From Streptomyces sp. ISL-100 (GTDB taxonomy: Bacteria; Actinomycetota; Actinomycetes; Streptomycetales; Streptomycetaceae): a stretch of DNA of 64,000 bases. The position numbers were made by a program, and so were the translations under genes. Below, one piece after another: positions 1 through 64,000 of the stretch. Position 1 is the first letter of the stretch. Each line of letters begins with the position of its first letter. The DNA is taken from positions 1 through 64,000 of the forward strand of contig NZ_JAGGOK010000049.1 in the NCBI RefSeq assembly GCF_018614615.1, in the 5' to 3' direction. The notes under the pieces are model-generated. The model was not told the origin of the DNA, did no database searches, and worked only from the letters and a program-made list of their open reading frames with translations.

Positions 1-40
1 TCTTCACGAGCCTTCTAGGCGACGACGTTCCGTACGTACC

Positions 41-72
41 GCGAAGGGCCCGATGTGCGCCGGGCCCTTCGC
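41..72 (-). terminator. Terminator hairpin
   Basis: Two perfect 11-bp arms (GCGAAGGGCCC and its complement) flank a 10-nt loop, starting 27 bp past the stop of the minus-strand nucleotidyltransferase gene. There is no clear U-tract, which is usual in Streptomyces. Confidence 0.7.
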
Positions 73-98
73 CGTACGGGGAGGTGAGCGGGGCCGAG

Positions 99-821
99 TC
101 AGCCGCGTGCGGCCGCGAGTTCCTTCGCGGCCTCGCTCAGGTCCTTGGCGGTGTCGATGGCCCGCCAGTACGCCCCGTGCGGCAGCGGGAAGCCCGCCAG
201 GCGGCGCTCTCGCGCCAGTCGGGGGAACGTGGTGCGTTCGTGGTCGCCGAGGTCCGGGAGAAGCCCTGTGAAGGCCGCTGAGAAGACGTACACGCCCGCG
301 TTGATGAGGTAGGGCGACGGCGGTGACTCGATGAAGTCCGTGATGTGGCCGAAGGCGTCCGTCTCGACGGCGCCCCACGGGATCCGGGGGCGGGCGAGGG
401 CGAGAGTCGCGGTGGCGTCGCGCTCGGCGTGGAAGGCGGCCATCTCGCGCAGCGAGAAGTGCGTCCAGATGTCGCCGTTGGTCGCGTACCAGGGGAGCCC
501 GGGGTCGGGGAGATGCGCGGCGGCGTACTTGAGGCCGCCGCCGCGGCCCAGCGGCTCGCTCTCCACCACGGTCGTGACACGCAGCGGGAGGTCGGCGGAG
601 TCCAGCCACTGCTGGAGTACGCCGGCGAGATGGCCGCAGGAGATGACCGCGTCGGTCACGCCCTCGGCGGCCAGCCATTCAAGCTGATGGCCGATGATCG
701 GGGTCCCGGTGCCCGGGATCTCGACCATCGGCTTGGGGCGGTCGTCGGTGTACGGGCGCAGTCGCGAGCCCTGGCCGCCTGCCAGGACCACGGCCTGCGT
801 CGGAGTTGTCATACGGGTCAT
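99..821 (-). CDS. Sugar-phosphate nucleotidyltransferase
   Basis: A 240-residue NTP_transferase-family protein, predicted to make an NDP-sugar from a sugar 1-phosphate and NTP in the cytosol. The N-terminus has the LAGGQGSRLRPYT signature (about residues 13-25) followed by PKPM, and the metal-binding Asp is seen in ATNGD. It lacks the C-terminal beta-helix of GlmU or GlgC, so it resembles mannose-1-phosphate guanylyltransferase/HddC-type enzymes; the sugar and base cannot be assigned. Start is ATG at 821; a second in-frame ATG at 812 is possible and neither has a good ribosome-binding site. It lies 41 bp downstream of the small secreted-protein gene and is probably cotranscribed with it. Confidence 0.85.
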   Translation of the reverse strand: MTRMTTPTQAVVLAGGQGSRLRPYTDDRPKPMVEIPGTGTPIIGHQLEWLAAEGVTDAVISCGHLAGVLQQWLDSADLPLRVTTVVESEPLGRGGGLKYAAAHLPDPGLPWYATNGDIWTHFSLREMAAFHAERDATATLALARPRIPWGAVETDAFGHITDFIESPPSPYLINAGVYVFSAAFTGLLPDLGDHERTTFPRLARERRLAGFPLPHGAYWRAIDTAKDLSEAAKELAAARG

Positions 822-862
822 ACGGGGCACGATATGCGGCAGCTCGGTTGCCCGGCCGCTGC

Positions 863-1279
863 TCAGCCCGTCTGCTGTGCCACGCCGGAGGCGAAGGAGG
901 TGTCGCACACGGGGCGCGAGAACGACTGCGCGCGGGTCGGACCGTACTGCTTCACGGCGGCGCGGCCGAGCGAGCGGGCGATCGACATGCAGTGCTGGGC
1001 GAGCGAAGGACGGCGCTCGACCTCGCGCTGGAGGTGGGTGAGCGCGACGCCCGGGTCCTTCTCCTGGAGTTCGAGGAGGAGCTTGTCGCGCAGAATGTCC
1101 TGCGGAGCGCGGGACTTGGCGCGTACGTTCACCTTCTCGGAAGACGCGGTCAGAACCTGTGACTCGGGGCCGCTGGTGGACCACGGGACGTTGGCGACCG
1201 CGAGAGTCCCGGAGAGCACCAGGACGACGGGCAGTACGAGAGCGAGACTTCGGCCGATTCGGCGGGCTGTGTGGGTCAC
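863..1279 (-). CDS. Small secreted protein of unknown function
   Basis: A 138-residue protein with an N-terminal signal peptide: a basic n-region MTHTARRIGR, then a hydrophobic stretch over residues 11-29, with likely cleavage near AVA-NVP. The mature part is helical and charged and has two cysteines (AQHC, PVCD) that could form a disulfide outside the cell. I recognise no family. The start is GTG; TACGCT lies 7 nt upstream, consistent with a leaderless transcript. It is followed by the nucleotidyltransferase gene in the same direction. Confidence 0.7.
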   Translation of the reverse strand: MTHTARRIGRSLALVLPVVLVLSGTLAVANVPWSTSGPESQVLTASSEKVNVRAKSRAPQDILRDKLLLELQEKDPGVALTHLQREVERRPSLAQHCMSIARSLGRAAVKQYGPTRAQSFSRPVCDTSFASGVAQQTG

Positions 1280-1423
1280 GCGAGTGAGCGTAGCGGGCAG
1301 TAAAGATTTGGCGACATTTAGTCACTCTGGTGGGTGATGGTTCGATGTCATTTTTCGAATTGGCGTTGACGAACAGAGTTCGAAATGACCGGTCTGCCGG
1401 GGTATTTGTCGACACCCGGGCGC

Positions 1424-1466
1424 GCGTGAAGGGCGCCGCACCACCTGGGTGCGGCGCCCTTCACGC
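1424..1466 (-). terminator. Terminator of msiK
   Basis: Perfect 19-bp arms with a 5-nt loop, about 35 bp past the msiK stop codon. It separates msiK from the secreted-protein gene. Confidence 0.85.
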
Positions 1467-1500
1467 GACGTACGCGTAGGTCGGCCGAGGTCGGCCGAGG

Positions 1501-2637
1501 TCAGTCGCTGAGGCGCTCGCCGGTCGACGAGGAGAAGACGTGCGTCTCGCCGGCGCGCGGCACGACGTGCAGCTCGGTGCCCTTGTCCGGTACGGCGCGG
1601 CCGTTGACGCGGACGACGAGGTCCTTGTGCTCGCCGCCGACCTGCGCGCTGCCGTACACGTAACCGTCGGCGCCGAGTTCCTCGACGACGTTGACGGTGA
1701 CGGCGAGGCCGGCCGGGGCGTCGTCGGCGGTCTTGGTGAGCGAGGCCGCGGCGGCGCTGTTCTGCTCGACGATGTCGAAGTGCTCGGGGCGGACGCCGAC
1801 CGTGACGGTCGTGTCGCCCCTGTCCGCGGCGGCGGAGAGCGCCTCGCGGGAGACCGGGACGACGCTGTTGCCGAACTTCACGCCGCCGTCGGTGATCGGG
1901 ACCTCGACGAGGTTCATCGCGGGCGAGCCGATGAAGCCGGCGACGAAGAGGTTCGCGGGGCGGTCGTACATGTTGCGCGGCGAGTCGACCTGCTGGAGCA
2001 GACCGTCCTTCAGTACGGCGACCCGGTCGCCCATCGTCATGGCCTCGACCTGGTCGTGCGTGACGTACACGGTGGTGATGCCGAGGCGGCGCTGGAGCGA
2101 GGCGATCTGCGTACGGGTCGAGACGCGGAGCTTGGCGTCGAGGTTCGACAGCGGTTCGTCCATGAGGAAGACCTGCGGCTCACGCACGATGGCGCGGCCC
2201 ATCGCGACGCGCTGGCGCTGACCGCCGGAGAGGGCCTTGGGCTTGCGGTCCAGGTACTCCGTGAGGTCGAGGATCTTCGCGGCCTCTTCGACCTTCTTGC
2301 GGATCTCGCTCTTGTTCACGCCGGCGATCTTGAGCGCGAAGCCCATGTTGTCGGCGACGGACATGTGCGGGTACAGCGCGTAGTTCTGGAACACCATGGC
2401 GATGTCCCGGTCCTTCGGCGGCAGGTGGGTGACGTCACGCTCACCGATGCGGATGGCGCCGCCGTTGACGTCCTCGAGACCCGCGAGCATGCGCAGGGAG
2501 GTCGACTTGCCGCAGCCGGAGGGACCGACGAGGACGAGGAACTCGCCGTCCTCGACGTGGAGCTCCAGCTGGTCGACGGCGGGCTTGGTGGACCCAGGGT
2601 AGATCCGGGTGGCCTTGTCGAACGAGACAGTTGCCAT
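1501..2637 (-). CDS. msiK: MsiK, shared ATPase for sugar ABC importers
   Basis: A 378-residue ABC ATPase of the MalK/UgpC/MsiK type, which in Streptomyces energises several sugar importers (cellobiose, maltose, chitobiose). Walker A GPSGCGKS is at residues 38-45. The LSGGQRQRVAMGRA signature and Walker B LMDEP follow at about 135-165, and a C-terminal TOBE-type regulatory domain starts after about 235. Start is ATG at 2637, preceded by GAAGGAG at 9 nt; an upstream in-frame ATG (2655) overlaps that site and is rejected. There are no permease genes nearby, as expected for a stand-alone shared ATPase. A DasR-type box lies 57 bp upstream and a strong terminator follows. Confidence 0.95.
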   Translation of the reverse strand: MATVSFDKATRIYPGSTKPAVDQLELHVEDGEFLVLVGPSGCGKSTSLRMLAGLEDVNGGAIRIGERDVTHLPPKDRDIAMVFQNYALYPHMSVADNMGFALKIAGVNKSEIRKKVEEAAKILDLTEYLDRKPKALSGGQRQRVAMGRAIVREPQVFLMDEPLSNLDAKLRVSTRTQIASLQRRLGITTVYVTHDQVEAMTMGDRVAVLKDGLLQQVDSPRNMYDRPANLFVAGFIGSPAMNLVEVPITDGGVKFGNSVVPVSREALSAAADRGDTTVTVGVRPEHFDIVEQNSAAAASLTKTADDAPAGLAVTVNVVEELGADGYVYGSAQVGGEHKDLVVRVNGRAVPDKGTELHVVPRAGETHVFSSSTGERLSD

Positions 2638-2693
2638 GGTGATGTTCTCCTTCACCGGCAGGAACGTGCCGGACGATCCGAGTAAGGGAGTGA

Positions 2694-2709
2694 ATTGGTC
2701 TGGTCCACG
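2694..2709. promoter_or_regulatory. DasR-responsive element (dre) upstream of msiK
   Basis: ATTGGTCTGGTCCACG matches the dre consensus A(C/G)TGGTCTAGACCA(C/G)T at 12 of 16 positions, including both TGGTCT and CCA cores. This would link msiK to amino-sugar (GlcNAc/chitobiose) control, as do the boxes at nagK. Confidence 0.6.
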
Positions 2710-2803
2710 CGAGTGAACCTGCCGTGACGCTACCTGGCGATGCCCGTCCTGTCAGTAGCCGGGAGGCGACGAAAATATTGGCAGGGGTGCCGGGTGATCC
2801 GGT

Positions 2804-2809
2804 TAGACT
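2804..2809 (+). promoter_or_regulatory. Probable -10 box of tRNA-Thr
   Basis: TAGACT lies 10 bp upstream of the tRNA 5' end. TTGGCA at 2778-2783 could be the -35, but the 20-bp spacing is longer than usual. Confidence 0.4.
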
Positions 2810-2819
2810 GCTCTGACGC

Positions 2820-2894
2820 GCCTCCTTAGCTCAGTCCGGCCAGAGCAACGCACTTGTAATGCGTAGGTCGTCGGTTCGAATCCGACAGGGGGCT
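2820..2894 (+). tRNA. tRNA-Thr (anticodon UGU)
   Basis: A full cloverleaf can be folded: acceptor GCCTCCT (2820-2826) with AGGGGGC (2887-2893), D stem GCTC/GAGC, anticodon stem ACGCA/TGCGT with loop CTTGTAA (anticodon TGT at 2855-2857), and T stem GTCGG/CCGAC with loop TTCGAAT. CCA is not encoded. The 3' half from the anticodon loop onward is the attachment site of the element, so the gene is rebuilt by integration. Confidence 0.97.
2853..2893 (+). repeat. attL core (41 bp)
   Basis: It runs from the first base of the anticodon loop to the last acceptor-stem base of tRNA-Thr. It is identical to 25541-25581, and the bases just outside differ (A2852 versus C25540, T2894 versus C25582). Confidence 0.92.
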
Positions 2895-2899
2895 CTGTG

Positions 2900-2935
2900 A
2901 AACCCCAGGTCACATAGTCGGTGACCTGGGGTTTT
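2900..2935 (+). terminator. Element-borne terminator behind tRNA-Thr
   Basis: A 14-bp stem (AAACCCCAGGTCAC with its complement), a 7-nt loop and a TTTT run. It lies inside the element directly after attL, so it ends transcription of the rebuilt tRNA before the convergent integrase gene. The presumed host terminator is now beyond attR at 25592. Confidence 0.85.
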
Positions 2936-3022
2936 CTGTCGCTCGGGGCATGGCGTGCCAGATGGCGGGGGTGTCATGGGAGGGCCTGCGTGAGCGATGC
3001 GTGAGCGGAGCGGCCCCACGGT

Positions 3023-3207
3023 CTACCCGGTGGGCTTCCGGTCTCCGCCCTTCTTCTTTCCCTTGGCCCGGTCTTTCGGCTTGCCCTTCGCCTTCTTGGC
3101 GGCCTTCGCGGCCTTGCGGGCGGCTCGCTCGGCCTCGGTGCGGCGCTGGAGCGGGACCAGCTTGGCGGTGGCCTCGGCCGCGCTCTTGCCGACGTGGGGG
3201 AGAACGC
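3023..3207 (-). pseudogene. Displaced C-terminal tail of the integrase
   Basis: Directly after the integrase stop, another minus-strand frame continues with SVLPHVGKSAAEATAKLV and a long Lys/Ala/Arg-rich tail ending at 3023. SVLPHVG is what normally follows the DIYH catalytic block in Streptomyces integrases. The tail is free of stops over about 60 codons, so the frame change is probably recent, a sequencing error, or bypassed in translation. Confidence 0.65.
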
Positions 3208-4638
3208 TTAATGGTAGATGTCCCGCGTGATCCGGGTGTCGCTGTGGCCGAGGGTGTCGGAGACGATTTTGACGTCGATGCCGGCGGCGAGCATGAGGGT
3301 GGCCGCGCCGTGGCGGAGGTCGTGCAGGCGGATCGGCGGAAGTCCGGAGGCGGAGACGAGCCGCTCGAAGAGGTCGGTGACCTTGCCCGGGTGGAGCCAC
3401 GAGCCGTCCTCCTGGGTGAAGACCAGACCGGTCTCGACCCATGCCGGTCCCCATTTCTCGCGGTCCGCGTCCTGCCGCTGACGGTGCTGCTTGAGTACCC
3501 CCACCGTGTCGTCGTCGAGTGCGACGACGCGGAAGCCGCTGTCGGTCTTCGGTTCGGACGTCTCGACGCCCCAGCCGTCCTGTATGAGCTGGGCGGAGAC
3601 GGTCAGCGAGTGGGTGTCGAGGTTCGTCTCCGACCACGGCTGCCCGCATGCCTCGCCCCGGCGCAGGCCGCGGAAGGCGATCAGGTGCCACATGGCGTAC
3701 AGCCGGTCCGTGGCCACGGAGTCGAGGAAGGCGCCCGTCTGCTCCGGCGTCCAGACCATGACGGGGGAGGGCTTCTCGCCGGTCTGACGCCACTTGGTGA
3801 CTCGCTCATCGGTCCAGACGAGGGCCTTCGGCTTGCGTACGGAGTCGATCTCGACGTGGGCGGCCGGGTTGAAGGTGATGATCTGCTGACCGATCGCGTC
3901 GTTCAGCGATGCCCGGAGGGTGGCCTTGACGTGCTGACGGGTGGCCGGGCCGGTGACCCGCCGGAAGGCCGGCATCGCGTCGATCGCGTCCTTCAGGGCC
4001 TTGCGGCGGGCGCGGTTCTCCGCCCCCTTCCACGGGATGGACGTGAGTTCGTCGACGGCTGCCCGGCGCTGGGCGTTCTGCTCCAGGATCTCGGCGTTGG
4101 CGTCCGCGATGGCCGTGAACATCTCGCTGAGGTGGCTGACGAGCAGCCGGTCGAGCCGCCGGCCGCCGATGTGCGGTTTGAGGTGCACGCGGACGTCGGT
4201 CTCGTAGCGGTTCAGGCCGGACTTGCGGATCCGCTTTCCGGCCAGCCAACGGTCGAGCCATTCGGCGACGGTCAGGCTTCCGATGAGGTCCTGGCCGGAG
4301 TTGAGCCGCCGCCGGGTCTCCTCGACCTCCGGCAGAGGCGCCTTCTCGCTGCTGACTTCCGCGAGCATGGCGGCGATCAGCTCCGTGCCCTCGCGGTCGT
4401 CGGCCTCGGCGAGGCCCAGGAGAGCGCGTACGTGGTCGAGGTCGGCCTGGGCTGCCTTGAGGCTGCTGTATCCGCCGCGGGCGAAGGAGCGCCGGCTGCC
4501 GTCCTCGCGGGAGGGCAGTTCCTGGCGTATGGAGTACGTGCAGTGGTTCCTGCTGTTGCGCTTGGGGCAGGAGGTGCCGAGTTCCTTGCCGGTCTTCGGG
4601 TCGCGGCAGGAGCAGCGGCGGTAGGTGGAGCCCTTCAA
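3208..4638 (-). CDS. Tyrosine site-specific integrase, C-terminally frameshifted
   Basis: A 476-residue phage-type integrase that would recombine the element's attP with attB in tRNA-Thr. The N-terminus has a Cys-rich segment (RRCSCRDPKTGKELGTSC). A SAM-like DNA-binding domain follows, then the catalytic domain with RGLRRGE (catalytic Arg), HDLRHGAATLML, LGHSD and DIYH (catalytic Tyr three codons from the end). It stops right after YH with TAA; the expected SVLPHVG helix is in another frame (3023-3207). The TTG start at 4638 follows GAGGAG, and the XRE gene's stop lies 5 bp upstream, so the two are coupled. All catalytic residues are present, but loss of the final helix may impair activity. 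Confidence 0.88.
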   Translation of the reverse strand: MKGSTYRRCSCRDPKTGKELGTSCPKRNSRNHCTYSIRQELPSREDGSRRSFARGGYSSLKAAQADLDHVRALLGLAEADDREGTELIAAMLAEVSSEKAPLPEVEETRRRLNSGQDLIGSLTVAEWLDRWLAGKRIRKSGLNRYETDVRVHLKPHIGGRRLDRLLVSHLSEMFTAIADANAEILEQNAQRRAAVDELTSIPWKGAENRARRKALKDAIDAMPAFRRVTGPATRQHVKATLRASLNDAIGQQIITFNPAAHVEIDSVRKPKALVWTDERVTKWRQTGEKPSPVMVWTPEQTGAFLDSVATDRLYAMWHLIAFRGLRRGEACGQPWSETNLDTHSLTVSAQLIQDGWGVETSEPKTDSGFRVVALDDDTVGVLKQHRQRQDADREKWGPAWVETGLVFTQEDGSWLHPGKVTDLFERLVSASGLPPIRLHDLRHGAATLMLAAGIDVKIVSDTLGHSDTRITRDIYH

Positions 4639-4643
4639 ATGTC

Positions 4644-5324
4644 CTACTCCTCGGTGGTGTCGGGGAAGTCCTCCGGCGCGTCGACGTCGGAGAGTTCGGG
4701 TGCGAGGTGCGGGGGTGTGCCGCCGTCTTCGCGGATGTCGGCGCGTGCGGTACGCAGTCCGTGCTTGGCGCGCGCGGCTTGTCTGGCGTAGTCCTCCTGG
4801 GCGAGCAGGGCCTCCGCACGGGTGGCGGGGTTGTTCGCGGTCCTGGCCTTCCATCGCTCGTACTCCTCGCCTCTGAGGGCGGTGAGCGCGGCGTGGTGGT
4901 GGTGGGCGTGCGCCCGGAAGTTGCGCAGCATCACGGACTCGGTGTCCAGGGCGTCGGGGATTTCGCCGGTGAACCACTGCATGGCGTCCCAGGTGGGCCG
5001 GGGGGCCTCAAGTGGTTGTTGCTGGACGTGGCCGACATACCCGACCGGGTAGATGAGGCAGACCGGGTGGGTGTCGAGGGCCATGGCCAGGACCATGACG
5101 TCGACGAGGGGCAGGGTGGAGCGGCGTCCGGACTCCATGTTCGCGATGACGTTGCGGGGGATCGGGTGGCCGAGGTCCGCACACCGGTCGGCCAGGTCCT
5201 GGGCGCTCATGCGCAGTTCCTTCCTCCGTCTCCGTACTTCGCCGGCCACGGTCGCCGTGACCTGGTCCTCCCACAGGGGGACGTCGTCCCCGTCTTCTCC
5301 ATGGTGAACATTGCGTTGTGTCAT
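4644..5324 (-). CDS. XRE-family helix-turn-helix regulator
   Basis: A 226-residue protein with an HTH domain at about residues 25-85 (VAGEVRRRRKELRMSAQDLADRCADLG, then VIANMESGRR) and a charged, His- and Ala-rich C-terminal region of unknown role. It is immediately upstream of the integrase and divergent from the excisionase-like gene, so it probably controls integration/excision or maintenance of the element. The ATG at 5324 lacks an obvious ribosome-binding site. Confidence 0.85.
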   Translation of the reverse strand: MTQRNVHHGEDGDDVPLWEDQVTATVAGEVRRRRKELRMSAQDLADRCADLGHPIPRNVIANMESGRRSTLPLVDVMVLAMALDTHPVCLIYPVGYVGHVQQQPLEAPRPTWDAMQWFTGEIPDALDTESVMLRNFRAHAHHHHAALTALRGEEYERWKARTANNPATRAEALLAQEDYARQAARAKHGLRTARADIREDGGTPPHLAPELSDVDAPEDFPDTTEE

Positions 5325-5402
5325 GGAGACACATTAACTCGATCATCCTGGATGTACTGGCCTGGAGACGGACGCGATCGCCGTGTTCGCCGAGGGCTCG
5401 TC

Positions 5403-5648
5403 ATGGACGGAGCACGGATGCGGAGGAAGCGGGGCCTTGAGCGGGAGCACGGCATGAGCCGGGAGGAGTTGCTCGCCTTGCCGGTGGCCGTTGACCTGGA
5501 GACAGGTAATCGAGCGCTGGGACTGGGGCGGAGCAAGGGGTACGAACTGGCCAAGCGGGGCCAGTACCCGTGCAGGGTGCTCCGATTGGGCAACGCCTAC
5601 CGGGTGGTGACCGCCGACCTGCTCGACCTGTTGGGCCTGGCCGCATGA
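5403..5648 (+). CDS. Excisionase-like small HTH protein
   Basis: An 81-residue basic protein ending in a MerR/Xis-like winged-helix segment: LPVAVDLETGNRALGLGRSKGYELAKRGQYPCRVLRLGNAYRV. This is typical of recombination directionality factors of actinobacterial integrative elements. ATG 5403 follows GAGGG at 6 nt; ATG 5454 (64 residues, GGGAG at 6 nt) would give just the conserved domain and is also plausible. It is divergent from the XRE gene. Confidence 0.72.
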   Translation: MDGARMRRKRGLEREHGMSREELLALPVAVDLETGNRALGLGRSKGYELAKRGQYPCRVLRLGNAYRVVTADLLDLLGLAA

Positions 5649-5769
5649 CGAGGCGAACGCGGCGTCGGCCGTTCTGCGCTGAGCTGACACAGAAAAGCTG
5701 GACTGTGCCCGGACGTGGACGTACTGTCCGTGGTCCCTCGCGATCACTCGATGCCCGCGAGAAGCGAAC

Positions 5770-5799
5770 GGGCCCCCGGCGGTGCAACGCCGGAGGCCC
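5770..5799 (+). terminator. Hairpin between excisionase and DUF3631 genes
   Basis: 12-nt arms (GGGCCCCCGGCG / CGCCGGAGGCCC, one mismatch) with a 6-nt loop, in the 233-bp gap between the two genes. It may terminate the excisionase transcript or attenuate the downstream gene. Confidence 0.5.
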
Positions 5800-5881
5800 C
5801 AGCAACCCCGAACGGCCCGTGAAGAACCAACCCGGCGGCCAGGGCGTGCAAGCCCACGGCCGTCAGACGAGGAGCTGCCCC

Positions 5882-7174
5882 GTGGAACACGCGGGAGCCG
5901 AACCCTATTCCGAAGCCGCCAAGTCCGCGTGGCCCCCGGTCGCCGTACCCGGACGGCCCGCCCACTTTCAGGACGACGAATCCCAAGAGCGCCCCGGCCG
6001 CAGCGCCCAGTGCGCCGTCACGGCACAGGCCGTTGTCTCAGAGCCGACGCCCGATCCGGAGCCGACACCAGGCTCGGCGCTGCTGGAGGAACTGCGCTCC
6101 CAGATAGCGAAGTTCGTGATCCTGCCCTCCGCCGAGGCGCTGGACGCGGTGACGCTCTGGGTGGCCGCGACGCACCTGCAACCCGCCTGGCAGCACGCGC
6201 CGCGGCTCGCGGTGGTGGGCCCGGCCAAGCGGTGCGGGAAGTCGAGGCTGCTCGACGTGCTGACCGAGACGGTCCACGAGCCGATGATCACCATCAACAC
6301 CACGCCGGCCGCGGTCTTCCGCTCGATCACGGAGGAACCGCCCACGCTCCTGGTGGACGAGGCGGACACCATCTTCGGTACGCCGAAGATGGCGGAGAAG
6401 AACGAGGAGATGCGCGGCCTGCTCAACGCCGGTCACCAGCGCAACCGGTACGTCACACGGGTCGTCGGCAACGACCACACCCCGCACCGGTTCGCGACGT
6501 TCGCGATGGCGGCGCTGGCCGGAATCGGCGATCTGCCGGACACGATCATGGACAGGGCCGTGGTGGTCCGCATGCGGCGCCGGGCCGAGGGCGAGTACGT
6601 GAAACCGTTCCGCTCACGCCGTGACATCCCCATCCTGCACGAGTTGCGGGACCGGATAGCGCAGTGGGCCAAGCCGCACCTGGAGGTCGCGGCACAGCGG
6701 GAGCCGGACATGCCCGTGGAAGACCGGGCCGCCGACACCTGGGAGCCGCTGGTCGTCATCGCGGACCTCGCCGCAGGCCCCTGGCCCCGCCTCGCCCGTA
6801 CGGCGTGCGGGCGGATGGTCGCCACCGAGGTCGAGGTGGAGGAAGACCACCCCGGCGGAGCGCGGATCCTGGCCGACATCCGCAGGGCCTTCGCCGCTCA
6901 GCGCGAACCCGACAGCCTCACCACGGAGGACATCCTCCGCCTGCTCCGCCAGGACCCCGAAGGCCCCTGGGCGGAATGGGGACGCGACGGCCTCACCTCT
7001 CGCCACCTGGGAGACCTGCTGCGCGAGTTCGGCGTCAAGCCCGGCAACGTCCGCCTCGCCGATGGAACCCAGCGCAAGGGATACACGCGCAACAAGTTCC
7101 TCGACGCGTGGCGGCGCTACTGCCCCACTGTCCACCCTGTAGACCCCGGCGGCGGCGCCCCCGAGGCGGTCTGA
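5882..7174 (+). CDS. DUF3631-domain P-loop protein
   Basis: A 430-residue protein of the DUF3631 type, common on Streptomyces plasmids and integrative elements and thought to act in replication or maintenance. A Walker A-like GPAKRCGKS (Lys about residue 120) and Walker B LLVDEAD (about 156-162) indicate an ATPase; MDRAVVVRMRRR lies further on. The C-terminal 100 residues look like a winged helix (LTSRHLGDLLREFGV). The GTG start at 5882 follows GAGGAG at 7 nt. The frame is open upstream, but that stretch is Arg/Pro-rich and includes the hairpin at 5770, so it is not included. Confidence 0.8.
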   Translation: MEHAGAEPYSEAAKSAWPPVAVPGRPAHFQDDESQERPGRSAQCAVTAQAVVSEPTPDPEPTPGSALLEELRSQIAKFVILPSAEALDAVTLWVAATHLQPAWQHAPRLAVVGPAKRCGKSRLLDVLTETVHEPMITINTTPAAVFRSITEEPPTLLVDEADTIFGTPKMAEKNEEMRGLLNAGHQRNRYVTRVVGNDHTPHRFATFAMAALAGIGDLPDTIMDRAVVVRMRRRAEGEYVKPFRSRRDIPILHELRDRIAQWAKPHLEVAAQREPDMPVEDRAADTWEPLVVIADLAAGPWPRLARTACGRMVATEVEVEEDHPGGARILADIRRAFAAQREPDSLTTEDILRLLRQDPEGPWAEWGRDGLTSRHLGDLLREFGVKPGNVRLADGTQRKGYTRNKFLDAWRRYCPTVHPVDPGGGAPEAV

Positions 7175-7553
7175 GCCCCACACCTCCATATGCCGTCCCT
7201 GCCGTCCCTGCCGTGATCCCGCAGGTCAGGCGGCCTGCGCTCAAGACGGCAGACGCCGCCAAGACGGATGAGTGACTCGGTACGGCGTGCTCGTCCCCCA
7301 AGGCGACCGGAGCCGTCTTGTGCCGTCCCAGGCGTCCCTGCCGTACCGCCGCAGGTCACAGCCGCACCGGCCGGGACGGCACCCCGAAGTAGAGCCGTCC
7401 CGGCCGGCGGCCATGGGCACGAAGCACCCCGCCCGCCCGCCCGCCGGCCGGGACGGCCCGGTGAAACGGCTGCCGTACCGGCCCTGACCTGGGCTTGCAA
7501 CGGCCAAGACGGCCAAGACGGACCACCAGACCACGAACCACAGGAGCACCCGC
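7175..7553 (+). other. Repeat-rich non-coding spacer
   Basis: A 379-bp gap between the DUF3631 and DUF2637 genes. It holds a 38-bp imperfect direct repeat, several CAAGACGG octamers (near 7242, 7259, 7504 and 7513, plus an inverted copy near 7313) and a GGCCGGGACGGC/GCCGTCCCGGCC inverted repeat. No credible gene is seen. It could be a replication origin with iterons or a regulator-binding region. Confidence 0.5.
7191..7358 (+). repeat. Pair of 38-bp direct repeats
   Basis: 7191-7228 and 7321-7358 agree at 32 of 38 positions and are 130 bp apart. Each starts TGCCGTCCC and ends CCGCAGGTCA or CGCAGGTCA, with GTCCCTGCCGT shared in the middle. Confidence 0.7.
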
Positions 7554-8402
7554 TTGTCCCGCCCGGTCCTTCCCTCCCTCTCCTCCCACCGCACGTCCAA
7601 CCCGCCACCCCACCGCCCGCAGCCCGCCAAGTACGCCCCCGAGCGGTACGCGCTCGGCGCCGCCGGGGCCGTCATCGTGGCCCTGACCGCCGCCGGGTTC
7701 TGGCTCTCCTACGCCCACCTCGCCGAGGTCGCCGGACAGCACGGTCTGGGCAGCTCGCCCATCCGGCAGTGGGCGTGGCCCGCGACCTTGGACGCGTTCA
7801 TCGTCGCCGGCGAACTGCTCATGCTCAGGGCAGGGCTGCGCGCGGTCACCGACGGTTGGGCCGTCGCCCTGACGGCCACCGGATCGGTCGGCTCCATCGC
7901 GCTCAACGTGGCCGGAGTCGGTGGCACGGGCCGACCGGGCCCCGTGCCCGTACTCGACTACGTCGTCGCCGCAGTGCCCCCGACCGCCGCCCTGCTGGCC
8001 TTCGCCGTACTCATGCGGCAGATCCACCAGCTCGTAGACCGGACCACCACCGCGACCAAAGCAGAGCTCGCCCCGCTGCTCGAAGCGTCCGCCGGTCCTT
8101 CCGACCAGTACCCCGCCCCCCTCACCGAACTTCCGGCGGGCACTTCCGCTCAGCGGGCGGAAGAGCAGCCGCAGCCGAGCGGCAAGCCACGCAGTGGCCG
8201 ACCGGCCGGCGCGACGGTCGATGAACTCGTGGAGATCGGAAGGACCGCCGCGGCCCAGAAAGGGAGGCTGACCCGTGAATGCGTCCAGCGAGCCGTACGG
8301 GCCAAGGGACTTACGGTCGGCGGCAAACGGCTCACCGAGGTGATGAACATCCTCCGGGCCGAATCCACCACCACGAACGGCACCGGGCCGAAGGACGACT
8401 GA
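7554..8402 (+). CDS. DUF2637 membrane protein (Spd-like)
   Basis: A 282-residue protein with an N-terminal membrane domain: hydrophobic segments near residues 33-55, 75-95, 105-125 and 140-160, with the short motif ATLDAFIVAGELLMLRAG. DUF2637 proteins are found on Streptomyces conjugative plasmids and are linked to intramycelial spread. The C-terminal half is soluble, with a putative DNA-binding segment (GATVDELVEIGRTAAAQKGRLTRE onward). The TTG start at 7554 follows AGGAG at 8 nt. It precedes the mobilization genes. Confidence 0.75.
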   Translation: MSRPVLPSLSSHRTSNPPPHRPQPAKYAPERYALGAAGAVIVALTAAGFWLSYAHLAEVAGQHGLGSSPIRQWAWPATLDAFIVAGELLMLRAGLRAVTDGWAVALTATGSVGSIALNVAGVGGTGRPGPVPVLDYVVAAVPPTAALLAFAVLMRQIHQLVDRTTTATKAELAPLLEASAGPSDQYPAPLTELPAGTSAQRAEEQPQPSGKPRSGRPAGATVDELVEIGRTAAAQKGRLTRECVQRAVRAKGLTVGGKRLTEVMNILRAESTTTNGTGPKDD

Positions 8403-8539
8403 CCGCCCGGCCGGTGGGCGCAACCCGCGCGCTCACCGGCTCCCCGGCCCCTCACCGTCCGACTGTGTATCCACACCTGTGGACGGGCCGACGGCCACCC
8501 ACGCCGCCGACCCGCCCGCACCACTACGGAGATTGAGCT

Positions 8540-9283
8540 GTGACGTACGACCCGCACCATCCCGAGAGCGACCCGGCCGAACCGCAGCCATCGACGAAGC
8601 CGACGAAACCGACCACGCCACTGGAACGTCTGCGCCGGGCGTTCGGACGGGCGGCTCCTGGCGGAGCCAGTAGTACCCCGAGTCCGACTCATGGTCGGTC
8701 TTCGGGGATCTCCGCCCCGGGGGTGGCGGAGACGGCCCAGCGCCAGGGGGCGCCGGACCGGGAGGTCGGGGCCGAGGAAGGCCCCGACCCGGACACGCTT
8801 CACGCCGCCCAGCAAGCGATCCTCCGCCCGACGCGTACTGACGTCCCCGCCGTCGGCGAACTCCCTGTGCAGAGCGTCCAGCCAACGATCCGCCGGTTCA
8901 CCGGCGACGCGCGCCTTAAGCGCGTCGGCCCCTTGCGCTTCACCGCCGACGAGCGCACCAGCCTGCACGAGGCCGCAGCCGAGCACGGCTACAAAGGCGA
9001 ATCCGGTTTCGCCGCCGATGTCGTCCTCGCCTTCATCGACGGCCGCTTCACCGCGAACCTCCCCCTGTCCGAGGACCGCCGCCGCACCCACATGTTCCGA
9101 GCGCAGGTCCTGCGCGCCCTCAATCGCACTGGCGTCAACGTCAACCAGATCGCCCGCGCCCTCAACAGCGACTACACCCCGCCCGACATCCGCCAGCGCC
9201 TCGACGAACTCCACCGCCTGCTCACCCTGATCGCTGAGGCTCTGCGTCAGCCCACCGACCCGAGGGAGGACTTGCCCGCGTGA
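8540..9283 (+). CDS. MobC-like relaxosome accessory protein
   Basis: A 247-residue protein. Residues 1-110 are Pro/Ser/Thr-rich and poorly structured. The C-terminal half has features of MobC-type proteins: RFTADERTSLHEAAAEHGY, then RTGVNVNQIARALN, close to the conserved GxNxNQIARxLN motif. MobC proteins help the relaxase open oriT. The GTG start is at 8540. The stop overlaps the relaxase start by 4 nt (GTGA), indicating translational coupling. Three hairpins at 8653-8732 lie inside its low-complexity N-terminal part. Confidence 0.78.
   Translation: MTYDPHHPESDPAEPQPSTKPTKPTTPLERLRRAFGRAAPGGASSTPSPTHGRSSGISAPGVAETAQRQGAPDREVGAEEGPDPDTLHAAQQAILRPTRTDVPAVGELPVQSVQPTIRRFTGDARLKRVGPLRFTADERTSLHEAAAEHGYKGESGFAADVVLAFIDGRFTANLPLSEDRRRTHMFRAQVLRALNRTGVNVNQIARALNSDYTPPDIRQRLDELHRLLTLIAEALRQPTDPREDLPA
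8653..8732. other. Candidate oriT: three tandem hairpins
   Basis: GGCTCC-TGGC-GGAGCC (8653-8668), a longer interrupted stem CCCCGA..CCGAC/GTCGG..TCGGGG (8676-8707), and TCTCCGCC/GGCGGAGA with an 8-nt loop (8709-8732). Stacked inverted repeats just upstream of mobC/relaxase sequences are typical of origins of transfer. That they fall within a low-complexity coding stretch supports a DNA-level role, but no nic site can be assigned. Confidence 0.4.
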
Positions 9284-11004
9284 TCGCCGCCATCAAACCG
9301 GCCGGGTCCAACACCCGCGGTCTGCTCGCCTACCTTTACGGTCCCGGCCGGCACGACGAACACTTCGACCCGCACCTCGTCGCCGGCTTCGCCATGCTCG
9401 GCATGCCCGACCCCGGCCGTGACGAAAACGCCACCCTGACCGAACTCGGCCACTACCTGGACGAGCCCGTACGCCTACGCAATAACGAGTTCGGCAAGCC
9501 TGTCACCGAGTACGTCTGGCACTGCCCCGTCCGCGCAGCACCCGAAGACCGCTACCTCTCCGACACCGAGTGGGGCGAGATCGCCCAGCGCATCGTTCAG
9601 GCCGCTGGCATTGCCTCCGCACGCGATGATCTGGCCTGCCGGTGGATCGCCGTACGTCATGCCGACGACCACATCCACATCGTCGCGACCACCGTCCGCG
9701 AAGACGGCCGCCGCCCCAAGCTCCACGACAGCGGCATCCGCGTCGGCGACGAATGCCGGACGATCGAAAGGGACTACGGGCTGCGCCGCCTGAGGAAGGG
9801 CGACCGCACCGGCACCCGGCGCCCCACCCAGGCCGAGATGCACAAAGCCGATCGCCTCGGCTGGGAGCAGACCAGCCGAGAGTGGCTCCAGGACCGCATC
9901 CGCGCCGCCATCCCGCACGCCACCAGCGTCGAGGAACTCCTCGCCTACCTCGAAGCCGGCGACATCCTGGTCAAGCCCCGTCGCGGCCCCTCTGGAGACC
10001 TCCTCGGCTACGCCGTAGGCCGCCCCGATGACCTGAACAAGGACGGCGAGCAGATCTACCACCCCGGCGGGAAGATCGCCCCCGACCTGTCGCTGCCCAA
10101 GCTGAAGGTCCGCCTGGAGACCAGCGCACCGGAGGAACACCCCACCGCCCGGCGTAACCGATCTACCACCGCCTGGCATCAGGCCACCGACGCCCTCGAC
10201 ACCCTGCACACGGAAACCACCAACACGGACGCCGACGAAGACGCGCGGGCGCAGGCGCAGATCAGCGCCTTGGGCGAACTTATCGAAGCCACCGCCCAGA
10301 AAGCCCCCGCCGATATCCGAGCGCAACTGCAGGCGGCCAGCCGGGCATTCGCCCGTGCCCAGCGCTCTCAAATCCGAGCCGAAGACCGCGTCGCCCACGC
10401 TCTGCGGTCCGCCGCCCGCGACATCGTCAACACCGCCACTGGCCCTGACGGCAGCGCCCTAGTCGCCTTGACCGCCGCACTCGTCTGGGCCGTTGTCCTC
10501 GCCGGACAGTGGCACGATGCCAAGGGCCACGCTCACCAGGCCGACGCCGCCCGCGAAGCCGTCCAGCATCTTCAATCAGCAGCCGACACTGCGCTCGCCG
10601 CGACGCTCACCGAGCTGGCAGGGCGCCCCTTCAAGGAGGAGTTCCGTCGAACGCTGGCCAACGACGTGCACGCTGCGGTGCCCGAACACGCCGATCGGAT
10701 TCTGGCTGACCCTGGCTGGCCTGCACTTGCCACTGTCCTGGCCGACGCTGAAGCTGGCGGCCACAAACCCCACCAGCTCCTCAAGGAAGCCGCCGCCCGC
10801 CGTGAGCTCGGCACCGCCCACAGGCCCGCCCGTGTCCTGATCACCCGCATCCAGCACACCAGCCGCAATCCCGCACCCAACCGCCGCGCCGAAGCAGCCC
10901 GCCTACGGAGCACCACCGCGTCAGCCTTCGGCGTGCCGTCCCCCGGCACCCAGCCGCGCACGGCAATCGCTCCCAAGAGCCAGCCGAGCCGACCTCGCCG
11001 CTGA
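9280..11004 (+). CDS. MOBP-type relaxase
   Basis: A 574-residue relaxase/mobilization nuclease that would nick oriT and lead single-stranded DNA transfer. The HUH motif RHADDHIHIVAT (His127, His131, His133) binds the metal. The catalytic Tyr is probably one of those in the first 70 residues (LLAYLYGPG). After about residue 190 the protein is helical, with a hydrophobic segment at about 390-406 (ALVALTAALVWAVVLAG) that could anchor it to the membrane. The GTG start overlaps the mobC stop by 4 nt. A relaxase with MobC but no coupling protein suggests the element uses another element's transfer machinery. Confidence 0.88.
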   Translation: MIAAIKPAGSNTRGLLAYLYGPGRHDEHFDPHLVAGFAMLGMPDPGRDENATLTELGHYLDEPVRLRNNEFGKPVTEYVWHCPVRAAPEDRYLSDTEWGEIAQRIVQAAGIASARDDLACRWIAVRHADDHIHIVATTVREDGRRPKLHDSGIRVGDECRTIERDYGLRRLRKGDRTGTRRPTQAEMHKADRLGWEQTSREWLQDRIRAAIPHATSVEELLAYLEAGDILVKPRRGPSGDLLGYAVGRPDDLNKDGEQIYHPGGKIAPDLSLPKLKVRLETSAPEEHPTARRNRSTTAWHQATDALDTLHTETTNTDADEDARAQAQISALGELIEATAQKAPADIRAQLQAASRAFARAQRSQIRAEDRVAHALRSAARDIVNTATGPDGSALVALTAALVWAVVLAGQWHDAKGHAHQADAAREAVQHLQSAADTALAATLTELAGRPFKEEFRRTLANDVHAAVPEHADRILADPGWPALATVLADAEAGGHKPHQLLKEAAARRELGTAHRPARVLITRIQHTSRNPAPNRRAEAARLRSTTASAFGVPSPGTQPRTAIAPKSQPSRPRR

Positions 11005-11122
11005 CCGTTGAGGAGAGCCAGATTCGTGGAGACCGGTCAGCAACAGGGGCCCACCCCCAGCCACACTCATCGCCACCCCATCTGGAGCCAGCCAACGCCG
11101 CTGATGCGCGTGGGTATCAAAA

Positions 11123-11158
11123 GCTGGGCCGGTCACCACGCCTGGTGACCGGCCCAGC
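11123..11158. terminator. Bidirectional terminator
   Basis: Perfect 16-bp arms (GCTGGGCCGGTCACCA and complement) with a CGCC loop, between the convergent relaxase gene and the block A operon. Confidence 0.85.
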
Positions 11159-11226
11159 CGCCGGAGAGCGCCAACGCCCCGAGAGCACTGCGAAGCGGCG
11201 TCACAGACTCGCTGCCTCCGACGGCC

Positions 11227-11598
11227 TCATCCACGACTGAACATGCCGCCCCGCGCGCGATGCCTTCCGACACGGCGTCCGCCAGACTGCTCAGGCGTGG
11301 AAGCCGTGCTGACCGGGGCCGGACGAGCCGGTTCATCGTGAAGGAGAAGGGATTGCCAGACCTGCTCCTGCAAGACGCGGATGCACGGGCCGCAGGCGAA
11401 CATGGCTGCCTGGGCGCCAGCCACACTCACGGGGCCGATCCATAGAACACGGGTCCAACGCTGGCCGCAGTAGAGCCAGCAGAATCCGTCCGTCCACGTA
11501 TTGCCGTCGTCCGTGTCTGCCGCAGCGGGCAGACCGCCGCGCGCGAACTCGGCGATGCCGGGTATGACCCGAGGTGTCACGGCCAGTTCTATAAACAC
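11227..11598 (-). CDS. Small protein with paired cysteines
   Basis: A 123-residue protein, last gene of the five-gene block A operon, 16 bp after the CYTH gene. The core TDGFCWLYCGQ ... MFACGPCIRVL has two Cys pairs (CxxxC and CxxC) spaced as in a zinc ribbon; the last 35 residues are Arg/Ser/Gly-rich. Its role is unknown. GTG 11598 is preceded by GAGG at 8 nt; a second GTG seven codons later is possible. The coding assignment rests on the conserved-looking core and operon position. Confidence 0.55.
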   Translation of the reverse strand: MFIELAVTPRVIPGIAEFARGGLPAAADTDDGNTWTDGFCWLYCGQRWTRVLWIGPVSVAGAQAAMFACGPCIRVLQEQVWQSLLLHDEPARPAPVSTASTPEQSGGRRVGRHRARGGMFSRG

Positions 11599-11614
11599 AG
11601 CTCGGTCCTCAAGA

Positions 11615-12208
11615 TCACTCGCTCGGGACAGCTGCCCTGGCCGCAGCCTGCTTGTCGGCGTCGGCGAAGAGGAGGGTGGGTTCGGCCAGGATGTCCCTGC
11701 CGGACTCGCTCTTGTAGATCTCATCGACGCTGCCGAAGCGTGCTTCGGAGTAGTCGAGGTCGAGCAGGGCGGCTGCCTGGCGGACCGATGCCTCGTCGGG
11801 GCCCTCGATCTCGACGAAGGTGGGGAGGTCCGGCCAGGTGTCGAAGTCGAAGTCGAAGGCGACTTCGCCGAGGCGCCATTCCTCGCGGTAGTTCTCCTGG
11901 TACCGGACCTCGCGCATGCCGAGGCTGCGCAGGATCTCGGCCATGGCGTGCAGGTCCGTGACCTCGGTCTCGATCTCGGTGGTGCCGTTGATCGTGGTGG
12001 CGTCGGTGACCTGCTTGAGCGTGAGCGTCGATCGGGTGCCCTCGTCCCGAAGCCGCACCCAGGCCCCTCCTTCGAGTGCGTCGTTCTCGAAGATCTTGCG
12101 GGTCAGGAGGGTGCGGGGGAACGCTTGGGTGGCGCCCAAGGCGGTCAGCTGGGTCTGGAGGCCGGCGACGTCGATGGCGAGAAACTTGGCCTCGTACTCG
12201 TGCTTCAC
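11615..12208 (-). CDS. CYTH-domain (triphosphate tunnel) protein
   Basis: A 197-residue CYTH-superfamily protein, the fold of class IV adenylate cyclase and thiamine/inorganic triphosphatases. The defining ExExK motif is at residues 4-8 (EYEAK). Further tunnel residues appear as WVRLRDEG, TLTLKQV, IETEV, a Tyr-Arg-Glu run and FVEIEG. The family acts on the triphosphate of nucleotides or other organic triphosphates with divalent metal. It lies 16 bp behind the methyltransferase gene in an operon with a nucleotide kinase and a radical SAM enzyme, so a triphosphorylated product of that pathway is a reasonable substrate. Adenylate cyclase activity cannot be excluded. Confidence 0.85.
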   Translation of the reverse strand: MKHEYEAKFLAIDVAGLQTQLTALGATQAFPRTLLTRKIFENDALEGGAWVRLRDEGTRSTLTLKQVTDATTINGTTEIETEVTDLHAMAEILRSLGMREVRYQENYREEWRLGEVAFDFDFDTWPDLPTFVEIEGPDEASVRQAAALLDLDYSEARFGSVDEIYKSESGRDILAEPTLLFADADKQAAARAAVPSE

Positions 12209-12224
12209 GGGTTCTTCCTTCGTA

Positions 12225-12872
12225 CTAGGAGGGGGTGCGGGCCGCGAGAAGCAGGCCCATCCGGTGGGTGTGGTCCTGGAGCTGGCCGATGTGCGCTCGC
12301 TCGGCGAACTCGTTCGTGCGCAGGGTCAGCAGGACATTCCAGTCGCCGATGAAGTGGCGCCTGAGCTTCTCGGGGGACGTGTAGTGATCGATCAGGTGCT
12401 GGCGCTGGGTGACAGGCATCATGAACTCCGCCCCGTACAGGCCGCTCTGGCCGACAGAGGACTGCATGCGGGTGACGAAATCAGCGAGCGGGCGATGATG
12501 GTTGGCACTGTAATGCCAGGAGCAGCTCGTCCAGATGGCATCGCAGGGCGTGCCCGAAGGCTCCCATTGGAGGTAGTCCTCCTCCACGATCTGCACGCGG
12601 TCGTGGAGCGATTCGAGCTTGAGGCGGTCGACGAGGCCCATGGCGTGGGCCCGGTTGTCACCCGGGAGGATGACCTCGCCTCCGTGCAGGGCGAGGGGGT
12701 CGTGCTCTACGGCGATCACCTGGTAGCCGGCGGCGGCCAGAGGCAGGACGAACTTTCCGTCGCTCGCCCCCACAACCATGACCGTGGCGTCAGGAGCGGC
12801 ACGCTCCTTCAGCGCGGCGAGGAACTGGGGGAAGAACGTGAGGGTGTGCTCCCACAGGCTCTGCGTCTGCAC
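12225..12872 (-). CDS. Class I SAM-dependent methyltransferase-like protein
   Basis: A 215-residue Rossmann-fold protein. Motif I is VMVVGASDGKFVLPLAAAGY (about residues 28-47), followed by the acidic end of beta-2 (VIAVEHD) and a motif IV region DAIWTSCSWHYS. G-A-S-D-G-K replaces the commoner GxGxG but fits the nucleotide loop. The substrate is unknown. GTG 12872 follows AAGGAG at 9 nt. The start lies 83 bp inside the kinase gene, an unusually long overlap. Confidence 0.78.
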   Translation of the reverse strand: MQTQSLWEHTLTFFPQFLAALKERAAPDATVMVVGASDGKFVLPLAAAGYQVIAVEHDPLALHGGEVILPGDNRAHAMGLVDRLKLESLHDRVQIVEEDYLQWEPSGTPCDAIWTSCSWHYSANHHRPLADFVTRMQSSVGQSGLYGAEFMMPVTQRQHLIDHYTSPEKLRRHFIGDWNVLLTLRTNEFAERAHIGQLQDHTHRMGLLLAARTPS

Positions 12873-13431
12873 GGTAGTGGGCTCCTTGCGTGTCGATGGA
12901 CAAGATCGTCTGGAGGACCTCGTCGGGGTCCAGATGCGTGGTGTCCACGTGGTGCATCGGGAACTGGGCATAGACGCCGGTAATGCGGTCTGCCACCGCT
13001 TCCGCCAGAACGTCCCAGCGGGAGGCCGGCTTGATGCGCTCAGCGAGTCGACGCCCGCGCTCGTCCTTGCCGCACGTCAGTTGGTACGTCACGGGTTGGG
13101 GCAGGCTTGGCGGGAGGCTGATGCCGAGGCTGGAGCCGAGTGCCTGGTGGTTGGCCAGGCAGCGGGCGAAGTAGCTCTCCACGACCACTGGGGTGCCCTC
13201 GGTCAGGAGGCGCTGGATCTCATCGGTCACGGTGAACAGCGCGGATAGGTAGAAGCACATCCGGGCCTCGGTGTTTCCGCGCCGGTCCACCTCACGGCGC
13301 AGAGGCTGGTAGAAGAGCGGCACGGTCGGGACCAGGACGGCCCGGCGGGCCGCTGCCAGCATCGGGGCGATGGTCGACTTTCCGGTGCCGCGGAGCCCTT
13401 CGAGGCTCTCGAACAGCGGACTGTCAGACAC
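12790..13431 (-). CDS. Thymidylate kinase-like P-loop kinase
   Basis: A 213-residue protein whose Walker A GLRGTGKS (residues 12-19) and overall layout resemble dTMP/deoxynucleoside kinases (FESLEGLRGTGKST; later VVVESYFAR, like the DR(Y/F) loop; then a lid-like KDERGRRLAERI). It should phosphorylate a nucleotide or nucleoside analogue. The GTG start at 13431 overlaps the end of the radical SAM gene by 8 bp. The last 35 residues are low-complexity and overlap the methyltransferase gene in another frame, so the functional fold probably ends near LQTILSID. It is unlikely to be the housekeeping dTMP kinase because of its sequence and position. Confidence 0.75.
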   Translation of the reverse strand: MSDSPLFESLEGLRGTGKSTIAPMLAAARRAVLVPTVPLFYQPLRREVDRRGNTEARMCFYLSALFTVTDEIQRLLTEGTPVVVESYFARCLANHQALGSSLGISLPPSLPQPVTYQLTCGKDERGRRLAERIKPASRWDVLAEAVADRITGVYAQFPMHHVDTTHLDPDEVLQTILSIDTQGAHYRADAEPVGAHPHVLPPVPRRAEGACRS

Positions 13432-14326
13432 GGCCGTACACCACGTCCGGCACCGCGAGCGTGAGCTCGTCGGTGGGCGACGGCCGGTGGTCGATGTGGC
13501 TGGCGAGCTTGTCGTACCAGAAGGCGTGCGAGTCCTTACCGACAGCCTTGCAGGACATGGTGAGCGCGCCGCGGGGGTCGGCCTCGATCCGCTCGATCTC
13601 CACGGGGCGTCCGGCAGGAATGCAGGCAACCGGGGCACCATGCTCGGACAGGTCCTCGTCGACGATCACCTCGATCTCCAGCTCGGCCGCATCCAGCCGG
13701 CCTCGAAGCCGGGTGTAGGCCGCAGGGTCGGTGATCAGGAGCTCGGGGTGATCGGCCGCGTTGCCGACCGGTCGGAGGCAGTGCAGTTTCAGCTGCTCCA
13801 CCCCGTAGCCCTGAAGTGTGCGAGCGAGTGGCAGCACCTCCTCGATGTTGCGTGAGGTGACTGTCATGGTCGCCCCGGCGCGGACACCAAGTCGCTGGGC
13901 GATTTCGAGGGCGCTCAACGCACTGCGGTAGCTGCCGAACTTGCGGATGTGGTCATTGGTCGAACCGATGCCCTCCAGCGATACCCGGAGCAAGTCCAGG
14001 TCGGGGGCGATCTCGGTCAGCCGGCGCTCGATCCGGTAGCCGTTGGTGCAGATCTCGACCCGCATCCGCAGATCCCGCTTGGCGTACTGGACGACCTGGG
14101 TGAGGTCTCTGTAGACGAACGGTTCGCCGCCCAGCAGGGTGACAGCCTCAGTGCCGTACTCGTCGCGCATGAGCGTGAGGAGGTTGATCGCCTCGTCTGC
14201 GGTGAAGGCGTCGGCGTGCTGGAGTCGCTTGCCGTGGAAGCAGTGCAGACATTCGAAGTTGCAGCGGTACAGCAGCTGCAGGTACAGCATCCGGATCCTG
14301 CGGATCCCGGTGACTTCCCTGATCAT
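13424..14326 (-). CDS. Radical SAM enzyme
   Basis: A 300-residue radical SAM protein. Cys22, Cys26 and Cys29 (CNFECLHC) bind the 4Fe-4S cluster. GGEPF (66-70), ICTNGYRI and LRVSLEG mark successive strands of the partial TIM barrel. Two further cysteines near the C-terminus (VACIPAG, MSCKAVG) may bind an auxiliary site, but there is no clear SPASM domain. The ATG follows GGGAG at 6 nt. It is the first gene of the operon kinase-methyltransferase-CYTH-small protein. Nearest families are MoaA/PqqE-like; the substrate is unknown, and a nucleotide is suggested only by the neighbours. Confidence 0.88.
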   Translation of the reverse strand: MIREVTGIRRIRMLYLQLLYRCNFECLHCFHGKRLQHADAFTADEAINLLTLMRDEYGTEAVTLLGGEPFVYRDLTQVVQYAKRDLRMRVEICTNGYRIERRLTEIAPDLDLLRVSLEGIGSTNDHIRKFGSYRSALSALEIAQRLGVRAGATMTVTSRNIEEVLPLARTLQGYGVEQLKLHCLRPVGNAADHPELLITDPAAYTRLRGRLDAAELEIEVIVDEDLSEHGAPVACIPAGRPVEIERIEADPRGALTMSCKAVGKDSHAFWYDKLASHIDHRPSPTDELTLAVPDVVYGRV

Positions 14327-14433
14327 GCGGGTCTCCCTCGGGCGTTTGCCTGGTGGGAGACTTGATATTGGCGGGATAGGTACGGACCCCGTCACCGCGT
14401 ATCGGGACGCTCCGAGGACGTCCTGGGACGTTT

Positions 14434-15126
14434 TCAGGAAGCCGCGAATGCCTCCAGGATCCCGAGCACACGAGTAGTGTCCATCAGGTCGGGCAGCACC
14501 CTCTGAGCACCGGCAGCGGCCAGGTCTTCAGCGCTGTGGACGCCGGAGGCGACCGCGATGATCTCTGAGCCCGTGGCGATCGCGGCCTCAACGTCCCTGG
14601 GCGTATCGCCCACGAGTACGACGGGCACGTCGTTGCGCGCGCCTCGGAGTCGCTGGGCACGCTCACGGGCGACAGCGACCAAATCCGGCCGCTGAAGAGC
14701 GTCAGCCCCGTAGGCACCAACTTGCAGATCGAGCAGGGAGTCAAGGCCGAACGCCGATACCTTCACCCGAGCGTTGGCCGCAATATTGCCCGTGAGCACC
14801 GAGGACACCCAGGCATTGCGTACGGAGGCGTTCTTCAAAATTTCCCGCACGCCGGGCAAGGCCGTGCCGCGTCGGCTGAGCTCGGAAAGGCGTGCTTCCC
14901 CTGCGGCGGTGAGAGCCTCCTCGACAGTGGCCCAGTCCGGCTCGGCCACACCGTTTCGGTGGAACATGTCGCGCATGATCAGACGGTCCGTACGGCCTTC
15001 CGTCCGCGCCGGCCCCATGGGCCCTCTCCCCGACAGTGCCGTGAAGGCAGCGGCGTAAATCTCCTTGCTGACCCCGGCATTCTCGATAAGCGTGTGGTCG
15101 ATGTCCCACAGGACGATGAGCTCCAT
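14434..15126 (-). CDS. HAD-family phosphatase
   Basis: A 230-residue HAD hydrolase, phosphoglycolate phosphatase/PgmB-like, with a helical cap. The nucleophile motif DIDHT is at residues 8-12, the conserved Thr/Ser in SSVLTGN, and the acidic motif IV in VLVGDTPRDVEAA. It would dephosphorylate a small phosphate ester. Start is ATG at 15126; TACGCT is 6 nt upstream and there is no Shine-Dalgarno, so the mRNA may be leaderless. It is divergent from the HTH gene, with 107 bp separating it from the radical SAM operon downstream. Confidence 0.85.
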   Translation of the reverse strand: MELIVLWDIDHTLIENAGVSKEIYAAAFTALSGRGPMGPARTEGRTDRLIMRDMFHRNGVAEPDWATVEEALTAAGEARLSELSRRGTALPGVREILKNASVRNAWVSSVLTGNIAANARVKVSAFGLDSLLDLQVGAYGADALQRPDLVAVARERAQRLRGARNDVPVVLVGDTPRDVEAAIATGSEIIAVASGVHSAEDLAAAGAQRVLPDLMDTTRVLGILEAFAAS

Positions 15127-15187
15127 ACGCCCAGCGTAAGCACCGTGGCCGTGCCGTCGACCTCCCGCAGAACGTCCCGTAACGTCC

Positions 15188-15223
15188 TTGCCGCTCCCGG
15201 CCCCTTCAGCTTGTATGGCGCCT
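15188..15223 (+). promoter_or_regulatory. Sigma-70-type promoter, leaderless mRNA
   Basis: TTGCCG (15188-15193), a 17-bp spacer, then TTGTAT (15211-15216), 7 nt before the GTG at 15224. The arrangement places the transcription start at or next to the start codon. Confidence 0.65.
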
Positions 15224-15997
15224 GTGAACGAGCGACTGCACTCCGTACTCGCCCAGCGCGGCATCCCGCCCGAATCCCTCGCCGAAGTCTGCGAGGTGGA
15301 CCCCAAAACGGTTAGCCGATGGCTCGGCGGACGTGTTCCCCACGCCCGCCATCGCTTCCGCGTCGCACGGCACTTGCGGGTGGAGGAGCTGTTCCTCTGG
15401 CCGGCACCGGTACGCGGTGCCCAGCAGCAAGCCGCCGGGTCAGAGCAGGAGCTCGTCACGACCTATCAGAACCGGGCGAGCGTCCCACGGGACACGTGGC
15501 TGTCGCTGCTCGAAGGCGCGCAGGAGGAGATCGGCGTCCTAGTCTTCTCCGGCACCTTCTTCGCCCAGTCGAACCCCCACGTCGCCAAGATGCTTGCCGA
15601 GCGAGCATCGGACGGGGTGCGAGTGCGGCTCTGCTTCGGCGACTCGAACGGCCAGGCAGCAGCCATTCGAGGCCGAGAAGAAGGCATCGGCGACACCCTC
15701 GGCGCCAAGATCCGCGCCTCCCTCACCTACTACCGGCCTTTACTGTCCGAGGCAGGCTGCGAAGTGAGACTGCACGACACCACGCTCTACACGTCGATGT
15801 TCCGCTACGACAACAACCTCTTGGTGAACCCGCACGTCTGGGGCCAGCCGGCCAGCGCCAACCCCCTCCTGCATCTCAGGAGAGCTGGCACCACAGGTTG
15901 GTTCGACAACTACGCTCAGAGTTTCGAAGCTGTCTGGGCCACCGCACGGCCCTGGACACCAGACCAGGAGGGGCCCTCGTCACATGGGCAGGACTGA
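15224..15997 (+). CDS. HTH protein with PLD-like sensor domain
   Basis: A 257-residue protein. Residues 1-60 form an XRE-like HTH (LAEVCEVDPKTVSRWLGGRVP). The rest (about 90-245) resembles the degenerate phospholipase D-like domain of Streptomyces HTH proteins often paired with Nudix genes: IGVLVFSGTFF, VRVRLCFGD, then LHDTTLYTSMFRYDNNLLVNPH. A full HxK catalytic pair is not evident, so it is more likely a ligand sensor than an enzyme. The GTG start is chosen because of the leaderless promoter; ATG 15215 would place the -10 inside the gene. Its stop overlaps the Nudix start by 14 bp. Confidence 0.75.
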   Translation: MNERLHSVLAQRGIPPESLAEVCEVDPKTVSRWLGGRVPHARHRFRVARHLRVEELFLWPAPVRGAQQQAAGSEQELVTTYQNRASVPRDTWLSLLEGAQEEIGVLVFSGTFFAQSNPHVAKMLAERASDGVRVRLCFGDSNGQAAAIRGREEGIGDTLGAKIRASLTYYRPLLSEAGCEVRLHDTTLYTSMFRYDNNLLVNPHVWGQPASANPLLHLRRAGTTGWFDNYAQSFEAVWATARPWTPDQEGPSSHGQD

Positions 15998-16451
15998 GTA
16001 CTACAACGACCCCAAGGCCCCCAAGGCGAACACGCTCATTCCCGCCAACAACCTGCTCGTCGTCGACGACAACGGCGCCATACTGCTCCAACGCCGCCGG
16101 GACACCGGCCAGTGGGCCCTTCCGGGCGGCGCGCAGGACATCGGCGAGACGGCGGCCCAGTGCGCCGTGCGTGAATGCCTGGAAGAGACCGGCATCATCG
16201 CCGAGGTCACCGGATTCCTGGGGGTCTACACCAACCCCAACCACATCGTGGCCTACACCGACGGCGAGATCCGCCAGCAGTACGAGAACACCTACATCGG
16301 CAGGCCCGTAGGCGGTGAACCCACCATCAACGACGAAGCCGACGGCGTCCGCTACGTCCAGCCGAACGACCTGGACCAGTACGACATCCATCCCAGCATG
16401 CGCCAACAGATCGGCGACTACCTCGCCGGCACGTACCCCTACCTGGGCTGA
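15984..16451 (+). CDS. Nudix hydrolase
   Basis: A 155-residue protein with a complete Nudix box: G-x5-E-x7-REC-x-EETG (about residues 47-69), which binds metal and hydrolyses nucleoside diphosphate-linked compounds. It is translationally coupled to the HTH sensor gene. Its 3' end overlaps the convergent HD gene by 13 bp. Its position next to kinase, HAD and CYTH genes suggests clean-up or processing of a nucleotide product. Confidence 0.88.
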   Translation: MGRTEYYNDPKAPKANTLIPANNLLVVDDNGAILLQRRRDTGQWALPGGAQDIGETAAQCAVRECLEETGIIAEVTGFLGVYTNPNHIVAYTDGEIRQQYENTYIGRPVGGEPTINDEADGVRYVQPNDLDQYDIHPSMRQQIGDYLAGTYPYLG

Positions 16452-17002
16452 GAGGCCAGGGCCGACTCCACCCGCTTCACAGCGGCCAGGATCTCCGGCG
16501 ACGCTCGACGGATGAAGCGTCCCACCAGACTGTCGGCCCCGTACCGGCTGGTGATCTCGGCCAACCGAGCGTCCACCGAAGTGATCGCTCCACTGGGGGT
16601 GGTCGTCATGTCGCAGTACACAAGGGCGTCCACTAGGCGCTGGTCGTCGAGGAGCGGAAACTCCGCTTCCAAGGTCTCGCGCAATCCCCGCTCTTCGGCT
16701 TCCAGTAGCGCAAACGAGTGGTTGGCCACCAGCCGGACCAGCAGTTCGTCCGCAGCATGGGTGTCACGAAGGAAGCGAGCCCCGTCCAACGGATGAAAGC
16801 CAGTGACGGCCAGGCGCGGGGCGTAACCCACGTCGTGCAAAACGGCCGCAGAGAGCAGGAGTTCCGCCTTCCCTCCCATCGTCCCGGCCAGTCTCTCTGC
16901 GCACTGCGCGACACCTTGCGAGTGCGCCCAACGACGAGGAAGCGGCTCAGCCAATTCTTCCTCGGCGACTGCGCATGCCCACGTAGCCATCGATTCATTC
17001 AT
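16439..17002 (-). CDS. HD-domain phosphohydrolase
   Basis: A 187-residue HD-superfamily protein. His in RRWAHSQGV and the HD pair in AAVLHDVGYAP form the metal site, and a later YCDMTTTPSG motif is typical of small HD hydrolases acting on nucleotides or phosphate esters. ATG 17002 is used; ATG 16990 is possible and neither has a clear ribosome-binding site. It is convergent with the Nudix gene. Confidence 0.8.
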   Translation of the reverse strand: MNESMATWACAVAEEELAEPLPRRWAHSQGVAQCAERLAGTMGGKAELLLSAAVLHDVGYAPRLAVTGFHPLDGARFLRDTHAADELLVRLVANHSFALLEAEERGLRETLEAEFPLLDDQRLVDALVYCDMTTTPSGAITSVDARLAEITSRYGADSLVGRFIRRASPEILAAVKRVESALASQPR

Positions 17003-17191
17003 AGTCGGTACGTGCCCGGGCGCAGCGTTGCTCAGTCTCAAGCCAACAGGACCGCTTGGGAGCCCGGGCGGATGTCGTCGTGGAGGGCTTCGGCGGCTGC
17101 TGCAACTGGGCAGGTCTGGTCCATACAGGGCCTGGCTGTCACTCTTCATTTCCGCCAACTAACAGCCTGCCCCTTCTGGCAGAGTAGCGGG

Positions 17192-18712
17192 ATGCTGCCG
17201 CCACAAGGGGCCGCTGACATCACTCTGTCGGCACCCGATGCCTTCGACGTGCCCGTGTTCGTACGACGGAGCTCGCCACTGGATCCAGCGCCGCGTCCTA
17301 AGGCTGTGGCCCTGTCCCAGGCGGGCCAAGTCTGGCCGGGGCCAGGGAATATGCCGCCCGACGGCGACTATCTTGTGCCGACTACGTGGCGGGATGTCCT
17401 AGATGCCGCCACCACAGTGGGCCGTGACATCGCGCCGTGGATCACTGCCGTGCCTCGGCTTGCTCGCCGCGAGATCGGTGCTCGGCGGTACCCACTCTCG
17501 GCGTACTTGATCCGTAGCACGGCTGCAACGCACCACCAGCACGCCGCGGGCAACGCGGTCGTGCCGAGCGTCGTGTATACGCACGGGACTGAGAGCTCGA
17601 CTCGCTCTGCTTTCGGCTATCACGTCGGAATGACAATGGCGGAGTGGGCCTGCAGGGGGTTGATGGGCCTCGGCCCGACAACCCACGCAGAGAGCGCCAT
17701 ACCTCCGGGTGCGCTGCCGGGCTGGAAGCAGCGGAAGAGCCTGCCGGACCTCTTCGGTACCCACTCCTCAACTTCCGCTTTGTGGCTCGTGGAGGCGAAG
17801 GGTGGTCGCACTCTCGGCGTGACCAGCCGCCGGAAGGGGGCGAAGCAGTTGAACGTGGGATCGCTCGTGCCGGGGCCACACCAGAAGGTGCTCTGTGGTA
17901 CAAGCCTCCAACGCCGGCTATTCATGATGATCGACATCGAGAACGGCCCTTCCACCGCAGATTCCGGCAGCCACTCCGAACAGGACGACGATGCGCTAGA
18001 GCACGACGACGACGCGCTCATTGAACTCGCGCGGGCGCGCATGCTGATGTACCTCGCTCTGATATCTCTCCCGCCGGGCAGTCTGAAGCTCACCGCCGTG
18101 GATGGAGGCGGGCGGCACCATGATCGTTCGCAGCGCCGAGCAGGTGGCCTTGTCCGCCTCCTGGAGAGTGACCATGCGACATCCGACCTGAGGCGCCATC
18201 TCGGACGCGAAGCGACGGGCTCCGACATCACTCGGCGAGATGGTATCGACTTGCTGACCGGAAGGCTGCCAGGCACCGATCTGATGATCGGCATGTCTCG
18301 ACGCCTTTTCGGCACCTGCCGAGCACTAGCAGCTCTGGATAGAAGCATGGCCAGTGAGATAGAAGAGTCGTGGGCCATGAGCCACCCTGCGTCTGCGGTA
18401 CGACGGCTACCTGATGCACACACGGACTTTGTTGTGGTGGAGCCCAGTGATGTGAGCGAGCGGCAGTACGAGAGATTCGTGGCCAGGCGAGACGAGCGTA
18501 TGCGCGTATACCGAGAGCGCAGACGAGACGACTTCCGCCGGGCCGGGCGGCGTGGCTTCGAAGCGGGGAAGGAGAGTTCTTGGGAAGAATTTACCCAGGT
18601 TACGCCTCGGCTCACGGTACCGGCGGAGGACGGATTCCTTGAGGCCGCAACGGCAGATACATATCTCGCCGTGGAACAGGAGGCGCTGGACCTGGACATC
18701 GGGATGCCCTGA
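17192..18712 (+). CDS. PD-(D/E)XK-like protein of unknown function
   Basis: A 506-residue protein with no family I can name. Its clearest signature is SLPDLFG followed 15 residues later by LVEAKGG (Asp186, Glu201, Lys203) and then GAKQLNVG. This spacing matches a PD-(D/E)XK nuclease core. An acidic stretch with repeated DDDAL and a helical region follow, and the last 100 residues are strongly charged (RRDERMRVYRERRRDDFRRAGRRGFEAG). It is the first gene of the plus-strand block with the kinase and type III genes. ATG 17192 lacks a convincing ribosome-binding site, so the start is uncertain. A nuclease partner of the restriction system is an inference. Confidence 0.6.
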   Translation: MLPPQGAADITLSAPDAFDVPVFVRRSSPLDPAPRPKAVALSQAGQVWPGPGNMPPDGDYLVPTTWRDVLDAATTVGRDIAPWITAVPRLARREIGARRYPLSAYLIRSTAATHHQHAAGNAVVPSVVYTHGTESSTRSAFGYHVGMTMAEWACRGLMGLGPTTHAESAIPPGALPGWKQRKSLPDLFGTHSSTSALWLVEAKGGRTLGVTSRRKGAKQLNVGSLVPGPHQKVLCGTSLQRRLFMMIDIENGPSTADSGSHSEQDDDALEHDDDALIELARARMLMYLALISLPPGSLKLTAVDGGGRHHDRSQRRAGGLVRLLESDHATSDLRRHLGREATGSDITRRDGIDLLTGRLPGTDLMIGMSRRLFGTCRALAALDRSMASEIEESWAMSHPASAVRRLPDAHTDFVVVEPSDVSERQYERFVARRDERMRVYRERRRDDFRRAGRRGFEAGKESSWEEFTQVTPRLTVPAEDGFLEAATADTYLAVEQEALDLDIGMP

Positions 18713-18978
18713 CGGAACGCTTCTCCGCGGTAGACGTGCCTTAGTTGAGCTCCTGCGCGGTACCGACTGGTGGCTGGCTGCCGTCTCCCATGGTCAGGAT
18801 GCCGGTGGCCGTCGCCGTCGCGGAGTTGCGCGCCCCAGCTATGTGTCGTGATGGCCGCGAGGGGAACAGCGCTCGAAGCGGTATCCGCCTGCCGCACCGC
18901 CCGCGCTCCGGTGTGACGGCCCACTGTCAGTCCCCCTCATTAGCCTAGTGCCCGAAGCCCCTGGGATAGGAGGGCAGT

Positions 18979-21162
18979 ATGGCCCGGAAACCCAAGATCA
19001 ATCAGCGCGCGGTTGAGAGGCACATCAAGGAGATCGCCAAAGGCTACGAGCGCGCAGCCAGGCGGAATCCGATCCGCGTGCCTATCCAGACGGGCGCGAC
19101 TGCCGAAGGAGTGTCCTTGGCTGACCGCGACAGTATCGAGAGCAGCCCGATTTTGGCCCGGCTCCTTATGTGGCTTGACGCCCAGGCGCGGCAGCATCCG
19201 TCGCAGTACGTCGACGTCACCCTGTTCGTTGAGGAGTACCAGCTGGAGGACGAGAATCCGACTGTCCTCGCTCTCCAGTTGGAGCGGCGTGGTCTGGTAG
19301 ACATCGCCCGCAACCTCGCGGGCACCCCCGATGTCCACCTCACTGACGAAGGCCGCCTTGCCGTACACCAGTTGCGGAACCTGCAGAAGGACCGTGCCGC
19401 CAGGCTCCGTTACACCATGGACGCTTTCCTGCGATGGCTGTTCGATACTGCTGGCGACCAAGCGCCCGTCGATCCTGCTTTGTTCCTGGTGACACCAGGT
19501 TCGTCCTTTGCCGGAGCGGCAGTTTCCCCGACCGATCTGCATCAGGCGCTCGCCTACTTGGCTGAGCACAGCTTTATGGAACGTATCGGCACCGACCCTG
19601 CCGCGGTCACCATCACGCCCGAAGGCGTCGACTGCATTCTGGCTGGAGAGAGTGTCCAAGATCGGACCAGGTCCGCACGCTCCAGCACTAAGTACAGCGA
19701 CACCCTGGCCAGCGTGCGAAACGTCATCAGTGGTCAGCAGCAGAATGCCGCCGATGCCACGCAGGACCGGTTCACCGCCTCCCGTGAGGTGCCGCCCCCT
19801 GCTGCGCAGAGAAACCTTGAGCCAGTGCGCAGCCAGGCGACTGGCGATCCCAAGGCGTACCGTCGCGACCCGTATCGCCTGCCCGGCAGCAATCAGGCAG
19901 ACGTATTCAGGGCCACGCACAAGGCGACCGGCACCACCGTGGCGCTTAAGCAGCTGCACGTGAAGAGTGTCGTGGGTATGAGGGCCGCCCGCATGAAGCG
20001 GGAGATCGAAGCAGGGAACGCTCTGGCCGGGCACCTGCATGCCATGCCCATCTTGGATCATGCCGCCAACTACACCTGGTTCGTCATGCCCTGGGCTGAC
20101 AGCACAGCCGAGGAGCACAGGGAGGCCCTCAGAGATTCCCAGCAGCTGCGGGTTCTCGTCGATGCCCTCGCCTCGGTGCTGGCCAAGGCGCACAGGCTCG
20201 GCTGGATCCATCGTGACATCAAACCGCCGAACATCCTCCTGCTGGAGGGCCAATGGGTTGTTGCTGACTGGGGTGCCGTCCGGCGACCACCTGGCCAGAC
20301 GACCAAGGTCGGTCGCACCGCGACTGGCATCGGCTCTGCAGGTTTCTCCGCACCCGAGTTGTTCACAAACCCGGACCAGCGCCCTCAACCCTCCGGCGAC
20401 ATCTACAGCATCGGCAGGGTGATCGCCTGGGCGTTGACCGGTGACATGCCACTGCCTAACAAACAGCTACTTCCCGCACCCGGCCCCTGGCGCAACATTG
20501 TCAGAGCTGCTACCCAGGAGGACCCTTCCCGCCGGCCCCAGGCCATCAGCGACCTGATAGGTCTGATCGAGCGCGAGTTCGCCGAGATTCCCGTTGAGCC
20601 CCTGGAGCGAGCCACCAGGCTGCTTGAGCAAGCCAACATGGGAGACACCGATGCTGCTGACGCATTCCTGGCGCTGCTGACCGACCACGCGGACGACTAC
20701 GAGCTCTATATCGGGTTGCTCACCAAATTCACCGCACGCAAAGCTGGAACAGCACTTGCCCACAACCTTCCCCAAGCACACAGCGTGCTCAACGCCCTGA
20801 CCGAGCACGTAGATGGGGACGGCACGCGGTGGGTCCAGTTCGCGGAAGCTTCCGTCGTGACGATCTGGCTCCACGACATCGCCGCTCATGCGGCCGCCAA
20901 GCGGGAATGGGACCTTCTCGAGGAGGCCATGCAGGCCATGTGCACTTGGGACGGCAGCTGGGACCAATGGAACGCACGAGACAAGATCAGTCCGTGGCTC
21001 GGATCTCTCCGGGGAGATGCCGCAGCCACCGCCGCGGCAGTCTTGCGCGGCCATCTCGACTCCGCAGCCCACTTCAGCCACCTCGCTGAAGACCGCACGT
21101 GCGACCCCCGCATCCGTCAGGCAGTGCGCCAGGAGGGCGACGGGGAAACGAACAACGCCTGA
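18979..21162 (+). CDS. Ser/Thr protein kinase with winged-helix-like N-terminus
   Basis: A 727-residue soluble kinase. Residues 1-230 look like two winged-helix units (ILARLLMWLDAQAR.., LERRGLVDIARN..LTDEGRLAVHQL; then a second LAYLAEHSFMERIG..ITPEGVDCIL). The kinase domain spans about 295-530: VALK Lys324, HRDIKPPN with Asp413, and DWG Asp430 in place of DFG. Catalytic residues are intact. The C-terminal 190 residues are helical without clear homology. There is no transmembrane segment, unlike PknB-type receptors. The ATG follows AGGAGG at 6 nt. It precedes the Mod/Res pair by 217 bp on the same strand, suggesting a defence role, as with other defence-island kinases. Confidence 0.85.
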   Translation: MARKPKINQRAVERHIKEIAKGYERAARRNPIRVPIQTGATAEGVSLADRDSIESSPILARLLMWLDAQARQHPSQYVDVTLFVEEYQLEDENPTVLALQLERRGLVDIARNLAGTPDVHLTDEGRLAVHQLRNLQKDRAARLRYTMDAFLRWLFDTAGDQAPVDPALFLVTPGSSFAGAAVSPTDLHQALAYLAEHSFMERIGTDPAAVTITPEGVDCILAGESVQDRTRSARSSTKYSDTLASVRNVISGQQQNAADATQDRFTASREVPPPAAQRNLEPVRSQATGDPKAYRRDPYRLPGSNQADVFRATHKATGTTVALKQLHVKSVVGMRAARMKREIEAGNALAGHLHAMPILDHAANYTWFVMPWADSTAEEHREALRDSQQLRVLVDALASVLAKAHRLGWIHRDIKPPNILLLEGQWVVADWGAVRRPPGQTTKVGRTATGIGSAGFSAPELFTNPDQRPQPSGDIYSIGRVIAWALTGDMPLPNKQLLPAPGPWRNIVRAATQEDPSRRPQAISDLIGLIEREFAEIPVEPLERATRLLEQANMGDTDAADAFLALLTDHADDYELYIGLLTKFTARKAGTALAHNLPQAHSVLNALTEHVDGDGTRWVQFAEASVVTIWLHDIAAHAAAKREWDLLEEAMQAMCTWDGSWDQWNARDKISPWLGSLRGDAAATAAAVLRGHLDSAAHFSHLAEDRTCDPRIRQAVRQEGDGETNNA

Positions 21163-21379
21163 GCTCAGTGGATCTCTGGTATGGAGGCGAAGCCGGTACC
21201 GAGGCTGGCTGGGCGGTTGTGAGTGGGTCCACGCTCCCCGTGCCGGATGATGCCTGTTCGCAGCACCGTGCGACCCGTAAACCGCCTGTCGCTGTCAGCG
21301 GCGGCCGGTACCTTTGCAGTGAGTGTTGTGGTCTGCGTCTGAGTCGCGGACCGATCGAGGTGCATGGGAGTGGTCGCGG

Positions 21380-22972
21380 GTGACGAGTGGGCGCCTGACC
21401 CTGTCGTGGGTCGGCAGGGATGAGGCCCTGCGGAACACGGCGGACGGCGGATACGAGTGGGTTTCACGGCAAGACCCGCGGGTTACAGAAGTCCGGCTAC
21501 TGCAGGAAACCGGCAAGGCTGGCGATGTCGCCGGCACGGCAGCGGACAACCTTCTCATCCACGGCGACAGCTATGACGCCCTGCATGCCCTGGTTCGTAA
21601 CGTAGAGTACGGAGATCACTACCGCGGCAGGGTGAAGCTCGTCTACATCGATCCGCCGTTCAACACGGGTCAGGCTTTCCAGCACTACGACGACGCGCTC
21701 GAGCACTCTGTCTGGCTCACGATGATGCGTGACCGACTTCTGCTTATCCGCGACCTACTGGCCCCTGGCGGATCGGTCTGGGTGCATCTGGACGATGCCG
21801 AGATGGCGTACTGCCGCGTTCTCATGGACGAGGTTTTCGGGCGTGGCAACTTCGTCGGGACTGTCGTCTGGCAGAAGATCCACGCTCGCAACAACTCAGC
21901 CCAGCACCTGTCCTCGGTGCATGACTACGTTCTCGTCTACGCCCGCTCCAAGAGCGATCTTGTGCTCAACAAGATCGATCGCACCGAGCTGAGCGACCAG
22001 GAGTTCTGGAACCCGGACAACGACCCTCGTGGCCCCTGGCGCAGGTCGGACCTCACGGCCTCCCACGCATACGAGGACGGCCGCTATGAGGTGGTCGGTC
22101 CACACGGCGAAGTGTTTTCCCCGCGAGGCAACCGTTGGTGGTCGTGCTCAAGGGAGACATTTGACGCACTGCGTGAGGACAACCGGCTTTGGTGGGGGAA
22201 AACGGGGCGCACCTTCCCATTCCGAAAGCGATTCCAGTCGGAACTGGGTGGTCTCGTGCCTACCACCTTCTGGACGCACGACGAGGTTGGTGACAACCGC
22301 CAGGCGAAGGCCGAGGTGACCAAGCTCTTCGACCGGTCGCGGATCTTCTCGACCCCGAAGCCTGAGGCTCTCTTGAAGCGCGTGCTCCAGATCGCCACTG
22401 ACCCGGGCGACGTTGTAGTCGACGTGTTCGCCGGTTCGGGCACTACCGCTGCCGTAGCGCACAAGATGGGACGCCGCTGGGTGACTGCCGAGATCCTCGA
22501 AGAGACGGCTGAGACCTTCACCCGTCCCCGATTGGAGAAGGTCGTCGCCGGCGACGACCCGGGAGGCGTCACCAAGACCGTTGGATGGGAAGGCGGAGGC
22601 GGCTTCAGGAGCCTCAAGGCGGCACCGTCCGCGTACGAGATCGTCGATGGTCGCGTCTTCCTCGCAGATTGGGCCAAGGGCGAAGATTTCGCCGCTGTCG
22701 TCGCGGCCCAGCTGGGCTTCATGTACGACTGCACCGACGATGGGCCGTTCTGCGGCACGAAGGGACGTGCTCGGCTGGCCGTTGTCGACGGCGTCGTGGA
22801 CGAGGTCGTGGCCCGAGGCGTTATTGGGCATTTGGACGAGGGAGAACGAGCAGTGATCGTCGGCAGGGGCGTCACGCCCGAAGCTGAGAGTCTCGTAGCG
22901 GAGCTGAGCCGGGGGTCCAAGGTGCTTAAGGCGCCTCGCGACCTGGTGCGTCGCGGGAAGGCTGTGCGGTGA
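21380..22972 (+). CDS. mod: Type III-like DNA N6-adenine methyltransferase (Mod)
   Basis: A 530-residue beta-class methyltransferase. Motif IV DPPFNTG (Asp91) precedes motif I DVFAGSGTT (Phe350), as in Mod subunits, with a large target-recognition region between. It would methylate adenine in a specific site and give that specificity to the Res partner. The start is GTG 21380, about 8 nt after GGGAG and giving LTLSWVGRDEA near the N-terminus as in other Mod proteins; an upstream GTG at 21323 is less likely. The stop overlaps the Res start by 4 nt. Confidence 0.88.
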   Translation: MTSGRLTLSWVGRDEALRNTADGGYEWVSRQDPRVTEVRLLQETGKAGDVAGTAADNLLIHGDSYDALHALVRNVEYGDHYRGRVKLVYIDPPFNTGQAFQHYDDALEHSVWLTMMRDRLLLIRDLLAPGGSVWVHLDDAEMAYCRVLMDEVFGRGNFVGTVVWQKIHARNNSAQHLSSVHDYVLVYARSKSDLVLNKIDRTELSDQEFWNPDNDPRGPWRRSDLTASHAYEDGRYEVVGPHGEVFSPRGNRWWSCSRETFDALREDNRLWWGKTGRTFPFRKRFQSELGGLVPTTFWTHDEVGDNRQAKAEVTKLFDRSRIFSTPKPEALLKRVLQIATDPGDVVVDVFAGSGTTAAVAHKMGRRWVTAEILEETAETFTRPRLEKVVAGDDPGGVTKTVGWEGGGGFRSLKAAPSAYEIVDGRVFLADWAKGEDFAAVVAAQLGFMYDCTDDGPFCGTKGRARLAVVDGVVDEVVARGVIGHLDEGERAVIVGRGVTPEAESLVAELSRGSKVLKAPRDLVRRGKAVR

Positions 22973-25392
22973 CCTGGATCGACTATGACGCCTCGCTCGT
23001 GGACGACATCGCGGCGAGGTTGGACCTACGGGCACCCAACGCGTCGGCCGTCCGTGCGGTTGCCGAGGCGATCGCGGACGGGGACGGCCGCGAAGTGGTG
23101 TGCGATCTGGCGACGGGCGTCGGCAAGACGTACATCCTTGCCGGCCTGGTGGACTACCTGGCCGCGCAGGGAGTCCGGAACATCCTGGTCGTCACGCCAG
23201 GGACGACGATCCAGGACAAGACGGTCGCCAACTTCACTCCTGGGCATGCAAAGTTTGTGAACGGCAGCGATGCCGAGCCGTTGGTGATCACCTCGGAGAA
23301 CTTCTCCCGAGGGCAGGTGGGCGACGCCCTGCACGACGGCACGGTCACGAAACTGTTCGTCTTCAATGTGCAGCAGTTGATCCGACCCAGCGACAAGACG
23401 TCCAGGCGAGTCCGGGCCCGAGACGAGTTCATCGGCACGGGCCTCTACCAGCACCTTCAGCAGGTAGAGGACCTCGTAGTCATCGCAGACGAGCACCACG
23501 TCTACAGCTCAAAGGCCAAGTCGTTCAACCAGGCCATCGAGGACCTGGGCGCGCGGGCAGTCGTCGGGCTCACTGCAACACCCGCACCAGGTGTCAAGCC
23601 AATCTTCCAGTACTCCCTTGCCGAGGCTATTGCCGACGGCTTTGTGAAGATCCCTGTGATCGTCTACCGCCCGGATGGCCGGAAGGACGAGAGCACGGTC
23701 CTTGCCGACGCTTGCCACCTGCTGCGGATAAAGGACGCCGCGTGGACTGCATGGGCAGAAGCGCAAGGCAGGACGCCCGTGCGCCCTGTGCTGTTCGTGG
23801 TATGCCGTGACATCCCTGACGCCGAGCGCGTCGCGAACAGGCTGACAGCCGACGACATGTTTCCCGGCGAGGGGCAGGTGCTCACCATCACCTCGCAGTC
23901 GAGCGATACCGCACTGCGGGCCCTGGCTGCGGTGGAAGAGGCCGTCTCGCCGGTCCGTGTCGTGGTCTCGGTGAACAAGCTGAAGGAAGGCTGGGACGTC
24001 AAGAACATTGGGGTCATCGTCGGCCTGCGTGCTCTCGCGTCGGAGACCCTGACGGAGCAGGTCCTCGGCCGAGGGCTGCGGTTGCCCTACGGGCGGCGGG
24101 TTGGTACTCCCATGGTGGACACGGTGGACCTCGTTGCCCACGAGTCCTACCGGCAACTGCTGGCCAACAAGGACGCGCTGCTGCAACAGGTTCTGCCCGC
24201 TGACGGCGGTGACCTGGACAAGGACCGTCCGCAGCCAGCCCCTGTTGCGAATCAGCCGAGCAGCGGCGATGAGCAGCAGATCCTGACCTTTACCTCCCGT
24301 CCACGTGTCATCGGTGACGACTTGGTGGACGGCTCTCCGTTGCTGCATGTGGAGTCGTTTGACGCTGTCATTGCCCAAGGCAAGCGTGACACGAAAGCCG
24401 TCGCAACGCTTCGCGCCAAGGTCCCTGGTGCGCCGACGATCCGCTTCCCCAGGCGTGAGCGGGAGATTCTTCCTGTTCGTTTCTCCTTCAGCTACATCGA
24501 CAACGCGGCCGCGCGGTCTGAGGGCGCCGCGTACAAGCACGAGTTCAAGGTCCCGTTGGTGCGGCAGGCGGTCGACGCCCAGCGTGGCCTGGACAGCAAG
24601 GTGGGCACGTTCGTGACGGCGGCCGAATCGGTTGACGCCACCCAGAAGTTCATCTTGATCTCCGAGCTCCGCAATGATCTCTTTGGGCGGATCTGGAACA
24701 GCGGTTACGTGGAGGAGACGCTTGCCGAATCCCGAGCGGCTGAACGCGTTGTCCGTGAGTTCTTGGCGGGAGCCGGCGTAACTGCGGAAGACCAGGAGCA
24801 CGAGTGGGGTGAACTGCGTGCCGCCCAGGCAGCCGCTGCCCTCGGCAAGTTGGTCAAGACCGCCTACGACACCCGTAAACTCCAGCCCGCTTACGCCTTT
24901 CGGCCGGTCGACGTCCCGACTGTGCCCCCGCCGCCCATGCCCTCGAGTGTCGTCAGCAAGTGGGCGGATTTCCGTAAGGACCTTTGGTACGAGGGCTGGG
25001 AGCACTCAGTCGAACCGGTCGCCTCCTTCGACGCCGGCAGCACCGAGTACGCCATGGCGCACCTGTTTGACGCGAGTCCCAGCGTCAAGTGGTGGCTGCG
25101 CAACTACGACCCGGGCCCCATTTGGATCGAGCGGGACAACGGGAAGAAGTACTATCCGGACTTCATCGTGCTCGACGCCGAGGGAACATACTGGGTCGTA
25201 GAGGGCAAGGCCAACGACCGAGCGAATGATCCCGAGGTGCTGGAGAAGCAGCGAGCTGCTGAGGATTGGGCACGCTTCGTCCGGGACTATGGCGAGTTCG
25301 GCACGTGGAGGTACATCTTCGCGACCGAGAAGATCATCAAGGATGCCAGGGGGTCGTGGGAGTCATTGATCGCCCTTGCCAAGCCGGAATGA
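22969..25392 (+). CDS. res: Type III-like restriction subunit (Res): helicase-nuclease
   Basis: An 807-residue DEAD/DEAH superfamily 2 helicase fused to a nuclease. Walker A ATGVGKT (Lys53), ADEHH (Asp174), GLTATPAPG and EQVLGRGLRLP (motif VI) are present. The C-terminal nuclease shows YYPDF (Asp731) and VVEGKAN (Glu745, Lys747), a PD-(D/E)XK site. The GTG start overlaps mod by 4 nt. It is complete, so restriction activity is expected. It is the last gene before attR. Confidence 0.9.
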   Translation: MTWIDYDASLVDDIAARLDLRAPNASAVRAVAEAIADGDGREVVCDLATGVGKTYILAGLVDYLAAQGVRNILVVTPGTTIQDKTVANFTPGHAKFVNGSDAEPLVITSENFSRGQVGDALHDGTVTKLFVFNVQQLIRPSDKTSRRVRARDEFIGTGLYQHLQQVEDLVVIADEHHVYSSKAKSFNQAIEDLGARAVVGLTATPAPGVKPIFQYSLAEAIADGFVKIPVIVYRPDGRKDESTVLADACHLLRIKDAAWTAWAEAQGRTPVRPVLFVVCRDIPDAERVANRLTADDMFPGEGQVLTITSQSSDTALRALAAVEEAVSPVRVVVSVNKLKEGWDVKNIGVIVGLRALASETLTEQVLGRGLRLPYGRRVGTPMVDTVDLVAHESYRQLLANKDALLQQVLPADGGDLDKDRPQPAPVANQPSSGDEQQILTFTSRPRVIGDDLVDGSPLLHVESFDAVIAQGKRDTKAVATLRAKVPGAPTIRFPRREREILPVRFSFSYIDNAAARSEGAAYKHEFKVPLVRQAVDAQRGLDSKVGTFVTAAESVDATQKFILISELRNDLFGRIWNSGYVEETLAESRAAERVVREFLAGAGVTAEDQEHEWGELRAAQAAAALGKLVKTAYDTRKLQPAYAFRPVDVPTVPPPPMPSSVVSKWADFRKDLWYEGWEHSVEPVASFDAGSTEYAMAHLFDASPSVKWWLRNYDPGPIWIERDNGKKYYPDFIVLDAEGTYWVVEGKANDRANDPEVLEKQRAAEDWARFVRDYGEFGTWRYIFATEKIIKDARGSWESLIALAKPE

Positions 25393-25540
25393 TCAACCTT
25401 GTTGCGTGAGCGCTGCGTGAGCGGACTGGGTGGCACCGGGGTGGACGAGGCATCACGCTGATCAAGGTCGCAAGCCTCTGATCAGCGGAAACGGGATCCG
25501 GTAGCACCTTCCGGCATTATCCGTCATGATCTTGCAGGCC

Positions 25541-25581
25541 CTTGTAATGCGTAGGTCGTCGGTTCGAATCCGACAGGGGGC
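25541..25581 (+). repeat. attR core (41 bp), tRNA-Thr 3' fragment
   Basis: A perfect copy of 2853-2893. Upstream bases cannot form the tRNA 5' half, so this is not a second tRNA gene but the displaced original 3' end. Confidence 0.92.
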
Positions 25582-25591
25582 CCCAGCAGGG

Positions 25592-25627
25592 AAAACGCCC
25601 CGGACTTCGACAGTCCGGGGCGTTTTT
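25592..25627 (+). terminator. Probable original terminator of tRNA-Thr
   Basis: A 15-bp stem (AAAACGCCCCGGACT and complement) with a 5-nt loop and TTTTT, starting 11 bp past attR. Without the element it would lie directly behind the tRNA. It can also serve the convergent oxidoreductase gene. Confidence 0.85.
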
Positions 25628-25646
25628 CGTCTGCAAAGGGGTGGTG

Positions 25647-27038
25647 CTAGTGGCGGCCGGCGATGCGGTTGGCGGCCTTCGCTATGGGGTCCGTGTCGGC
25701 CGTGCGGCCGGACGCTTCGCGGCGGTCCGCGGTGCGGTAGGCGGCGTACATGGCCTGGACTCCGAGCCAGCGGAAGGGCTCCGGCTCCCACTTGCGGACC
25801 TTGTGGTTGACCCAGGGCAGCGTGGTGAGGTCGGTGGGACCCGACTGGCCGGAGTCCTGCTGGATCAGGTCGCGCAGGGTGCGGGCGGCGAGGTTCGTTG
25901 TGGCTACGCCGCTGCCTACGTAGCCGCCGGCCCAGCCGATGCCGGTCGAGCGGTCGAGGGCGACGGTCGAGCACCAGTCGCGGGGGACGCCGAGCACGCC
26001 CGACCAGGCGTGGGCGATGGGGATGCCGGCCGTGGTGGGGAAGAAGCGGGTCAGGATCTCGCGCAGGGCCTCGATGGTGGCGGGCTGGGTGCGGCCGTCA
26101 TTGTCAGTGCGTGAGGCGTAGCGGTACGGGACGCCCCGGCCGCCGAGGGCGATGCGGTCGTCGGCGGTGCGCTGGGCGTACATGTAGGCGTGGGCCATGT
26201 CGCCGAGGGTCTCGCGGCCGTCCCAGCCGATCGTTTCCCAGGTGGACTGGGGGATGGGGTCCGTGACGATCATCGAGGAGTTCATCGGGAGCCAGGCGCG
26301 GCGCTGCCCCTTGAGGCCGGCCGTGAAGCCCTCGGTGCAGCGCAGGATGTACGGGGCGCGGACCGTGCCGTAAGGGGTTACGGCGTGCTTGGGCTTGATC
26401 TCCGTGACCGGTGTCGATTCGTGGATGGTCACGCCGAGGGATTCAACGGCGGCTGCCAGGCCCTTGAGGAGCTTGACCGGGTGCAGGCGGGCGCCGTGCG
26501 GGGTCCAGGTCGAGCCGACGGCTCCGGTCACCCGGATGCGCTCGGCCGTCCCGCGGGCGCCGTGGAGGACGCGTTCCTTCTCGCCGAAGGCGATCTCGGC
26601 GGCGTGGAAGTGCTTGAGGCGGGCGAGCTGGGCGGGGGTGTACGCCACTTCGAGTACGCCGCCGTGGTGGATGTCGGCGTCGATGTTCTCGGCGGCTGCG
26701 GTGTTGATGACCTCGGTGACCGTGTCGTTCATGGCCTGCTGGAGGCGGACGGCGGCGTCGTGGCCGTGGAGCTTGGCGTAGCGGTCGCGGCCCGCGATGC
26801 CGTTGTAGAGCCAGCCGCCGTTGCGGCCGGAGGCGCCGTAACCGCAGAACTTGGCTTCCAGGACAGTGATGTTGAGGAACGGAACGGCCTTCTTGAGGTA
26901 GTACGCCGTCCAGAGTCCGGTGTAGCCGCCGCCGACGATGCAGACGTCGGCCGTCGCGTCGCCGGGCAGGGGCTCGCGGGGGTCGGGTATGCCTTCGTTC
27001 GCGTACCAGTAGGAGATGCCGCCGTTGACGGTGCTCAT
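25647..27038 (-). CDS. DAO-family FAD-dependent oxidoreductase
   Basis: A 463-residue flavoenzyme of the D-amino-acid/glycine/gamma-glutamylputrescine oxidase type. The FAD-binding GxGxxG is in VCIVGGGYTGLWTAYYL (about residues 30-46), then CGYGASGRNGGWL, which in this family carries the flavin contacts. A C-terminal GGYVGSGVATTN completes the FAD site. The substrate amine is unknown. The ATG at 27038 is preceded by AAAGGA. It is divergent from the kinase-like gene and the first backbone gene after the element. Confidence 0.88.
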   Translation of the reverse strand: MSTVNGGISYWYANEGIPDPREPLPGDATADVCIVGGGYTGLWTAYYLKKAVPFLNITVLEAKFCGYGASGRNGGWLYNGIAGRDRYAKLHGHDAAVRLQQAMNDTVTEVINTAAAENIDADIHHGGVLEVAYTPAQLARLKHFHAAEIAFGEKERVLHGARGTAERIRVTGAVGSTWTPHGARLHPVKLLKGLAAAVESLGVTIHESTPVTEIKPKHAVTPYGTVRAPYILRCTEGFTAGLKGQRRAWLPMNSSMIVTDPIPQSTWETIGWDGRETLGDMAHAYMYAQRTADDRIALGGRGVPYRYASRTDNDGRTQPATIEALREILTRFFPTTAGIPIAHAWSGVLGVPRDWCSTVALDRSTGIGWAGGYVGSGVATTNLAARTLRDLIQQDSGQSGPTDLTTLPWVNHKVRKWEPEPFRWLGVQAMYAAYRTADRREASGRTADTDPIAKAANRIAGRH

Positions 27039-27137
27039 GATCCTTTTGCCCCTGCGTTCGTTTGTTTCGCTGCTGCTCAGTGGTGGTGGTGGCGCGGACG
27101 CTAGCGGGAAGGGGTGGGGTGCGGCAACGGGCGGTCT

Positions 27138-27150
27138 TAGGATCCGGGGC
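27138..27150 (+). promoter_or_regulatory. TAGGAT -10 box, leaderless start
   Basis: TAGGAT at 27138-27143 followed by 7 nt and the GTG at 27151, so transcription probably begins at the start codon. No clear -35. Confidence 0.55.
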
Positions 27151-28065
27151 GTGATCGTGATTCCGGAAGCTCTGGCCATGACGCAGGTGGAGTTCAACGG
27201 GGAGGCGGGGCGGGAGTGGATCGCCGCGCTGCCGGGGGAGGCGGCGGCGTATCTGGAGCGGTGGGGGCTGCGGCTCGCCGGGCCTTCGATGCACGGCGTC
27301 GCCTCGCTCGTGCTGCCGGTGGAGCGGGCCGACGGGACGCCGGCGGCTCTGAAGCTGCAGCTGCTGGATGAGGAGAGTGCGGGGGAGGCCGCGGCGCTGC
27401 GGGCGTGGGACGGGGACTGCGTTGTGCGGCTGCTGGAGCACGACGAGGCGAGTGGCGCCATGCTGCTGGAGCGGCTGGACGCCGGCAGGCATCTGTCGGT
27501 GCTGCCGGACACCATGGCCGCGGTGCGGGTGCTCGCCGAGCTGCTGGTGCGGCTGAACGCGGTGGCCGCGCCCGAGGGTGTACGCCGCCTCGGGGACATC
27601 GCGGGGGCGATGCTCGACGACGTACCGGAGGCTGTGAAGGCGCTCGCGGATCCGGCGGAACGGCGGCTTCTTGAGCGGTGCGCCGGGGCGGTGCGGGAGG
27701 TCGTGGGGGAGCCGGGCGAGCAGCTGCTGCACTGGGACCTGCATTACGACAACGTGCTTGCGCCGCTGGTGGGGTCGGGGCGCAGTGAGCCCTGGGTGGT
27801 GATCGACCCGAAGCCGCTGGTGGGGGATCCGGGGTTCGAGCTGCTGCCGGCGCTGGTGAACCGTTTCGACGAGGGGCAGGTGCTGAAGCGCTTCGACCTG
27901 ATGACGGAGGTGCTGGGGCTGGAGCGGGGGCGGGCGCGGGCTTGGACGCTCGGGCGCGTACTGCAGAACTGTCTTTGGGAGTTGGAGGACGAGGAGGAGG
28001 GTGAGGGGGAGTTGATGGGGGAGCAGGTGGCTGTCGCGCGGGCATTGCTTACGCTGCGGGGATGA
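27151..28065 (+). CDS. Aminoglycoside phosphotransferase-family kinase
   Basis: A 304-residue protein of the APH/choline-kinase fold. The catalytic loop LLHWDLHYDNVL (HxDxxxxN) and the metal Asp in VVIDPKPLVGDPGFELLP are intact; the N-lobe Lys is in ALKLQLL. It resembles chromosomal hydroxyurea/streptomycin-kinase-like proteins, so resistance is possible but the substrate is not known. It is coupled to the GNAT gene by an ATGA overlap. Confidence 0.8.
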   Translation: MIVIPEALAMTQVEFNGEAGREWIAALPGEAAAYLERWGLRLAGPSMHGVASLVLPVERADGTPAALKLQLLDEESAGEAAALRAWDGDCVVRLLEHDEASGAMLLERLDAGRHLSVLPDTMAAVRVLAELLVRLNAVAAPEGVRRLGDIAGAMLDDVPEAVKALADPAERRLLERCAGAVREVVGEPGEQLLHWDLHYDNVLAPLVGSGRSEPWVVIDPKPLVGDPGFELLPALVNRFDEGQVLKRFDLMTEVLGLERGRARAWTLGRVLQNCLWELEDEEEGEGELMGEQVAVARALLTLRG

Positions 28066-28532
28066 TTCGAAACGCAACACCGGCTGATGTGCCGGTCATT
28101 CACGAGATGGTCCGCGAGCTCGCGGAGTACGAGAAGGCGCTGCATGAGGCGCGTGCGAGTGAGGAGCAGCTGCGCGAGGCCCTTTTTGGGGAGCGGCCGG
28201 CTGCGTACGCGCATGTCGCGGAGACGGCGGAGGGGGAGGTTGTCGGCTTCGCGCTGTGGTTCTTGAATTTCTCCACCTGGCGTGGGGTGCACGGGATTTA
28301 CCTGGAGGACTTGTACGTGCGGCCCTCGCAGCGTGGGGGCGGGTACGGGAAGGCGCTGCTGGCGTCGCTGGCGCGGATTTGTGTGGAGCGGGGGTACGAG
28401 CGGCTTGAGTGGTCTGTTCTGGACTGGAACGAGCCGTCGATCAACTTTTACCGGGGGTTGGGGGCGGAGCCGCAGGACGAGTGGACGGTTTACCGGTTGA
28501 CGGATGGGGCGTTGGCGGAGCTGGGGGCGTAG
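28062..28532 (+). CDS. GNAT N-acetyltransferase (diamine-type)
   Basis: A 156-residue acetyltransferase with the acetyl-CoA loop VRPSQRGGGYGKALL (about residues 86-100) preceded by YLEDLYV and followed by the WNEPSINFY motif. The pattern is that of spermidine/diamine or thialysine acetyltransferases. The start overlaps the phosphotransferase stop by 4 nt. Confidence 0.85.
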   Translation: MIRNATPADVPVIHEMVRELAEYEKALHEARASEEQLREALFGERPAAYAHVAETAEGEVVGFALWFLNFSTWRGVHGIYLEDLYVRPSQRGGGYGKALLASLARICVERGYERLEWSVLDWNEPSINFYRGLGAEPQDEWTVYRLTDGALAELGA

Positions 28533-28563
28533 GCCGCGCCGGGGGCGCTGTCCCGGGCCACGG

Positions 28564-28586
28564 TCCTCAAGCGCCGGAGGGGCTGG
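28564..28586 (+). repeat. Dispersed Streptomyces intergenic repeat
   Basis: The unit TCCTCAAGCGCCGGAGGGGC lies between two convergent genes. Related units occur at 56566, 56695 and (inverted) 56762. Confidence 0.65.
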
Positions 28587-28604
28587 AATTCGCCGCTCGG
28601 CCCG

Positions 28605-29171
28605 TCAAGCCGCCGCATCCAGGAGGACCGTCGCCGCCGCGCGGGCTTGGCGGGCCGGGGCCACAGAGCCCGTGATGCCTGCTGTCGCCATAGCGCCGTT
28701 GGCCAGGACGGCCAGCTGGGCGGCGAGTTCGGGTGCCCGCTCGGGAGGTACGCCCGCCGCCGCCACGTGCTGGGCGAAGTGGTCCTGGAGTGAGCGCTTG
28801 TTGGCGCGGGCTACGTCGGCGACGCCCTGCGAGACGCCGCCCATCTCGCCGAAGGCGTTGATGAACGCGCAGCCCCTGAACGTGCTCTGCCCGAACCAGT
28901 CTTCGAGGTAGTCGAAGACCGCGAGGACGCGCTCGCGCGGTGTCTCGCGCGTGGCGGTGGCCCGCTCGATCCCGCTGCGTACATCGGCGTCCCGGCGGCG
29001 CAGTACCGCTTCCAGCAGGTCGTCCTTGGACGGGAAGACCTGGTAGAGGCGCTTGAGCGACACGCCGGACGCGGAGCGGATGGCGTCCATGCCGACGGCC
29101 TGTACGCCGCGTTCGTTGAAGAGGGTCTCGGCCGCGTCCAGCAGGCGGGCCTCGGCGGTTTCCGCGTCCAT
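28605..29171 (-). CDS. TetR-family repressor
   Basis: A 188-residue regulator. The N-terminal HTH (LLDAAETLFNERGVQAVGMDAI, GVSLKRLYQVFPSKDDLL) is typical; the C-terminal ligand domain has the DYLEDWF and GCAFINAFGEMG motifs of AcrR/LmrA-like members. It is divergent from an alpha/beta hydrolase, with two matching palindromes in between, so it probably represses both. The ATG has GAGGA directly adjacent, an unusually short spacing. Confidence 0.9.
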   Translation of the reverse strand: MDAETAEARLLDAAETLFNERGVQAVGMDAIRSASGVSLKRLYQVFPSKDDLLEAVLRRRDADVRSGIERATATRETPRERVLAVFDYLEDWFGQSTFRGCAFINAFGEMGGVSQGVADVARANKRSLQDHFAQHVAAAGVPPERAPELAAQLAVLANGAMATAGITGSVAPARQARAAATVLLDAAA

Positions 29172-29192
29172 TCCTCGATCATCCCTTGCGTG

Positions 29193-29208
29193 GAGAACCA
29201 TCGTTCTC
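29193..29208. promoter_or_regulatory. TetR operator 1
   Basis: GAGAACCATCGTTCTC, a near-perfect palindrome (AGAAC-N4-GTTCT), 22 bp from the tetR start. Confidence 0.7.
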
Positions 29209-29226
29209 GTACTGTACACAGCATCG

Positions 29227-29244
29227 GGAGAACGATCGTTCTCC
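29227..29244. promoter_or_regulatory. TetR operator 2
   Basis: GGAGAACGATCGTTCTCC, a perfect 18-bp palindrome with the same AGAAC-N4-GTTCT core, 18 bp after operator 1. Confidence 0.75.
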
Positions 29245-29275
29245 TCGCTGTCGCGTCTGCTGCCCGGGAGTAGCT

Positions 29276-30145
29276 GTGTCTGTGTTCGGTACGCGCCACC
29301 ACACCATCGACATCGACGGCCTCGAGGTCTTCTACCGTGAGGCGGGCGACCCGTCCCGCCCCACGCTCGTCCTGCTGCACGGCTTTCCGTCCAGCTCGCA
29401 CATGTACCGGGGCCTGATCGCCGAACTCGCCGACGAATTCCACCTGATCGCCCCCGACCACATCGGCTTCGGACGCTCCGCCGCCCCGGCCGTCGATGAA
29501 TTCACGTACAGCTTCGAGAAGTTGACCGAGGTCACGCTGGCGCTGCTCGACAAGCTGGGGGTGGATCGCTTCGCGCTGTACATCCACGACTACGGCGCGC
29601 CGATCGGGCTGCGCATCGCGAGCCGCCAGCCTGAGCGCGTGACCGCGATCGTCACGCAGAGCGGCAACGCCTACCTGGAGGGCTTCACACCCTTCTGGGA
29701 CGTGCTGTTCGCCCACGCCAAGGACCGCGACGCGCACGAGCCCGCGGTGCGCGAGCTGCTCACCGCCGAGGCGACCAGGTGGCAGTACGAACACGGGGTG
29801 CCGGCGGACCGGCTCGACCGGATCGGTCCCGAGACGTGGACGCTGGACCAGGCCGGGCTCGACCGGCCGGGGAACAAGGAGATCCAGCTCCAGCTCTTCT
29901 GGGACTACCAGTTCAACCTCGGCGGCTACCCGGCCTTCCAGGAGTACTTCCGTACGCACCGGCCGCCGACGCTCGTCGCGTGGGGGCGTGGCGACGAGAT
30001 CTTCGGCCCGGCGGGCGCGGAGGCGTTCGCCAGGGACCTGCCCGACGCGCGGATCCATCTGCTCGACGCCGGGCATTTCGCGCTGGAGACGCACGGCGAG
30101 GAAATTGCCGCTCTGGTAAGGGATTTCCTGCGGGGCGTGCGCTGA
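29276..30145 (+). CDS. Alpha/beta hydrolase (epoxide hydrolase/dehalogenase-like)
   Basis: A 289-residue hydrolase. The oxyanion motif is HGFPSSSHMYRG; the nucleophile elbow YIHDYGAP has Asp rather than Ser, as in epoxide hydrolases and haloalkane dehalogenases; DAGHFALE supplies the catalytic His near the C-terminus. GTG 29276 follows GGGAG at 5 nt. It is controlled by the divergent TetR regulator. Confidence 0.85.
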   Translation: MSVFGTRHHTIDIDGLEVFYREAGDPSRPTLVLLHGFPSSSHMYRGLIAELADEFHLIAPDHIGFGRSAAPAVDEFTYSFEKLTEVTLALLDKLGVDRFALYIHDYGAPIGLRIASRQPERVTAIVTQSGNAYLEGFTPFWDVLFAHAKDRDAHEPAVRELLTAEATRWQYEHGVPADRLDRIGPETWTLDQAGLDRPGNKEIQLQLFWDYQFNLGGYPAFQEYFRTHRPPTLVAWGRGDEIFGPAGAEAFARDLPDARIHLLDAGHFALETHGEEIAALVRDFLRGVR

Positions 30146-30152
30146 CGCGGGT

Positions 30153-30185
30153 GGCGGCGGCCCGACCCCTGTGCGGGCCGCCGCC
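30153..30185. terminator. Terminator between convergent genes
   Basis: Perfect 12-bp arms (GGCGGCGGCCCG and complement), 9-nt loop, between the hydrolase and quinone oxidoreductase genes. Confidence 0.7.
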
Positions 30186-30198
30186 CGCTGGGGGTGCG

Positions 30199-31209
30199 CT
30201 ACGGGACGAGGACGACCTTGCCCATCGTGCCGCGCGTCTCCAGGGCGCGGTGGGCCGCCGCCGCCTCCGCGAGAGGGAAGCGCTGAACCGCCGGGACCAG
30301 GCGCCCGGCCACCGCCTCCGCCAGGGCCCGGTTCTCCAGGGTGCGTACGGGGTTGTCGCCGCCGGCCTTGCCCAGCATCGCCGGGCCGAGTACGCCCTCG
30401 GAGGTGATGCCGCGCTCAGCGAGCTCCTCGTCGGTGAAGGTGAGCGGGGAACCGTCGTGCAGACCGTCCGACGACCAGCCGAAGACGACGTGCTTTCCGC
30501 CCTTGCCGAGGAGATCCACGGCGGCGCGGCCGGTGTCCCCGCCGACCGAGTCGAAGACGACGGTGGCTCGGCGGTCACGGTCGTCCAGGTACGCCCGTAC
30601 CCGCTCCGGCCAGTCCGGCTGCTTGTAGTCGACGGCGAGGTCGGCGCCGTTCTCCTGCACGCGGGCGACCTTGGCGGGGCCGCCGGCCAGGCCGATGACG
30701 GTGCCGCCGGCGTTCTTGACGTACTGGACGAGGAGCGTGCCGATGCCGCCGGCTGCCGCCGGGACGATGGCTACGGTGTCGGCCGATACGTCGGTGAACT
30801 GGAGGATGCCCATGGTGGTGCGGCCGGTGCCGATCATGGCGACGGCCTGGGCCTCGTCGAGGTTCTCCGGGATCTCCTGGAGACGCTCGGCGTCGGTGAC
30901 GGCCAGCTCGGCGTATCCGCCGGGGTTCATGCCGAGGTGGACCACTACGCGCTTGCCGAGCCACGACGGATCGGTGCCCTCGCCGAGCGCCTCGACCGTA
31001 CCGGCGACCTCGCGGCCGGGGATGGTGGGCAGCTCGACGGGGGCGGGGAACGGGCCGGGCATGCCCTCGCGGAGGGCGGTGTCGAGCAGGTGCACGCCGG
31101 CCGCCGCGACGGCGATGCGGACCTGGCCGGGGCCGGGGGTGGGGTCAGCGGTTTCCTCGTACGTGAGGTTCTCGGCGGGGCCGTAGGCGTGAAGGCGGAC
31201 TGCGTGCAT
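30199..31209 (-). CDS. Zinc-free quinone oxidoreductase (MDR family)
   Basis: A 336-residue NADPH:quinone reductase-like protein. The GroES-like N-terminal domain lacks the zinc cysteines of alcohol dehydrogenases. The nucleotide fold begins at IVPAAAGGIGTLLVQYVKNAGG (AxxGGxG). The C-terminal ETRGTMGKVVLVP is typical. ATG 31209 follows GAGGAG at 7 nt. Confidence 0.88.
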   Translation of the reverse strand: MHAVRLHAYGPAENLTYEETADPTPGPGQVRIAVAAAGVHLLDTALREGMPGPFPAPVELPTIPGREVAGTVEALGEGTDPSWLGKRVVVHLGMNPGGYAELAVTDAERLQEIPENLDEAQAVAMIGTGRTTMGILQFTDVSADTVAIVPAAAGGIGTLLVQYVKNAGGTVIGLAGGPAKVARVQENGADLAVDYKQPDWPERVRAYLDDRDRRATVVFDSVGGDTGRAAVDLLGKGGKHVVFGWSSDGLHDGSPLTFTDEELAERGITSEGVLGPAMLGKAGGDNPVRTLENRALAEAVAGRLVPAVQRFPLAEAAAAHRALETRGTMGKVVLVP

Positions 31210-31258
31210 GGCGGGCTCCTCGGGCTTGTTGATCTGCGACTGGGCCCAGGCTCTTGCC

Positions 31259-32455
31259 TCAAGCGCGGTTGAGGTCAAGCCCTTCGCGCCCTTCGCGGCC
31301 GGTGATCTTTCTGGCCCGCAGCGCGAGCGTGGCCGCCTCCAGGCCGCTGTTGAAGGCCACTTCCGCCAGCAGTCCCGGCGCCGCCACCTGGTCGCCCGCG
31401 AGGTACACGCCGTTGCCCCGGTTGATGGCGGGTCGGTCCCGCCAGGTGGTGCCGGGCCGGTCGAGAGCGCCCGTACGGCCTGCGGCAACGGCCTCGCGCC
31501 GCCAGGTGACGCGCTCGCGCCAGCCGGGAAAGCCGAGGTCGAGCAGGCGCTCCGCACGCGCGATGCCGTCCGCCTTGGACTCGCCGGGCCCGATCGGGAA
31601 CTGGCTCTGGACGAGCTGTTCGCCGGCCGGGGCGAGGGTGGGGTCCTGGGCGGCGAACCGTTCGATCCAGCCGGGCGCCTCCAGGTCGGAGATGACGAAC
31701 GGGTCGCCCCTGCGCGTCCTGACGGCCAGATCGAACAGCACCGTACGCCCGCTGTCCCAGGTCAGGGTGGCGTCGTCGCCGAGGAGCCTGCGGGCGGCTT
31801 CCAGAGACGTCGCGACGATCACCGGGCCGCCGTTCTCGGGCAGGGCGGTGACACGTTCCGTCGTCTCGATCCGTACGCCGAGATTCCAGGCCTTCGCGGC
31901 CATCCGGTCGACGACCGAGGCCCAGCCGCCGCGCGGGTAGTGCGCCTCGGGCGGAAGCTTGACGACGCGCCGCAGCCGCTCCTGGACGAAGGGCGCGGAG
32001 AGGGAGCCGGGGTCGTGGTGGAAGAGGGCGACCGCCATGTAGGTGGCTGCCGCGCGCGCCCCGGCCTCGCCCACCTCGCCGGTGGCCCAAGTGAGGAAGT
32101 CGGCGTTCACGGGGGCCTTCGCGGTGGAGCGCAGGCCCAGCTTCACCAGCGCGAGCGGCGGGGTCCTGCGCAGGGCACCGCCCCGGTGAAAGCGGAAGCG
32201 GGCGCCTTCGAGCGGGGGCACGGCCATGACCGGGCCGAGGAGGTCGCGCTGCTTGAGCCAGGCCCAGAGCGGCCCGCCGTTGTAGAGGGCGTGCGGGCCC
32301 TCGTTGGTCTTGTACGGGCCCTCGGCGGTGCGGGCGCGTCCGCCGAGGGTGTGGTGGGCCTCGTACAGGGTCACCTTGGCGCCTGATTCGGCCGCTGTGA
32401 TGGCCGCGGTGAGGCCGGCGACGCCGCCGCCGATGACGGTGATGTGGGGGCGCAT
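31259..32455 (-). CDS. FAD-dependent amine oxidase/phytoene desaturase-like protein
   Basis: A 398-residue flavoprotein. The dinucleotide motif ITVIGGGVAGLTAAITAAESG (residues 5-25) is followed by VTLYEAHHTLGGRA, and the C-terminal YLAGDQVAAPGLLAEVAFNSG closes the FAD site. The substrate is unknown. ATG 32455 follows AAGGAG at 9 nt. It lies 49 bp upstream of the quinone reductase gene and probably shares its transcript. Confidence 0.85.
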   Translation of the reverse strand: MRPHITVIGGGVAGLTAAITAAESGAKVTLYEAHHTLGGRARTAEGPYKTNEGPHALYNGGPLWAWLKQRDLLGPVMAVPPLEGARFRFHRGGALRRTPPLALVKLGLRSTAKAPVNADFLTWATGEVGEAGARAAATYMAVALFHHDPGSLSAPFVQERLRRVVKLPPEAHYPRGGWASVVDRMAAKAWNLGVRIETTERVTALPENGGPVIVATSLEAARRLLGDDATLTWDSGRTVLFDLAVRTRRGDPFVISDLEAPGWIERFAAQDPTLAPAGEQLVQSQFPIGPGESKADGIARAERLLDLGFPGWRERVTWRREAVAAGRTGALDRPGTTWRDRPAINRGNGVYLAGDQVAAPGLLAEVAFNSGLEAATLALRARKITGREGREGLDLNRA

Positions 32456-32569
32456 CTTGCTGGTCTCCTTGCCGTCGTTGGTCGCTCTCACTGGTGGAGA
32501 CGGATGGCGGGGGCGTGGATGTGACACAGTGCCGGGGGGATTGTCAGTGGGGTGGTCCAGCATGGGTGG

Positions 32570-33280
32570 ATGGCACGGAACACGAACATCCCGAGTACCC
32601 CGGGCTCGAAGAAGTCCCAGGCCGTTCTCCCTGTGCGGCGCCCCGAGGTGCGGCTGCCGCCGCTCGCTCCGTTCGGGCCCGGTGAGCTGGAGTCGGAGGG
32701 GGACTACGACGGGCTCGAATTCCGGGACCTCGACCTGGCGGGCCAGGAGGGGCGCGGGGCCCGCTTCATGGACTGCGCTCTGTACGGCGTCGCGCTCGAC
32801 GAGACCAGGCTGAGCCGGGCGCGCATCATCGACTCGGTGCTGGACGGGGTACGGGGCGTGGGCACGGACCTGGCCGAGGCGTCACTGCGCGACGTGGTGG
32901 TGATCGACGCCCGGCTCGGCGGGCTCCAGCTGCACGCGTCGTCCCTGGAGCGGGTGCTGGTGCGGGGAGGGAAGATCGACTACCTGAATCTGCGCAGGGC
33001 GCGCCTGAAGGACGTCGTCTTCGAGGGGTGCGTGCTGGTCGAGCCGGACTTCGGCGGGGCGCGCCTGGAACGGGTGGAGTTCCGCGACTGCGTTCTGCGG
33101 CGGGCTGACTTCAGCTCGGCTTCGATGGCCGACGTAGATCTGCGTACGGTCGCGGAGCTGGACATCGCGCGGGGCCTGGACCGGTTGGCGGGATCGGTGA
33201 TCAGCCCGGCGCAACTCCTGGACCTGGCACCGGCGTTCGCGGCGCAGATGGGGGTGCGGGTGGAGCATCCCGGGGCGTAG
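32570..33280 (+). CDS. Pentapeptide-repeat protein
   Basis: A 236-residue protein in which residues about 55-200 follow a degenerate A(D/N)LXX five-residue periodicity (LDETRLSRARIIDSVLDGVRG, LEGCVLVEPDFGGARLERVEF, ADFSSASMADVDL), forming a right-handed beta-helix. Some relatives protect gyrase, but nothing specific points to that here. ATG 32570 is used; GTG 32552 is an alternative. Confidence 0.8.
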   Translation: MARNTNIPSTPGSKKSQAVLPVRRPEVRLPPLAPFGPGELESEGDYDGLEFRDLDLAGQEGRGARFMDCALYGVALDETRLSRARIIDSVLDGVRGVGTDLAEASLRDVVVIDARLGGLQLHASSLERVLVRGGKIDYLNLRRARLKDVVFEGCVLVEPDFGGARLERVEFRDCVLRRADFSSASMADVDLRTVAELDIARGLDRLAGSVISPAQLLDLAPAFAAQMGVRVEHPGA

Positions 33281-33296
33281 GGACGAGTAGTACGGC

Positions 33297-33800
33297 CTAG
33301 GAGGGCAGGCGGGGGAAGCGGGCCTGGAGGTCCCAGATCGCCGGGTTGTCGGCGAGGCCGTCGTGCATGTCGGTGAGGTCCGCGATCAGGTCGTGCAGGA
33401 AGTCGCGGGCCTCGCGGCGCAGCAGCCGGTGGCTGAAGGTGATCGGCGGCTCCTCGACCGGCATCCAGTCGGCCGCGATGTCGACCCAGCCGAAGCGGCG
33501 CTCGAAGAGCATCCGGTCCGTCGACTCGGTGAAGTCCAGCTCGGCGAACTGCGGCTTGGCGGAGCGGCTGCCGCGCGGGTCCTGGTCGAGCTGCTCGACG
33601 ATGTCGCACAGGGCCCACGCGAAGTCGAGCACGGGAACCCATCCCCAGGCTGTGGACACTTCCCGGTCGGCCTTGGTGTCGGCGAGATAGACGTCCCCGC
33701 AGAAGAGGTCGTGCCGCAGGTCGTGGACGCCGGCGCGCCGGTAGTCGGTCTGCGGGGGGTCCGGGAAGCGGCGGGAGAGGGAGTAGCCGATGTCGAGCAC
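33297..33800 (-). CDS. Hypothetical protein
   Basis: A 167-residue acidic, Trp-rich protein (STAWGWVPVLDFAWALCDIV, FGWVDIAADWMPVEEPP). No family recognised. The GTG start lies 13 bp after the stop of the membrane-protein gene; homologous-looking residues TIDY continue upstream without a start codon, so the start is uncertain. Confidence 0.6.
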   Translation of the reverse strand: MLDIGYSLSRRFPDPPQTDYRRAGVHDLRHDLFCGDVYLADTKADREVSTAWGWVPVLDFAWALCDIVEQLDQDPRGSRSAKPQFAELDFTESTDRMLFERRFGWVDIAADWMPVEEPPITFSHRLLRREARDFLHDLIADLTDMHDGLADNPAIWDLQARFPRLPS

Positions 33801-33813
33801 GTAGTCGATGGTG

Positions 33814-34326
33814 TCATGCCCGGTGGCGCTTCCAGTACGACCAGGTGACGGCGGCGAACAGCGGGGGAATGGCGAAGAGCGGGGCGTAACAGAGGCCGGT
33901 CACGGCATTCGCGGTGGCGGACATGTAGGTGCGGCTTTCGACGGCGAAGTACAGCACCACCTGGCTGAGGGCGAAGAGGTTGGCGACGATCGCGCAGCCC
34001 CAGGCCACGCCGGCGACGGTCCTGGGGCGGGACAGACGCCACCGGTCGGTGACCAGCAGGAGGGGGAGCAGGGCCGCGAGCTCGCCGACGACGACGAGGG
34101 TGACGAGGTACGCGACACCGCCGAAGCCGGGCAGGCCGAACTTCTCGCGCAGGATCTCGTCGCTGTATCCGACGTAGACGCCACACGCCATCGCCAGCCG
34201 CCACAGCCCGGAGGGAACCGCACACAGAGCGATGGCGTGAGCTGCCCGCCGGGCCCATCGGGGAGCGGGTGCCGGGGAAAGGGCGGATCCGGTGGCCGGG
34301 GCGCGGTGCGTGGGTGCTGTCTTCAT
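33814..34326 (-). CDS. Integral membrane protein
   Basis: A 170-residue protein with four likely membrane segments (AIALCAVPSGLWRLAMACGV, VAYLVTLVVVGELAALLPLLL, VAGVAWGCAIVANLFALSQVVL, LCYAPLFAIPPLFAAVTWSY). Function unknown. It is upstream of the hypothetical gene on the same strand. Confidence 0.7.
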   Translation of the reverse strand: MKTAPTHRAPATGSALSPAPAPRWARRAAHAIALCAVPSGLWRLAMACGVYVGYSDEILREKFGLPGFGGVAYLVTLVVVGELAALLPLLLVTDRWRLSRPRTVAGVAWGCAIVANLFALSQVVLYFAVESRTYMSATANAVTGLCYAPLFAIPPLFAAVTWSYWKRHRA

Positions 34327-34459
34327 GATGGACAGACTTCCGCGGTCCAGGCGCCGCCGCTTCGTCCCGGACGGCGGACCGCCTCCGCCGGACGGCGGAG
34401 GCGCCTTCGCTCCTGGGAGGAGCCACGTGTGGCGGCGGGCCTCGGTCCGCGCCTCACCT

Positions 34460-35161
34460 TCACGGCAGCAGGCGCTGTTCCTTTGCCACCGCTACCGCGC
34501 CGGACCGTGTGTCCACGCCCAGCTTGGCGTAGATCCGGCCCAGGTGGGTCTTCACCGTCGCCTCGCTGATGAACAGCGCGCGGGCGATCTCGCGGTTGCC
34601 CAGGCCGTGTGCCAGCTGGCCGAGGATGTCCGTTTCGCGTTCCGTCAGGGTCGGCCGGGCCGCCCCGCGCATGCGGTCCATGACGCGGCTGGCGACCGGT
34701 GGGGAGAGTGTCGTGCGGCCTTGGGCGGCCGAGCGGATCGCGGTGAAGAGTTCCTCCGGGCGTTCGGCCTTGAGCAGGTAGCCCGTCGCGCCCGCCTCGA
34801 TCGCCCGCGTGATGTCCGCGTCCGTGTCGTACGTGGTGAGGACGAGGACGTGGACGCCGGTCGGGGCGATGCGGCGGGTGGCCTCCACGCCGTCGATGCC
34901 CGTCCCCAGCTGGAGGTCCATGAGGACGACATCCGGGTTCAGCTTGGCGGCCAGCGCCACCGCCTCCTCGCCGCTGCCGGCCTCCCCGACGACCTCGATG
35001 TCCGGTTCGCTGCCCAGCAGGGCGAGCAGTCCGGCGCGTACGACCACGTGGTCGTCGCAGAGCAGGATGCGTACGGGTTGTGGACTCGGGGTCGGGCTCG
35101 GACGCGGGCTCGGACGCGGGCTCGGACGCGGGCTCGGACGCGGGCTTGGGCTCGGACTCAT
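34460..35161 (-). CDS. senR: SenR-like NarL/FixJ response regulator
   Basis: A 233-residue regulator. The receiver domain (VRILLCDDHVVVRAG; phospho-Asp in VVLMDLQLG) is followed by a LuxR-type HTH (LTERETDILGQLAHGLGNREIARALFISEATVKTHLGRIYAKLGV). It precedes the end of senS by a 4-nt ATGA overlap. The first 28 residues are a (SPRP)n run encoded by a 12-bp tandem repeat, absent from a normal receiver domain. With hbpS and senS it forms the unit known in S. reticuli to sense haem and redox stress. Confidence 0.85.
   Translation of the reverse strand: MSPSPSPRPSPRPSPRPSPRPSPTPSPQPVRILLCDDHVVVRAGLLALLGSEPDIEVVGEAGSGEEAVALAAKLNPDVVLMDLQLGTGIDGVEATRRIAPTGVHVLVLTTYDTDADITRAIEAGATGYLLKAERPEELFTAIRSAAQGRTTLSPPVASRVMDRMRGAARPTLTERETDILGQLAHGLGNREIARALFISEATVKTHLGRIYAKLGVDTRSGAVAVAKEQRLLP
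35095..35142 (+). repeat. Four perfect 12-bp tandem repeats
   Basis: Four identical copies of GGCTCGGACGCG with a degenerate fifth, in the 5' coding end of senR. They keep the reading frame and add four residues per copy. Confidence 0.85.
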
Positions 35162-36417
35162 GGCTGGGGCTCCAGGGGGATCGCGGCGGAGAGCACGGTG
35201 CCCTCGCCGGGGGCCGACTCGATCGTCAGGGTGCCGCCGAGCTGGCGCGCCCGTGCGCGCATCGCGGGCAGGCCGTGGCCGCGTACGCCGGGAGAGGCGG
35301 ACGGTACGTCGTCGGGTCCGAAGCCCGTGCCGTCGTCCGCGATGTCCAGGACCACCTGGTCGCCCAGATACGTCAGCGTCAGGGCCGCCGCCTGCGCGTT
35401 CGCGTGTTCGCGTACGTTCGCCAGCGCGCCCTGCGCGATCCGCAGCAGCGCGGACTGCACCCGGTCCGGCAGCGCGGCGACCGGCGTCCCGTCCACCCGG
35501 AACGCGGCGGACTCCCGGGCGGCGAGCATCCGCAGCGCCTCCTCCAGGCTGCCGCCCTCCGCCAGGTCGGCGGGGGCCAGGTCGTGGACAAAGCGGCGTG
35601 CCTCGGCCAGGTTGCGCTCCGCGATGGACTCGGCCGTACGGACATGGCGGCGGGCCGTCGCCGGGTCGGCGTCCCACTGCCGCTCCGCCGCCTGGAGCAG
35701 CATCTGCTGGCTGGACAGGCCTTGCGCGAGGGTGTCGTGGATTTCCATGGAGAGGCGCTGGCGTTCGGCCAGCGTGCCCTCGCGGCGCTCGGTCGCGGCC
35801 AGTTCGCGGCGCGTACGGATCAGGTCGTCGATCAGCGCCCGCTGGCGGGCCGCCTGTCGCTGCATGTGTACGAAGAACGCGGTCGCGACGGCCGCCACAG
35901 CGGGCGGCGCCAGCACCAGGTTCGGGTCGAAGCCACCGCGCGACAACTGGAGCTGGGCGGTGACGACGAACACGGTGAGCAGCCCGACCAGGACCAGTGC
36001 GGCGCGGGACGGGAGCGTACGCAGCCCGGTGTAGAAAAGCGGCACCGCACACCACGCGAAGCTCGGCGCCAGCACCACGAGCACCATCCAGACAGCGACG
36101 ACCCTGCCCAGCCAGAACAGCCGACGGGGCGTGGGGCGGGCGGCGCCGGGGGCGGCGGGGCCCAGGACGGGGCCGAGTACGTACAGCAGGGCCAGCGTGA
36201 TGCTCAGCGCGATGATCCACGGCGTACGGGCCTCGCCGGGGTGCCGCAGCAGGAACCGGGCGAGCGAGGCGCCGAGCAGCAGGAAGAACGCCACGTGCAT
36301 GACGGGGGCGAGCCAGCGGGCGTCGGGGTCGGGCTGCTGGTCCTGGTCTTGGCGTTCGTGTTGGCCCTGGTCCTGGCTCTGGCCCTGGCCATGGTCCTGG
36401 TCCTTGTCCTGCCGCAC
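35158..36417 (-). CDS. senS: SenS-like sensor histidine kinase
   Basis: A 419-residue membrane kinase. Residues 1-38 are almost wholly Asp/Gln/His/Gly. About five hydrophobic segments follow (residues about 45-185). The HisKA_3 dimerisation helix has the phospho-His in QRLSMEIHDTLAQGL, and an HATPase_c domain (REHANAQA; DDGTGFG; RGHGLPAMRARA) ends the protein. GTG 36417 follows GAGGAG at 6 nt. In S. reticuli SenS interacts with HbpS outside the membrane; the neighbouring hbpS supports this assignment. Confidence 0.85.
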   Translation of the reverse strand: MRQDKDQDHGQGQSQDQGQHERQDQDQQPDPDARWLAPVMHVAFFLLLGASLARFLLRHPGEARTPWIIALSITLALLYVLGPVLGPAAPGAARPTPRRLFWLGRVVAVWMVLVVLAPSFAWCAVPLFYTGLRTLPSRAALVLVGLLTVFVVTAQLQLSRGGFDPNLVLAPPAVAAVATAFFVHMQRQAARQRALIDDLIRTRRELAATERREGTLAERQRLSMEIHDTLAQGLSSQQMLLQAAERQWDADPATARRHVRTAESIAERNLAEARRFVHDLAPADLAEGGSLEEALRMLAARESAAFRVDGTPVAALPDRVQSALLRIAQGALANVREHANAQAAALTLTYLGDQVVLDIADDGTGFGPDDVPSASPGVRGHGLPAMRARARQLGGTLTIESAPGEGTVLSAAIPLEPQP

Positions 36418-36645
36418 CGCTCGCTCCTCGCGCTGACCTGCGCCTACGTCCCCATGGTGACCCGGTGGGACCAGACCCGCATCAACCGATCGGCTGACGG
36501 AGAGGTCGGCCGTCCCGCACGCCGTATGCAGCCGGTACGCCGACCGTACGGGCCCGGAAGCGGCCGGAGGATCGACAGCAGAGCCGAGTGGGGCGGAAGA
36601 AGGTCCCACCGCGGTCCCACTCACACCTTCCCCAGGAGCCCCGCC

Positions 36646-37203
36646 ATGAAGAAGCTTTCGCTGCGCACCCGTGTCCTGACCGGCGCCGTCGCCGCTGCCG
36701 CCCTCAGCGCCGGCACCTTCGGTGCGATGTCCGCCAACGCCACCGAGCCCGCCGCCGCGCCGGCCGTCGCCGTCCAGGCCGACACCGCCAACAAGAACCT
36801 CCAGCAGTCCACCCACCTGACGATCGCCGCCGCCACCGAGGCCGCGCAGGCCACCCTGGACGCCGCCGAGAACGAGAACCAGCGCATCACCGTCGCCGTC
36901 GTCGACCGCAACGGCAACACCATCGTCACGCTGCGCGGCGACGGCGCCGGCCCGCAGTCGTACGAGTCCGCCGAGCGCAAGGCATTCACCGCCGTCTCGT
37001 GGAACGCGCCCACCTCCGAGCTGGCCAAGCGCCTCGCCCAGGCTCCGAACCTGAAGGACATCCCCGGCACGCTCTTCCTCGCGGGCGGTGCCCCGGTCCA
37101 GGTCAAGGGCGCGCCGATCGCGGGCATCGGTGTGGCGGGCGCGCCGAGCGGCGACCTGGACGAGAAGTTCGCGCAGGCGGGCGTCGCGGCGCTGGGCAAG
37201 TAG
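36646..37203 (+). CDS. hbpS: HbpS, secreted haem-binding sensor accessory protein
   Basis: A 185-residue GlcG/HbpS-family protein. It has a signal peptide (residues 1-32, cleavage near ANA-TEP) and the conserved fold (LTIAAATEAAQATLDAAENENQ; ITVAVVDRNGNTIVTLRGDGA; AGIGVAGAPSGDLDEKFAQAG). In S. reticuli HbpS is an octamer that binds haem and iron and modulates the SenS kinase under oxidative stress. The ATG follows AGGAG at 7 nt. It is divergent from senS with a 228-bp shared regulatory region. Confidence 0.88.
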   Translation: MKKLSLRTRVLTGAVAAAALSAGTFGAMSANATEPAAAPAVAVQADTANKNLQQSTHLTIAAATEAAQATLDAAENENQRITVAVVDRNGNTIVTLRGDGAGPQSYESAERKAFTAVSWNAPTSELAKRLAQAPNLKDIPGTLFLAGGAPVQVKGAPIAGIGVAGAPSGDLDEKFAQAGVAALGK

Positions 37204-37278
37204 GCGCGTACGTACGTAAGTAAGTGCGTACGCCAGTAAGCACGAGTACGTACGTGAACGACTGAGGAGGGCCTCCAC
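37204..37278 (+). repeat. GTAC-rich short repeats
   Basis: A gap with GTACGTAC and AAGTAAGT runs (CGTACGTACGTAAGTAAGTG, then GTACGTACGTG) between hbpS and the ankyrin gene. Role unknown. Confidence 0.5.
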
Positions 37279-38037
37279 ATGAACCTGAATCCTGCCGAGC
37301 GCCGGCTCCTCGACGCCGCCGCCCGCAGAGACGCGGCCGGTGTCCGGGATGCCATCGATGAGGGCGCCCGCGTCGAGAGCCGTGACGAGGAGCTGCGTAC
37401 CCCGCTGCTGCTCGCCTCGCTCGGCAGTCATGTGGAGGCGGCCACGCTGCTGGTCGCGGCCGGGGCGAACCCGGACGCCCAGGACCGGCGCGAGGACAGC
37501 GCCTGGCTGGTCACGGGCGTGAGCGGCAGCGTGCCGATGATGCGGGCCCTGCTGCCCGCCGGACCCGACCTGAAGCTGCGCAACCGCTTCGGCGGGATCT
37601 CCCTGATCCCGGCGTGTGAGCGCGGCCATGTCGACTACGTACGGGCGGTGCTGCGCGAGACGGCCATGGTGGCCGATGTCGACCACGTCAACCGGCTCGG
37701 CTGGACCGCACTGCTGGAGGCCGTGATCCTCGGCGACGGCGGCCGTACCCACCAGGAGATCGTCGAACTCCTCCTCACGGCGGGCGCGACTGCGGACCTC
37801 CCCGACGCCGACGGGGTAACCCCGCTGGCCCACGCGGAGCGCCGGGGCTTCGACGCCATGGCGGCCCTGCTGCGGGCGGCCACAGGGCCTGGGCGTGACC
37901 GGGTGGGGCGGCACATTTCGCGCATAGGATCATCTGTGTGGATCAATGGACTCGCGTACGCCGAACAGCTCCCGCCGTCGCCGGAACTGTCGCCGTCGCC
38001 GCTGCCACCCTGCTTGCGTCGCTCACGTCCTGCATAA
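37279..38037 (+). CDS. Ankyrin-repeat protein
   Basis: A 252-residue protein built from about six ankyrin repeats (TPLLLASLGSHVEAATLLVAAGANPDAQD is the clearest). The last 35 residues are Pro/Ser-rich, overlap the next gene by 100 bp in another frame and are probably not structured. The ATG follows GAGGAGGG. Probably a protein-interaction module; no partner is indicated. Confidence 0.8.
   Translation: MNLNPAERRLLDAAARRDAAGVRDAIDEGARVESRDEELRTPLLLASLGSHVEAATLLVAAGANPDAQDRREDSAWLVTGVSGSVPMMRALLPAGPDLKLRNRFGGISLIPACERGHVDYVRAVLRETAMVADVDHVNRLGWTALLEAVILGDGGRTHQEIVELLLTAGATADLPDADGVTPLAHAERRGFDAMAALLRAATGPGRDRVGRHISRIGSSVWINGLAYAEQLPPSPELSPSPLPPCLRRSRPA
37925..37937 (+). promoter_or_regulatory. 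TAGGAT -10 box, leaderless start
   Basis: TAGGAT at 37925-37930, then 7 nt to the GTG at 37938, inside the 3' end of the ankyrin gene. Confidence 0.55.
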
Positions 38038-39425
38038 GTCTCGGCGGGCTCGGCGGCGTCAGCGGTACGCCGGGCGCGTCGGGCGTACGCGACCCGTACT
38101 TCCCCAGACTCGGCAACGGCGGCTACGACGTCCAGCACTACACCCTGACCCTGGACTACGCCCCGGAACGTGACCGCGGTGACCGTGGTGACCGTGGCGA
38201 CCACGTCGGTCCCGCGGACCACGTCGGTCCCGCAGGCCGCCTCACCGGCACCGCCGAGATCACCGCCCGCGCCACCCAGGACCTGAGCGCCTTCAATCTC
38301 GACCTCCACGGCCTGGACGTTGCGTCCGCGACCGTGGAGGGTGCCGAGGCCGCCGTAAGCCGCGCGGGCAACGAGCTGACGCTGCGCCCCGACACCGACC
38401 TGACCGAGGGCGAGACCTTCACCACCGTGGTCCGTTACTCCGGCAACCCCGCCACCATCACCGACGCCGACGACTCGCAGGAGGGCTGGCTGACCACTGT
38501 GGACGGCGCGGTCGCGCTCGGTCAGCCGACCGGGTCGATGGCGTGGTTCCCCGGGAACCACCACCCCAGCGACAAGGCGTCGTACGACATCACGGTCACC
38601 GTCCCCAACGGCCTGAAGGCCATCTCCAACGGCGAGTTGAAGAGCGAGCGACGGGCCAAGGGCGGCCGTACAGCCTTCGCCTGGCACAGCGGTGAGCCGA
38701 TGGCCAGTTATCTCGCCACCGTCGCCATCGGGGCGTACGAGACGAAGACCTCACGCACACCGTCGGGCGTGCCCGTCTACACAGCCGTCGATCCGACGGT
38801 CACCAAGGGCAGCGCCAAGGTCCTGGCCACCGTCCCGGACGTCATGGAGTGGGGCGTCAAGAACTTCGGCCCGTACCCCTTCTCCTCCACGGGCGCGATC
38901 GTCGAGCGCGGCAACGACTCCGAGTACGCCCTGGAGACGCAGACCAAGCCGGTCTTCCCGGGCGCACCCGACCAGGGACTGCTCGTCCACGAGCTCGCGC
39001 ACCAGTGGTTCGGCAACTCCGTTACGCCCAAGTCCTGGCGAGACATGTGGCTGAGCGAGGGCTTCGCGACGTACGCGGAATGGCTGTGGGCCGAGGACTT
39101 CGAGAACATTCCGGTGGGCGCCAGCTTCCGCCGCGCCTTCGGTGAGAAGGCCAACTGGGAGTTCCCGCCGGCCAAGCCGCCCACCGCGGCCGACATCTCG
39201 GACGCCCCCGTCTACGGGCGCGGCGCCATGGTGATTCACAAGATCCGTGAAGCGGTGGGCGACGATGCCTTCTACGACATCGTGCGGGACTGGACCGCCG
39301 CCCACCGCCACGGCAATGCGTCGACGGACGACTTCACGGCGTACGTCGAGAAGAGGTCCGGCAAGGACCTGAAAGGCCTCTGGGACACCTGGCTCTACGG
39401 CCAGGACAAGCCGACCGTCCGCTAG
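37938..39425 (+). CDS. M1-family metallopeptidase lipoprotein
   Basis: A 495-residue aminopeptidase N-like zinc peptidase. The signal sequence ends in a lipobox (LTSC, Cys about residue 32), so it is anchored outside the membrane. The zinc site is HELAHQWFG (His351, Glu352, His355) with Glu in WLSEGFATY 19 residues on. A duplicated DHVGPA segment and GDR repeats lie near residue 80. It is shorter than full aminopeptidase N, as in many actinobacterial secreted M1 enzymes. Confidence 0.88.
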   Translation: MDQWTRVRRTAPAVAGTVAVAAATLLASLTSCISLGGLGGVSGTPGASGVRDPYFPRLGNGGYDVQHYTLTLDYAPERDRGDRGDRGDHVGPADHVGPAGRLTGTAEITARATQDLSAFNLDLHGLDVASATVEGAEAAVSRAGNELTLRPDTDLTEGETFTTVVRYSGNPATITDADDSQEGWLTTVDGAVALGQPTGSMAWFPGNHHPSDKASYDITVTVPNGLKAISNGELKSERRAKGGRTAFAWHSGEPMASYLATVAIGAYETKTSRTPSGVPVYTAVDPTVTKGSAKVLATVPDVMEWGVKNFGPYPFSSTGAIVERGNDSEYALETQTKPVFPGAPDQGLLVHELAHQWFGNSVTPKSWRDMWLSEGFATYAEWLWAEDFENIPVGASFRRAFGEKANWEFPPAKPPTAADISDAPVYGRGAMVIHKIREAVGDDAFYDIVRDWTAAHRHGNASTDDFTAYVEKRSGKDLKGLWDTWLYGQDKPTVR

Positions 39426-39432
39426 CTGACGT

Positions 39433-41127
39433 TTAGTTGACGTTGATGGCGGTCCAGGTGGCGGCTACTGCCTGGTACTCCGCGCTGCTCGCTCCGTACA
39501 GGTCGCCGGCCGCCTTGAGGGTCGCGACGCGCGCGCCCGCGTAGTCGGTGGACGAAGTCATGTAGGTGGAGAGGGCCTTGTACCAGATCTTGTACGCCTT
39601 GACCCGGCCGATGCCGGTGAGTGTGGAGCCGTTGGCGGTCGGGGAGTCGTACGCGACGCCGTTGATCGTCTTCGCGCCGCTGCCTTCGGAGAGGAGGTAG
39701 AAGAAGTGGTTGGCGGGGCCGGAGGAGTAGTGGACGTCGAGGCGGCCGACGTTGCGTGACCAGTAGTCGGCGGAGTTGCCGTCCCGGCTGGGCTTGTCCA
39801 TGTAGCGCAGCGGCGTGCCGTTGCCACGGATGTCGATTTCCTCGCCGATGAGGTAGTCGCCGGTGTCGCTGCTGTTGGCGGCGTAGAACTCGACGGAGGT
39901 GCCGAGGATGTCGCTGGTGGCCTCGTTGAGGCCGCCGGACTCGCGGCTGTAGCGCAGGCCGGCGGTGGCGGAGGTGAGGCCGTGGGTCATCTCGTGGCCG
40001 GCGACGTCGATGGAGGTGAGCGGCTTCTGGTTGGCTGCTCCGTCGCCGTACGTCATGCAGAAGCACTGGTCGGACCAGAAGGCGTTGACGTACGCGTTGC
40101 CGTAGTGGACGCGGGAGTACGCCGCGACGCCGTCGCCGCGGATGCCGTTGCGCTGGAGTTCGGTCTTGTAGAAGTCCCAAGTGAGGGCGGCGCCGTAGTG
40201 GGCGTCGACGCCGGCGGTCTGGCGGTTGGTGGGCGTGCCGTCGCCCCAGGTGTCGTCGGCGTCGGTGAGGAGGGTGCCGGTGCCGGTGGTGCCCTGGTTG
40301 AGGTCGTACGTTTTGTGGCCGCCGCGGGTGCTGTCGGTGAGTGTGAAGCCGGAGCCGCCGGGGGACGTGCCGAGCGGGACCGTGCCGCTGTACTGGCCGG
40401 TGCCGGAGCCGGTCTCGATAGCCTCGAAGTCGTACAGCTTCTTGCCGGTGGCGGCGTCGGTGATGACGTGGAGTTCGCTGGGAGTGCCGTCGTGCTGGAG
40501 GCCGGTGACGACGGTCTCGTAGGCGAGGACGGGCTTGGCCGCGTTCGAACCTCCCTCACCCTTCCCGGCCCAAATGACCTTCCGGGGGGCCTTGGCCTTC
40601 GTGTCCTTCTCGCCGGAGGCGGCGAGGGCGGCCTTCTTGGCGGAGGCGGTGGATATCGAGGCGCCCGTCGAGGGCACGGCTATCCGGGCTTTGTTCGCCT
40701 TGTCGACGCCCTTGTGGGCGCCGCCCTTCGCGGTGTGGACGACGAGGTCGCCGCCGAGGACGGGCAGCCCTTCGTACGTCCGCTCGTAGCGGGTGTGGAC
40801 GGTGCCGTCGCGGTCCTTGACGACGTCACGGACGACGAGCTTTTCCTTGGAGCCGAGCCCGAGCTTGTCTGCCGTGGCGTCGGCGTCGGCCTGCGCGTCC
40901 TTGATGGCGACGGCCCGCTGCGGGGCGCTGAGCGGCAGGGCGGTGGCGGCCGCGGCGCGGTCCGCCGTACGGTCCCCGGCCTCCGGGGCGGCGGTGGCGG
41001 TGGCGGAGCCGGCCTGGACGCCGACGACGACCATGGCCGCCGACGCGGCGAGCGCGGCGGCGCGGAGCGCGGTCTTGCGGGGGGTGGAGCGCGGGGTGGC
41101 GCGGGGAGCGGGGGACTGCAGTCTCAC
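39433..41127 (-). CDS. M4-family (thermolysin-like) secreted metalloprotease
   Basis: A 564-residue prepro-enzyme. Signal peptide residues 1-47 (cleavage near ATA-APE), FTP/PepSY propeptide to about 205, then the catalytic domain. Zinc motif HEMTH (His378, Glu379, His382) with Glu in GGLNEATSD, and the substrate/catalytic His in LDVHYSSGPANHFFYLL. GTG 41127 follows AAGGAG. It is convergent with the M1 gene, 7 bp apart. Confidence 0.92.
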   Translation of the reverse strand: MRLQSPAPRATPRSTPRKTALRAAALAASAAMVVVGVQAGSATATAAPEAGDRTADRAAAATALPLSAPQRAVAIKDAQADADATADKLGLGSKEKLVVRDVVKDRDGTVHTRYERTYEGLPVLGGDLVVHTAKGGAHKGVDKANKARIAVPSTGASISTASAKKAALAASGEKDTKAKAPRKVIWAGKGEGGSNAAKPVLAYETVVTGLQHDGTPSELHVITDAATGKKLYDFEAIETGSGTGQYSGTVPLGTSPGGSGFTLTDSTRGGHKTYDLNQGTTGTGTLLTDADDTWGDGTPTNRQTAGVDAHYGAALTWDFYKTELQRNGIRGDGVAAYSRVHYGNAYVNAFWSDQCFCMTYGDGAANQKPLTSIDVAGHEMTHGLTSATAGLRYSRESGGLNEATSDILGTSVEFYAANSSDTGDYLIGEEIDIRGNGTPLRYMDKPSRDGNSADYWSRNVGRLDVHYSSGPANHFFYLLSEGSGAKTINGVAYDSPTANGSTLTGIGRVKAYKIWYKALSTYMTSSTDYAGARVATLKAAGDLYGASSAEYQAVAATWTAINVN

Positions 41128-41547
41128 TCGGACTCCTTCGTCAACATCCGGCCGTGGGGGGCGGCGCGGAGAGAGAGTGTCATCGAGTGATCCGTCATTG
41201 ACAGGGGCTCGACAAAGTTTGACCGGTTCTTGTCCGAAAGGTGCGTACCTCTGTCCGTTAACCGGGCGTCGGCGGCCTGTTGTGCGGGGGTTGGGGCGGG
41301 GTTGGGCGGCTTGGCCGGGGGCGGGCGGTAACCAGTGCTCGCTTCTGGGTGTCGGGCCGTCCCGAGCGCTCCAGGGCCGGTGGGCCGTGACGGCGCGTCA
41401 AGGGCGCTCCTACGTCGCGTCGCCTGCGGCGATGTCGCTGCGCTCCACCCTTGACCCGCCGATGGCCAGGCCGGACGAGTGACGAGGCTCGTAGGCGCGG
41501 CCGACTCGACACTCACGGCCCGCACGTGCCGGATTCAATGCAACGTC

Positions 41548-42393
41548 TCAGCCGAAGGCGGCGATGTGGCGCTGTGCCCAGTCGGCGAAGGTGCGGGGCG
41601 GGCGGCCGAGGACCTTCTCGACGTCGGGGCTGATCCGCTGCTCGGCGGGGTTGGGCGCCCCGAGGATGGACAGGGTCGTCTCGACCACGGGCGCGGGCAT
41701 GAACTCCAGCAGCTGCGCGCGCGCCTCCTCGCGGGTCTGCTCGATGAACCGGATCGGCTCGCCGAGCGCCGCGCCGATCGCCTCGGCTCGTTGCCGAGGT
41801 GTGCTGAGGGCCGGGCCGGTCAACTCGTAGACCTGTCCGGCGTGACCGTCCTCGCGCAGGGCGGCAGCGGCGACCTCGGCAATGTCGGCAGGGTCGATGG
41901 TCGGCAGTCCGACGTCCGCGAACGGAGCGGCGGCGGTCCGTCGTGTACGTACCGACTCGGCCCAGGCGTACGCGTTGGAGTCGAAGCCGCCAGGTCGCAG
42001 GATTGTCCACTCCATGCCTGACTGCCGCACGGCGTCCTCGAATGACCGGCCCGTGCCCCCGTGGGAGGCCGACTGCGGTCGCGTCGCGACTCCTTGAGAG
42101 GACAGCAACACGATCCGTCGGACTCCGCCGGCTTTCGCGGCATCGAGGATTTCCTGGGGGCTCAGCAGGTGCGCACCTGCTCCGGAGTCGTGCAGGAACA
42201 ACGCGTCAGCGCCGTCAAAAAGGGGCCGAAGGCTCTCGGGGACGGCCAGGTCCGCCCGCTGGTGCACGACGCCTTCGGGCGCGTCCAGGCCCGAGATGCC
42301 TCGGGACACCGCCGTGACCTGCGCACCGGTTGCCGAGAGTGCCTGCACGAGCGGTCGGCCAACATTGCCGGTCGATCCCGTCACTACGATCAT
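41548..42393 (-). CDS. NmrA/SDR-like NAD(P)-binding protein
   Basis: A 281-residue atypical SDR. GSTGNVG at residues 7-13 binds NAD(P); LLSSQGV and WTILRPGGFDSN are typical of NmrA/quinone-reductase QorB-like members. ATG 42393 follows GGGGAG at 6 nt. It is divergent from an HxlR regulator, as in many redox-responsive pairs. Confidence 0.85.
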   Translation of the reverse strand: MIVVTGSTGNVGRPLVQALSATGAQVTAVSRGISGLDAPEGVVHQRADLAVPESLRPLFDGADALFLHDSGAGAHLLSPQEILDAAKAGGVRRIVLLSSQGVATRPQSASHGGTGRSFEDAVRQSGMEWTILRPGGFDSNAYAWAESVRTRRTAAAPFADVGLPTIDPADIAEVAAAALREDGHAGQVYELTGPALSTPRQRAEAIGAALGEPIRFIEQTREEARAQLLEFMPAPVVETTLSILGAPNPAEQRISPDVEKVLGRPPRTFADWAQRHIAAFG

Positions 42394-42474
42394 GAACAAC
42401 TCCCCTGTTACGTCACCGTGTTGCTCGCGCCCGAGCGGGCGGGAACGTGAGGGACGCTAACACCGTCGGTATAG

Positions 42475-42484
42475 TAGGTACCTA
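42475..42484. promoter_or_regulatory. Probable HxlR operator
   Basis: TAGGTACCTA, a perfect palindrome centred between the divergent NmrA-like and HxlR genes. Confidence 0.55.
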
Positions 42485-42514
42485 GAAGAAAGTGACTATG
42501 CCGAGGGGGAACGC

Positions 42515-42907
42515 ATGGCAGACACGGCAACCGGTATGCCACTCGTACCGACCGACCCTGAACTCGCCTGTCCGATCGGCCCAGTCGTGGACATCGTGTT
42601 CAGCCGGTGGACTACACCGATCCTGTGGACGCTCAACATGCACGGTCGGCAGCGGTTCGTTGAGCTGGAACGGCGGATCACCAGGATCACGCCGAAGGTC
42701 TTGACCCAGCGGCTACGGCAACTCGAACGCGACGGCATGGTCGTGCGCACTTACCACCCAGAGGTCCCGCCTCGGGTCGAGTACGAGATCAGCGAGCTCG
42801 GCCGCAGCCTTGCCCCGCTGTTCGCTCATCTCACCGAATGGGCCACTACGAACCTCGACAAGGTCGAGCGGGCACGGCACGAATACGACACCGATTCGCC
42901 CCAGTAG
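42515..42907 (+). CDS. HxlR-family regulator
   Basis: A 130-residue winged-helix protein with the N-terminal Cys (ELACPIGPVVDIVFSRWTTPIL) that in redox-sensing members such as HypR and YodB is oxidised. HTH at FVELERRITRITPKVLTQRLRQLERDGMV; wing VPPRVEYEISELG. It probably controls itself and the divergent NmrA-like gene. Confidence 0.88.
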   Translation: MADTATGMPLVPTDPELACPIGPVVDIVFSRWTTPILWTLNMHGRQRFVELERRITRITPKVLTQRLRQLERDGMVVRTYHPEVPPRVEYEISELGRSLAPLFAHLTEWATTNLDKVERARHEYDTDSPQ

Positions 42908-43202
42908 CGCGCCGGCTGCTCCCGGGTGGTCTGGTTTCGGTTCGCGTGAGCCCCGAGGTGCCCTGTGCCGAACGCCGCTTGGGTGGCGTGCTGGGCTCGT
43001 GCCTCGGTGTTCGGCGCGCCACCACCCATCCACATCAGCAACGCGCTTGAAGCTCGGCCGATCACCGGCCGGGGTGGACGCCGAACCCGCCCGAGTCCCC
43101 CATTCAACTGACGCGCCCACCCGCGCAGGCATGAGTCCGCAGGGGTGACCGGACATGTGAACTGGCCGTCGTCGTGGGTGCTCGCCAAGACGTCGGGCGG
43201 CT
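42908..43202. other. Non-coding stretch
   Basis: No gene, repeat or clear terminator seen apart from local GC-rich dyads. It runs into the hydrolase remnant at 43203. Confidence 0.4.
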
Positions 43203-43328
43203 GTCGCGGAACTCCGCGAAGAATCCAGCCTCTTCGGGCGTACCGAGTCGGCGGTTCAGCCCGGCGCCGGGCACTTCCCCCGCCAGGACGAGCCCGCGTG
43301 GTTCTCGCGGACTCGTCTCGGACCTTTC

Positions 43329-43334
<6 letters not shown>
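43203..43334 (+). pseudogene. Possible alpha/beta hydrolase C-terminal remnant
   Basis: One frame reads VAELREESSLFGR, then VQPGAGHFPRQDEPAWFSRT, which resembles the last strand and catalytic His block (GHFP..E.P..F) of alpha/beta hydrolases. There is no upstream partner domain, and it runs into the end of the convergent glycosyltransferase gene. Probably a decayed fragment. Confidence 0.35.
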
Positions 43335-44546
<1,212 letters not shown>

Positions 44547-44890
44547 TTCGTTGATCTCCTATCGTTTCCGTAGTTTCTTGGCCAGGCCGACCATCCTGAG
44601 ATACGGCCCCGGTTTTGCCTCACCCCGGTGCGCTGCGCGTTGCGCCCGGCAGGGAGTGAGTGGTTTCCCTTCCCCCCTAGACCGGGTGCGCCCCACCCAC
44701 GCACCCGTCGGACGGCAATGGCACAGCAGCCACTCCCCGACCCTTCCCCGTGGGCCCCCATCGCAGATGCGCTCAACGCCCCGGGGTCGTCAGCGCCCCG
44801 GCAACGCGGCAGGGCCCCGGCCGTAGCCAGGGCCCTGCTGGGGTGCAAGCTGAGGCCGGTGAACGGCAACAGCGACAGACAGTCAGGCAG
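44547..44890. other. 344-bp intergenic stretch
   Basis: Between the glycosyltransferase and terD genes, both on the minus strand. It holds the terD terminator at 44810-44837 and presumably the glycosyltransferase promoter; no gene seen. Confidence 0.5.
44810..44837 (-). terminator. Terminator of terD
   Basis: 12-bp arms (CAGGGCCCCGGC / GCCAGGGCCCTG, one mismatch), 4-nt loop, 54 bp past the terD stop. Confidence 0.65.
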
Positions 44891-45466
44891 TTAGACGTTG
44901 ACGCCGAAGTCCGACGCGATGCCCGTCAGGCCGGACGCGTAGCCCTGGCCGACCGCGCGGAACTTCCACTCCGCGCCGTTGCGGTAGAGCTCGCCGAAGA
45001 CCATCGCGGTCTCGGTGGCGGCGTCCTCGCTCAGGTCGTAGCGGGCGATCTCGGCGCCACCGGCCTGGTTGACGATGCGGATGTACGCGTTGCGCACCTG
45101 GCCGAAGTTCTGGCTGCGGGTCACCGCGTCGTAGATCGAGACCGGGAAGACGATCTTGTCGACGTCGGCCGGCAGGCCCGCCAGGTTGACGTTGATCGCC
45201 TCGTCGTCGCCCGCGCCTTCGCCACTGCGGTTGTCGCCGGTGTGGACGATGGTCTGGTCCGGCGTCGCCTTGTTGTTGAAGAAGACGAAGTGACCGTCGG
45301 AGTAAACCTTGCCGGTCGGGTTGACCGCGATCGCGGACGCGTCGAGGTCGAAGTCGGTACCGGTGGTCGTACGGACGTCCCAGCCGAGGCCCACCGTGAC
45401 GGCGGTCAGGCCCGGGGCCTCCTTGGTGAGCGAGACGTTGCCGCCCTTGGACAGACTTACAGCCAT
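44891..45466 (-). CDS. terD: TerD-family calcium-binding stress protein
   Basis: A 191-residue TerD-domain protein. The fold signature is [24 protein letters not shown] and [30 protein letters not shown], with acidic residues that bind two calcium ions. TerD proteins are linked to tellurite/oxidative resistance and, in Streptomyces, to development. The ATG follows GAGGA at 8 nt. Confidence 0.93.
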
Positions 45467-45649
45467 CGGGATGTCCTCTTCCTTGAAGTCGTGCGGGCCG
45501 GTCGGACCCGTGGAGTCCGAAGCTACCGTCACCCGCTCTAACGCCGACAGGCCGCCGCAAGGTTCCAGGTCTCCACGGAAAAGCTCCACAGAACGTCTCC
45601 ACGGAAAAGTGGGTGACGCGGTGGCCGCGAACACGGGATCATTGGACGC

Positions 45650-46075
45650 ATGTCCGGGCCTCATGTCATTCGCGGTGCTGTCTCCCTGCCGGAGGCAGAG
45701 CTCATGTGGCGTTTCTCCAGGTCCTCCGGACCCGGCGGCCAGCACGTCAACACCACAGACTCCCAGGTGGAACTCCGCTTCGACCTGGCGAAGACCGAAG
45801 CGCTGCCTCCCGTCTGGAAGGAGCGCGCGCTGGAGCGGCTCGCTTCCCGGCTCGTGGGCGGCGTCGTCTCCGTACGGTCGTCCGAGCACCGTTCCCAGTG
45901 GCGCAACCGCGAGACCGCTCTCGTCCGGATGGCGGCCCTGCTCGCCGAAGCGACAGCCCCGCCGCCCAAGCCGCGCCGCGCCAAGAAGATTCCACGGGGC
46001 ATCAACGAGCGTCGCCTGCGGAACAAGAAGGCGCGCAGTGAGACCAAGCGGGGCCGCTCGGGCGGCTGGGACTAA
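45650..46075 (+). CDS. arfB: ArfB-like peptidyl-tRNA hydrolase (ribosome rescue)
   Basis: A 141-residue release-factor-like protein. The catalytic GGQ is in [17 protein letters not shown], and the C-terminus is a basic tail ([28 protein letters not shown]) that enters the empty mRNA channel of stalled ribosomes. No stop-codon recognition domain, as expected. Its end overlaps the convergent flavin-reductase gene by 4 bp. Confidence 0.92.
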
Positions 46076-46572
46076 CCCAAGTGCCGGTATCGGCTCTTGA
46101 AGTACGCCAGCGGGCCGTCGTCCCCGCTCGCCACGTCCACCGCCAGCACCCGGCCGATCACCAGCGTGTGGTCCCCCGCCACCACCCGCTGCTCCGTCCT
46201 GCACTCCACCACCGCTAGCGCTCCGCCGACCAGCGGGGCCCCGGACGCGGCGCCGCGCGTGTGGGGGATGTCCTCGAACAGCAGGCGGTCGCTCAGCCGG
46301 CCCTTCATCGCGAACCGTCCCGCGATGTGCCGCTGGCTCTCCGACAGGAGTGACACCGCCCACAGCGGCTGCTCCGCCAGCAGATCGTCCATGCGTGAGC
46401 CGTTCCGTACGCTCACCATCACCAGCGGCGGGTCCAGCGACACCGACATGAAGGCCGTCGCCGTCATGCCGACGTCCTCACCGCGCGCCCCACTGTCCGG
46501 ATCGTGTGCGGTCACGAGGGTCACGCCCGCCGTGAATCGGGACATCGCGGCGCGGAACTCTTCGTTGCTCAC
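46072..46572 (-). CDS. Flavin reductase-like FMN-binding protein
   Basis: A 166-residue flavin reductase domain protein. [38 protein letters not shown] and a final [20 protein letters not shown] are typical of the reductase component of two-component monooxygenases. The GTG start has GAGGGG directly adjacent. Confidence 0.88.
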
Positions 46573-46933
46573 CCCCTCAGGATGGGGGATCGACGGAGCA
46601 GGGGGCTGGGGTTGGCGAGTCGTCTGGAACACACACGGAACGCTATGCCCGGGGCTCCCGCCGTCACCATCGGGCATTGGGACCAGTACGCTCCCCTCCC
46701 GGTCCTAGGACCCCTGGTGCCGGGAGTATTTGCGTTCAGGAAACCTATGGAGCGCTCCCTCGGTCCCCATAGGGCCATTCATCACCTGACGTGACTTGAG
46801 TCACAGAGCCCAGTATTTGCTGACCCTGTGTACCGAGTGGGCAGCTCGCTGTGATTCAGTGGCCGTGATACTGCAACAAAGTGCGGCGATGAGAATCCTG
46901 GAGTTGCTGTCGAGGTCTCGGGGAGAGCGAACA
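46573..46933 (+). other. Upstream region of cdgB
   Basis: A 361-bp gap. It holds the BldD-like box at 46821, a TGACTTGAGTCA palindrome at about 46793 and, at its left end, the promoter of the flavin-reductase gene. No gene seen. Confidence 0.5.
46821..46833. promoter_or_regulatory. BldD-like box upstream of cdgB
   Basis: TGACCCTGTGTAC fits the BldD consensus TNACNCWGNGTNA with one mismatch (last A to C). BldD with c-di-GMP represses cdgB in S. coelicolor. Confidence 0.6.
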
Positions 46934-48613
46934 ATGGAGGCCGAGTCCGAGCCGTACGTCCGCCTGGCGACGCTGCGGCAGCTGCACCAGGTGGTCGCCG
47001 ACCTCAATCGGGCCACCAGCCTGGCTGACACCTTGCAGGCCGTCGCCGACGGAATAGTCGCCGGCCTCGGGTACGAGCTGGCCTGCGTAAACCTCGTCCA
47101 GCCCGACGGCGACCTGGTCATCGCCGCCTTCGCGGGCAACCCCGCAGCCGAAGCCCTGATCACCGGCCGCGTCGGCTCCCGCGCCTCCTGGGAACGCCGC
47201 CTCTCCATGGGCGAGGCATGGGGTGACCTGCACTTCATTCCGCACACCGAGGGCTGGGTCCTCCTGGAGGACGACGTACCCCAGTGGCACACCGAGGGCC
47301 CCGAGCCCCGCTTCGCCGACGAGTGGCACCCGCAGGACCGCCTCTACGCCCCCATGTACGCGTCAGGCGGCGGCCAGGAGCTCCTCGGCGTCATTTCCGT
47401 CGACCGCCCCCGCAATGGACGCCACCCCGGCGCCTGGGGCCAGGAGGCGCTTCAGATGTACGCGTCCCAGGCGGCCATTGCGATCAGCAACGCCCGGCTT
47501 CGCGCAAACATGCAGCGCGCCCTCGTCCGCCTGGAGCGCGAGCAGCAGGCCCTGCGCGCCAGTGAGGAATCCTTCCGCCAGGCCTTCGAGTACGCCCCCA
47601 GCGGCATGGCCATCGCCGAAATGGGCGGCGACCAGCACGGCCGGCTGCTGCGGACGAACGACGCGCTGTGCCGCCTGCTGGGCCGACCCGCTTCCGCGAT
47701 GCGCCGCTATTCATTCGCCGATCTCGTCCACCCCGAGGACATCGGCACGCTTCTCCGGACCTCCGCCGAGGGCGGGCGCGCCGAGCTACGCCTGGGGCGG
47801 CGCGACGGGACGTACGTCTGGGTGTCGCTCCGTAACTCCGTCGTCGCCGACACCACCGACGGCCCGCGCTTCCTCCTCACCCACGTCGAGGACATCGAGG
47901 AGCGCAAGCGCCACGAGCTGCACCTCGCCCACCGCGCCTCGCACGACGCGCTCACCGGCCTGCCCAACAGTGCCGAGCTGCGCTCGCGCCTCTCCGCCCG
48001 GCTGTGCCGCCGCCCGCACTCCGCGCGCGCCACGGCGATCGAGGCCCTGGACGCGGCGTACGGCGAGCCGGCGGCGCCCGGGAGCGCCGTGCCCGAGCAC
48101 GACTTCGACTACAACCCGCACACGGACGCGGGCTCCTACGACCACCACGTCCACATGTTCGCGCCCACCTCGGACGCCGACGGAGGGGCAGGCGGCGGCG
48201 CCGTCGACGACGGCACGAAGGGTCTCGCCGTCCTCTTCTGTGACCTGGACGGCTTCAAGTCGATCAACGACCGGTTCGGGCACCACACCGGCGACGCCGT
48301 CCTGATCGAGGTCGCCCGCCGCCTGACGACGTGCGTACGCGACGGCGATACGGTCGCCCGGCTCGGGGGTGACGAATTCGTCGTTCTCGCCGACGGTCTC
48401 GGCAGCGCGGACGCCGCCGACCTGGCCGTACGCTTGCGAAACGCCATCATTCCGCCGATTCGGGTGGACGGCAGGGCGGTCCGCGTCGGAGCCAGCTTCG
48501 GCATCGGCTGGGCGAGCTGCGGGATGTCGGCGGAAGAGGTGTTGCAGTCCGCTGACCAGCGGATGTACGTGGAGAAACGCTCCCGTGCCAAGGTTCACAG
48601 GCGCGCGGGCTGA
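46934..48613 (+). CDS. cdgB: CdgB-like GAF-PAS-GGDEF diguanylate cyclase
   Basis: A 559-residue cytosolic protein. GAF domain about residues 20-190, a short coiled coil, PAS about 210-330 (EESFRQAFEYAPSGMAIAEM; PAC motif FLLTHVEDIEERKR), then GGDEF about 345-555. The active site is GGDEF (478-482), and the inhibitory RxxD lies five residues before it (RDGD, 469-472). An inserted acidic/His linker (about 395-435) splits the start of the GGDEF domain. It should make c-di-GMP, which controls Streptomyces development through BldD. ATG 46934 follows GGAGAG. Confidence 0.92.
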   Translation: MEAESEPYVRLATLRQLHQVVADLNRATSLADTLQAVADGIVAGLGYELACVNLVQPDGDLVIAAFAGNPAAEALITGRVGSRASWERRLSMGEAWGDLHFIPHTEGWVLLEDDVPQWHTEGPEPRFADEWHPQDRLYAPMYASGGGQELLGVISVDRPRNGRHPGAWGQEALQMYASQAAIAISNARLRANMQRALVRLEREQQALRASEESFRQAFEYAPSGMAIAEMGGDQHGRLLRTNDALCRLLGRPASAMRRYSFADLVHPEDIGTLLRTSAEGGRAELRLGRRDGTYVWVSLRNSVVADTTDGPRFLLTHVEDIEERKRHELHLAHRASHDALTGLPNSAELRSRLSARLCRRPHSARATAIEALDAAYGEPAAPGSAVPEHDFDYNPHTDAGSYDHHVHMFAPTSDADGGAGGGAVDDGTKGLAVLFCDLDGFKSINDRFGHHTGDAVLIEVARRLTTCVRDGDTVARLGGDEFVVLADGLGSADAADLAVRLRNAIIPPIRVDGRAVRVGASFGIGWASCGMSAEEVLQSADQRMYVEKRSRAKVHRRAG

Positions 48614-48723
48614 CGGATGCCCTAATACCGCACTGTGTTCTTCGCCAAACCTTCAGGTTGCCCATTCGGGGTAGGCTCGCCCGGTCGGCGACGGCTGGCG
48701 AACATGGTGAGGAGTGACCAGGG

Positions 48724-49734
48724 ATGACTGCCGCGAACAACGGCACGAGCACGCCTGAGGACGACGATCCGTTCGGCTACCTCTACGAGGACGGACGGGC
48801 GGCGGGCGCAGTCTCGCCCCGCTCGGGAGGCTACGGCTACCCGGGTCCGGCCGCGCAGCCCGGGGTGCCCAGAACCTCGTACCACCAGGTGGGAACGGTC
48901 GGCCAGCGGCAGTACGGGCAGCAGCAGAGCCAGCAGCAGTACGGCCAGCAGGTGCCCCCGCAGCAGGCGTACGGCCAGCAGGCCCAGCAGGGCCAGCAGA
49001 ACTACAGCCAGCCCAACGCCCACTACGCGGCCCCCGAGACGCAGCCCGGCGGCGCACCCACCCGCCAGGTCCCGTACGCGGGCGGCGGCGGTGATGGCGG
49101 CCGCAGTGGCGGACCCAACACCAAGGGTCTGCTGATCGGCGCGGTGGCGGTGGTCGCGGTCGTCGTCATAGGAATCGGCATCGCCCTGCTGACCAGCAAC
49201 AACAAGGACAACAAGAACGCGCAGGCCGGTGACACGGGCGGCGGCGGTTCGTCGGCGGGCCAGAACGTCAAGCCGAGCGACGACCCGACCAAGAAGCCGG
49301 CGAAGCCCGAGGTCAAGCTGCCCAAGAAGGACGCGGCGCTGCTCCAGCTCTCCGGTTTCTCCACGGACACGACGATCCCCGGCGCCAGGTCGTCGAGCGG
49401 CGCGTACGTGCCGCTGAATACGCCGGGCGCCTCGGCGACCTGGACGGTGAAGGTGCCGAAGGCCGGCGCGTACACGCTGTCGATCGACTACGGCGTGCCG
49501 GGCAAGGACGCCAAGACCTCGCTGACCGTCAACGGGAAGCCGCACGGCGGCGGCCTCAACATGAAGAACTTCGCTTACGCCGAGGAAGGCGACTGGGAGA
49601 AGGGCTGGACGAACACGTACGCCTTCGTCAACCTCACCAAGGGCGAGAACACCTTCGTGATCTCCTGCGGCGAAGGCGACCAGTGCGAGGCCAACCTCGA
49701 CCGGCTGGAGCTCAAGGCCGGCCACATCAAGTGA
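48724..49734 (+). CDS. Membrane-anchored carbohydrate-binding-module protein
   Basis: A 336-residue protein in three parts: a Gln/Tyr/Gly-rich disordered cytoplasmic region (residues 1-130, with repeated YGQQ units), one membrane helix (GLLIGAVAVVAVVVIGIGIALL, about 136-157), and an extracellular domain (about 205-336) with the CBM6/35-like pattern GAYTLSIDYGVPGKD...LTVNGKPHG..GENTFVISCGEGDQCEANLDRLEL. The ATG has an upstream GTGAGGAG. It may bind cell-wall or extracellular glycans; the ligand is unknown. Confidence 0.8.
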   Translation: MTAANNGTSTPEDDDPFGYLYEDGRAAGAVSPRSGGYGYPGPAAQPGVPRTSYHQVGTVGQRQYGQQQSQQQYGQQVPPQQAYGQQAQQGQQNYSQPNAHYAAPETQPGGAPTRQVPYAGGGGDGGRSGGPNTKGLLIGAVAVVAVVVIGIGIALLTSNNKDNKNAQAGDTGGGGSSAGQNVKPSDDPTKKPAKPEVKLPKKDAALLQLSGFSTDTTIPGARSSSGAYVPLNTPGASATWTVKVPKAGAYTLSIDYGVPGKDAKTSLTVNGKPHGGGLNMKNFAYAEEGDWEKGWTNTYAFVNLTKGENTFVISCGEGDQCEANLDRLELKAGHIK

Positions 49735-49774
49735 TCGAGTGATCGCGAGATCGAGATCGCGTGATCCCCGCGCT

Positions 49775-50626
49775 CTAAAGGCGCATCAGCCCCAGGAAGT
49801 GCTCCACCGTCCCGGTCATCGCCTCGCGAGCCGGGGCGATGTACTTCCTGGGGTCGACGGTCGTCGGGTTGGTGGCCAGGTACTCCCGTACCGCGCCCGT
49901 GAAGGCCGTGTTCAGGGCCGTGCCCACGTTGATCTTGACCATGCCCGCCGCCACCGCCCGCCGGATCTCCTCGTCCGGTACGCCCGACGAGCCGTGCAGG
50001 ACCAGCGGCACCGGTACGGCCTCGCGCAGGGTGGTGATCAGGTCGTGGTCCAGGGCCGCCGTGCGGTCCGTCATCGCGTGGGACGAGCCGACGGCCACGG
50101 CCAGGGCGTCGACGCCCGTGTCGGCCACGTAGGCCTTCGCCTCCGCCGGGTCCGTGCGTACGCCCGGCGCGTGCGCGTCCAGCGGCGGCTCGCCCTCCTT
50201 GCCGCCGACCTTGCCCAGCTCCGCCTCGATCCAGATGCCGCGCTCGTGCCCCCAGCGGACCGCGTCCGCCGTGGCCTTCACGTTGTCGCCGTACGTCAGC
50301 TTCGACGCGTCGAACATCGCCGAGCTGAAGCCCGCCGGGTACGCCGCGCGCAGCAGCTCGACCGACTCGACGTGGTCTAGGTGGAGGGAGAGGGGCGCGG
50401 AGGAGGCGCGGGCGACGGCCGTCACCGCCGCGGCGATGGCCGTGAGGTCGCCGCCGTGGAACTTCACGGCGTTCTCGGAGATCTGGAGGATGGCGGGCGC
50501 GCCCGCCCGCTCCGCGCCGGCCGCGATCGCCTCCGCGTGCTCCAGCGTGATGACGTTGAAGGCGGCGACGGCGTGGCCCGAGTCCCGGGCGGCGGTGACG
50601 AGTTCGCCGGTGCTGACGAGTGGCAT
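49775..50626 (-). CDS. Class II fructose/tagatose-bisphosphate aldolase family protein
   Basis: A 283-residue zinc-dependent aldolase of the GatY/KbaY/Fba type. Zinc ligands are seen in LHLDHVES, the Glu of WIEAELGKVGG and LVLHGSSGVP; KINVGTALN closes the phosphate site. The paired PfkB-type kinase upstream makes a tagatose-6-phosphate or hexose-1-phosphate route likely; glycolytic aldolase is not excluded. ATG 50626 is preceded by AGGGGA. Confidence 0.88.
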   Translation of the reverse strand: MPLVSTGELVTAARDSGHAVAAFNVITLEHAEAIAAGAERAGAPAILQISENAVKFHGGDLTAIAAAVTAVARASSAPLSLHLDHVESVELLRAAYPAGFSSAMFDASKLTYGDNVKATADAVRWGHERGIWIEAELGKVGGKEGEPPLDAHAPGVRTDPAEAKAYVADTGVDALAVAVGSSHAMTDRTAALDHDLITTLREAVPVPLVLHGSSGVPDEEIRRAVAAGMVKINVGTALNTAFTGAVREYLATNPTTVDPRKYIAPAREAMTGTVEHFLGLMRL

Positions 50627-50674
50627 GCGATCCCCTGGTGCTGGTGGGTGGGCGTGCGGTGTGGCGGCGTGCGG

Positions 50675-51601
50675 TTACGCCGCCGTGGCGGGTGCGGTGA
50701 CTTCGACCTGCCGGAGCAGGTCTTCGTACGTCGTTACGTCGAACTCGCCCGCCGCCGGGGCCAGTACCGTCGCCGCCGACAGCGCCACCGCCCGCGCCAG
50801 CCGCTCCGGCCAGGGCAGTCCCTCCACCAGCCCCGAGAGCAGCCCGGCCACCGCCGAGTCGCCCGCGCCGGTCGGGTTGCCCTTCACGCGGGCGGGCGGG
50901 ACCGCTTGCCACAGGCCCTCGGGGGTGGCGGCGAGCATGCCGTCCGCGCCGAGGGAGGCGACCACGGTGTGCGCGCCCCGGCGGCGAGCGTCGTGAGTGG
51001 CGCGCAGGGGGTCGCGGGAGCCGGTGAGCTGCGCGAGTTCGTCGGCGTTGGGCTTGACGAGGTCGGGGCGGGCGGCGATGCCCCGGCGCAGCGGTTCGCC
51101 GCTGGTGTCGAGGAGTACGGGGACGCCGGCGGTGCGGGCGCGGCGTATCAGATCGGCGTACGCGCCGACATGGATGCCGGGGGGCAGGCTGCCGCAGAGG
51201 GCCACTGCCCGGGCGCCGCGCAGGAGTTCGGCGTACGAGGAGAGGAACGCGGCCCACTCCTCGGGGGTGATGGCCGGTCCCGGTTCGTTCAGCTGGGTGG
51301 TGTCGCCGGTGGTGGAGTCGACGACGGCGATGGTGCGGCGGGTGCTGCCGCTGACGGGGACGAGCGCGTCGACGGGGGCCAGCGGCGCGAGCAGGTCGCG
51401 CAGTACGGCGCCGCAGGGGCCGCCCGCGAAGCCCGTCACCACCGTGTCGTGGCCCAGGGCGGTCAGCACGCGGGCGACGTTGATGCCCTTGCCGCCAGGA
51501 CGTTCCGCGACATCGGTCACCCGGTGGGAGGCGTGCGGGGTGAGGGCCGGCACGCGGTAGGTGATGTCGAGTGCGGTGTTCAGCGTGACCGTCAGGATCA
51601 C
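50675..51601 (-). CDS. 1-phosphofructokinase/tagatose-6-phosphate kinase (PfkB family)
   Basis: A 308-residue PfkB sugar kinase. N-terminal ILTVTLNTALDITYRV and GGKGINVARVLTALG bind the sugar phosphate; the C-terminal VKGNPTGAGDSAVAGLLSG has the anion hole and catalytic Asp. The family phosphorylates fructose-1-P or tagatose-6-P. It is 48 bp upstream of the aldolase gene and downstream of nagA, so the two may complete amino-sugar (for example GalNAc) breakdown. GTG start. Confidence 0.87.
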   Translation of the reverse strand: MILTVTLNTALDITYRVPALTPHASHRVTDVAERPGGKGINVARVLTALGHDTVVTGFAGGPCGAVLRDLLAPLAPVDALVPVSGSTRRTIAVVDSTTGDTTQLNEPGPAITPEEWAAFLSSYAELLRGARAVALCGSLPPGIHVGAYADLIRRARTAGVPVLLDTSGEPLRRGIAARPDLVKPNADELAQLTGSRDPLRATHDARRRGAHTVVASLGADGMLAATPEGLWQAVPPARVKGNPTGAGDSAVAGLLSGLVEGLPWPERLARAVALSAATVLAPAAGEFDVTTYEDLLRQVEVTAPATAA

Positions 51602-51628
51602 CTGCGGAACCCCCGTAGAGACCGTAGA

Positions 51629-51636
51629 AAGCGCTT
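51629..51636. promoter_or_regulatory. Possible LacI-type operator
   Basis: AAGCGCTT inside GTAGAAAGCGCTTAC, the core palindrome of LacI/GalR-family operators, 28 bp upstream of the PfkB-kinase start. Confidence 0.4.
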
Positions 51637-51673
51637 ACTGTCGAACCCTTTCGGGGCGATCATGCCAAAGAAA

Positions 51674-51707
51674 CGGCGGTTGGCCCAGAGTTCCGGGCCA
51701 ACCGCCG
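51674..51707 (-). terminator. Terminator of nagKA
   Basis: Perfect 13-bp arms (CGGCGGTTGGCCC and complement), 8-nt loop, 50 bp past the nagA stop. It separates nagKA from the kinase-aldolase pair. Confidence 0.8.
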
Positions 51708-51757
51708 CGTGCTGCTTTTGCATGGGCTGATGGTGAAATCAGCCCACTTGGGGTTAC

Positions 51758-52903
51758 TTACGGCTCAATCACCCAGGCGCCCTTGCGCATCACACCCTTG
51801 AGCGTGAAGTCCGCGTCGAGTACCACCAGGTCCGCGTCCTTGCCCGGCTCCAGCGAACCGACCCTGTCGTCGACGCCGAGCAGGCGGGCGGGGTTGGCGG
51901 AAACCGACCGTACGACGTCCTCGACCGGCAGCCGGTCGAGAGTCACCGCGCGCTTGAAGGCGGTGTCGAGGGTGAGCGTGGAGCCCGCGATCGAGCCGCC
52001 CTCGGCGAGCCGCGCGACGCCGTCCCTGACCTCGACCTCCAGCGGGCCGAGCAGGTACGTGCCGTCGCCGAAGCCCGCCGCGTCCATCGCGTCCGTGATG
52101 AACGCGACCCGGGCGGAGCCCGCCCGGTGGTACGCCAGTTCCAGCGCGGCCGGGTGCAGGTGCGTGCCGTCGTTGATCAGCTCGACCGTGACCCGTTCGT
52201 CTTCGAGCAGTGCGGCGATCGGGCCGGGTGTGCGGTGACCGAGCGCCGGCATCGCGTTGTAGAGGTGTGTGGCGACCGTCGCGCCCGCGTCGATGGCCTC
52301 GACGGTCTGCTCGTACGTCGCGTCCGTGTGGCCGATCGCGGCGATCACGCCGTGTTCTGCGAGCAGCCGCACCGAGTCGATGCCACCGGGCAGTTCGGTC
52401 GCCAGCGTGACCATCTTCGCCGTGCCGTGCGCGGCGTCGATCAGCTTGCGGACCTCGGCCGGTTCGGGGTCGCGCAGCAGGTCCACGCTGTGCGCGCCCT
52501 TGCGGCACGGGGAGATGAACGGGCCCTCGAAGTGGATGCCGGCCAGGTCGCCCTGCTGGACCAGTTCGGAGAGCAGCGCGGCCTGCCGGGTGAGTGCGTC
52601 CATCTCGCCGGTCACGGTCGACGCGGCGATGGTCGTGGTGCCGTGCTCGCGGTGTGTCTGTACGCCCTTGAGTACGTCCTCGGCGGTGCCGGAGGTGAAG
52701 GACGCGCCGCCGCCGCCGTGCACGTGCATGTCGACGAAGCCGGGCACGATCCAGTGGCCGGAGAGGTCCAGGGCCGGGGTGTCCGCCGGGGCGGCGCCGG
52801 CGATGCGGGTGCCCTCGATGATGACCCGGCCGTTCTCGACGGTCCCGGTGGGCAGCACCACCCGGGCGCCGGAAAGAACCTTGCTTGCAGCGCGTCCGGC
52901 CAT
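51758..52903 (-). CDS. nagA: N-acetylglucosamine-6-phosphate deacetylase
   Basis: A 381-residue amidohydrolase. The metal site HVHGGGG is at about residue 60 (FVDMHVHGGGG). FEGPF, AIGHTDATYEQ, THLYNAM and ITDAMDAAG are the expected NagA blocks. It converts GlcNAc-6-P to GlcN-6-P plus acetate. ATG 52903 shares its A with the nagK stop (TGATG), so translation is coupled; ACGGAGGT lies 9 nt upstream. Confidence 0.93.
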   Translation of the reverse strand: MAGRAASKVLSGARVVLPTGTVENGRVIIEGTRIAGAAPADTPALDLSGHWIVPGFVDMHVHGGGGASFTSGTAEDVLKGVQTHREHGTTTIAASTVTGEMDALTRQAALLSELVQQGDLAGIHFEGPFISPCRKGAHSVDLLRDPEPAEVRKLIDAAHGTAKMVTLATELPGGIDSVRLLAEHGVIAAIGHTDATYEQTVEAIDAGATVATHLYNAMPALGHRTPGPIAALLEDERVTVELINDGTHLHPAALELAYHRAGSARVAFITDAMDAAGFGDGTYLLGPLEVEVRDGVARLAEGGSIAGSTLTLDTAFKRAVTLDRLPVEDVVRSVSANPARLLGVDDRVGSLEPGKDADLVVLDADFTLKGVMRKGAWVIEP

Positions 52904-53862
52904 CAGGCGGATACCTCCGTGGCTTCCTGGGATCCGTGGGATTCCGTGGCGAGAAGATCCCAGGCGAGGAGGCCCGCGCCCAGGCATCCGGCGGTGTCCC
53001 CGAGGGCCGCCGGAACGATCGAGGGCAGCTTCTGGAACGTGACGCGTTCCGCGACGGCCGCCCGCAGTGGTGTGAACAAGGTTTCCCCCGCCTCGGCCAG
53101 TCCGCCACCGATGATCAGCGTGCGCGGGTCCAGGAGGGTGAGCGCGGTGACGAGCCCGTCGGCGAGCGCGCCGATGGCTTCCAGCCACACTTCCCGGGCC
53201 CTGGGGTCGCCCGACTCGACGGCCTTCGCACAGTCGGCGGCGTCGGCGTCCGGGTCGCCGGAGGCGGCGGCCCAGGCGGCGGACACGGCGGAGGCGGAGG
53301 CGAAGCGCTCCAGGCAGCCGCGCTGGCCGCAGCCGCACAGGGTGCCGCCGGGGCGTACGACGATGTGGCCGATCTCGCCGGCGTAGCCATGGGCTCCGGA
53401 CTCGATGACGCCGTTGATGCCGATGGCGCCGGCGATCCCGGTGCCGAGCGGTACGAACAGGAACCGGTCCGCGCCCCTGCCCGCCCCGATCCGCCCTTCG
53501 GCGAGGCCGCCGGTGCGTACGTCGTGGCCGAGCGCGACCGGCACGCCGTGCAGCTTCTCGCTGAGGAGTTCGCGCATCGGTACGTCGCGCCAGCCCAGGT
53601 TGGCGGCGTACACCGCGATCCCGTTGTCGGCGTCGACGATGCCGGGCACGGCGACGCCCGCGGCGGAGGCGGTTTCGCCGTACCGCTCCTCGCCGTACGC
53701 GCGCAGCTCGGCGGCGAAGCCGGTGATCGTCTCGACGACGGCGTCCGGTCCCCGCTCCCTGCCGGTGGCCCGGCGGGCCTCGTGCAGCAGTACGCCGTCC
53801 GCGCCGACCAGCGCGGCCTTCATCCCGGTGCCGCCCACATCGAGGGCGATGACGTGTTTCAC
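52903..53862 (-). CDS. nagK: ROK-family N-acetylglucosamine kinase
   Basis: A 319-residue ROK kinase. ATP motif ALDVGGTGMKAALV at the N-terminus, catalytic region LGHDVRTGGLAEGRIGAGRG, the ROK zinc motif HIVVRPGGTLCGCGQRGCLER and a final IIGGGLAEAG. It phosphorylates GlcNAc after uptake. The GTG start has no Shine-Dalgarno. The dre box is 28 bp upstream, overlapping the promoter, so DasR repression is expected. Confidence 0.9.
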   Translation of the reverse strand: MKHVIALDVGGTGMKAALVGADGVLLHEARRATGRERGPDAVVETITGFAAELRAYGEERYGETASAAGVAVPGIVDADNGIAVYAANLGWRDVPMRELLSEKLHGVPVALGHDVRTGGLAEGRIGAGRGADRFLFVPLGTGIAGAIGINGVIESGAHGYAGEIGHIVVRPGGTLCGCGQRGCLERFASASAVSAAWAAASGDPDADAADCAKAVESGDPRAREVWLEAIGALADGLVTALTLLDPRTLIIGGGLAEAGETLFTPLRAAVAERVTFQKLPSIVPAALGDTAGCLGAGLLAWDLLATESHGSQEATEVSA

Positions 53863-53889
53863 AAGGACAGTCTCGCGCGTAGACCCAGG

Positions 53890-53905
53890 AAAGGTCTAGT
53901 CCACT
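53890..53905. promoter_or_regulatory. dre box upstream of nagK
   Basis: AAAGGTCTAGTCCACT matches the dre consensus at 13 of 16 positions, with the GGTCTAG core intact. Confidence 0.75.
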
Positions 53906-53981
53906 TCATCTGAGTTCTGCTGCCTGTTGTGCGGCCGTTGTGCGCCCGTTGAGCGCGCGGGTGTTGTACAAGTGAGACCGC

Positions 53982-53997
53982 ACTGGTGTAGACCTCA
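53982..53997. promoter_or_regulatory. dre box upstream of the solute-binding protein gene
   Basis: ACTGGTGTAGACCTCA matches the dre consensus at 13 of 16 positions, including ACTGGT and TAGACC. It is 82 bp before the GTG of the lipoprotein gene. Confidence 0.7.
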
Positions 53998-54078
53998 CTG
54001 CGCGGACTGGGAGAAAATCGCAGCTCACGCGCATGTCGGACAACGAATAATCAACGAATCAGTAGGTGGGAAAGAGCT

Positions 54079-55341
54079 GTGCACCGGCGCTTCTTGGGTT
54101 TGACCGCGACAGTGGTGGCACTGGGCATGACAGTGGCCCTGGCGGGATGCGGAAGCTCGGAAGGCGGTGACGTCACGCTCAAGCTCGTCGCGGCGGATTA
54201 CGACCCCGAAGGCGGCGACAGCACCAAGCAGTACTGGGACGGCGTCGCCACCGCGTTCGAGGCCGAGAACAAGGGCATCAAGGTCGACGTCTCCATCTAC
54301 GACTGGAAGGACGTCGACCGCAAGGTCGCCGAGATGGTCGAGGCCGGCAACGCGCCCGACATCGCGCAGATCGGCGCGTACGCCGACTACGCGGCCGAGG
54401 ACGCGCTCTACTCCGTGGACGAGATGCTCTCCATCCCCGTACAGGCCAACCTGCTCGCCCCGCTCGCCGAGGCGGGCGAGGTCAGCCGGGTGTCGTACGG
54501 CATCCCGTTCGTCGCCAGCACCCGTCTGCTCTTCTACAACAAGACGCTCTTCGCTCAGGCCGGCGTCGAGCCCCCCAAGACGTGGGAAGAGATCGAGAGC
54601 ACGGCCAAGGCGCTCAAGCAGCGCGGCGTGACGTACCCCTTCGCGCTGCCGCTGGGCAACGAGGAGGCGCAGGCCGAGACCATGATGTGGATGCTCAGCA
54701 ACGGCGGCGGGTACACCGACCAGGTCGGTACGTACACGATCGACTCCGCGCAGAACATCGAGACCTTCACCTGGTTGAAGGACACCCTCGTAGGCGGGCA
54801 GCTGACCGGTCCTGTCGCGCCGGGCAAGCTCGACAGGAAGCCGGCCTTCACGGCGTTCGCGAACGGTGAGGTCGGCATGCTCAACGGCCACCCCTCCCTC
54901 CTCCAGCAGGCCGCGAAGAAGGGCGTCAAGGTCGGCATGGTGCCGCTGCCGGGGCCCGACGGCAAGGCGAGGTCGAGCATGGGCGTCGCCGACTGGATGA
55001 TGGGCTTCAAGCAGCACGGCCACGGCAAGCAGATCGGCAAGTCCCTCGACTTCGCGTACAGCGACGAGAACGTCCTGGAGTTCGCCGACCAGTACGACCT
55101 GCTGCCCGTCACCGTCTCCGCGTCCGAGACGATGGCCGCGGACCCGGCGCACAAGGAGCTGTGGCCGTTCCTGGAGGAACTGCCCCAGTCGACGCTCTAC
55201 CCGGTCGGCAAGACGTCGTGGGCGAAGGTCAGCGAGAGCATCAAGAAGCAGATCGGCTCGGTGGTCGGGCCCAACGGGGACCCGACGGGGACGCTTGGGG
55301 CGATTGGGCGGGACGCGGCGGCGACGGAGAACGCGGAGTAG
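54079..55341 (+). CDS. Sugar ABC transporter solute-binding lipoprotein
   Basis: A 420-residue family 1 extracellular solute-binding protein. The lipobox is LAGC (Cys about 24), followed by YDWKDVDRKVAEMVEAGNAPDIAQIG and YGIPFVASTRLLFYNKTLF, typical of sugar-binding members. No permease genes follow, so it is an orphan binding protein that must work with permeases elsewhere, possibly energised by MsiK. Divergent from nagKA with dre boxes between, which suggests an amino-sugar or chito-oligosaccharide ligand. Confidence 0.88.
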   Translation: MHRRFLGLTATVVALGMTVALAGCGSSEGGDVTLKLVAADYDPEGGDSTKQYWDGVATAFEAENKGIKVDVSIYDWKDVDRKVAEMVEAGNAPDIAQIGAYADYAAEDALYSVDEMLSIPVQANLLAPLAEAGEVSRVSYGIPFVASTRLLFYNKTLFAQAGVEPPKTWEEIESTAKALKQRGVTYPFALPLGNEEAQAETMMWMLSNGGGYTDQVGTYTIDSAQNIETFTWLKDTLVGGQLTGPVAPGKLDRKPAFTAFANGEVGMLNGHPSLLQQAAKKGVKVGMVPLPGPDGKARSSMGVADWMMGFKQHGHGKQIGKSLDFAYSDENVLEFADQYDLLPVTVSASETMAADPAHKELWPFLEELPQSTLYPVGKTSWAKVSESIKKQIGSVVGPNGDPTGTLGAIGRDAAATENAE

Positions 55342-55381
55342 GGATGAGTGAGGCGTTTTGACGCCGTCCTAGACTGCTCAT

Positions 55382-55678
55382 ATGCCTTACGACGCAGAGC
55401 TCGGCGGTCCCGAGCCCGCTGAGCCTGCCGAGTCCGCCGAGTCCGCCGAGCCCGCTGAGCTCTCCGAGCGGGACCGGGCCGTCCTCGCCGTCGAGCGGCG
55501 GTCGTGGTCCGGGACCGGGGCCAAGGAGCGGGCGATGCGGGAGCAGCTCGGTATCTCGCCGACCCGGTACTACCAGCTCCTCAACGCCCTGCTCGACGAC
55601 GAGCGCGCCCTCGCCCACGACCCCGTTACGGTCAACCGCCTCCGCCGGGTGCGGGACGCTCGCCGCGAACGCCGCTGA
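55382..55678 (+). CDS. DUF3263 protein
   Basis: A 98-residue protein: an Ala/Glu/Pro repeat N-terminus (AEPAESAESAEPAELSE), then an HTH-like domain LAVERRSWSGTGAKERAMREQLGISPTRYYQLLNALLD characteristic of DUF3263, found throughout Actinobacteria. TAGACT ends 6 nt before the ATG, so the mRNA is probably leaderless. Confidence 0.85.
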   Translation: MPYDAELGGPEPAEPAESAESAEPAELSERDRAVLAVERRSWSGTGAKERAMREQLGISPTRYYQLLNALLDDERALAHDPVTVNRLRRVRDARRERR

Positions 55679-55719
55679 GCCGGTGCCGAGCCGGGCGTGC
55701 GCCGGTAGGGTCAGGGGGC

Positions 55720-56589
55720 ATGGGCAGCCAACCGCAAGAGCACCCGCACCCCCTGCCGACCGACTTCACGCCCTCGACCCCTGCCGGCCGCGACGGTCTC
55801 GCCGCGCTGCTGGCGGCGCCGGAGCGGGCGCTGATCGCCCTTGACTTCGACGGCACGCTCGCCGACATCGTCCCCGACCCGGAGCAGTCCCGGGCCCACC
55901 CGGGAGCGGTGGACGCGATCTCCGCACTCGCTCCGAAGGTCGGCTCGGTGGCCGTGATCACTGGTCGCCCGGCCGGCGTCGCCGTCCGTTACGGCGGCTT
56001 CGCCGGGGTACCCGGTCTCGAACGCCTCGTCGTGCTGGGCCATTACGGCGCCGAGCGCTGGGACGCCGTCACCGGCACGGTCCGGGCCCCTGCCCCACAC
56101 CCCGGCGTACAGGCCGCGCGCGCCGAACTCCCCGGCTTCCTTGAGGGCATTGGGGCCTGGCGCGGCTCGTGGATCGAGGAGAAGGGCCAGGCCGTCGCCG
56201 TCCACACGCGCCGCGCGGAGGACCCCGTGAGGGCGTTCGAGTCCCTGCGCGTCCCTCTCGCGGAACTCGCTGCCCGCCACGGGCTGATCGTCGAACCCGG
56301 CCGTCTGGTGCTGGAGTTGCGGCCGCCGGGCACGGACAAGGGTGTGGCGCTGGCGGAGTACGTGCGGGAGGTTGGGGCGGGGTGCGTGCTGTACGCCGGG
56401 GACGACCTGGGCGACGTCGCGGCGTACTCGACGGTGGAGAAGCTTCGTACGGAGGGGGTTCCTGGGCTGCTGGTGTGCAGTGGCAGCGAAGTGCCTGCCC
56501 TTGCCGACCGGGCGGACCTGGTGGTGGACGGCCCGTCGGGAGTGGTCGGGCTGCTGACCGCCTTGTCCTCAATCGCCGGACGGGCTTGA
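55720..56589 (+). CDS. otsB: Trehalose-6-phosphate phosphatase
   Basis: A 289-residue HAD-type phosphatase. Nucleophile motif LIALDFDGTLADI (about residue 41), VAVITGRP, and motif IV YAGDDLGDVAAY. It dephosphorylates trehalose-6-P. Start is ATG 55720 with TAGGGT 8 nt upstream. otsA is convergent from the opposite strand. Confidence 0.9.
   Translation: MGSQPQEHPHPLPTDFTPSTPAGRDGLAALLAAPERALIALDFDGTLADIVPDPEQSRAHPGAVDAISALAPKVGSVAVITGRPAGVAVRYGGFAGVPGLERLVVLGHYGAERWDAVTGTVRAPAPHPGVQAARAELPGFLEGIGAWRGSWIEEKGQAVAVHTRRAEDPVRAFESLRVPLAELAARHGLIVEPGRLVLELRPPGTDKGVALAEYVREVGAGCVLYAGDDLGDVAAYSTVEKLRTEGVPGLLVCSGSEVPALADRADLVVDGPSGVVGLLTALSSIAGRA
56566..56587 (+). repeat. Dispersed intergenic repeat unit
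   Basis: TCCTCAATCGCCGGACGGGC overlaps the otsB stop; the same unit as at 28564 and 56695. Confidence 0.6.
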
Positions 56590-56925
56590 TCGCGGCTGGG
56601 CTTGGCACTTGGCGTGCGGGTGCGGTTGCGGTTGCGGTTGCGGTGCCGAAACTGGGGGCAAGCCCCCAGGCCCCCGGGGCGCCCTTCGGGTGTGTCCTCA
56701 AACGCCGGACGGGCTGAGTTTTGCGGCCAGGGCCGCAAAACCAGCCCCTGCCGGGCACTGTCCAGCCCCTCCGGCGATTGAGGAGCGGGGTCCGGGGCAG
56801 CGCCCCTCACGCGGCGGAGCCGCAAAGTGTCGCAGCGGGAAGGGGCGGGTAGGGGAAAAGCGCCGCAGGCACCGCACCGCACCCGCACCCGCACCGCACC
56901 GCCGCACCCGGGGGCGCCACCCCGC
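56590..56925. other. Repeat-filled gap between otsB and otsA
   Basis: A 336-bp gap between convergent genes. It holds GTTGCG iterations near 56623, two copies of the TCCTCAA..CGCCGGA..GGGCT repeat in opposite orientation and CACCCG/CACCGCAC runs. No gene seen; it probably acts as a terminator for both sides. Confidence 0.5.
56695..56784. repeat. Inverted pair of dispersed repeats
   Basis: 56695-56716 (TCCTCAAACGCCGGACGGGC..) and 56762-56784 (its near inverse, CCCCTCCGGCGATTGAGGA) can pair into a large stem-loop. Confidence 0.6.
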
Positions 56926-58320
56926 CTAATCCGCCGTCAGCGCCGACAGCTGGGCCAAAAACCACGTCGCCGGCGGCAGCGCCGTCGCCGCCGCAGTCAG
57001 TCGCTTCGTGCGCTCCGCCCGTTCGCCCGGGTCCATCGTCAGCGCCACCCGCAGCGCCTCCGCCGTCGCCATGACGTCGTACGGGTTCACCACGATCGCG
57101 TCGCCGCCGAGCTCCTCGTACGCCCCCGCCTCCCGCGAGAGCACCAGCGCGCACCCCTCGTCGGAGACGACCGGCACCTCCTTCGCGACGAGGTTCATGC
57201 CGTCCCTGATCGGGTTGACCAGTGCCACGTCAGCCATCCGGTACGCCGCCAGCGACCGCGCGAAGTCGTCGTCCAGTTCCATCAGCACCGGCTGCCAGTC
57301 GTCCGTCCCGTACTCCGCGTTGATCTCGTCGGCCAGCCGCCGCACAGCCGCCGTGTAGTCGCGGTACACCGCCAGGTCCTGCCGCGACGGATACGCGAAC
57401 GCGACATGAACCACCAGCCCCTGCCACTCCGGCCGGTCCGCCAGCAACTGCCGGTACGCGAGCAGCCCGCGGACGATGTTCTTGGAGAGTTCCGTACGGT
57501 CTACGCGGACGATCGTCCTGCGCCCCGGCCCGACCCGCTCCCGCAGCCGCACCAGCCACTCGTTCACGTCCTCCTGATGCGCCCGCTCCCGCAGGAAGTC
57601 CGCGTCGGCGCCGAGGCCGTGCACGCCGACCGCCGTGCCCTCCAGGGCGTCGGCGCCCAGCACATCCACCGCGCACGCCACAAAGGCGTCCGCCCAGCGC
57701 CGGGTCAGGAACGCCACCCTGTCCGCCCCCAGCAGACCGCGCACCAGTTGCCGCGCGATGTCGTCCGGCAGCAGGCGGAAGTAGTCCACGGGGGCCCACG
57801 GGGTGTGCGTGAAGTGGCCGATCCGCAGGTCCGGGCGCAGCTCGCGCAGCATGCCCGGCACCAGGCACAGGTGGTAGTCCTGCACCAGCACCGCCGCGCC
57901 CGGCGCCGCCTCGGCCGCCAGCGCGTCGGCGAAGGCGCGGTTGTACGTTTCGTACGCCGCCCACTGGCGCCGGAACTCCGCGTCGAAAGCGGGCTCCAGC
58001 GGCGTCTGGTACAGCATGTGGTGGACGAACCACAGCACGGAATTCGCGATGCCGTTGTACGCGTCCGCGTGCACACCGGCGTCGATGTCGAGCATCCGTA
58101 CGCCCGCCGTGCTCGTCCCGCGCCGTACCGCCTCCCGGTCGCCGTCCCCCAGCGCCGAGCACACCCAGAGGGAATCGGCATCCTGGCCGATCGCCGACAG
58201 GCCCGAGACCAGACCGCCGCCGCCGCGCTTGGCGGCGAGCGAGCCGTCCTCACGGAGCGTGTACGAAACCGGGCCGCGGTTGGAAGCGACGAGAACTTGT
58301 GCAGCGCGCTCGGAGACCAT
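56926..58320 (-). CDS. otsA: Trehalose-6-phosphate synthase
   Basis: A 464-residue GT20 enzyme. N-terminal LVASNRGPVSY, VQDYHLCLVPGMLRE, HTPWAPVDYFRLLP, VDRTELSKNIVRGLLAY and PIRDGMNLVAKE are the OtsA blocks for UDP/GDP-glucose and glucose-6-P. Some residues differ from the E. coli form (for example RGGGGLVSGL). ATG 58320. With otsB it makes trehalose, an important spore and osmotic-stress sugar in Streptomyces. Confidence 0.9.
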   Translation of the reverse strand: MVSERAAQVLVASNRGPVSYTLREDGSLAAKRGGGGLVSGLSAIGQDADSLWVCSALGDGDREAVRRGTSTAGVRMLDIDAGVHADAYNGIANSVLWFVHHMLYQTPLEPAFDAEFRRQWAAYETYNRAFADALAAEAAPGAAVLVQDYHLCLVPGMLRELRPDLRIGHFTHTPWAPVDYFRLLPDDIARQLVRGLLGADRVAFLTRRWADAFVACAVDVLGADALEGTAVGVHGLGADADFLRERAHQEDVNEWLVRLRERVGPGRRTIVRVDRTELSKNIVRGLLAYRQLLADRPEWQGLVVHVAFAYPSRQDLAVYRDYTAAVRRLADEINAEYGTDDWQPVLMELDDDFARSLAAYRMADVALVNPIRDGMNLVAKEVPVVSDEGCALVLSREAGAYEELGGDAIVVNPYDVMATAEALRVALTMDPGERAERTKRLTAAATALPPATWFLAQLSALTAD

Positions 58321-58400
58321 GTGCCGAAACCTAGCCCGTACTGGAAGCCCTCAAACGTGCGTACGGCCGGACCATGATGTGCTGATGAGTCGCTCCGTCG

Positions 58401-59378
58401 CTAAGCCGCTCGCCGCGCCGCGTACTCGTCGATCTCGCGCATCGGCGGCCGCTCCTGGGTGTCGACCGTATGCGTACGCGGGACGAACCCCAGTCCGTTC
58501 TCTCCCCGCTCGAACTGCGTCAGCACCGGCCGCACCAGCGGGCCGCGCGAAAGCCGCAGGTGAGCGGTCCGGTAGATGGTCGCGGCCATCCGGCCGAGCG
58601 CCTGCCCGTCCTGGTGGCGGTGTCTGCGTACGCCGACGTCGACCTGGGCCAGCGCGTCGAGGCCCACCATGTGGAGCGAGTCGACGAGCAGGCCCAGTTC
58701 CACTCCGTAACCGACGGGGAAGGGCAGCTGTTCGAGCAGCGAGCGGCGTACGGCGTACTCACCGCCCAGCGGCTGGACGAAGCCGGCCAGCTGTGGCCAG
58801 TGCAGATTGAGCAGCGGGCGCGCCACCAGCTCCGTGACTCGGCCGCCCTGACTCGGGGTCTTGCCGGAGGCGAGCAAGTCGGACTCGGTGCCGAGGGGGC
58901 GGTCGTACATCGCCTTGACGAAATGGACGTCGGGCTCGGTCAGCAGCGGTCCGACGATGCCGGAGACGAACGAGGCGGAGAACTCCTTCAGGTCCGCGTC
59001 GATGAAGCACACGATGTCGCCGCTCGTCACCAAGAGTGACCGCCACAGCACCTCCCCCTTGCCGGGGACGGCCGGTATGCGAGGCAGTATCGCGTCACGG
59101 TGGACCACCCGCGCCCCCGCCGCCGTCGCCACCTGGGCGGTGCGGTCCTTCGAGCCGGAGTCGATGACGACCAGCTCGTCGACGAGGGGCACGGTCAGCA
59201 TCAGCTCGCGGCGTATCGCCGCGACGATGTCGCCGACCGTCTCCTCCTCGTCGAGGGCGGGCAGCACGACACTGACGGTGAGGCCGCGCCCGGCCTTGGC
59301 CGCGACCAGCCGGTCCAGCGGCCGGTCAGCCGTGGACCAGGACCGCTGGTCCAGCCAGCGCTCCACCTCTTCCAGCAC
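58401..59378 (-). CDS. Glucosyl-3-phosphoglycerate synthase-like GT81
   Basis: A 325-residue GT-A glycosyltransferase. VSVVLPALDEEETVGDIVAAI, VVIDSGSKDRTA and the DxD-type site CFIDADLKEF identify it; PLGGEYAVRRSLLEQLPFPVGYGVELGLL is characteristic of GpgS, which starts glucosylglycerate/methylglucose-lipopolysaccharide synthesis. GTG 59378 follows GAGGGAG at 6 nt. It lies 80 bp upstream of otsA on the same strand. Confidence 0.87.
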   Translation of the reverse strand: MLEEVERWLDQRSWSTADRPLDRLVAAKAGRGLTVSVVLPALDEEETVGDIVAAIRRELMLTVPLVDELVVIDSGSKDRTAQVATAAGARVVHRDAILPRIPAVPGKGEVLWRSLLVTSGDIVCFIDADLKEFSASFVSGIVGPLLTEPDVHFVKAMYDRPLGTESDLLASGKTPSQGGRVTELVARPLLNLHWPQLAGFVQPLGGEYAVRRSLLEQLPFPVGYGVELGLLVDSLHMVGLDALAQVDVGVRRHRHQDGQALGRMAATIYRTAHLRLSRGPLVRPVLTQFERGENGLGFVPRTHTVDTQERPPMREIDEYAARRAA

Positions 59379-59526
59379 GTGCCTCTCCCTCGTCAGGTGA
59401 GCCGTCGTCCGGCTCGTCGTTGATCCATCTCGCGTTGCGGACGACAGTCTCATCCGTCCGGGGGTTCGGTTACAGTCTTGAACAACGCGGAGGCCCCTCG
59501 CATCTCGGGGGTACCGCGGAACAAAC

Positions 59527-59548
59527 GCGCCGGGTCCAGACCCGGCGC
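59527..59548 (+). other. Hairpin ahead of the SAM riboswitch
   Basis: Perfect 10-bp arms (GCGCCGGGTC and complement) with a 2-nt loop in the thrC leader, just before the aptamer. It may be an upstream leader structure or a small terminator. Confidence 0.5.
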
Positions 59549-59555
59549 CATAGCG

Positions 59556-59679
59556 CTCATCCAGAGGGACAGAGGGAACGGCCCGTTGAAGTCCCGGCAA
59601 CCATTCCGCCGACCGCGAGGTAACGGTGGGGACGGTGCCAATTCCGTCTCACGGCGAAATGCGCCGTGGGGAAGATGAG
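59556..59679 (+). ncRNA. SAM-I (S-box) riboswitch in the thrC leader
   Basis: P1 pairs CTCATC (59556-59561) with GATGAG (59674-59679). In order come the conserved AGAGGGA, GGCCCGTTGAAGTCCCGGCAACC and GGTGCCAATTCC blocks of the S-box aptamer, with a variable P3 between. The start codon lies only 20 nt after P1, so control is probably translational: SAM binding stabilises P1 and hides the ribosome-binding site. Confidence 0.9.
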
Positions 59680-59698
59680 GAGAAAGGGCCTCGCCACC

Positions 59699-60997
59699 AT
59701 GGCTGTGCAGTCTGTTGAAGCTGATGCAAGCACCACGAATCCCCTCCCCGTAGACCTGGGACCCGCCACCGCGCTTTCCTGCCGCGAGTGCGGAGAACGA
59801 TTCGAACTCGGCCCGATCTTCGCCTGTTCCTCCTGTTTCGGTCCCCTCGAGGTCGCGTACGACCTCCCGCTCGGGGACGCCGAAGCGCTGCGCAAGGAGA
59901 TCGAGGCCGGACCGGACAATATCTGGCGGTACGCGCCGCTGCTGCCCGTGCCCGCCGACGTGGCGTCCAAGCCGAGCCTGAACCCGGGCTTCACCAAGCT
60001 CGTCAAGGCCGACAACCTGGCCCGCGAGCTGGGTGTCACCGGCAACCTGTACGTCAAGGACGACTCCGGCAACCCGACGCACTCCTTCAAGGACCGCGTC
60101 GTGGCCATCGCCGTCGAGGCGGCCCGCGCGTTCGGTTTCACCACGCTCTCCTGCTCCTCCACCGGCAACCTGGCCGGCGCCGTCGGCGCCGCCGCCGCGC
60201 GGGCCGGTTTCCGCTCCTGCGTGTTCATCCCGCACGACCTGGAGCAGGGCAAGGTCGTCATGGCTTCGGTGTACGGCGGCGAGCTCGTCGGCATCGAGGG
60301 CAACTACGACGACGTGAACCGCTTCTGCTCCGAGCTCATCGGCGACCCGCTGGGCGAGGGCTGGGGCTTCGTCAACGTCAACCTGCGCCCGTACTACGGC
60401 GAGGGGTCGAAGACCCTGGCGTACGAGATCTGCGAGCAGCTGGGCTGGGAGATCCCGGACCAGCTCGTCATCCCGATCGCCTCGGGCTCGCAGCTCACAA
60501 AGATCGACAAGGGGCTCAAGGAGCTCATCGCGCTCGGCCTCGTCGAGGACAAGCCCTACAAGATCTTCGGTGCTCAGGCTGAGGGCTGCTCGCCGGTGTC
60601 GACGGCCTTCAAGGCCGGGCACGACGTCGTACGGCCGCAGAAGCCGAACACGATCGCCAAGTCGCTCGCGATCGGCAACCCGGCCGACGGCCCGTACGTC
60701 CTGGACATCGCCCGCCGCACGGGCGGCGCGGTCGAGGACGTCAACGACGAGCAGGTGGTGGAATCCATCAAGCTGCTGGCCGAGACGGAGGGCATCTTCG
60801 CGGAGACCGCGGGCGGCGTGACCGTCGGCGTAACGAAGAAGCTCATCGAGGCCGGGCTGCTGGACCCGACCCTGACGACCGTCGTGCTCAACACGGGCGA
60901 CGGCCTGAAGACCCTTGAGGCGGTGGCCCCGACCACGGGTCAGTCCGCCGTCATCCGCCCCAACCTGGACTCTTTCCGAGAGGCTGGCCTCGCATGA
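59699..60997 (+). CDS. thrC: Threonine synthase
   Basis: A 432-residue PLP enzyme converting O-phosphohomoserine to threonine. An N-terminal zinc ribbon (CRECGERFELGPIFACSSC) is typical of this class. PLP Lys131 is in THSFKDRVV; SSTGNLAGAVG binds the phosphate; IASGSQLTKI and a C-terminal TVVLNTGDG follow. ATG 59699 is chosen because ATG 59675 lies inside the riboswitch P1 stem. Its end overlaps the next gene by 4 nt. Confidence 0.94.
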   Translation: MAVQSVEADASTTNPLPVDLGPATALSCRECGERFELGPIFACSSCFGPLEVAYDLPLGDAEALRKEIEAGPDNIWRYAPLLPVPADVASKPSLNPGFTKLVKADNLARELGVTGNLYVKDDSGNPTHSFKDRVVAIAVEAARAFGFTTLSCSSTGNLAGAVGAAAARAGFRSCVFIPHDLEQGKVVMASVYGGELVGIEGNYDDVNRFCSELIGDPLGEGWGFVNVNLRPYYGEGSKTLAYEICEQLGWEIPDQLVIPIASGSQLTKIDKGLKELIALGLVEDKPYKIFGAQAEGCSPVSTAFKAGHDVVRPQKPNTIAKSLAIGNPADGPYVLDIARRTGGAVEDVNDEQVVESIKLLAETEGIFAETAGGVTVGVTKKLIEAGLLDPTLTTVVLNTGDGLKTLEAVAPTTGQSAVIRPNLDSFREAGLA

Positions 60998-61269
60998 GTG
61001 TCAATGTCCGCATCCCCACCATTCTTCGTACGTACACGGGCGGCAAGGCCGAGGTCCCGGCCGAGGGTGCGACCCTCGCCGACGTGATCGCCGACCTGGA
61101 GAAGAACCACGCGGGCATCGCGGCCCGTGTCCTGGACGACCAGGGCAAGCTGCGCCGCTTCGTGAACGTGTACGTGAACGACAACGACGTGCGCTTCGAG
61201 GGCGGCCTGGAGACGGCTACTCCGGACGGCGCGGGTGTCTCCATCATTCCGGCCGTCGCCGGCGGCTGA
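60994..61269 (+). CDS. MoaD/ThiS-family sulfur carrier
   Basis: A 91-residue beta-grasp protein ending in the diagnostic GG (PAVAGG), which is adenylated and thiocarboxylated. VRIPTILRTYTGGKAEV and FVNVYVNDNDVRFEGGLETATPDG fit MoaD/CysO-like members. The ATGA overlap with thrC implies coupled synthesis. A role as sulfur donor for cysteine or homocysteine-type synthesis would fit the S-box control. Confidence 0.9.
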   Translation: MSVNVRIPTILRTYTGGKAEVPAEGATLADVIADLEKNHAGIAARVLDDQGKLRRFVNVYVNDNDVRFEGGLETATPDGAGVSIIPAVAGG

Positions 61270-61300
61270 CCGGACTCCAGTTCCACTCGCTGTTACGCCG

Positions 61301-61335
61301 ATTGCCCTCTCCGCCATAGAAGCGGAGGGGGCAAT
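61301..61335 (+). terminator. Terminator of thrC operon
   Basis: 14-bp arms (ATTGCCCTCTCCGC / GCGGAGGGGGCAAT, one wobble) 31 bp past the sulfur-carrier stop. Confidence 0.75.
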
Positions 61336-61695
61336 TCTGCATGGTTGAGCGCGGTACAGTTGGGGAAGCCCCCTCCGCTGCCTGTGCCCGGCGCATATGA
61401 GAATGCGTCCCCGCACGACAAGAAGCAGCCAAAGTGCCGGACCTAATTGCCGCTTATGTGCGCCTTGTCCGGCCCGACTTGCCCTGGAAGCCAGGGAATT
61501 CTTCGCATTCGCGTGTTCCGCCATGCCCAGATTTCTCGTCCGATTGACCTGTTGCAGAGGGCAGTTGGGCGGATACATTCAGCCGCGGTCGACGCGTTCC
61601 GGCGCACGCCCTCTCCTGTCGGAGGGCGGAGGAGTCTGACCCAGGACCCGCGAAGTGCGGTCCTGTGCAAGGGCCAGAAATAGGGGAGTTAAGCC
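61336..61695 (+). other. Long leader/promoter region of cspA
   Basis: About 360 bp with no credible gene. TACAGT near 61355 is a possible -10, which would leave a leader of over 300 nt before cspA, as seen for other cold-shock genes. Confidence 0.4.
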
Positions 61696-61899
61696 ATGGC
61701 TCAGGGCACCGTCAAGTGGTTCAACGCGGAGAAGGGGTACGGCTTCATCGCGGTCGACGGTGGTGCGGATGTTTTCGTCCACTACAGCGCGATCCAGATG
61801 GACGGGTACCGCACCCTTGAAGAAGGTCAGCGAGTCGAATTCGAGATCTCGCAGGGCCAGAAGGGTCCGCAGGCGGACATGGTCAAGCTCGCCGTCTGA
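61696..61899 (+). CDS. Cold-shock protein (CspA family)
   Basis: A 67-residue single cold-shock domain. RNP1 is KGYGFIAV and RNP2 VFVHYSAI; N-terminal GTVKWFN is canonical. It binds single-stranded RNA and DNA. GGGAG lies 8 nt before the ATG. A 42-bp palindromic terminator follows. Confidence 0.95.
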
Positions 61900-61928
61900 T
61901 CTCGGCGCGATCGGCCACCGACGCACTC

Positions 61929-61970
61929 ACGCATGAAGGGCCTGTACCCGGGTACAGGCCCTTCATGCGT
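61929..61970. terminator. 42-bp perfect palindrome (terminator)
   Basis: Two perfect 21-bp arms with no loop bases (ACGCATGAAGGGCCTGTACC..), 29 bp past the cspA stop. A strong terminator isolating cspA from groEL. Confidence 0.85.
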
Positions 61971-61990
61971 GTGCTCTTCCCCGGGGGACG

Positions 61991-62017
61991 CTTGCACTCG
62001 AAGGGGTCGAGTGCTAA
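61991..62017. promoter_or_regulatory. CIRCE element 1
   Basis: CTTGCACTC-N9-GAGTGCTAA, the HrcA operator with a perfect right arm and an imperfect left arm. Confidence 0.85.
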
Positions 62018-62026
62018 TCATTGGCG

Positions 62027-63800
<1,774 letters not shown>

Positions 63801-63851
63801 TCCGCCAAGGATCAGTAGCTCCATCGCTGCACAGCTTCACAGCTGACGCGA

Positions 63852-63897
63852 CCGAGGGCGGCACTCCCATTGCGGGGGTGCCGCCCTCGGGCGTTTT
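63852..63897 (+). terminator. Terminator of groEL
   Basis: CCGAGGGCGGCAC pairs perfectly with GTGCCGCCCTCGG, followed by GCGTTTTC. It is 52 bp past the groEL stop. The remaining 100 bp of the window hold no gene I can support. Confidence 0.88.
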
Positions 63898-64000
63898 CAG
63901 CGGCGTGCCACTACTTAGTGTGTTCAAACCACCGCACAGAGTGATTGTGGGTGACCGTTTCTGCATGGTGCCATCGTGACCATGCCAAACCCCATGAGGA

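What the first reader, a model, noticed from the sequence alone, without database searches (positions are those of the whole stretch)
11227..14326. Five-gene radical SAM / nucleotide kinase / methyltransferase / CYTH / Cys-pair operon
The genes are packed with an 8-bp overlap, an 83-bp overlap and two 16-bp gaps, all on the minus strand of a mobile element, so they very likely work together. Family knowledge: CYTH proteins act on triphosphates, dTMP-kinase-like P-loop proteins phosphorylate nucleotides, and radical SAM enzymes make difficult C-H changes. Inference: the operon makes or matures a modified nucleotide or other phosphorylated small molecule (antiphage nucleotide analogue, signal or metabolite). 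The arrangement recalls prokaryotic viperins next to nucleotide kinases, but this radical SAM protein is not a viperin. I know of no described system with this set.
Basis: partly seen in the sequence, partly recalled or inferred. Interest (0 to 1): 0.82.

Follow-up and report, generated by a model that had tools for sequence, protein, structure and literature searches.

The report
Mobile-element cassette for an unknown nucleotide
A set of enzymes that probably makes an unusual phosphorylated small molecule, most likely a modified nucleotide, travels as one unit on bacterial mobile elements, wired by a shared DNA switch to a known but unexplained control module of such elements; what the molecule does is not known.

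Summary
The five genes are real and at the stated coordinates, but they are the payload half of a larger cassette: HD hydrolase, NUDIX, XRE regulator, usually HAD, then radical SAM, P-loop kinase, class I methyltransferase and CYTH. The Cys-pair gene is a frequent, dispensable neighbour. Of 56 orthologous loci (Streptomyces, Kitasatospora, Sphaerimonospora, Nocardia) 51 hold all seven core genes, in one order in 51 of 51. In 150 Streptomyces genomes radical SAM, kinase and full methyltransferase orthologues occur only together (11 copies, 10 genomes). The window copy lies on a 22.7-kb element bounded by 44-bp repeats at a tRNA-Thr. HD-NUDIX-XRE corresponds to the 'mdp-nud-xre' cluster reported on actinomycete integrative elements. 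A palindrome, AACGTCCCRGGACGTC, precedes the radical SAM gene in 54 of 55 copies and also precedes a different payload in 3 of 3 loci, so payloads look swappable under one regulator. The radical SAM protein is not a viperin (55.8 bits, cut-off 180). Most likely reading: synthesis of a modified nucleotide with hydrolases as antidote, for phage defence or element exclusion. Unit: strong. Nucleotide product: moderate. Defence role: unproven.

The parts
2850..2893 (+). attachment repeat at the 3' end of tRNA-Thr(TGT) (tRNA 2820-2895); left end of the element
   Evidence: 44-nt direct repeat, 43 of 44 identical to 25538-25581; tRNA
3208..4977 (-). tyrosine integrase of the element
   Evidence: Phage_integrase 60.5 bits
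8540..9283 (+). MobC-like mobilisation protein
   Evidence: MobC 28.0 bits, cut-off 23.2
9280..11004 (+). MobA/VirD2-like relaxase
   Evidence: Relaxase 32.4 bits, cut-off 24.6
11227..11598 (-). Cys-pair protein, optional neighbour (four Cys invariant in 37 aligned copies)
11615..12208 (-). CYTH (triphosphate tunnel) protein
   Evidence: CYTH 41.3 bits; conserved charged residues
12225..12872 (-). class I methyltransferase-like protein
   Evidence: predicted fold; no Pfam hit
12790..13431 (-). P-loop kinase, distantly thymidylate-kinase-like
   Evidence: P-loop conserved
13424..14326 (-). radical SAM enzyme, CX3CX2C, no conserved auxiliary-cluster Cys set
   Evidence: fold
14417..14432 (-). 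palindromic operator AACGTCCCRGGACGTC before the radical SAM gene
   Evidence: 54 of 55 copies within two mismatches, 47 exact; shuffles none
14434..15126 (-). HAD-family hydrolase
   Evidence: HAD 40.6 bits; 49 of 56 loci
15171..15190 (-). second operator, direct repeat GGACGTT-NN-GGGACGTT, between XRE and HAD
   Evidence: 46 of 48 copies within two mismatches, 37 exact
15188..15997 (+). XRE-type regulator with a weak DUF5919 C-terminal match (start more likely at 15215 or 15224)
   Evidence: DUF5919 20.4 bits, below the cut-off 23.5; 53 of 56 loci; N-terminal helix-turn-helix read from the conserved sequence
15984..16451 (+). NUDIX hydrolase
   Evidence: NUDIX 71.9 bits; box residues invariant in 52 of 52 copies
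16439..17158 (-). HD-domain phosphohydrolase (start probably near 17002, judged from relatives' lengths)
   Evidence: HD 39.2 bits; motif invariant in 46 of 46 copies
25538..25581 (+). attachment repeat, right end of the element

Best explanation
A mobile cassette with two halves. Control half: XRE regulator, NUDIX, HD and usually HAD, a version of the mdp-nud-xre module of actinomycete integrative elements. Payload half: radical SAM, kinase, methyltransferase and CYTH, expressed from a promoter carrying a palindromic operator that, I infer, the XRE protein binds. Inferred chemistry: the radical SAM enzyme makes a difficult C-H or C-C change on a nucleotide or nucleotide-sugar, the kinase phosphorylates the product, the methyltransferase caps it, CYTH acts on the triphosphate, and NUDIX, HD and HAD clear or recycle it so that the element's own cell is spared. 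Inferred purpose: the modified nucleotide hinders phages or competing elements from copying or transcribing DNA. Shown: the unit, its mobile setting, the shared operator, intact catalytic signatures. Inferred: XRE binding, substrate, product, order of steps, purpose.
For: Unit: seven core genes in one order in 51 of 51 complete loci of 56; rSAM, kinase and full methyltransferase orthologues at the same 11 places in 150 genomes, XRE beside 11 of 11 and NUDIX beside 10 of 11; methyltransferase-CYTH fusion; purifying selection. Switch; same palindrome before another payload, 3 of 3; XRE-NUDIX pairs elsewhere carry a site of this kind at the XRE start in 7 of 16 loci. Mobility: att repeats, integrase, relaxase; relaxase or a tRNA gene within 2.5 kb past CYTH in 33 of 56 loci. 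Nucleotide theme: five phosphate-acting families; rSAM fold among BlsE, viperin, MoaA and DesII, but also SkfB and SuiB; kinase relatives in 8 of 10 weak-match loci sit with a MoaA-like radical SAM gene; methyltransferase relatives sit with Ham1 and LOG-type genes in 3 of 3 loci. Antidote reading: intact lone CYTH in 5 of 150 genomes, no lone rSAM, kinase or full methyltransferase orthologue.
Against: No biochemical or phage data. The closest folds include the peptide maturases SkfB and SuiB, tied with or above viperin. Defence-library hits are not specific: pVip 78 bits here against 36-58 bits for three other radical SAM proteins of the same genome. XRE-NUDIX occurs far more widely than the payload (96 and 94 of 150 genomes at E 1e-20), so NUDIX and HD need not act on the payload's product. 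One of 11 copies (G066) lacks a NUDIX match and has a stop in XRE. Restriction genes nearby were counted without a background rate. Five lone CYTH genes are few, and two of them show no methyltransferase remnant.
Confidence: 0.42

Rival explanations
1. Secondary metabolite or signal: the payload makes a nucleoside-type antibiotic or hormone that benefits the host or times element transfer, without direct antiphage action; XRE senses it.
For: Nearest named solved relative by sequence is BlsE of blasticidin S biosynthesis (E 9.5e-15; profile 1.5e-15); rSAM fold near BlsE Z 22.2; methyltransferase relatives lie among biosynthesis-like genes.
Against: No transporter, NRPS or PKS gene is constant in the cassette (gene map; only nine families recur in most loci); presence is patchy and on mobile elements.
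Confidence: 0.25
2. Conjugal immunity or exclusion: the whole cassette serves the element, with NUDIX acting as in Pif of pSAM2, and the payload supplies a signal or a substrate for it rather than an antiviral.
For: HD-NUDIX-XRE is known on integrative elements and Pif is a NUDIX protein that blocks redundant transfer (PMC3218068 passages); XRE-NUDIX-HD lies beside GntR and FtsK-like genes on a Streptomyces plasmid; one operator joins payload and module.
Against: Relation of this NUDIX protein to Pif was not tested; most XRE-NUDIX places lack the payload (against 87).
Confidence: 0.2
3. Peptide or protein modification: the radical SAM enzyme matures a peptide, as SkfB and SuiB do.
For: SkfB ranks first in fold comparison (Z 23.4) and SuiB is tied with BlsE and viperin.
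Against: No conserved auxiliary-cluster Cys set as in SPASM maturases (the comparison with SPASM is recalled); no recurring short peptide gene was seen in the printed intergenic regions (read by eye only, no dedicated search); four or more phosphate-acting partners.
Confidence: 0.07
4. RNA or DNA end processing: CYTH as a 5' triphosphatase, the kinase and methyltransferase as end modifiers.
For: CYTH superfamily includes RNA triphosphatases, and kinase-methyltransferase pairs occur in RNA repair (recalled).
Against: CYTH matches cyaB and the triphosphatase Saci_0718; Pfam shows no ligase or nucleic-acid-binding domain in the nine proteins scanned other than the regulator.
Confidence: 0.06

Closest known systems
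mdp-nud-xre cluster of actinomycete integrative elements (Ghinet et al. 2011, PMC3218068, passages read)
   Same: HD hydrolase, NUDIX hydrolase and XRE regulator together on an integrative element.
   Different: That report names three genes; here HAD and a four-gene payload are attached through a shared operator. Sequence identity to the genes of that report was not tested.
Prokaryotic viperins with nucleotide kinases (Bernheim et al. 2021; not read, seen through PMC12926258 passages)
   Same: Small radical SAM enzyme next to a P-loop nucleotide-kinase-like gene; one main radical SAM cluster motif; related fold.
   Different: 55.8 bits against the viperin cut-off of 180; methyltransferase, CYTH, NUDIX, HD, HAD and XRE added; Cys and GGEP aside, the viperin-specific residues were not compared.
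BlsE, cytosylglucuronate decarboxylase of blasticidin S biosynthesis
   Same: Best named sequence match in the PDB and similar fold (Z 22.2).
   Different: 51.2 bits against the BlsE model cut-off of 400; no other blasticidin gene was looked for or seen.
Pif of pSAM2 (conjugal immunity; Possoz et al. 2003, not read, seen through passages)
   Same: NUDIX protein on an integrative Streptomyces element.
   Different: Sequence relation not tested; immunity is ascribed to one gene.

Membership tests
Prokaryotic viperin | Radical SAM core with CX3CX2C | tested here: met
   Radical_SAM 71 bits; Cys 22, 26, 29 in 54, 54 and 55 of 55 copies
Prokaryotic viperin | Curated viperin model NF038283 reached | tested here: not met
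   55.8 bits, cut-off 180, match to residues 18-126 only
Prokaryotic viperin | Makes ddh-nucleotides | not testable with these tools
   needs enzyme assay
BlsE-type cytosylglucuronate decarboxylase | Curated model TIGR04466 reached | tested here: not met
   51.2 bits, cut-off 400
MoaA | Curated MoaA models reached | tested here: not met
   63.9, 59.5 and 55.2 bits against 325.25, 284.05 and 231
mdp-nud-xre cluster | HD, NUDIX and XRE genes adjacent | tested here: met
   window and at least 51 of 56 loci
mdp-nud-xre cluster | Carried by an integrative element | tested here: met
   att repeats, integrase, relaxase in the window; not shown for every locus
mdp-nud-xre cluster | Sequence orthology to the reported genes | not tested
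   gene content compared only
Pif conjugal-immunity factor | NUDIX domain on an integrative element | tested here: met
   NUDIX 71.9 bits; element
Pif conjugal-immunity factor | Blocks redundant transfer | not testable with these tools
   needs mating assay; sequence relation to Pif not tested either
Known anti-phage system | Specific match of the cassette proteins in the PADLOC library | tested here: inconclusive
   rSAM to pVip 78.1 bits (controls 36-58), kinase to PDC-M51B 70.3 bits (other kinases 52-60), methyltransferase to mad2 28.9, NUDIX to PDC-S07 39.2, XRE 14.6-15.1 bits; none for CYTH, Cys, HAD, HD; the library gives no curated cut-off

The most novel reading that the evidence does not exclude
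Actinomycete mobile elements carry an interchangeable small-molecule weapon-and-antidote platform: one sensor-regulator with its hydrolases (XRE, NUDIX, HD, HAD) drives, through a single operator, different biosynthetic payloads (radical SAM-kinase-methyltransferase-CYTH; or a CX2CX2C protein, in two of three loci with a phosphoketolase-like gene), each making a different modified nucleotide or sugar phosphate against phages or rival elements, while CYTH, kept alone after payload loss, acts as resistance.
Probability: 0.27. Interest if true: 0.88.

Novelty: new variant of a known kind. Interest (0 to 1): 0.63.

Why it matters
If true, it would give a function to the mdp-nud-xre cluster of actinomycete integrative elements, for which the passages read name no demonstrated role, and show that mobile elements exchange chemical payloads under one switch. 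It would widen radical-SAM-made nucleotide defence beyond viperins. The shared palindrome makes the idea directly testable: it names a candidate regulator, its targets and a way to find further payloads.

Tried and rejected
Viperin, BlsE and MoaA membership: rejected by curated cut-offs. Defence-library hits as evidence of defence: set aside after controls. Phage copies: viral contigs gave no relative for kinase, CYTH or rSAM; the phage collection gave four partial rSAM matches, none covering 80% of the query, and one XRE match at 33.6%. Plasmids: no kinase match; 103 records match rSAM, all under 60% identity. The distant rSAM loci L063-L084 (22, 26-31% identity) carry no other cassette gene by tblastn and were dropped before the count of 56. 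Phylum search (396 genomes): besides the own orthologue only kinase matches of 20-50 bits. Lone CYTH in G079 and G090 has no methyltransferase remnant, so a decay history is indicated for only 3 of 5.

Literature, ten searches: payload terms gave no paper; PDC-M51 and DUF5919 none; viperin with kinase, Streptomyces and NUDIX terms none; viperin papers, 7 listed; nucleotide-centric terms, 5 listed, seen as listing only; one search gave one paper; pSAM2 with NUDIX gave two. Passages read: PMC12926258, PMC3218068, PMC9513070. Possoz 2003 and Bernheim 2021 were not read. The library holds only open-licence papers, so 'not found in print' means not found in these searches.

Weak points of method: gene calls outside the cassette come from my own GC-position scorer, which misses and mis-extends genes (for example the CYTH of L122 at first). 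Operator shuffles keep base composition only. The correlations are not corrected for shared ancestry. The restriction-gene neighbourhood has no background control. The pattern was exact, so 7 of 16 is a lower bound, and those 16 loci were picked by me from the higher-scoring rows. An earlier count gave dN/dS of lone CYTH as 0.05-0.26 and 'all nine' at 0.01-0.38; the calls show 0.05-0.22 to the nearest copy and up to 0.50 for the Cys gene. Entry 1 gives the distant loci as 27-31%; one search shows 26-31%.
Full report
Observation. The five minus-strand genes are present as described, with the stated overlaps and gaps. The element around them has clear ends: a 44-nt repeat, 43 of 44 identical, lies at 2850-2893 (end of tRNA-Thr) and 25538-25581. 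Between them lie a tyrosine integrase, a MobC-like protein and a MobA/VirD2-like relaxase, a type III restriction pair and a protein-kinase-like gene.

A larger unit. One scan of genome contigs gave 78 loci; 56 (L007-L062) have an orthologous radical SAM gene (66-94% identity) and 22 are distant (26-31%) and were dropped. In the 56: rSAM 56, kinase 56, methyltransferase 55, CYTH 55, XRE 53, NUDIX 53, HD 52, HAD 49, Cys-pair 39; all seven core genes (HD, NUDIX, XRE, rSAM, kinase, methyltransferase, CYTH) in 51, in the same order in 51 of 51; all nine in 37. Some absences are contig ends (L051 for methyltransferase and CYTH, L048 and L053 for the HD side); L058 and L059 have shortened rSAM matches and no control half. 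HAD is missing from all five Nocardia loci. In L047 methyltransferase and CYTH form one frame. Pairwise identities of the parts correlate (Spearman with rSAM: XRE 0.85, methyltransferase 0.78, HAD 0.77, NUDIX 0.75, kinase 0.73, CYTH 0.72, HD 0.61, Cys 0.58), and dN/dS of the window copy against up to seven loci stays below 0.4 for every gene except the Cys gene, up to 0.50.

Presence pattern. In the same 150 Streptomyces genomes: rSAM orthologues 11 copies in 10 genomes; strong kinase matches (over 350 bits) at the same 11 places (ten further matches have 27-80 bits); full methyltransferase (over 400 bits) at the same 11 (besides, five relatives at 88-135 bits and three truncated copies). XRE lies beside 11 of 11 (one with a stop) and NUDIX beside 10 of 11. 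Strong CYTH (over 365 bits): these 11 and five more, G005, G056, G057, G079, G090; three of the five follow a methyltransferase missing its 5' part. The five lone CYTH genes branch among the Streptomyces-side cassette copies and show dN/dS of 0.05-0.22 to the nearest cassette copy, up to 0.36 among the three nearest. Lone CYTH without any lone rSAM, kinase or full methyltransferase orthologue fits a protective role, but five cases cannot exclude directional decay. The Cys-pair gene lies beside 6 of the 11 copies and beside two lone CYTH genes, and also elsewhere.

Switch. AACGTCCCRGGACGTC lies 83-95 bp before rSAM, within two mismatches, in 54 of 55 copies (window included; 47 exact; L058 fails with seven mismatches); CAAGGACGTT-NN-GGGACG lies between XRE and HAD in 46 of 48 (37 exact; L043 and L047 fail); mononucleotide shuffles gave none for either. 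The own genome holds one exact copy of the 15-bp core ACGTCCCRGGACGTC, at this promoter, and nine one-mismatch matches (two of them the two strands of one place) against three for the reversed control. XRE, NUDIX, HD and HAD also occur without this payload: in L130-L132 the same palindrome follows HAD (3 of 3) and leads into a protein of about 364 aa with CVGCAFC (3 of 3) and, in L130 and L132 but not L131, a phosphoketolase-like gene. That protein has no clear solved relative and its class is unknown. Of 16 further XRE-NUDIX loci that I picked, 7 carry an exact repeat of this kind, each beside the XRE start. That XRE binds these sites is inference.

Known part. Ghinet et al. 2011 (PMC3218068, passages) report a three-gene cluster mdp-nud-xre (HD, NUDIX, XRE) shared by four Frankia elements and by Sco5349, pMEA100 and pSE211, and describe the pSAM2 NUDIX protein Pif as a conjugal-immunity factor of unknown mechanism. 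An 18.5-kb Streptomyces plasmid record shows XRE-NUDIX-HD beside GntR and FtsK-like genes. So the control half is of a known kind; the payload half was not found in the searches listed under Tried and rejected.

Chemistry. The radical SAM protein keeps CX3CX2C and GGEP; of its other Cys, C93 and C259 are invariant, C235 is in 53 of 55 and C183 in 30 of 55, so no usual auxiliary-cluster set is evident (what such a set needs is recalled). Its model (pLDDT 79.9) matches SkfB Z 23.4, BlsE 22.2, SuiB 21.6, viperins 19.3-21.5, PqqE 21.0, MoaA 19.2, DesII 18.7; rows within 1 are tied, so the fold does not choose between nucleotide and peptide. The methyltransferase model (82.6) is class I, near 2p8j and TehB, with many rows close in Z. 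Charged residues expected of a CYTH tunnel are conserved (two of 55 copies have T for K8), and NUDIX, HD and HAD signatures are nearly invariant (residue roles recalled). Relatives of single parts recur beside other radical SAM genes: kinase relatives with a MoaA-like radical SAM gene, a 166-aa protein and an STM4013-family hydrolase in 8 of the 10 weak-match loci, 7 of them also with NUDIX; CYTH relatives with another MoaA-like radical SAM gene in L123-L125 and L128. Methyltransferase relatives of about 130 bits lie with Ham1, LOG-type and YqcI genes in 3 of 3 loci. Ham1 and LOG families act on nucleotides (recalled). Together these point to a phosphorylated, nucleotide-like product; none proves it.

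Defence. For: mobile cargo, patchy presence (10 of 150 genomes), restriction genes in the window and recurring near other copies (type II methylase cluster in 8 of 56 loci, Vsr in 6, type I methylase in 5; one representative of each scanned), and likeness to viperin-kinase pairs. Against: no specific defence-library match (78 bits against 36-58 for other radical SAM proteins), no background rate for restriction genes, no phage data. Element exclusion or a secreted metabolite remain open.

Verdict. A real, conserved, mobile biosynthetic cassette tied by a shared operator to a known, unexplained element module. The interest lies in the switchable payload, and the operator makes it testable.

Noticed in passing
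L130-L132: HAD-XRE-NUDIX-HD module with the same palindrome before a protein carrying CVGCAFC; phosphoketolase-like gene next to it in L130 and L132, not in L131.
   Followed up: partly
L088, L090-L096: A second Streptomyces cluster: MoaA-like radical SAM, thymidylate-kinase-like kinase, 166-aa protein and STM4013-family hydrolase in 8 of 8 loci, NUDIX in 7 of 8. One copy lies in the window's own genome (L088).
   Followed up: partly
L123-L125, L128: CYTH relatives next to another MoaA-like radical SAM gene; L124 also has a relaxase-like gene just beside it (by sequence start).
   Followed up: partly
L138-L140: Methyltransferase relatives in a cluster with Ham1, LOG-type and YqcI/YcgG genes and, in L140, a tetrapyrrole-methylase-family gene.
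   Followed up: partly
window 18979-25392: Other cargo of the same element: protein-kinase-like gene (PD-T4-6-like, 92.9 bits) and a type III restriction-modification pair.
   Followed up: no
L126:6627-7814: A CYTH relative next to a 395-aa protein without an NCBIfam match; by eye it recalls aminoacyl-tRNA synthetase fragments.
   Followed up: no
L003:1228-3288: A calcineurin-like phosphoesterase fused to a radical SAM domain elsewhere in the window's own genome.
   Followed up: no
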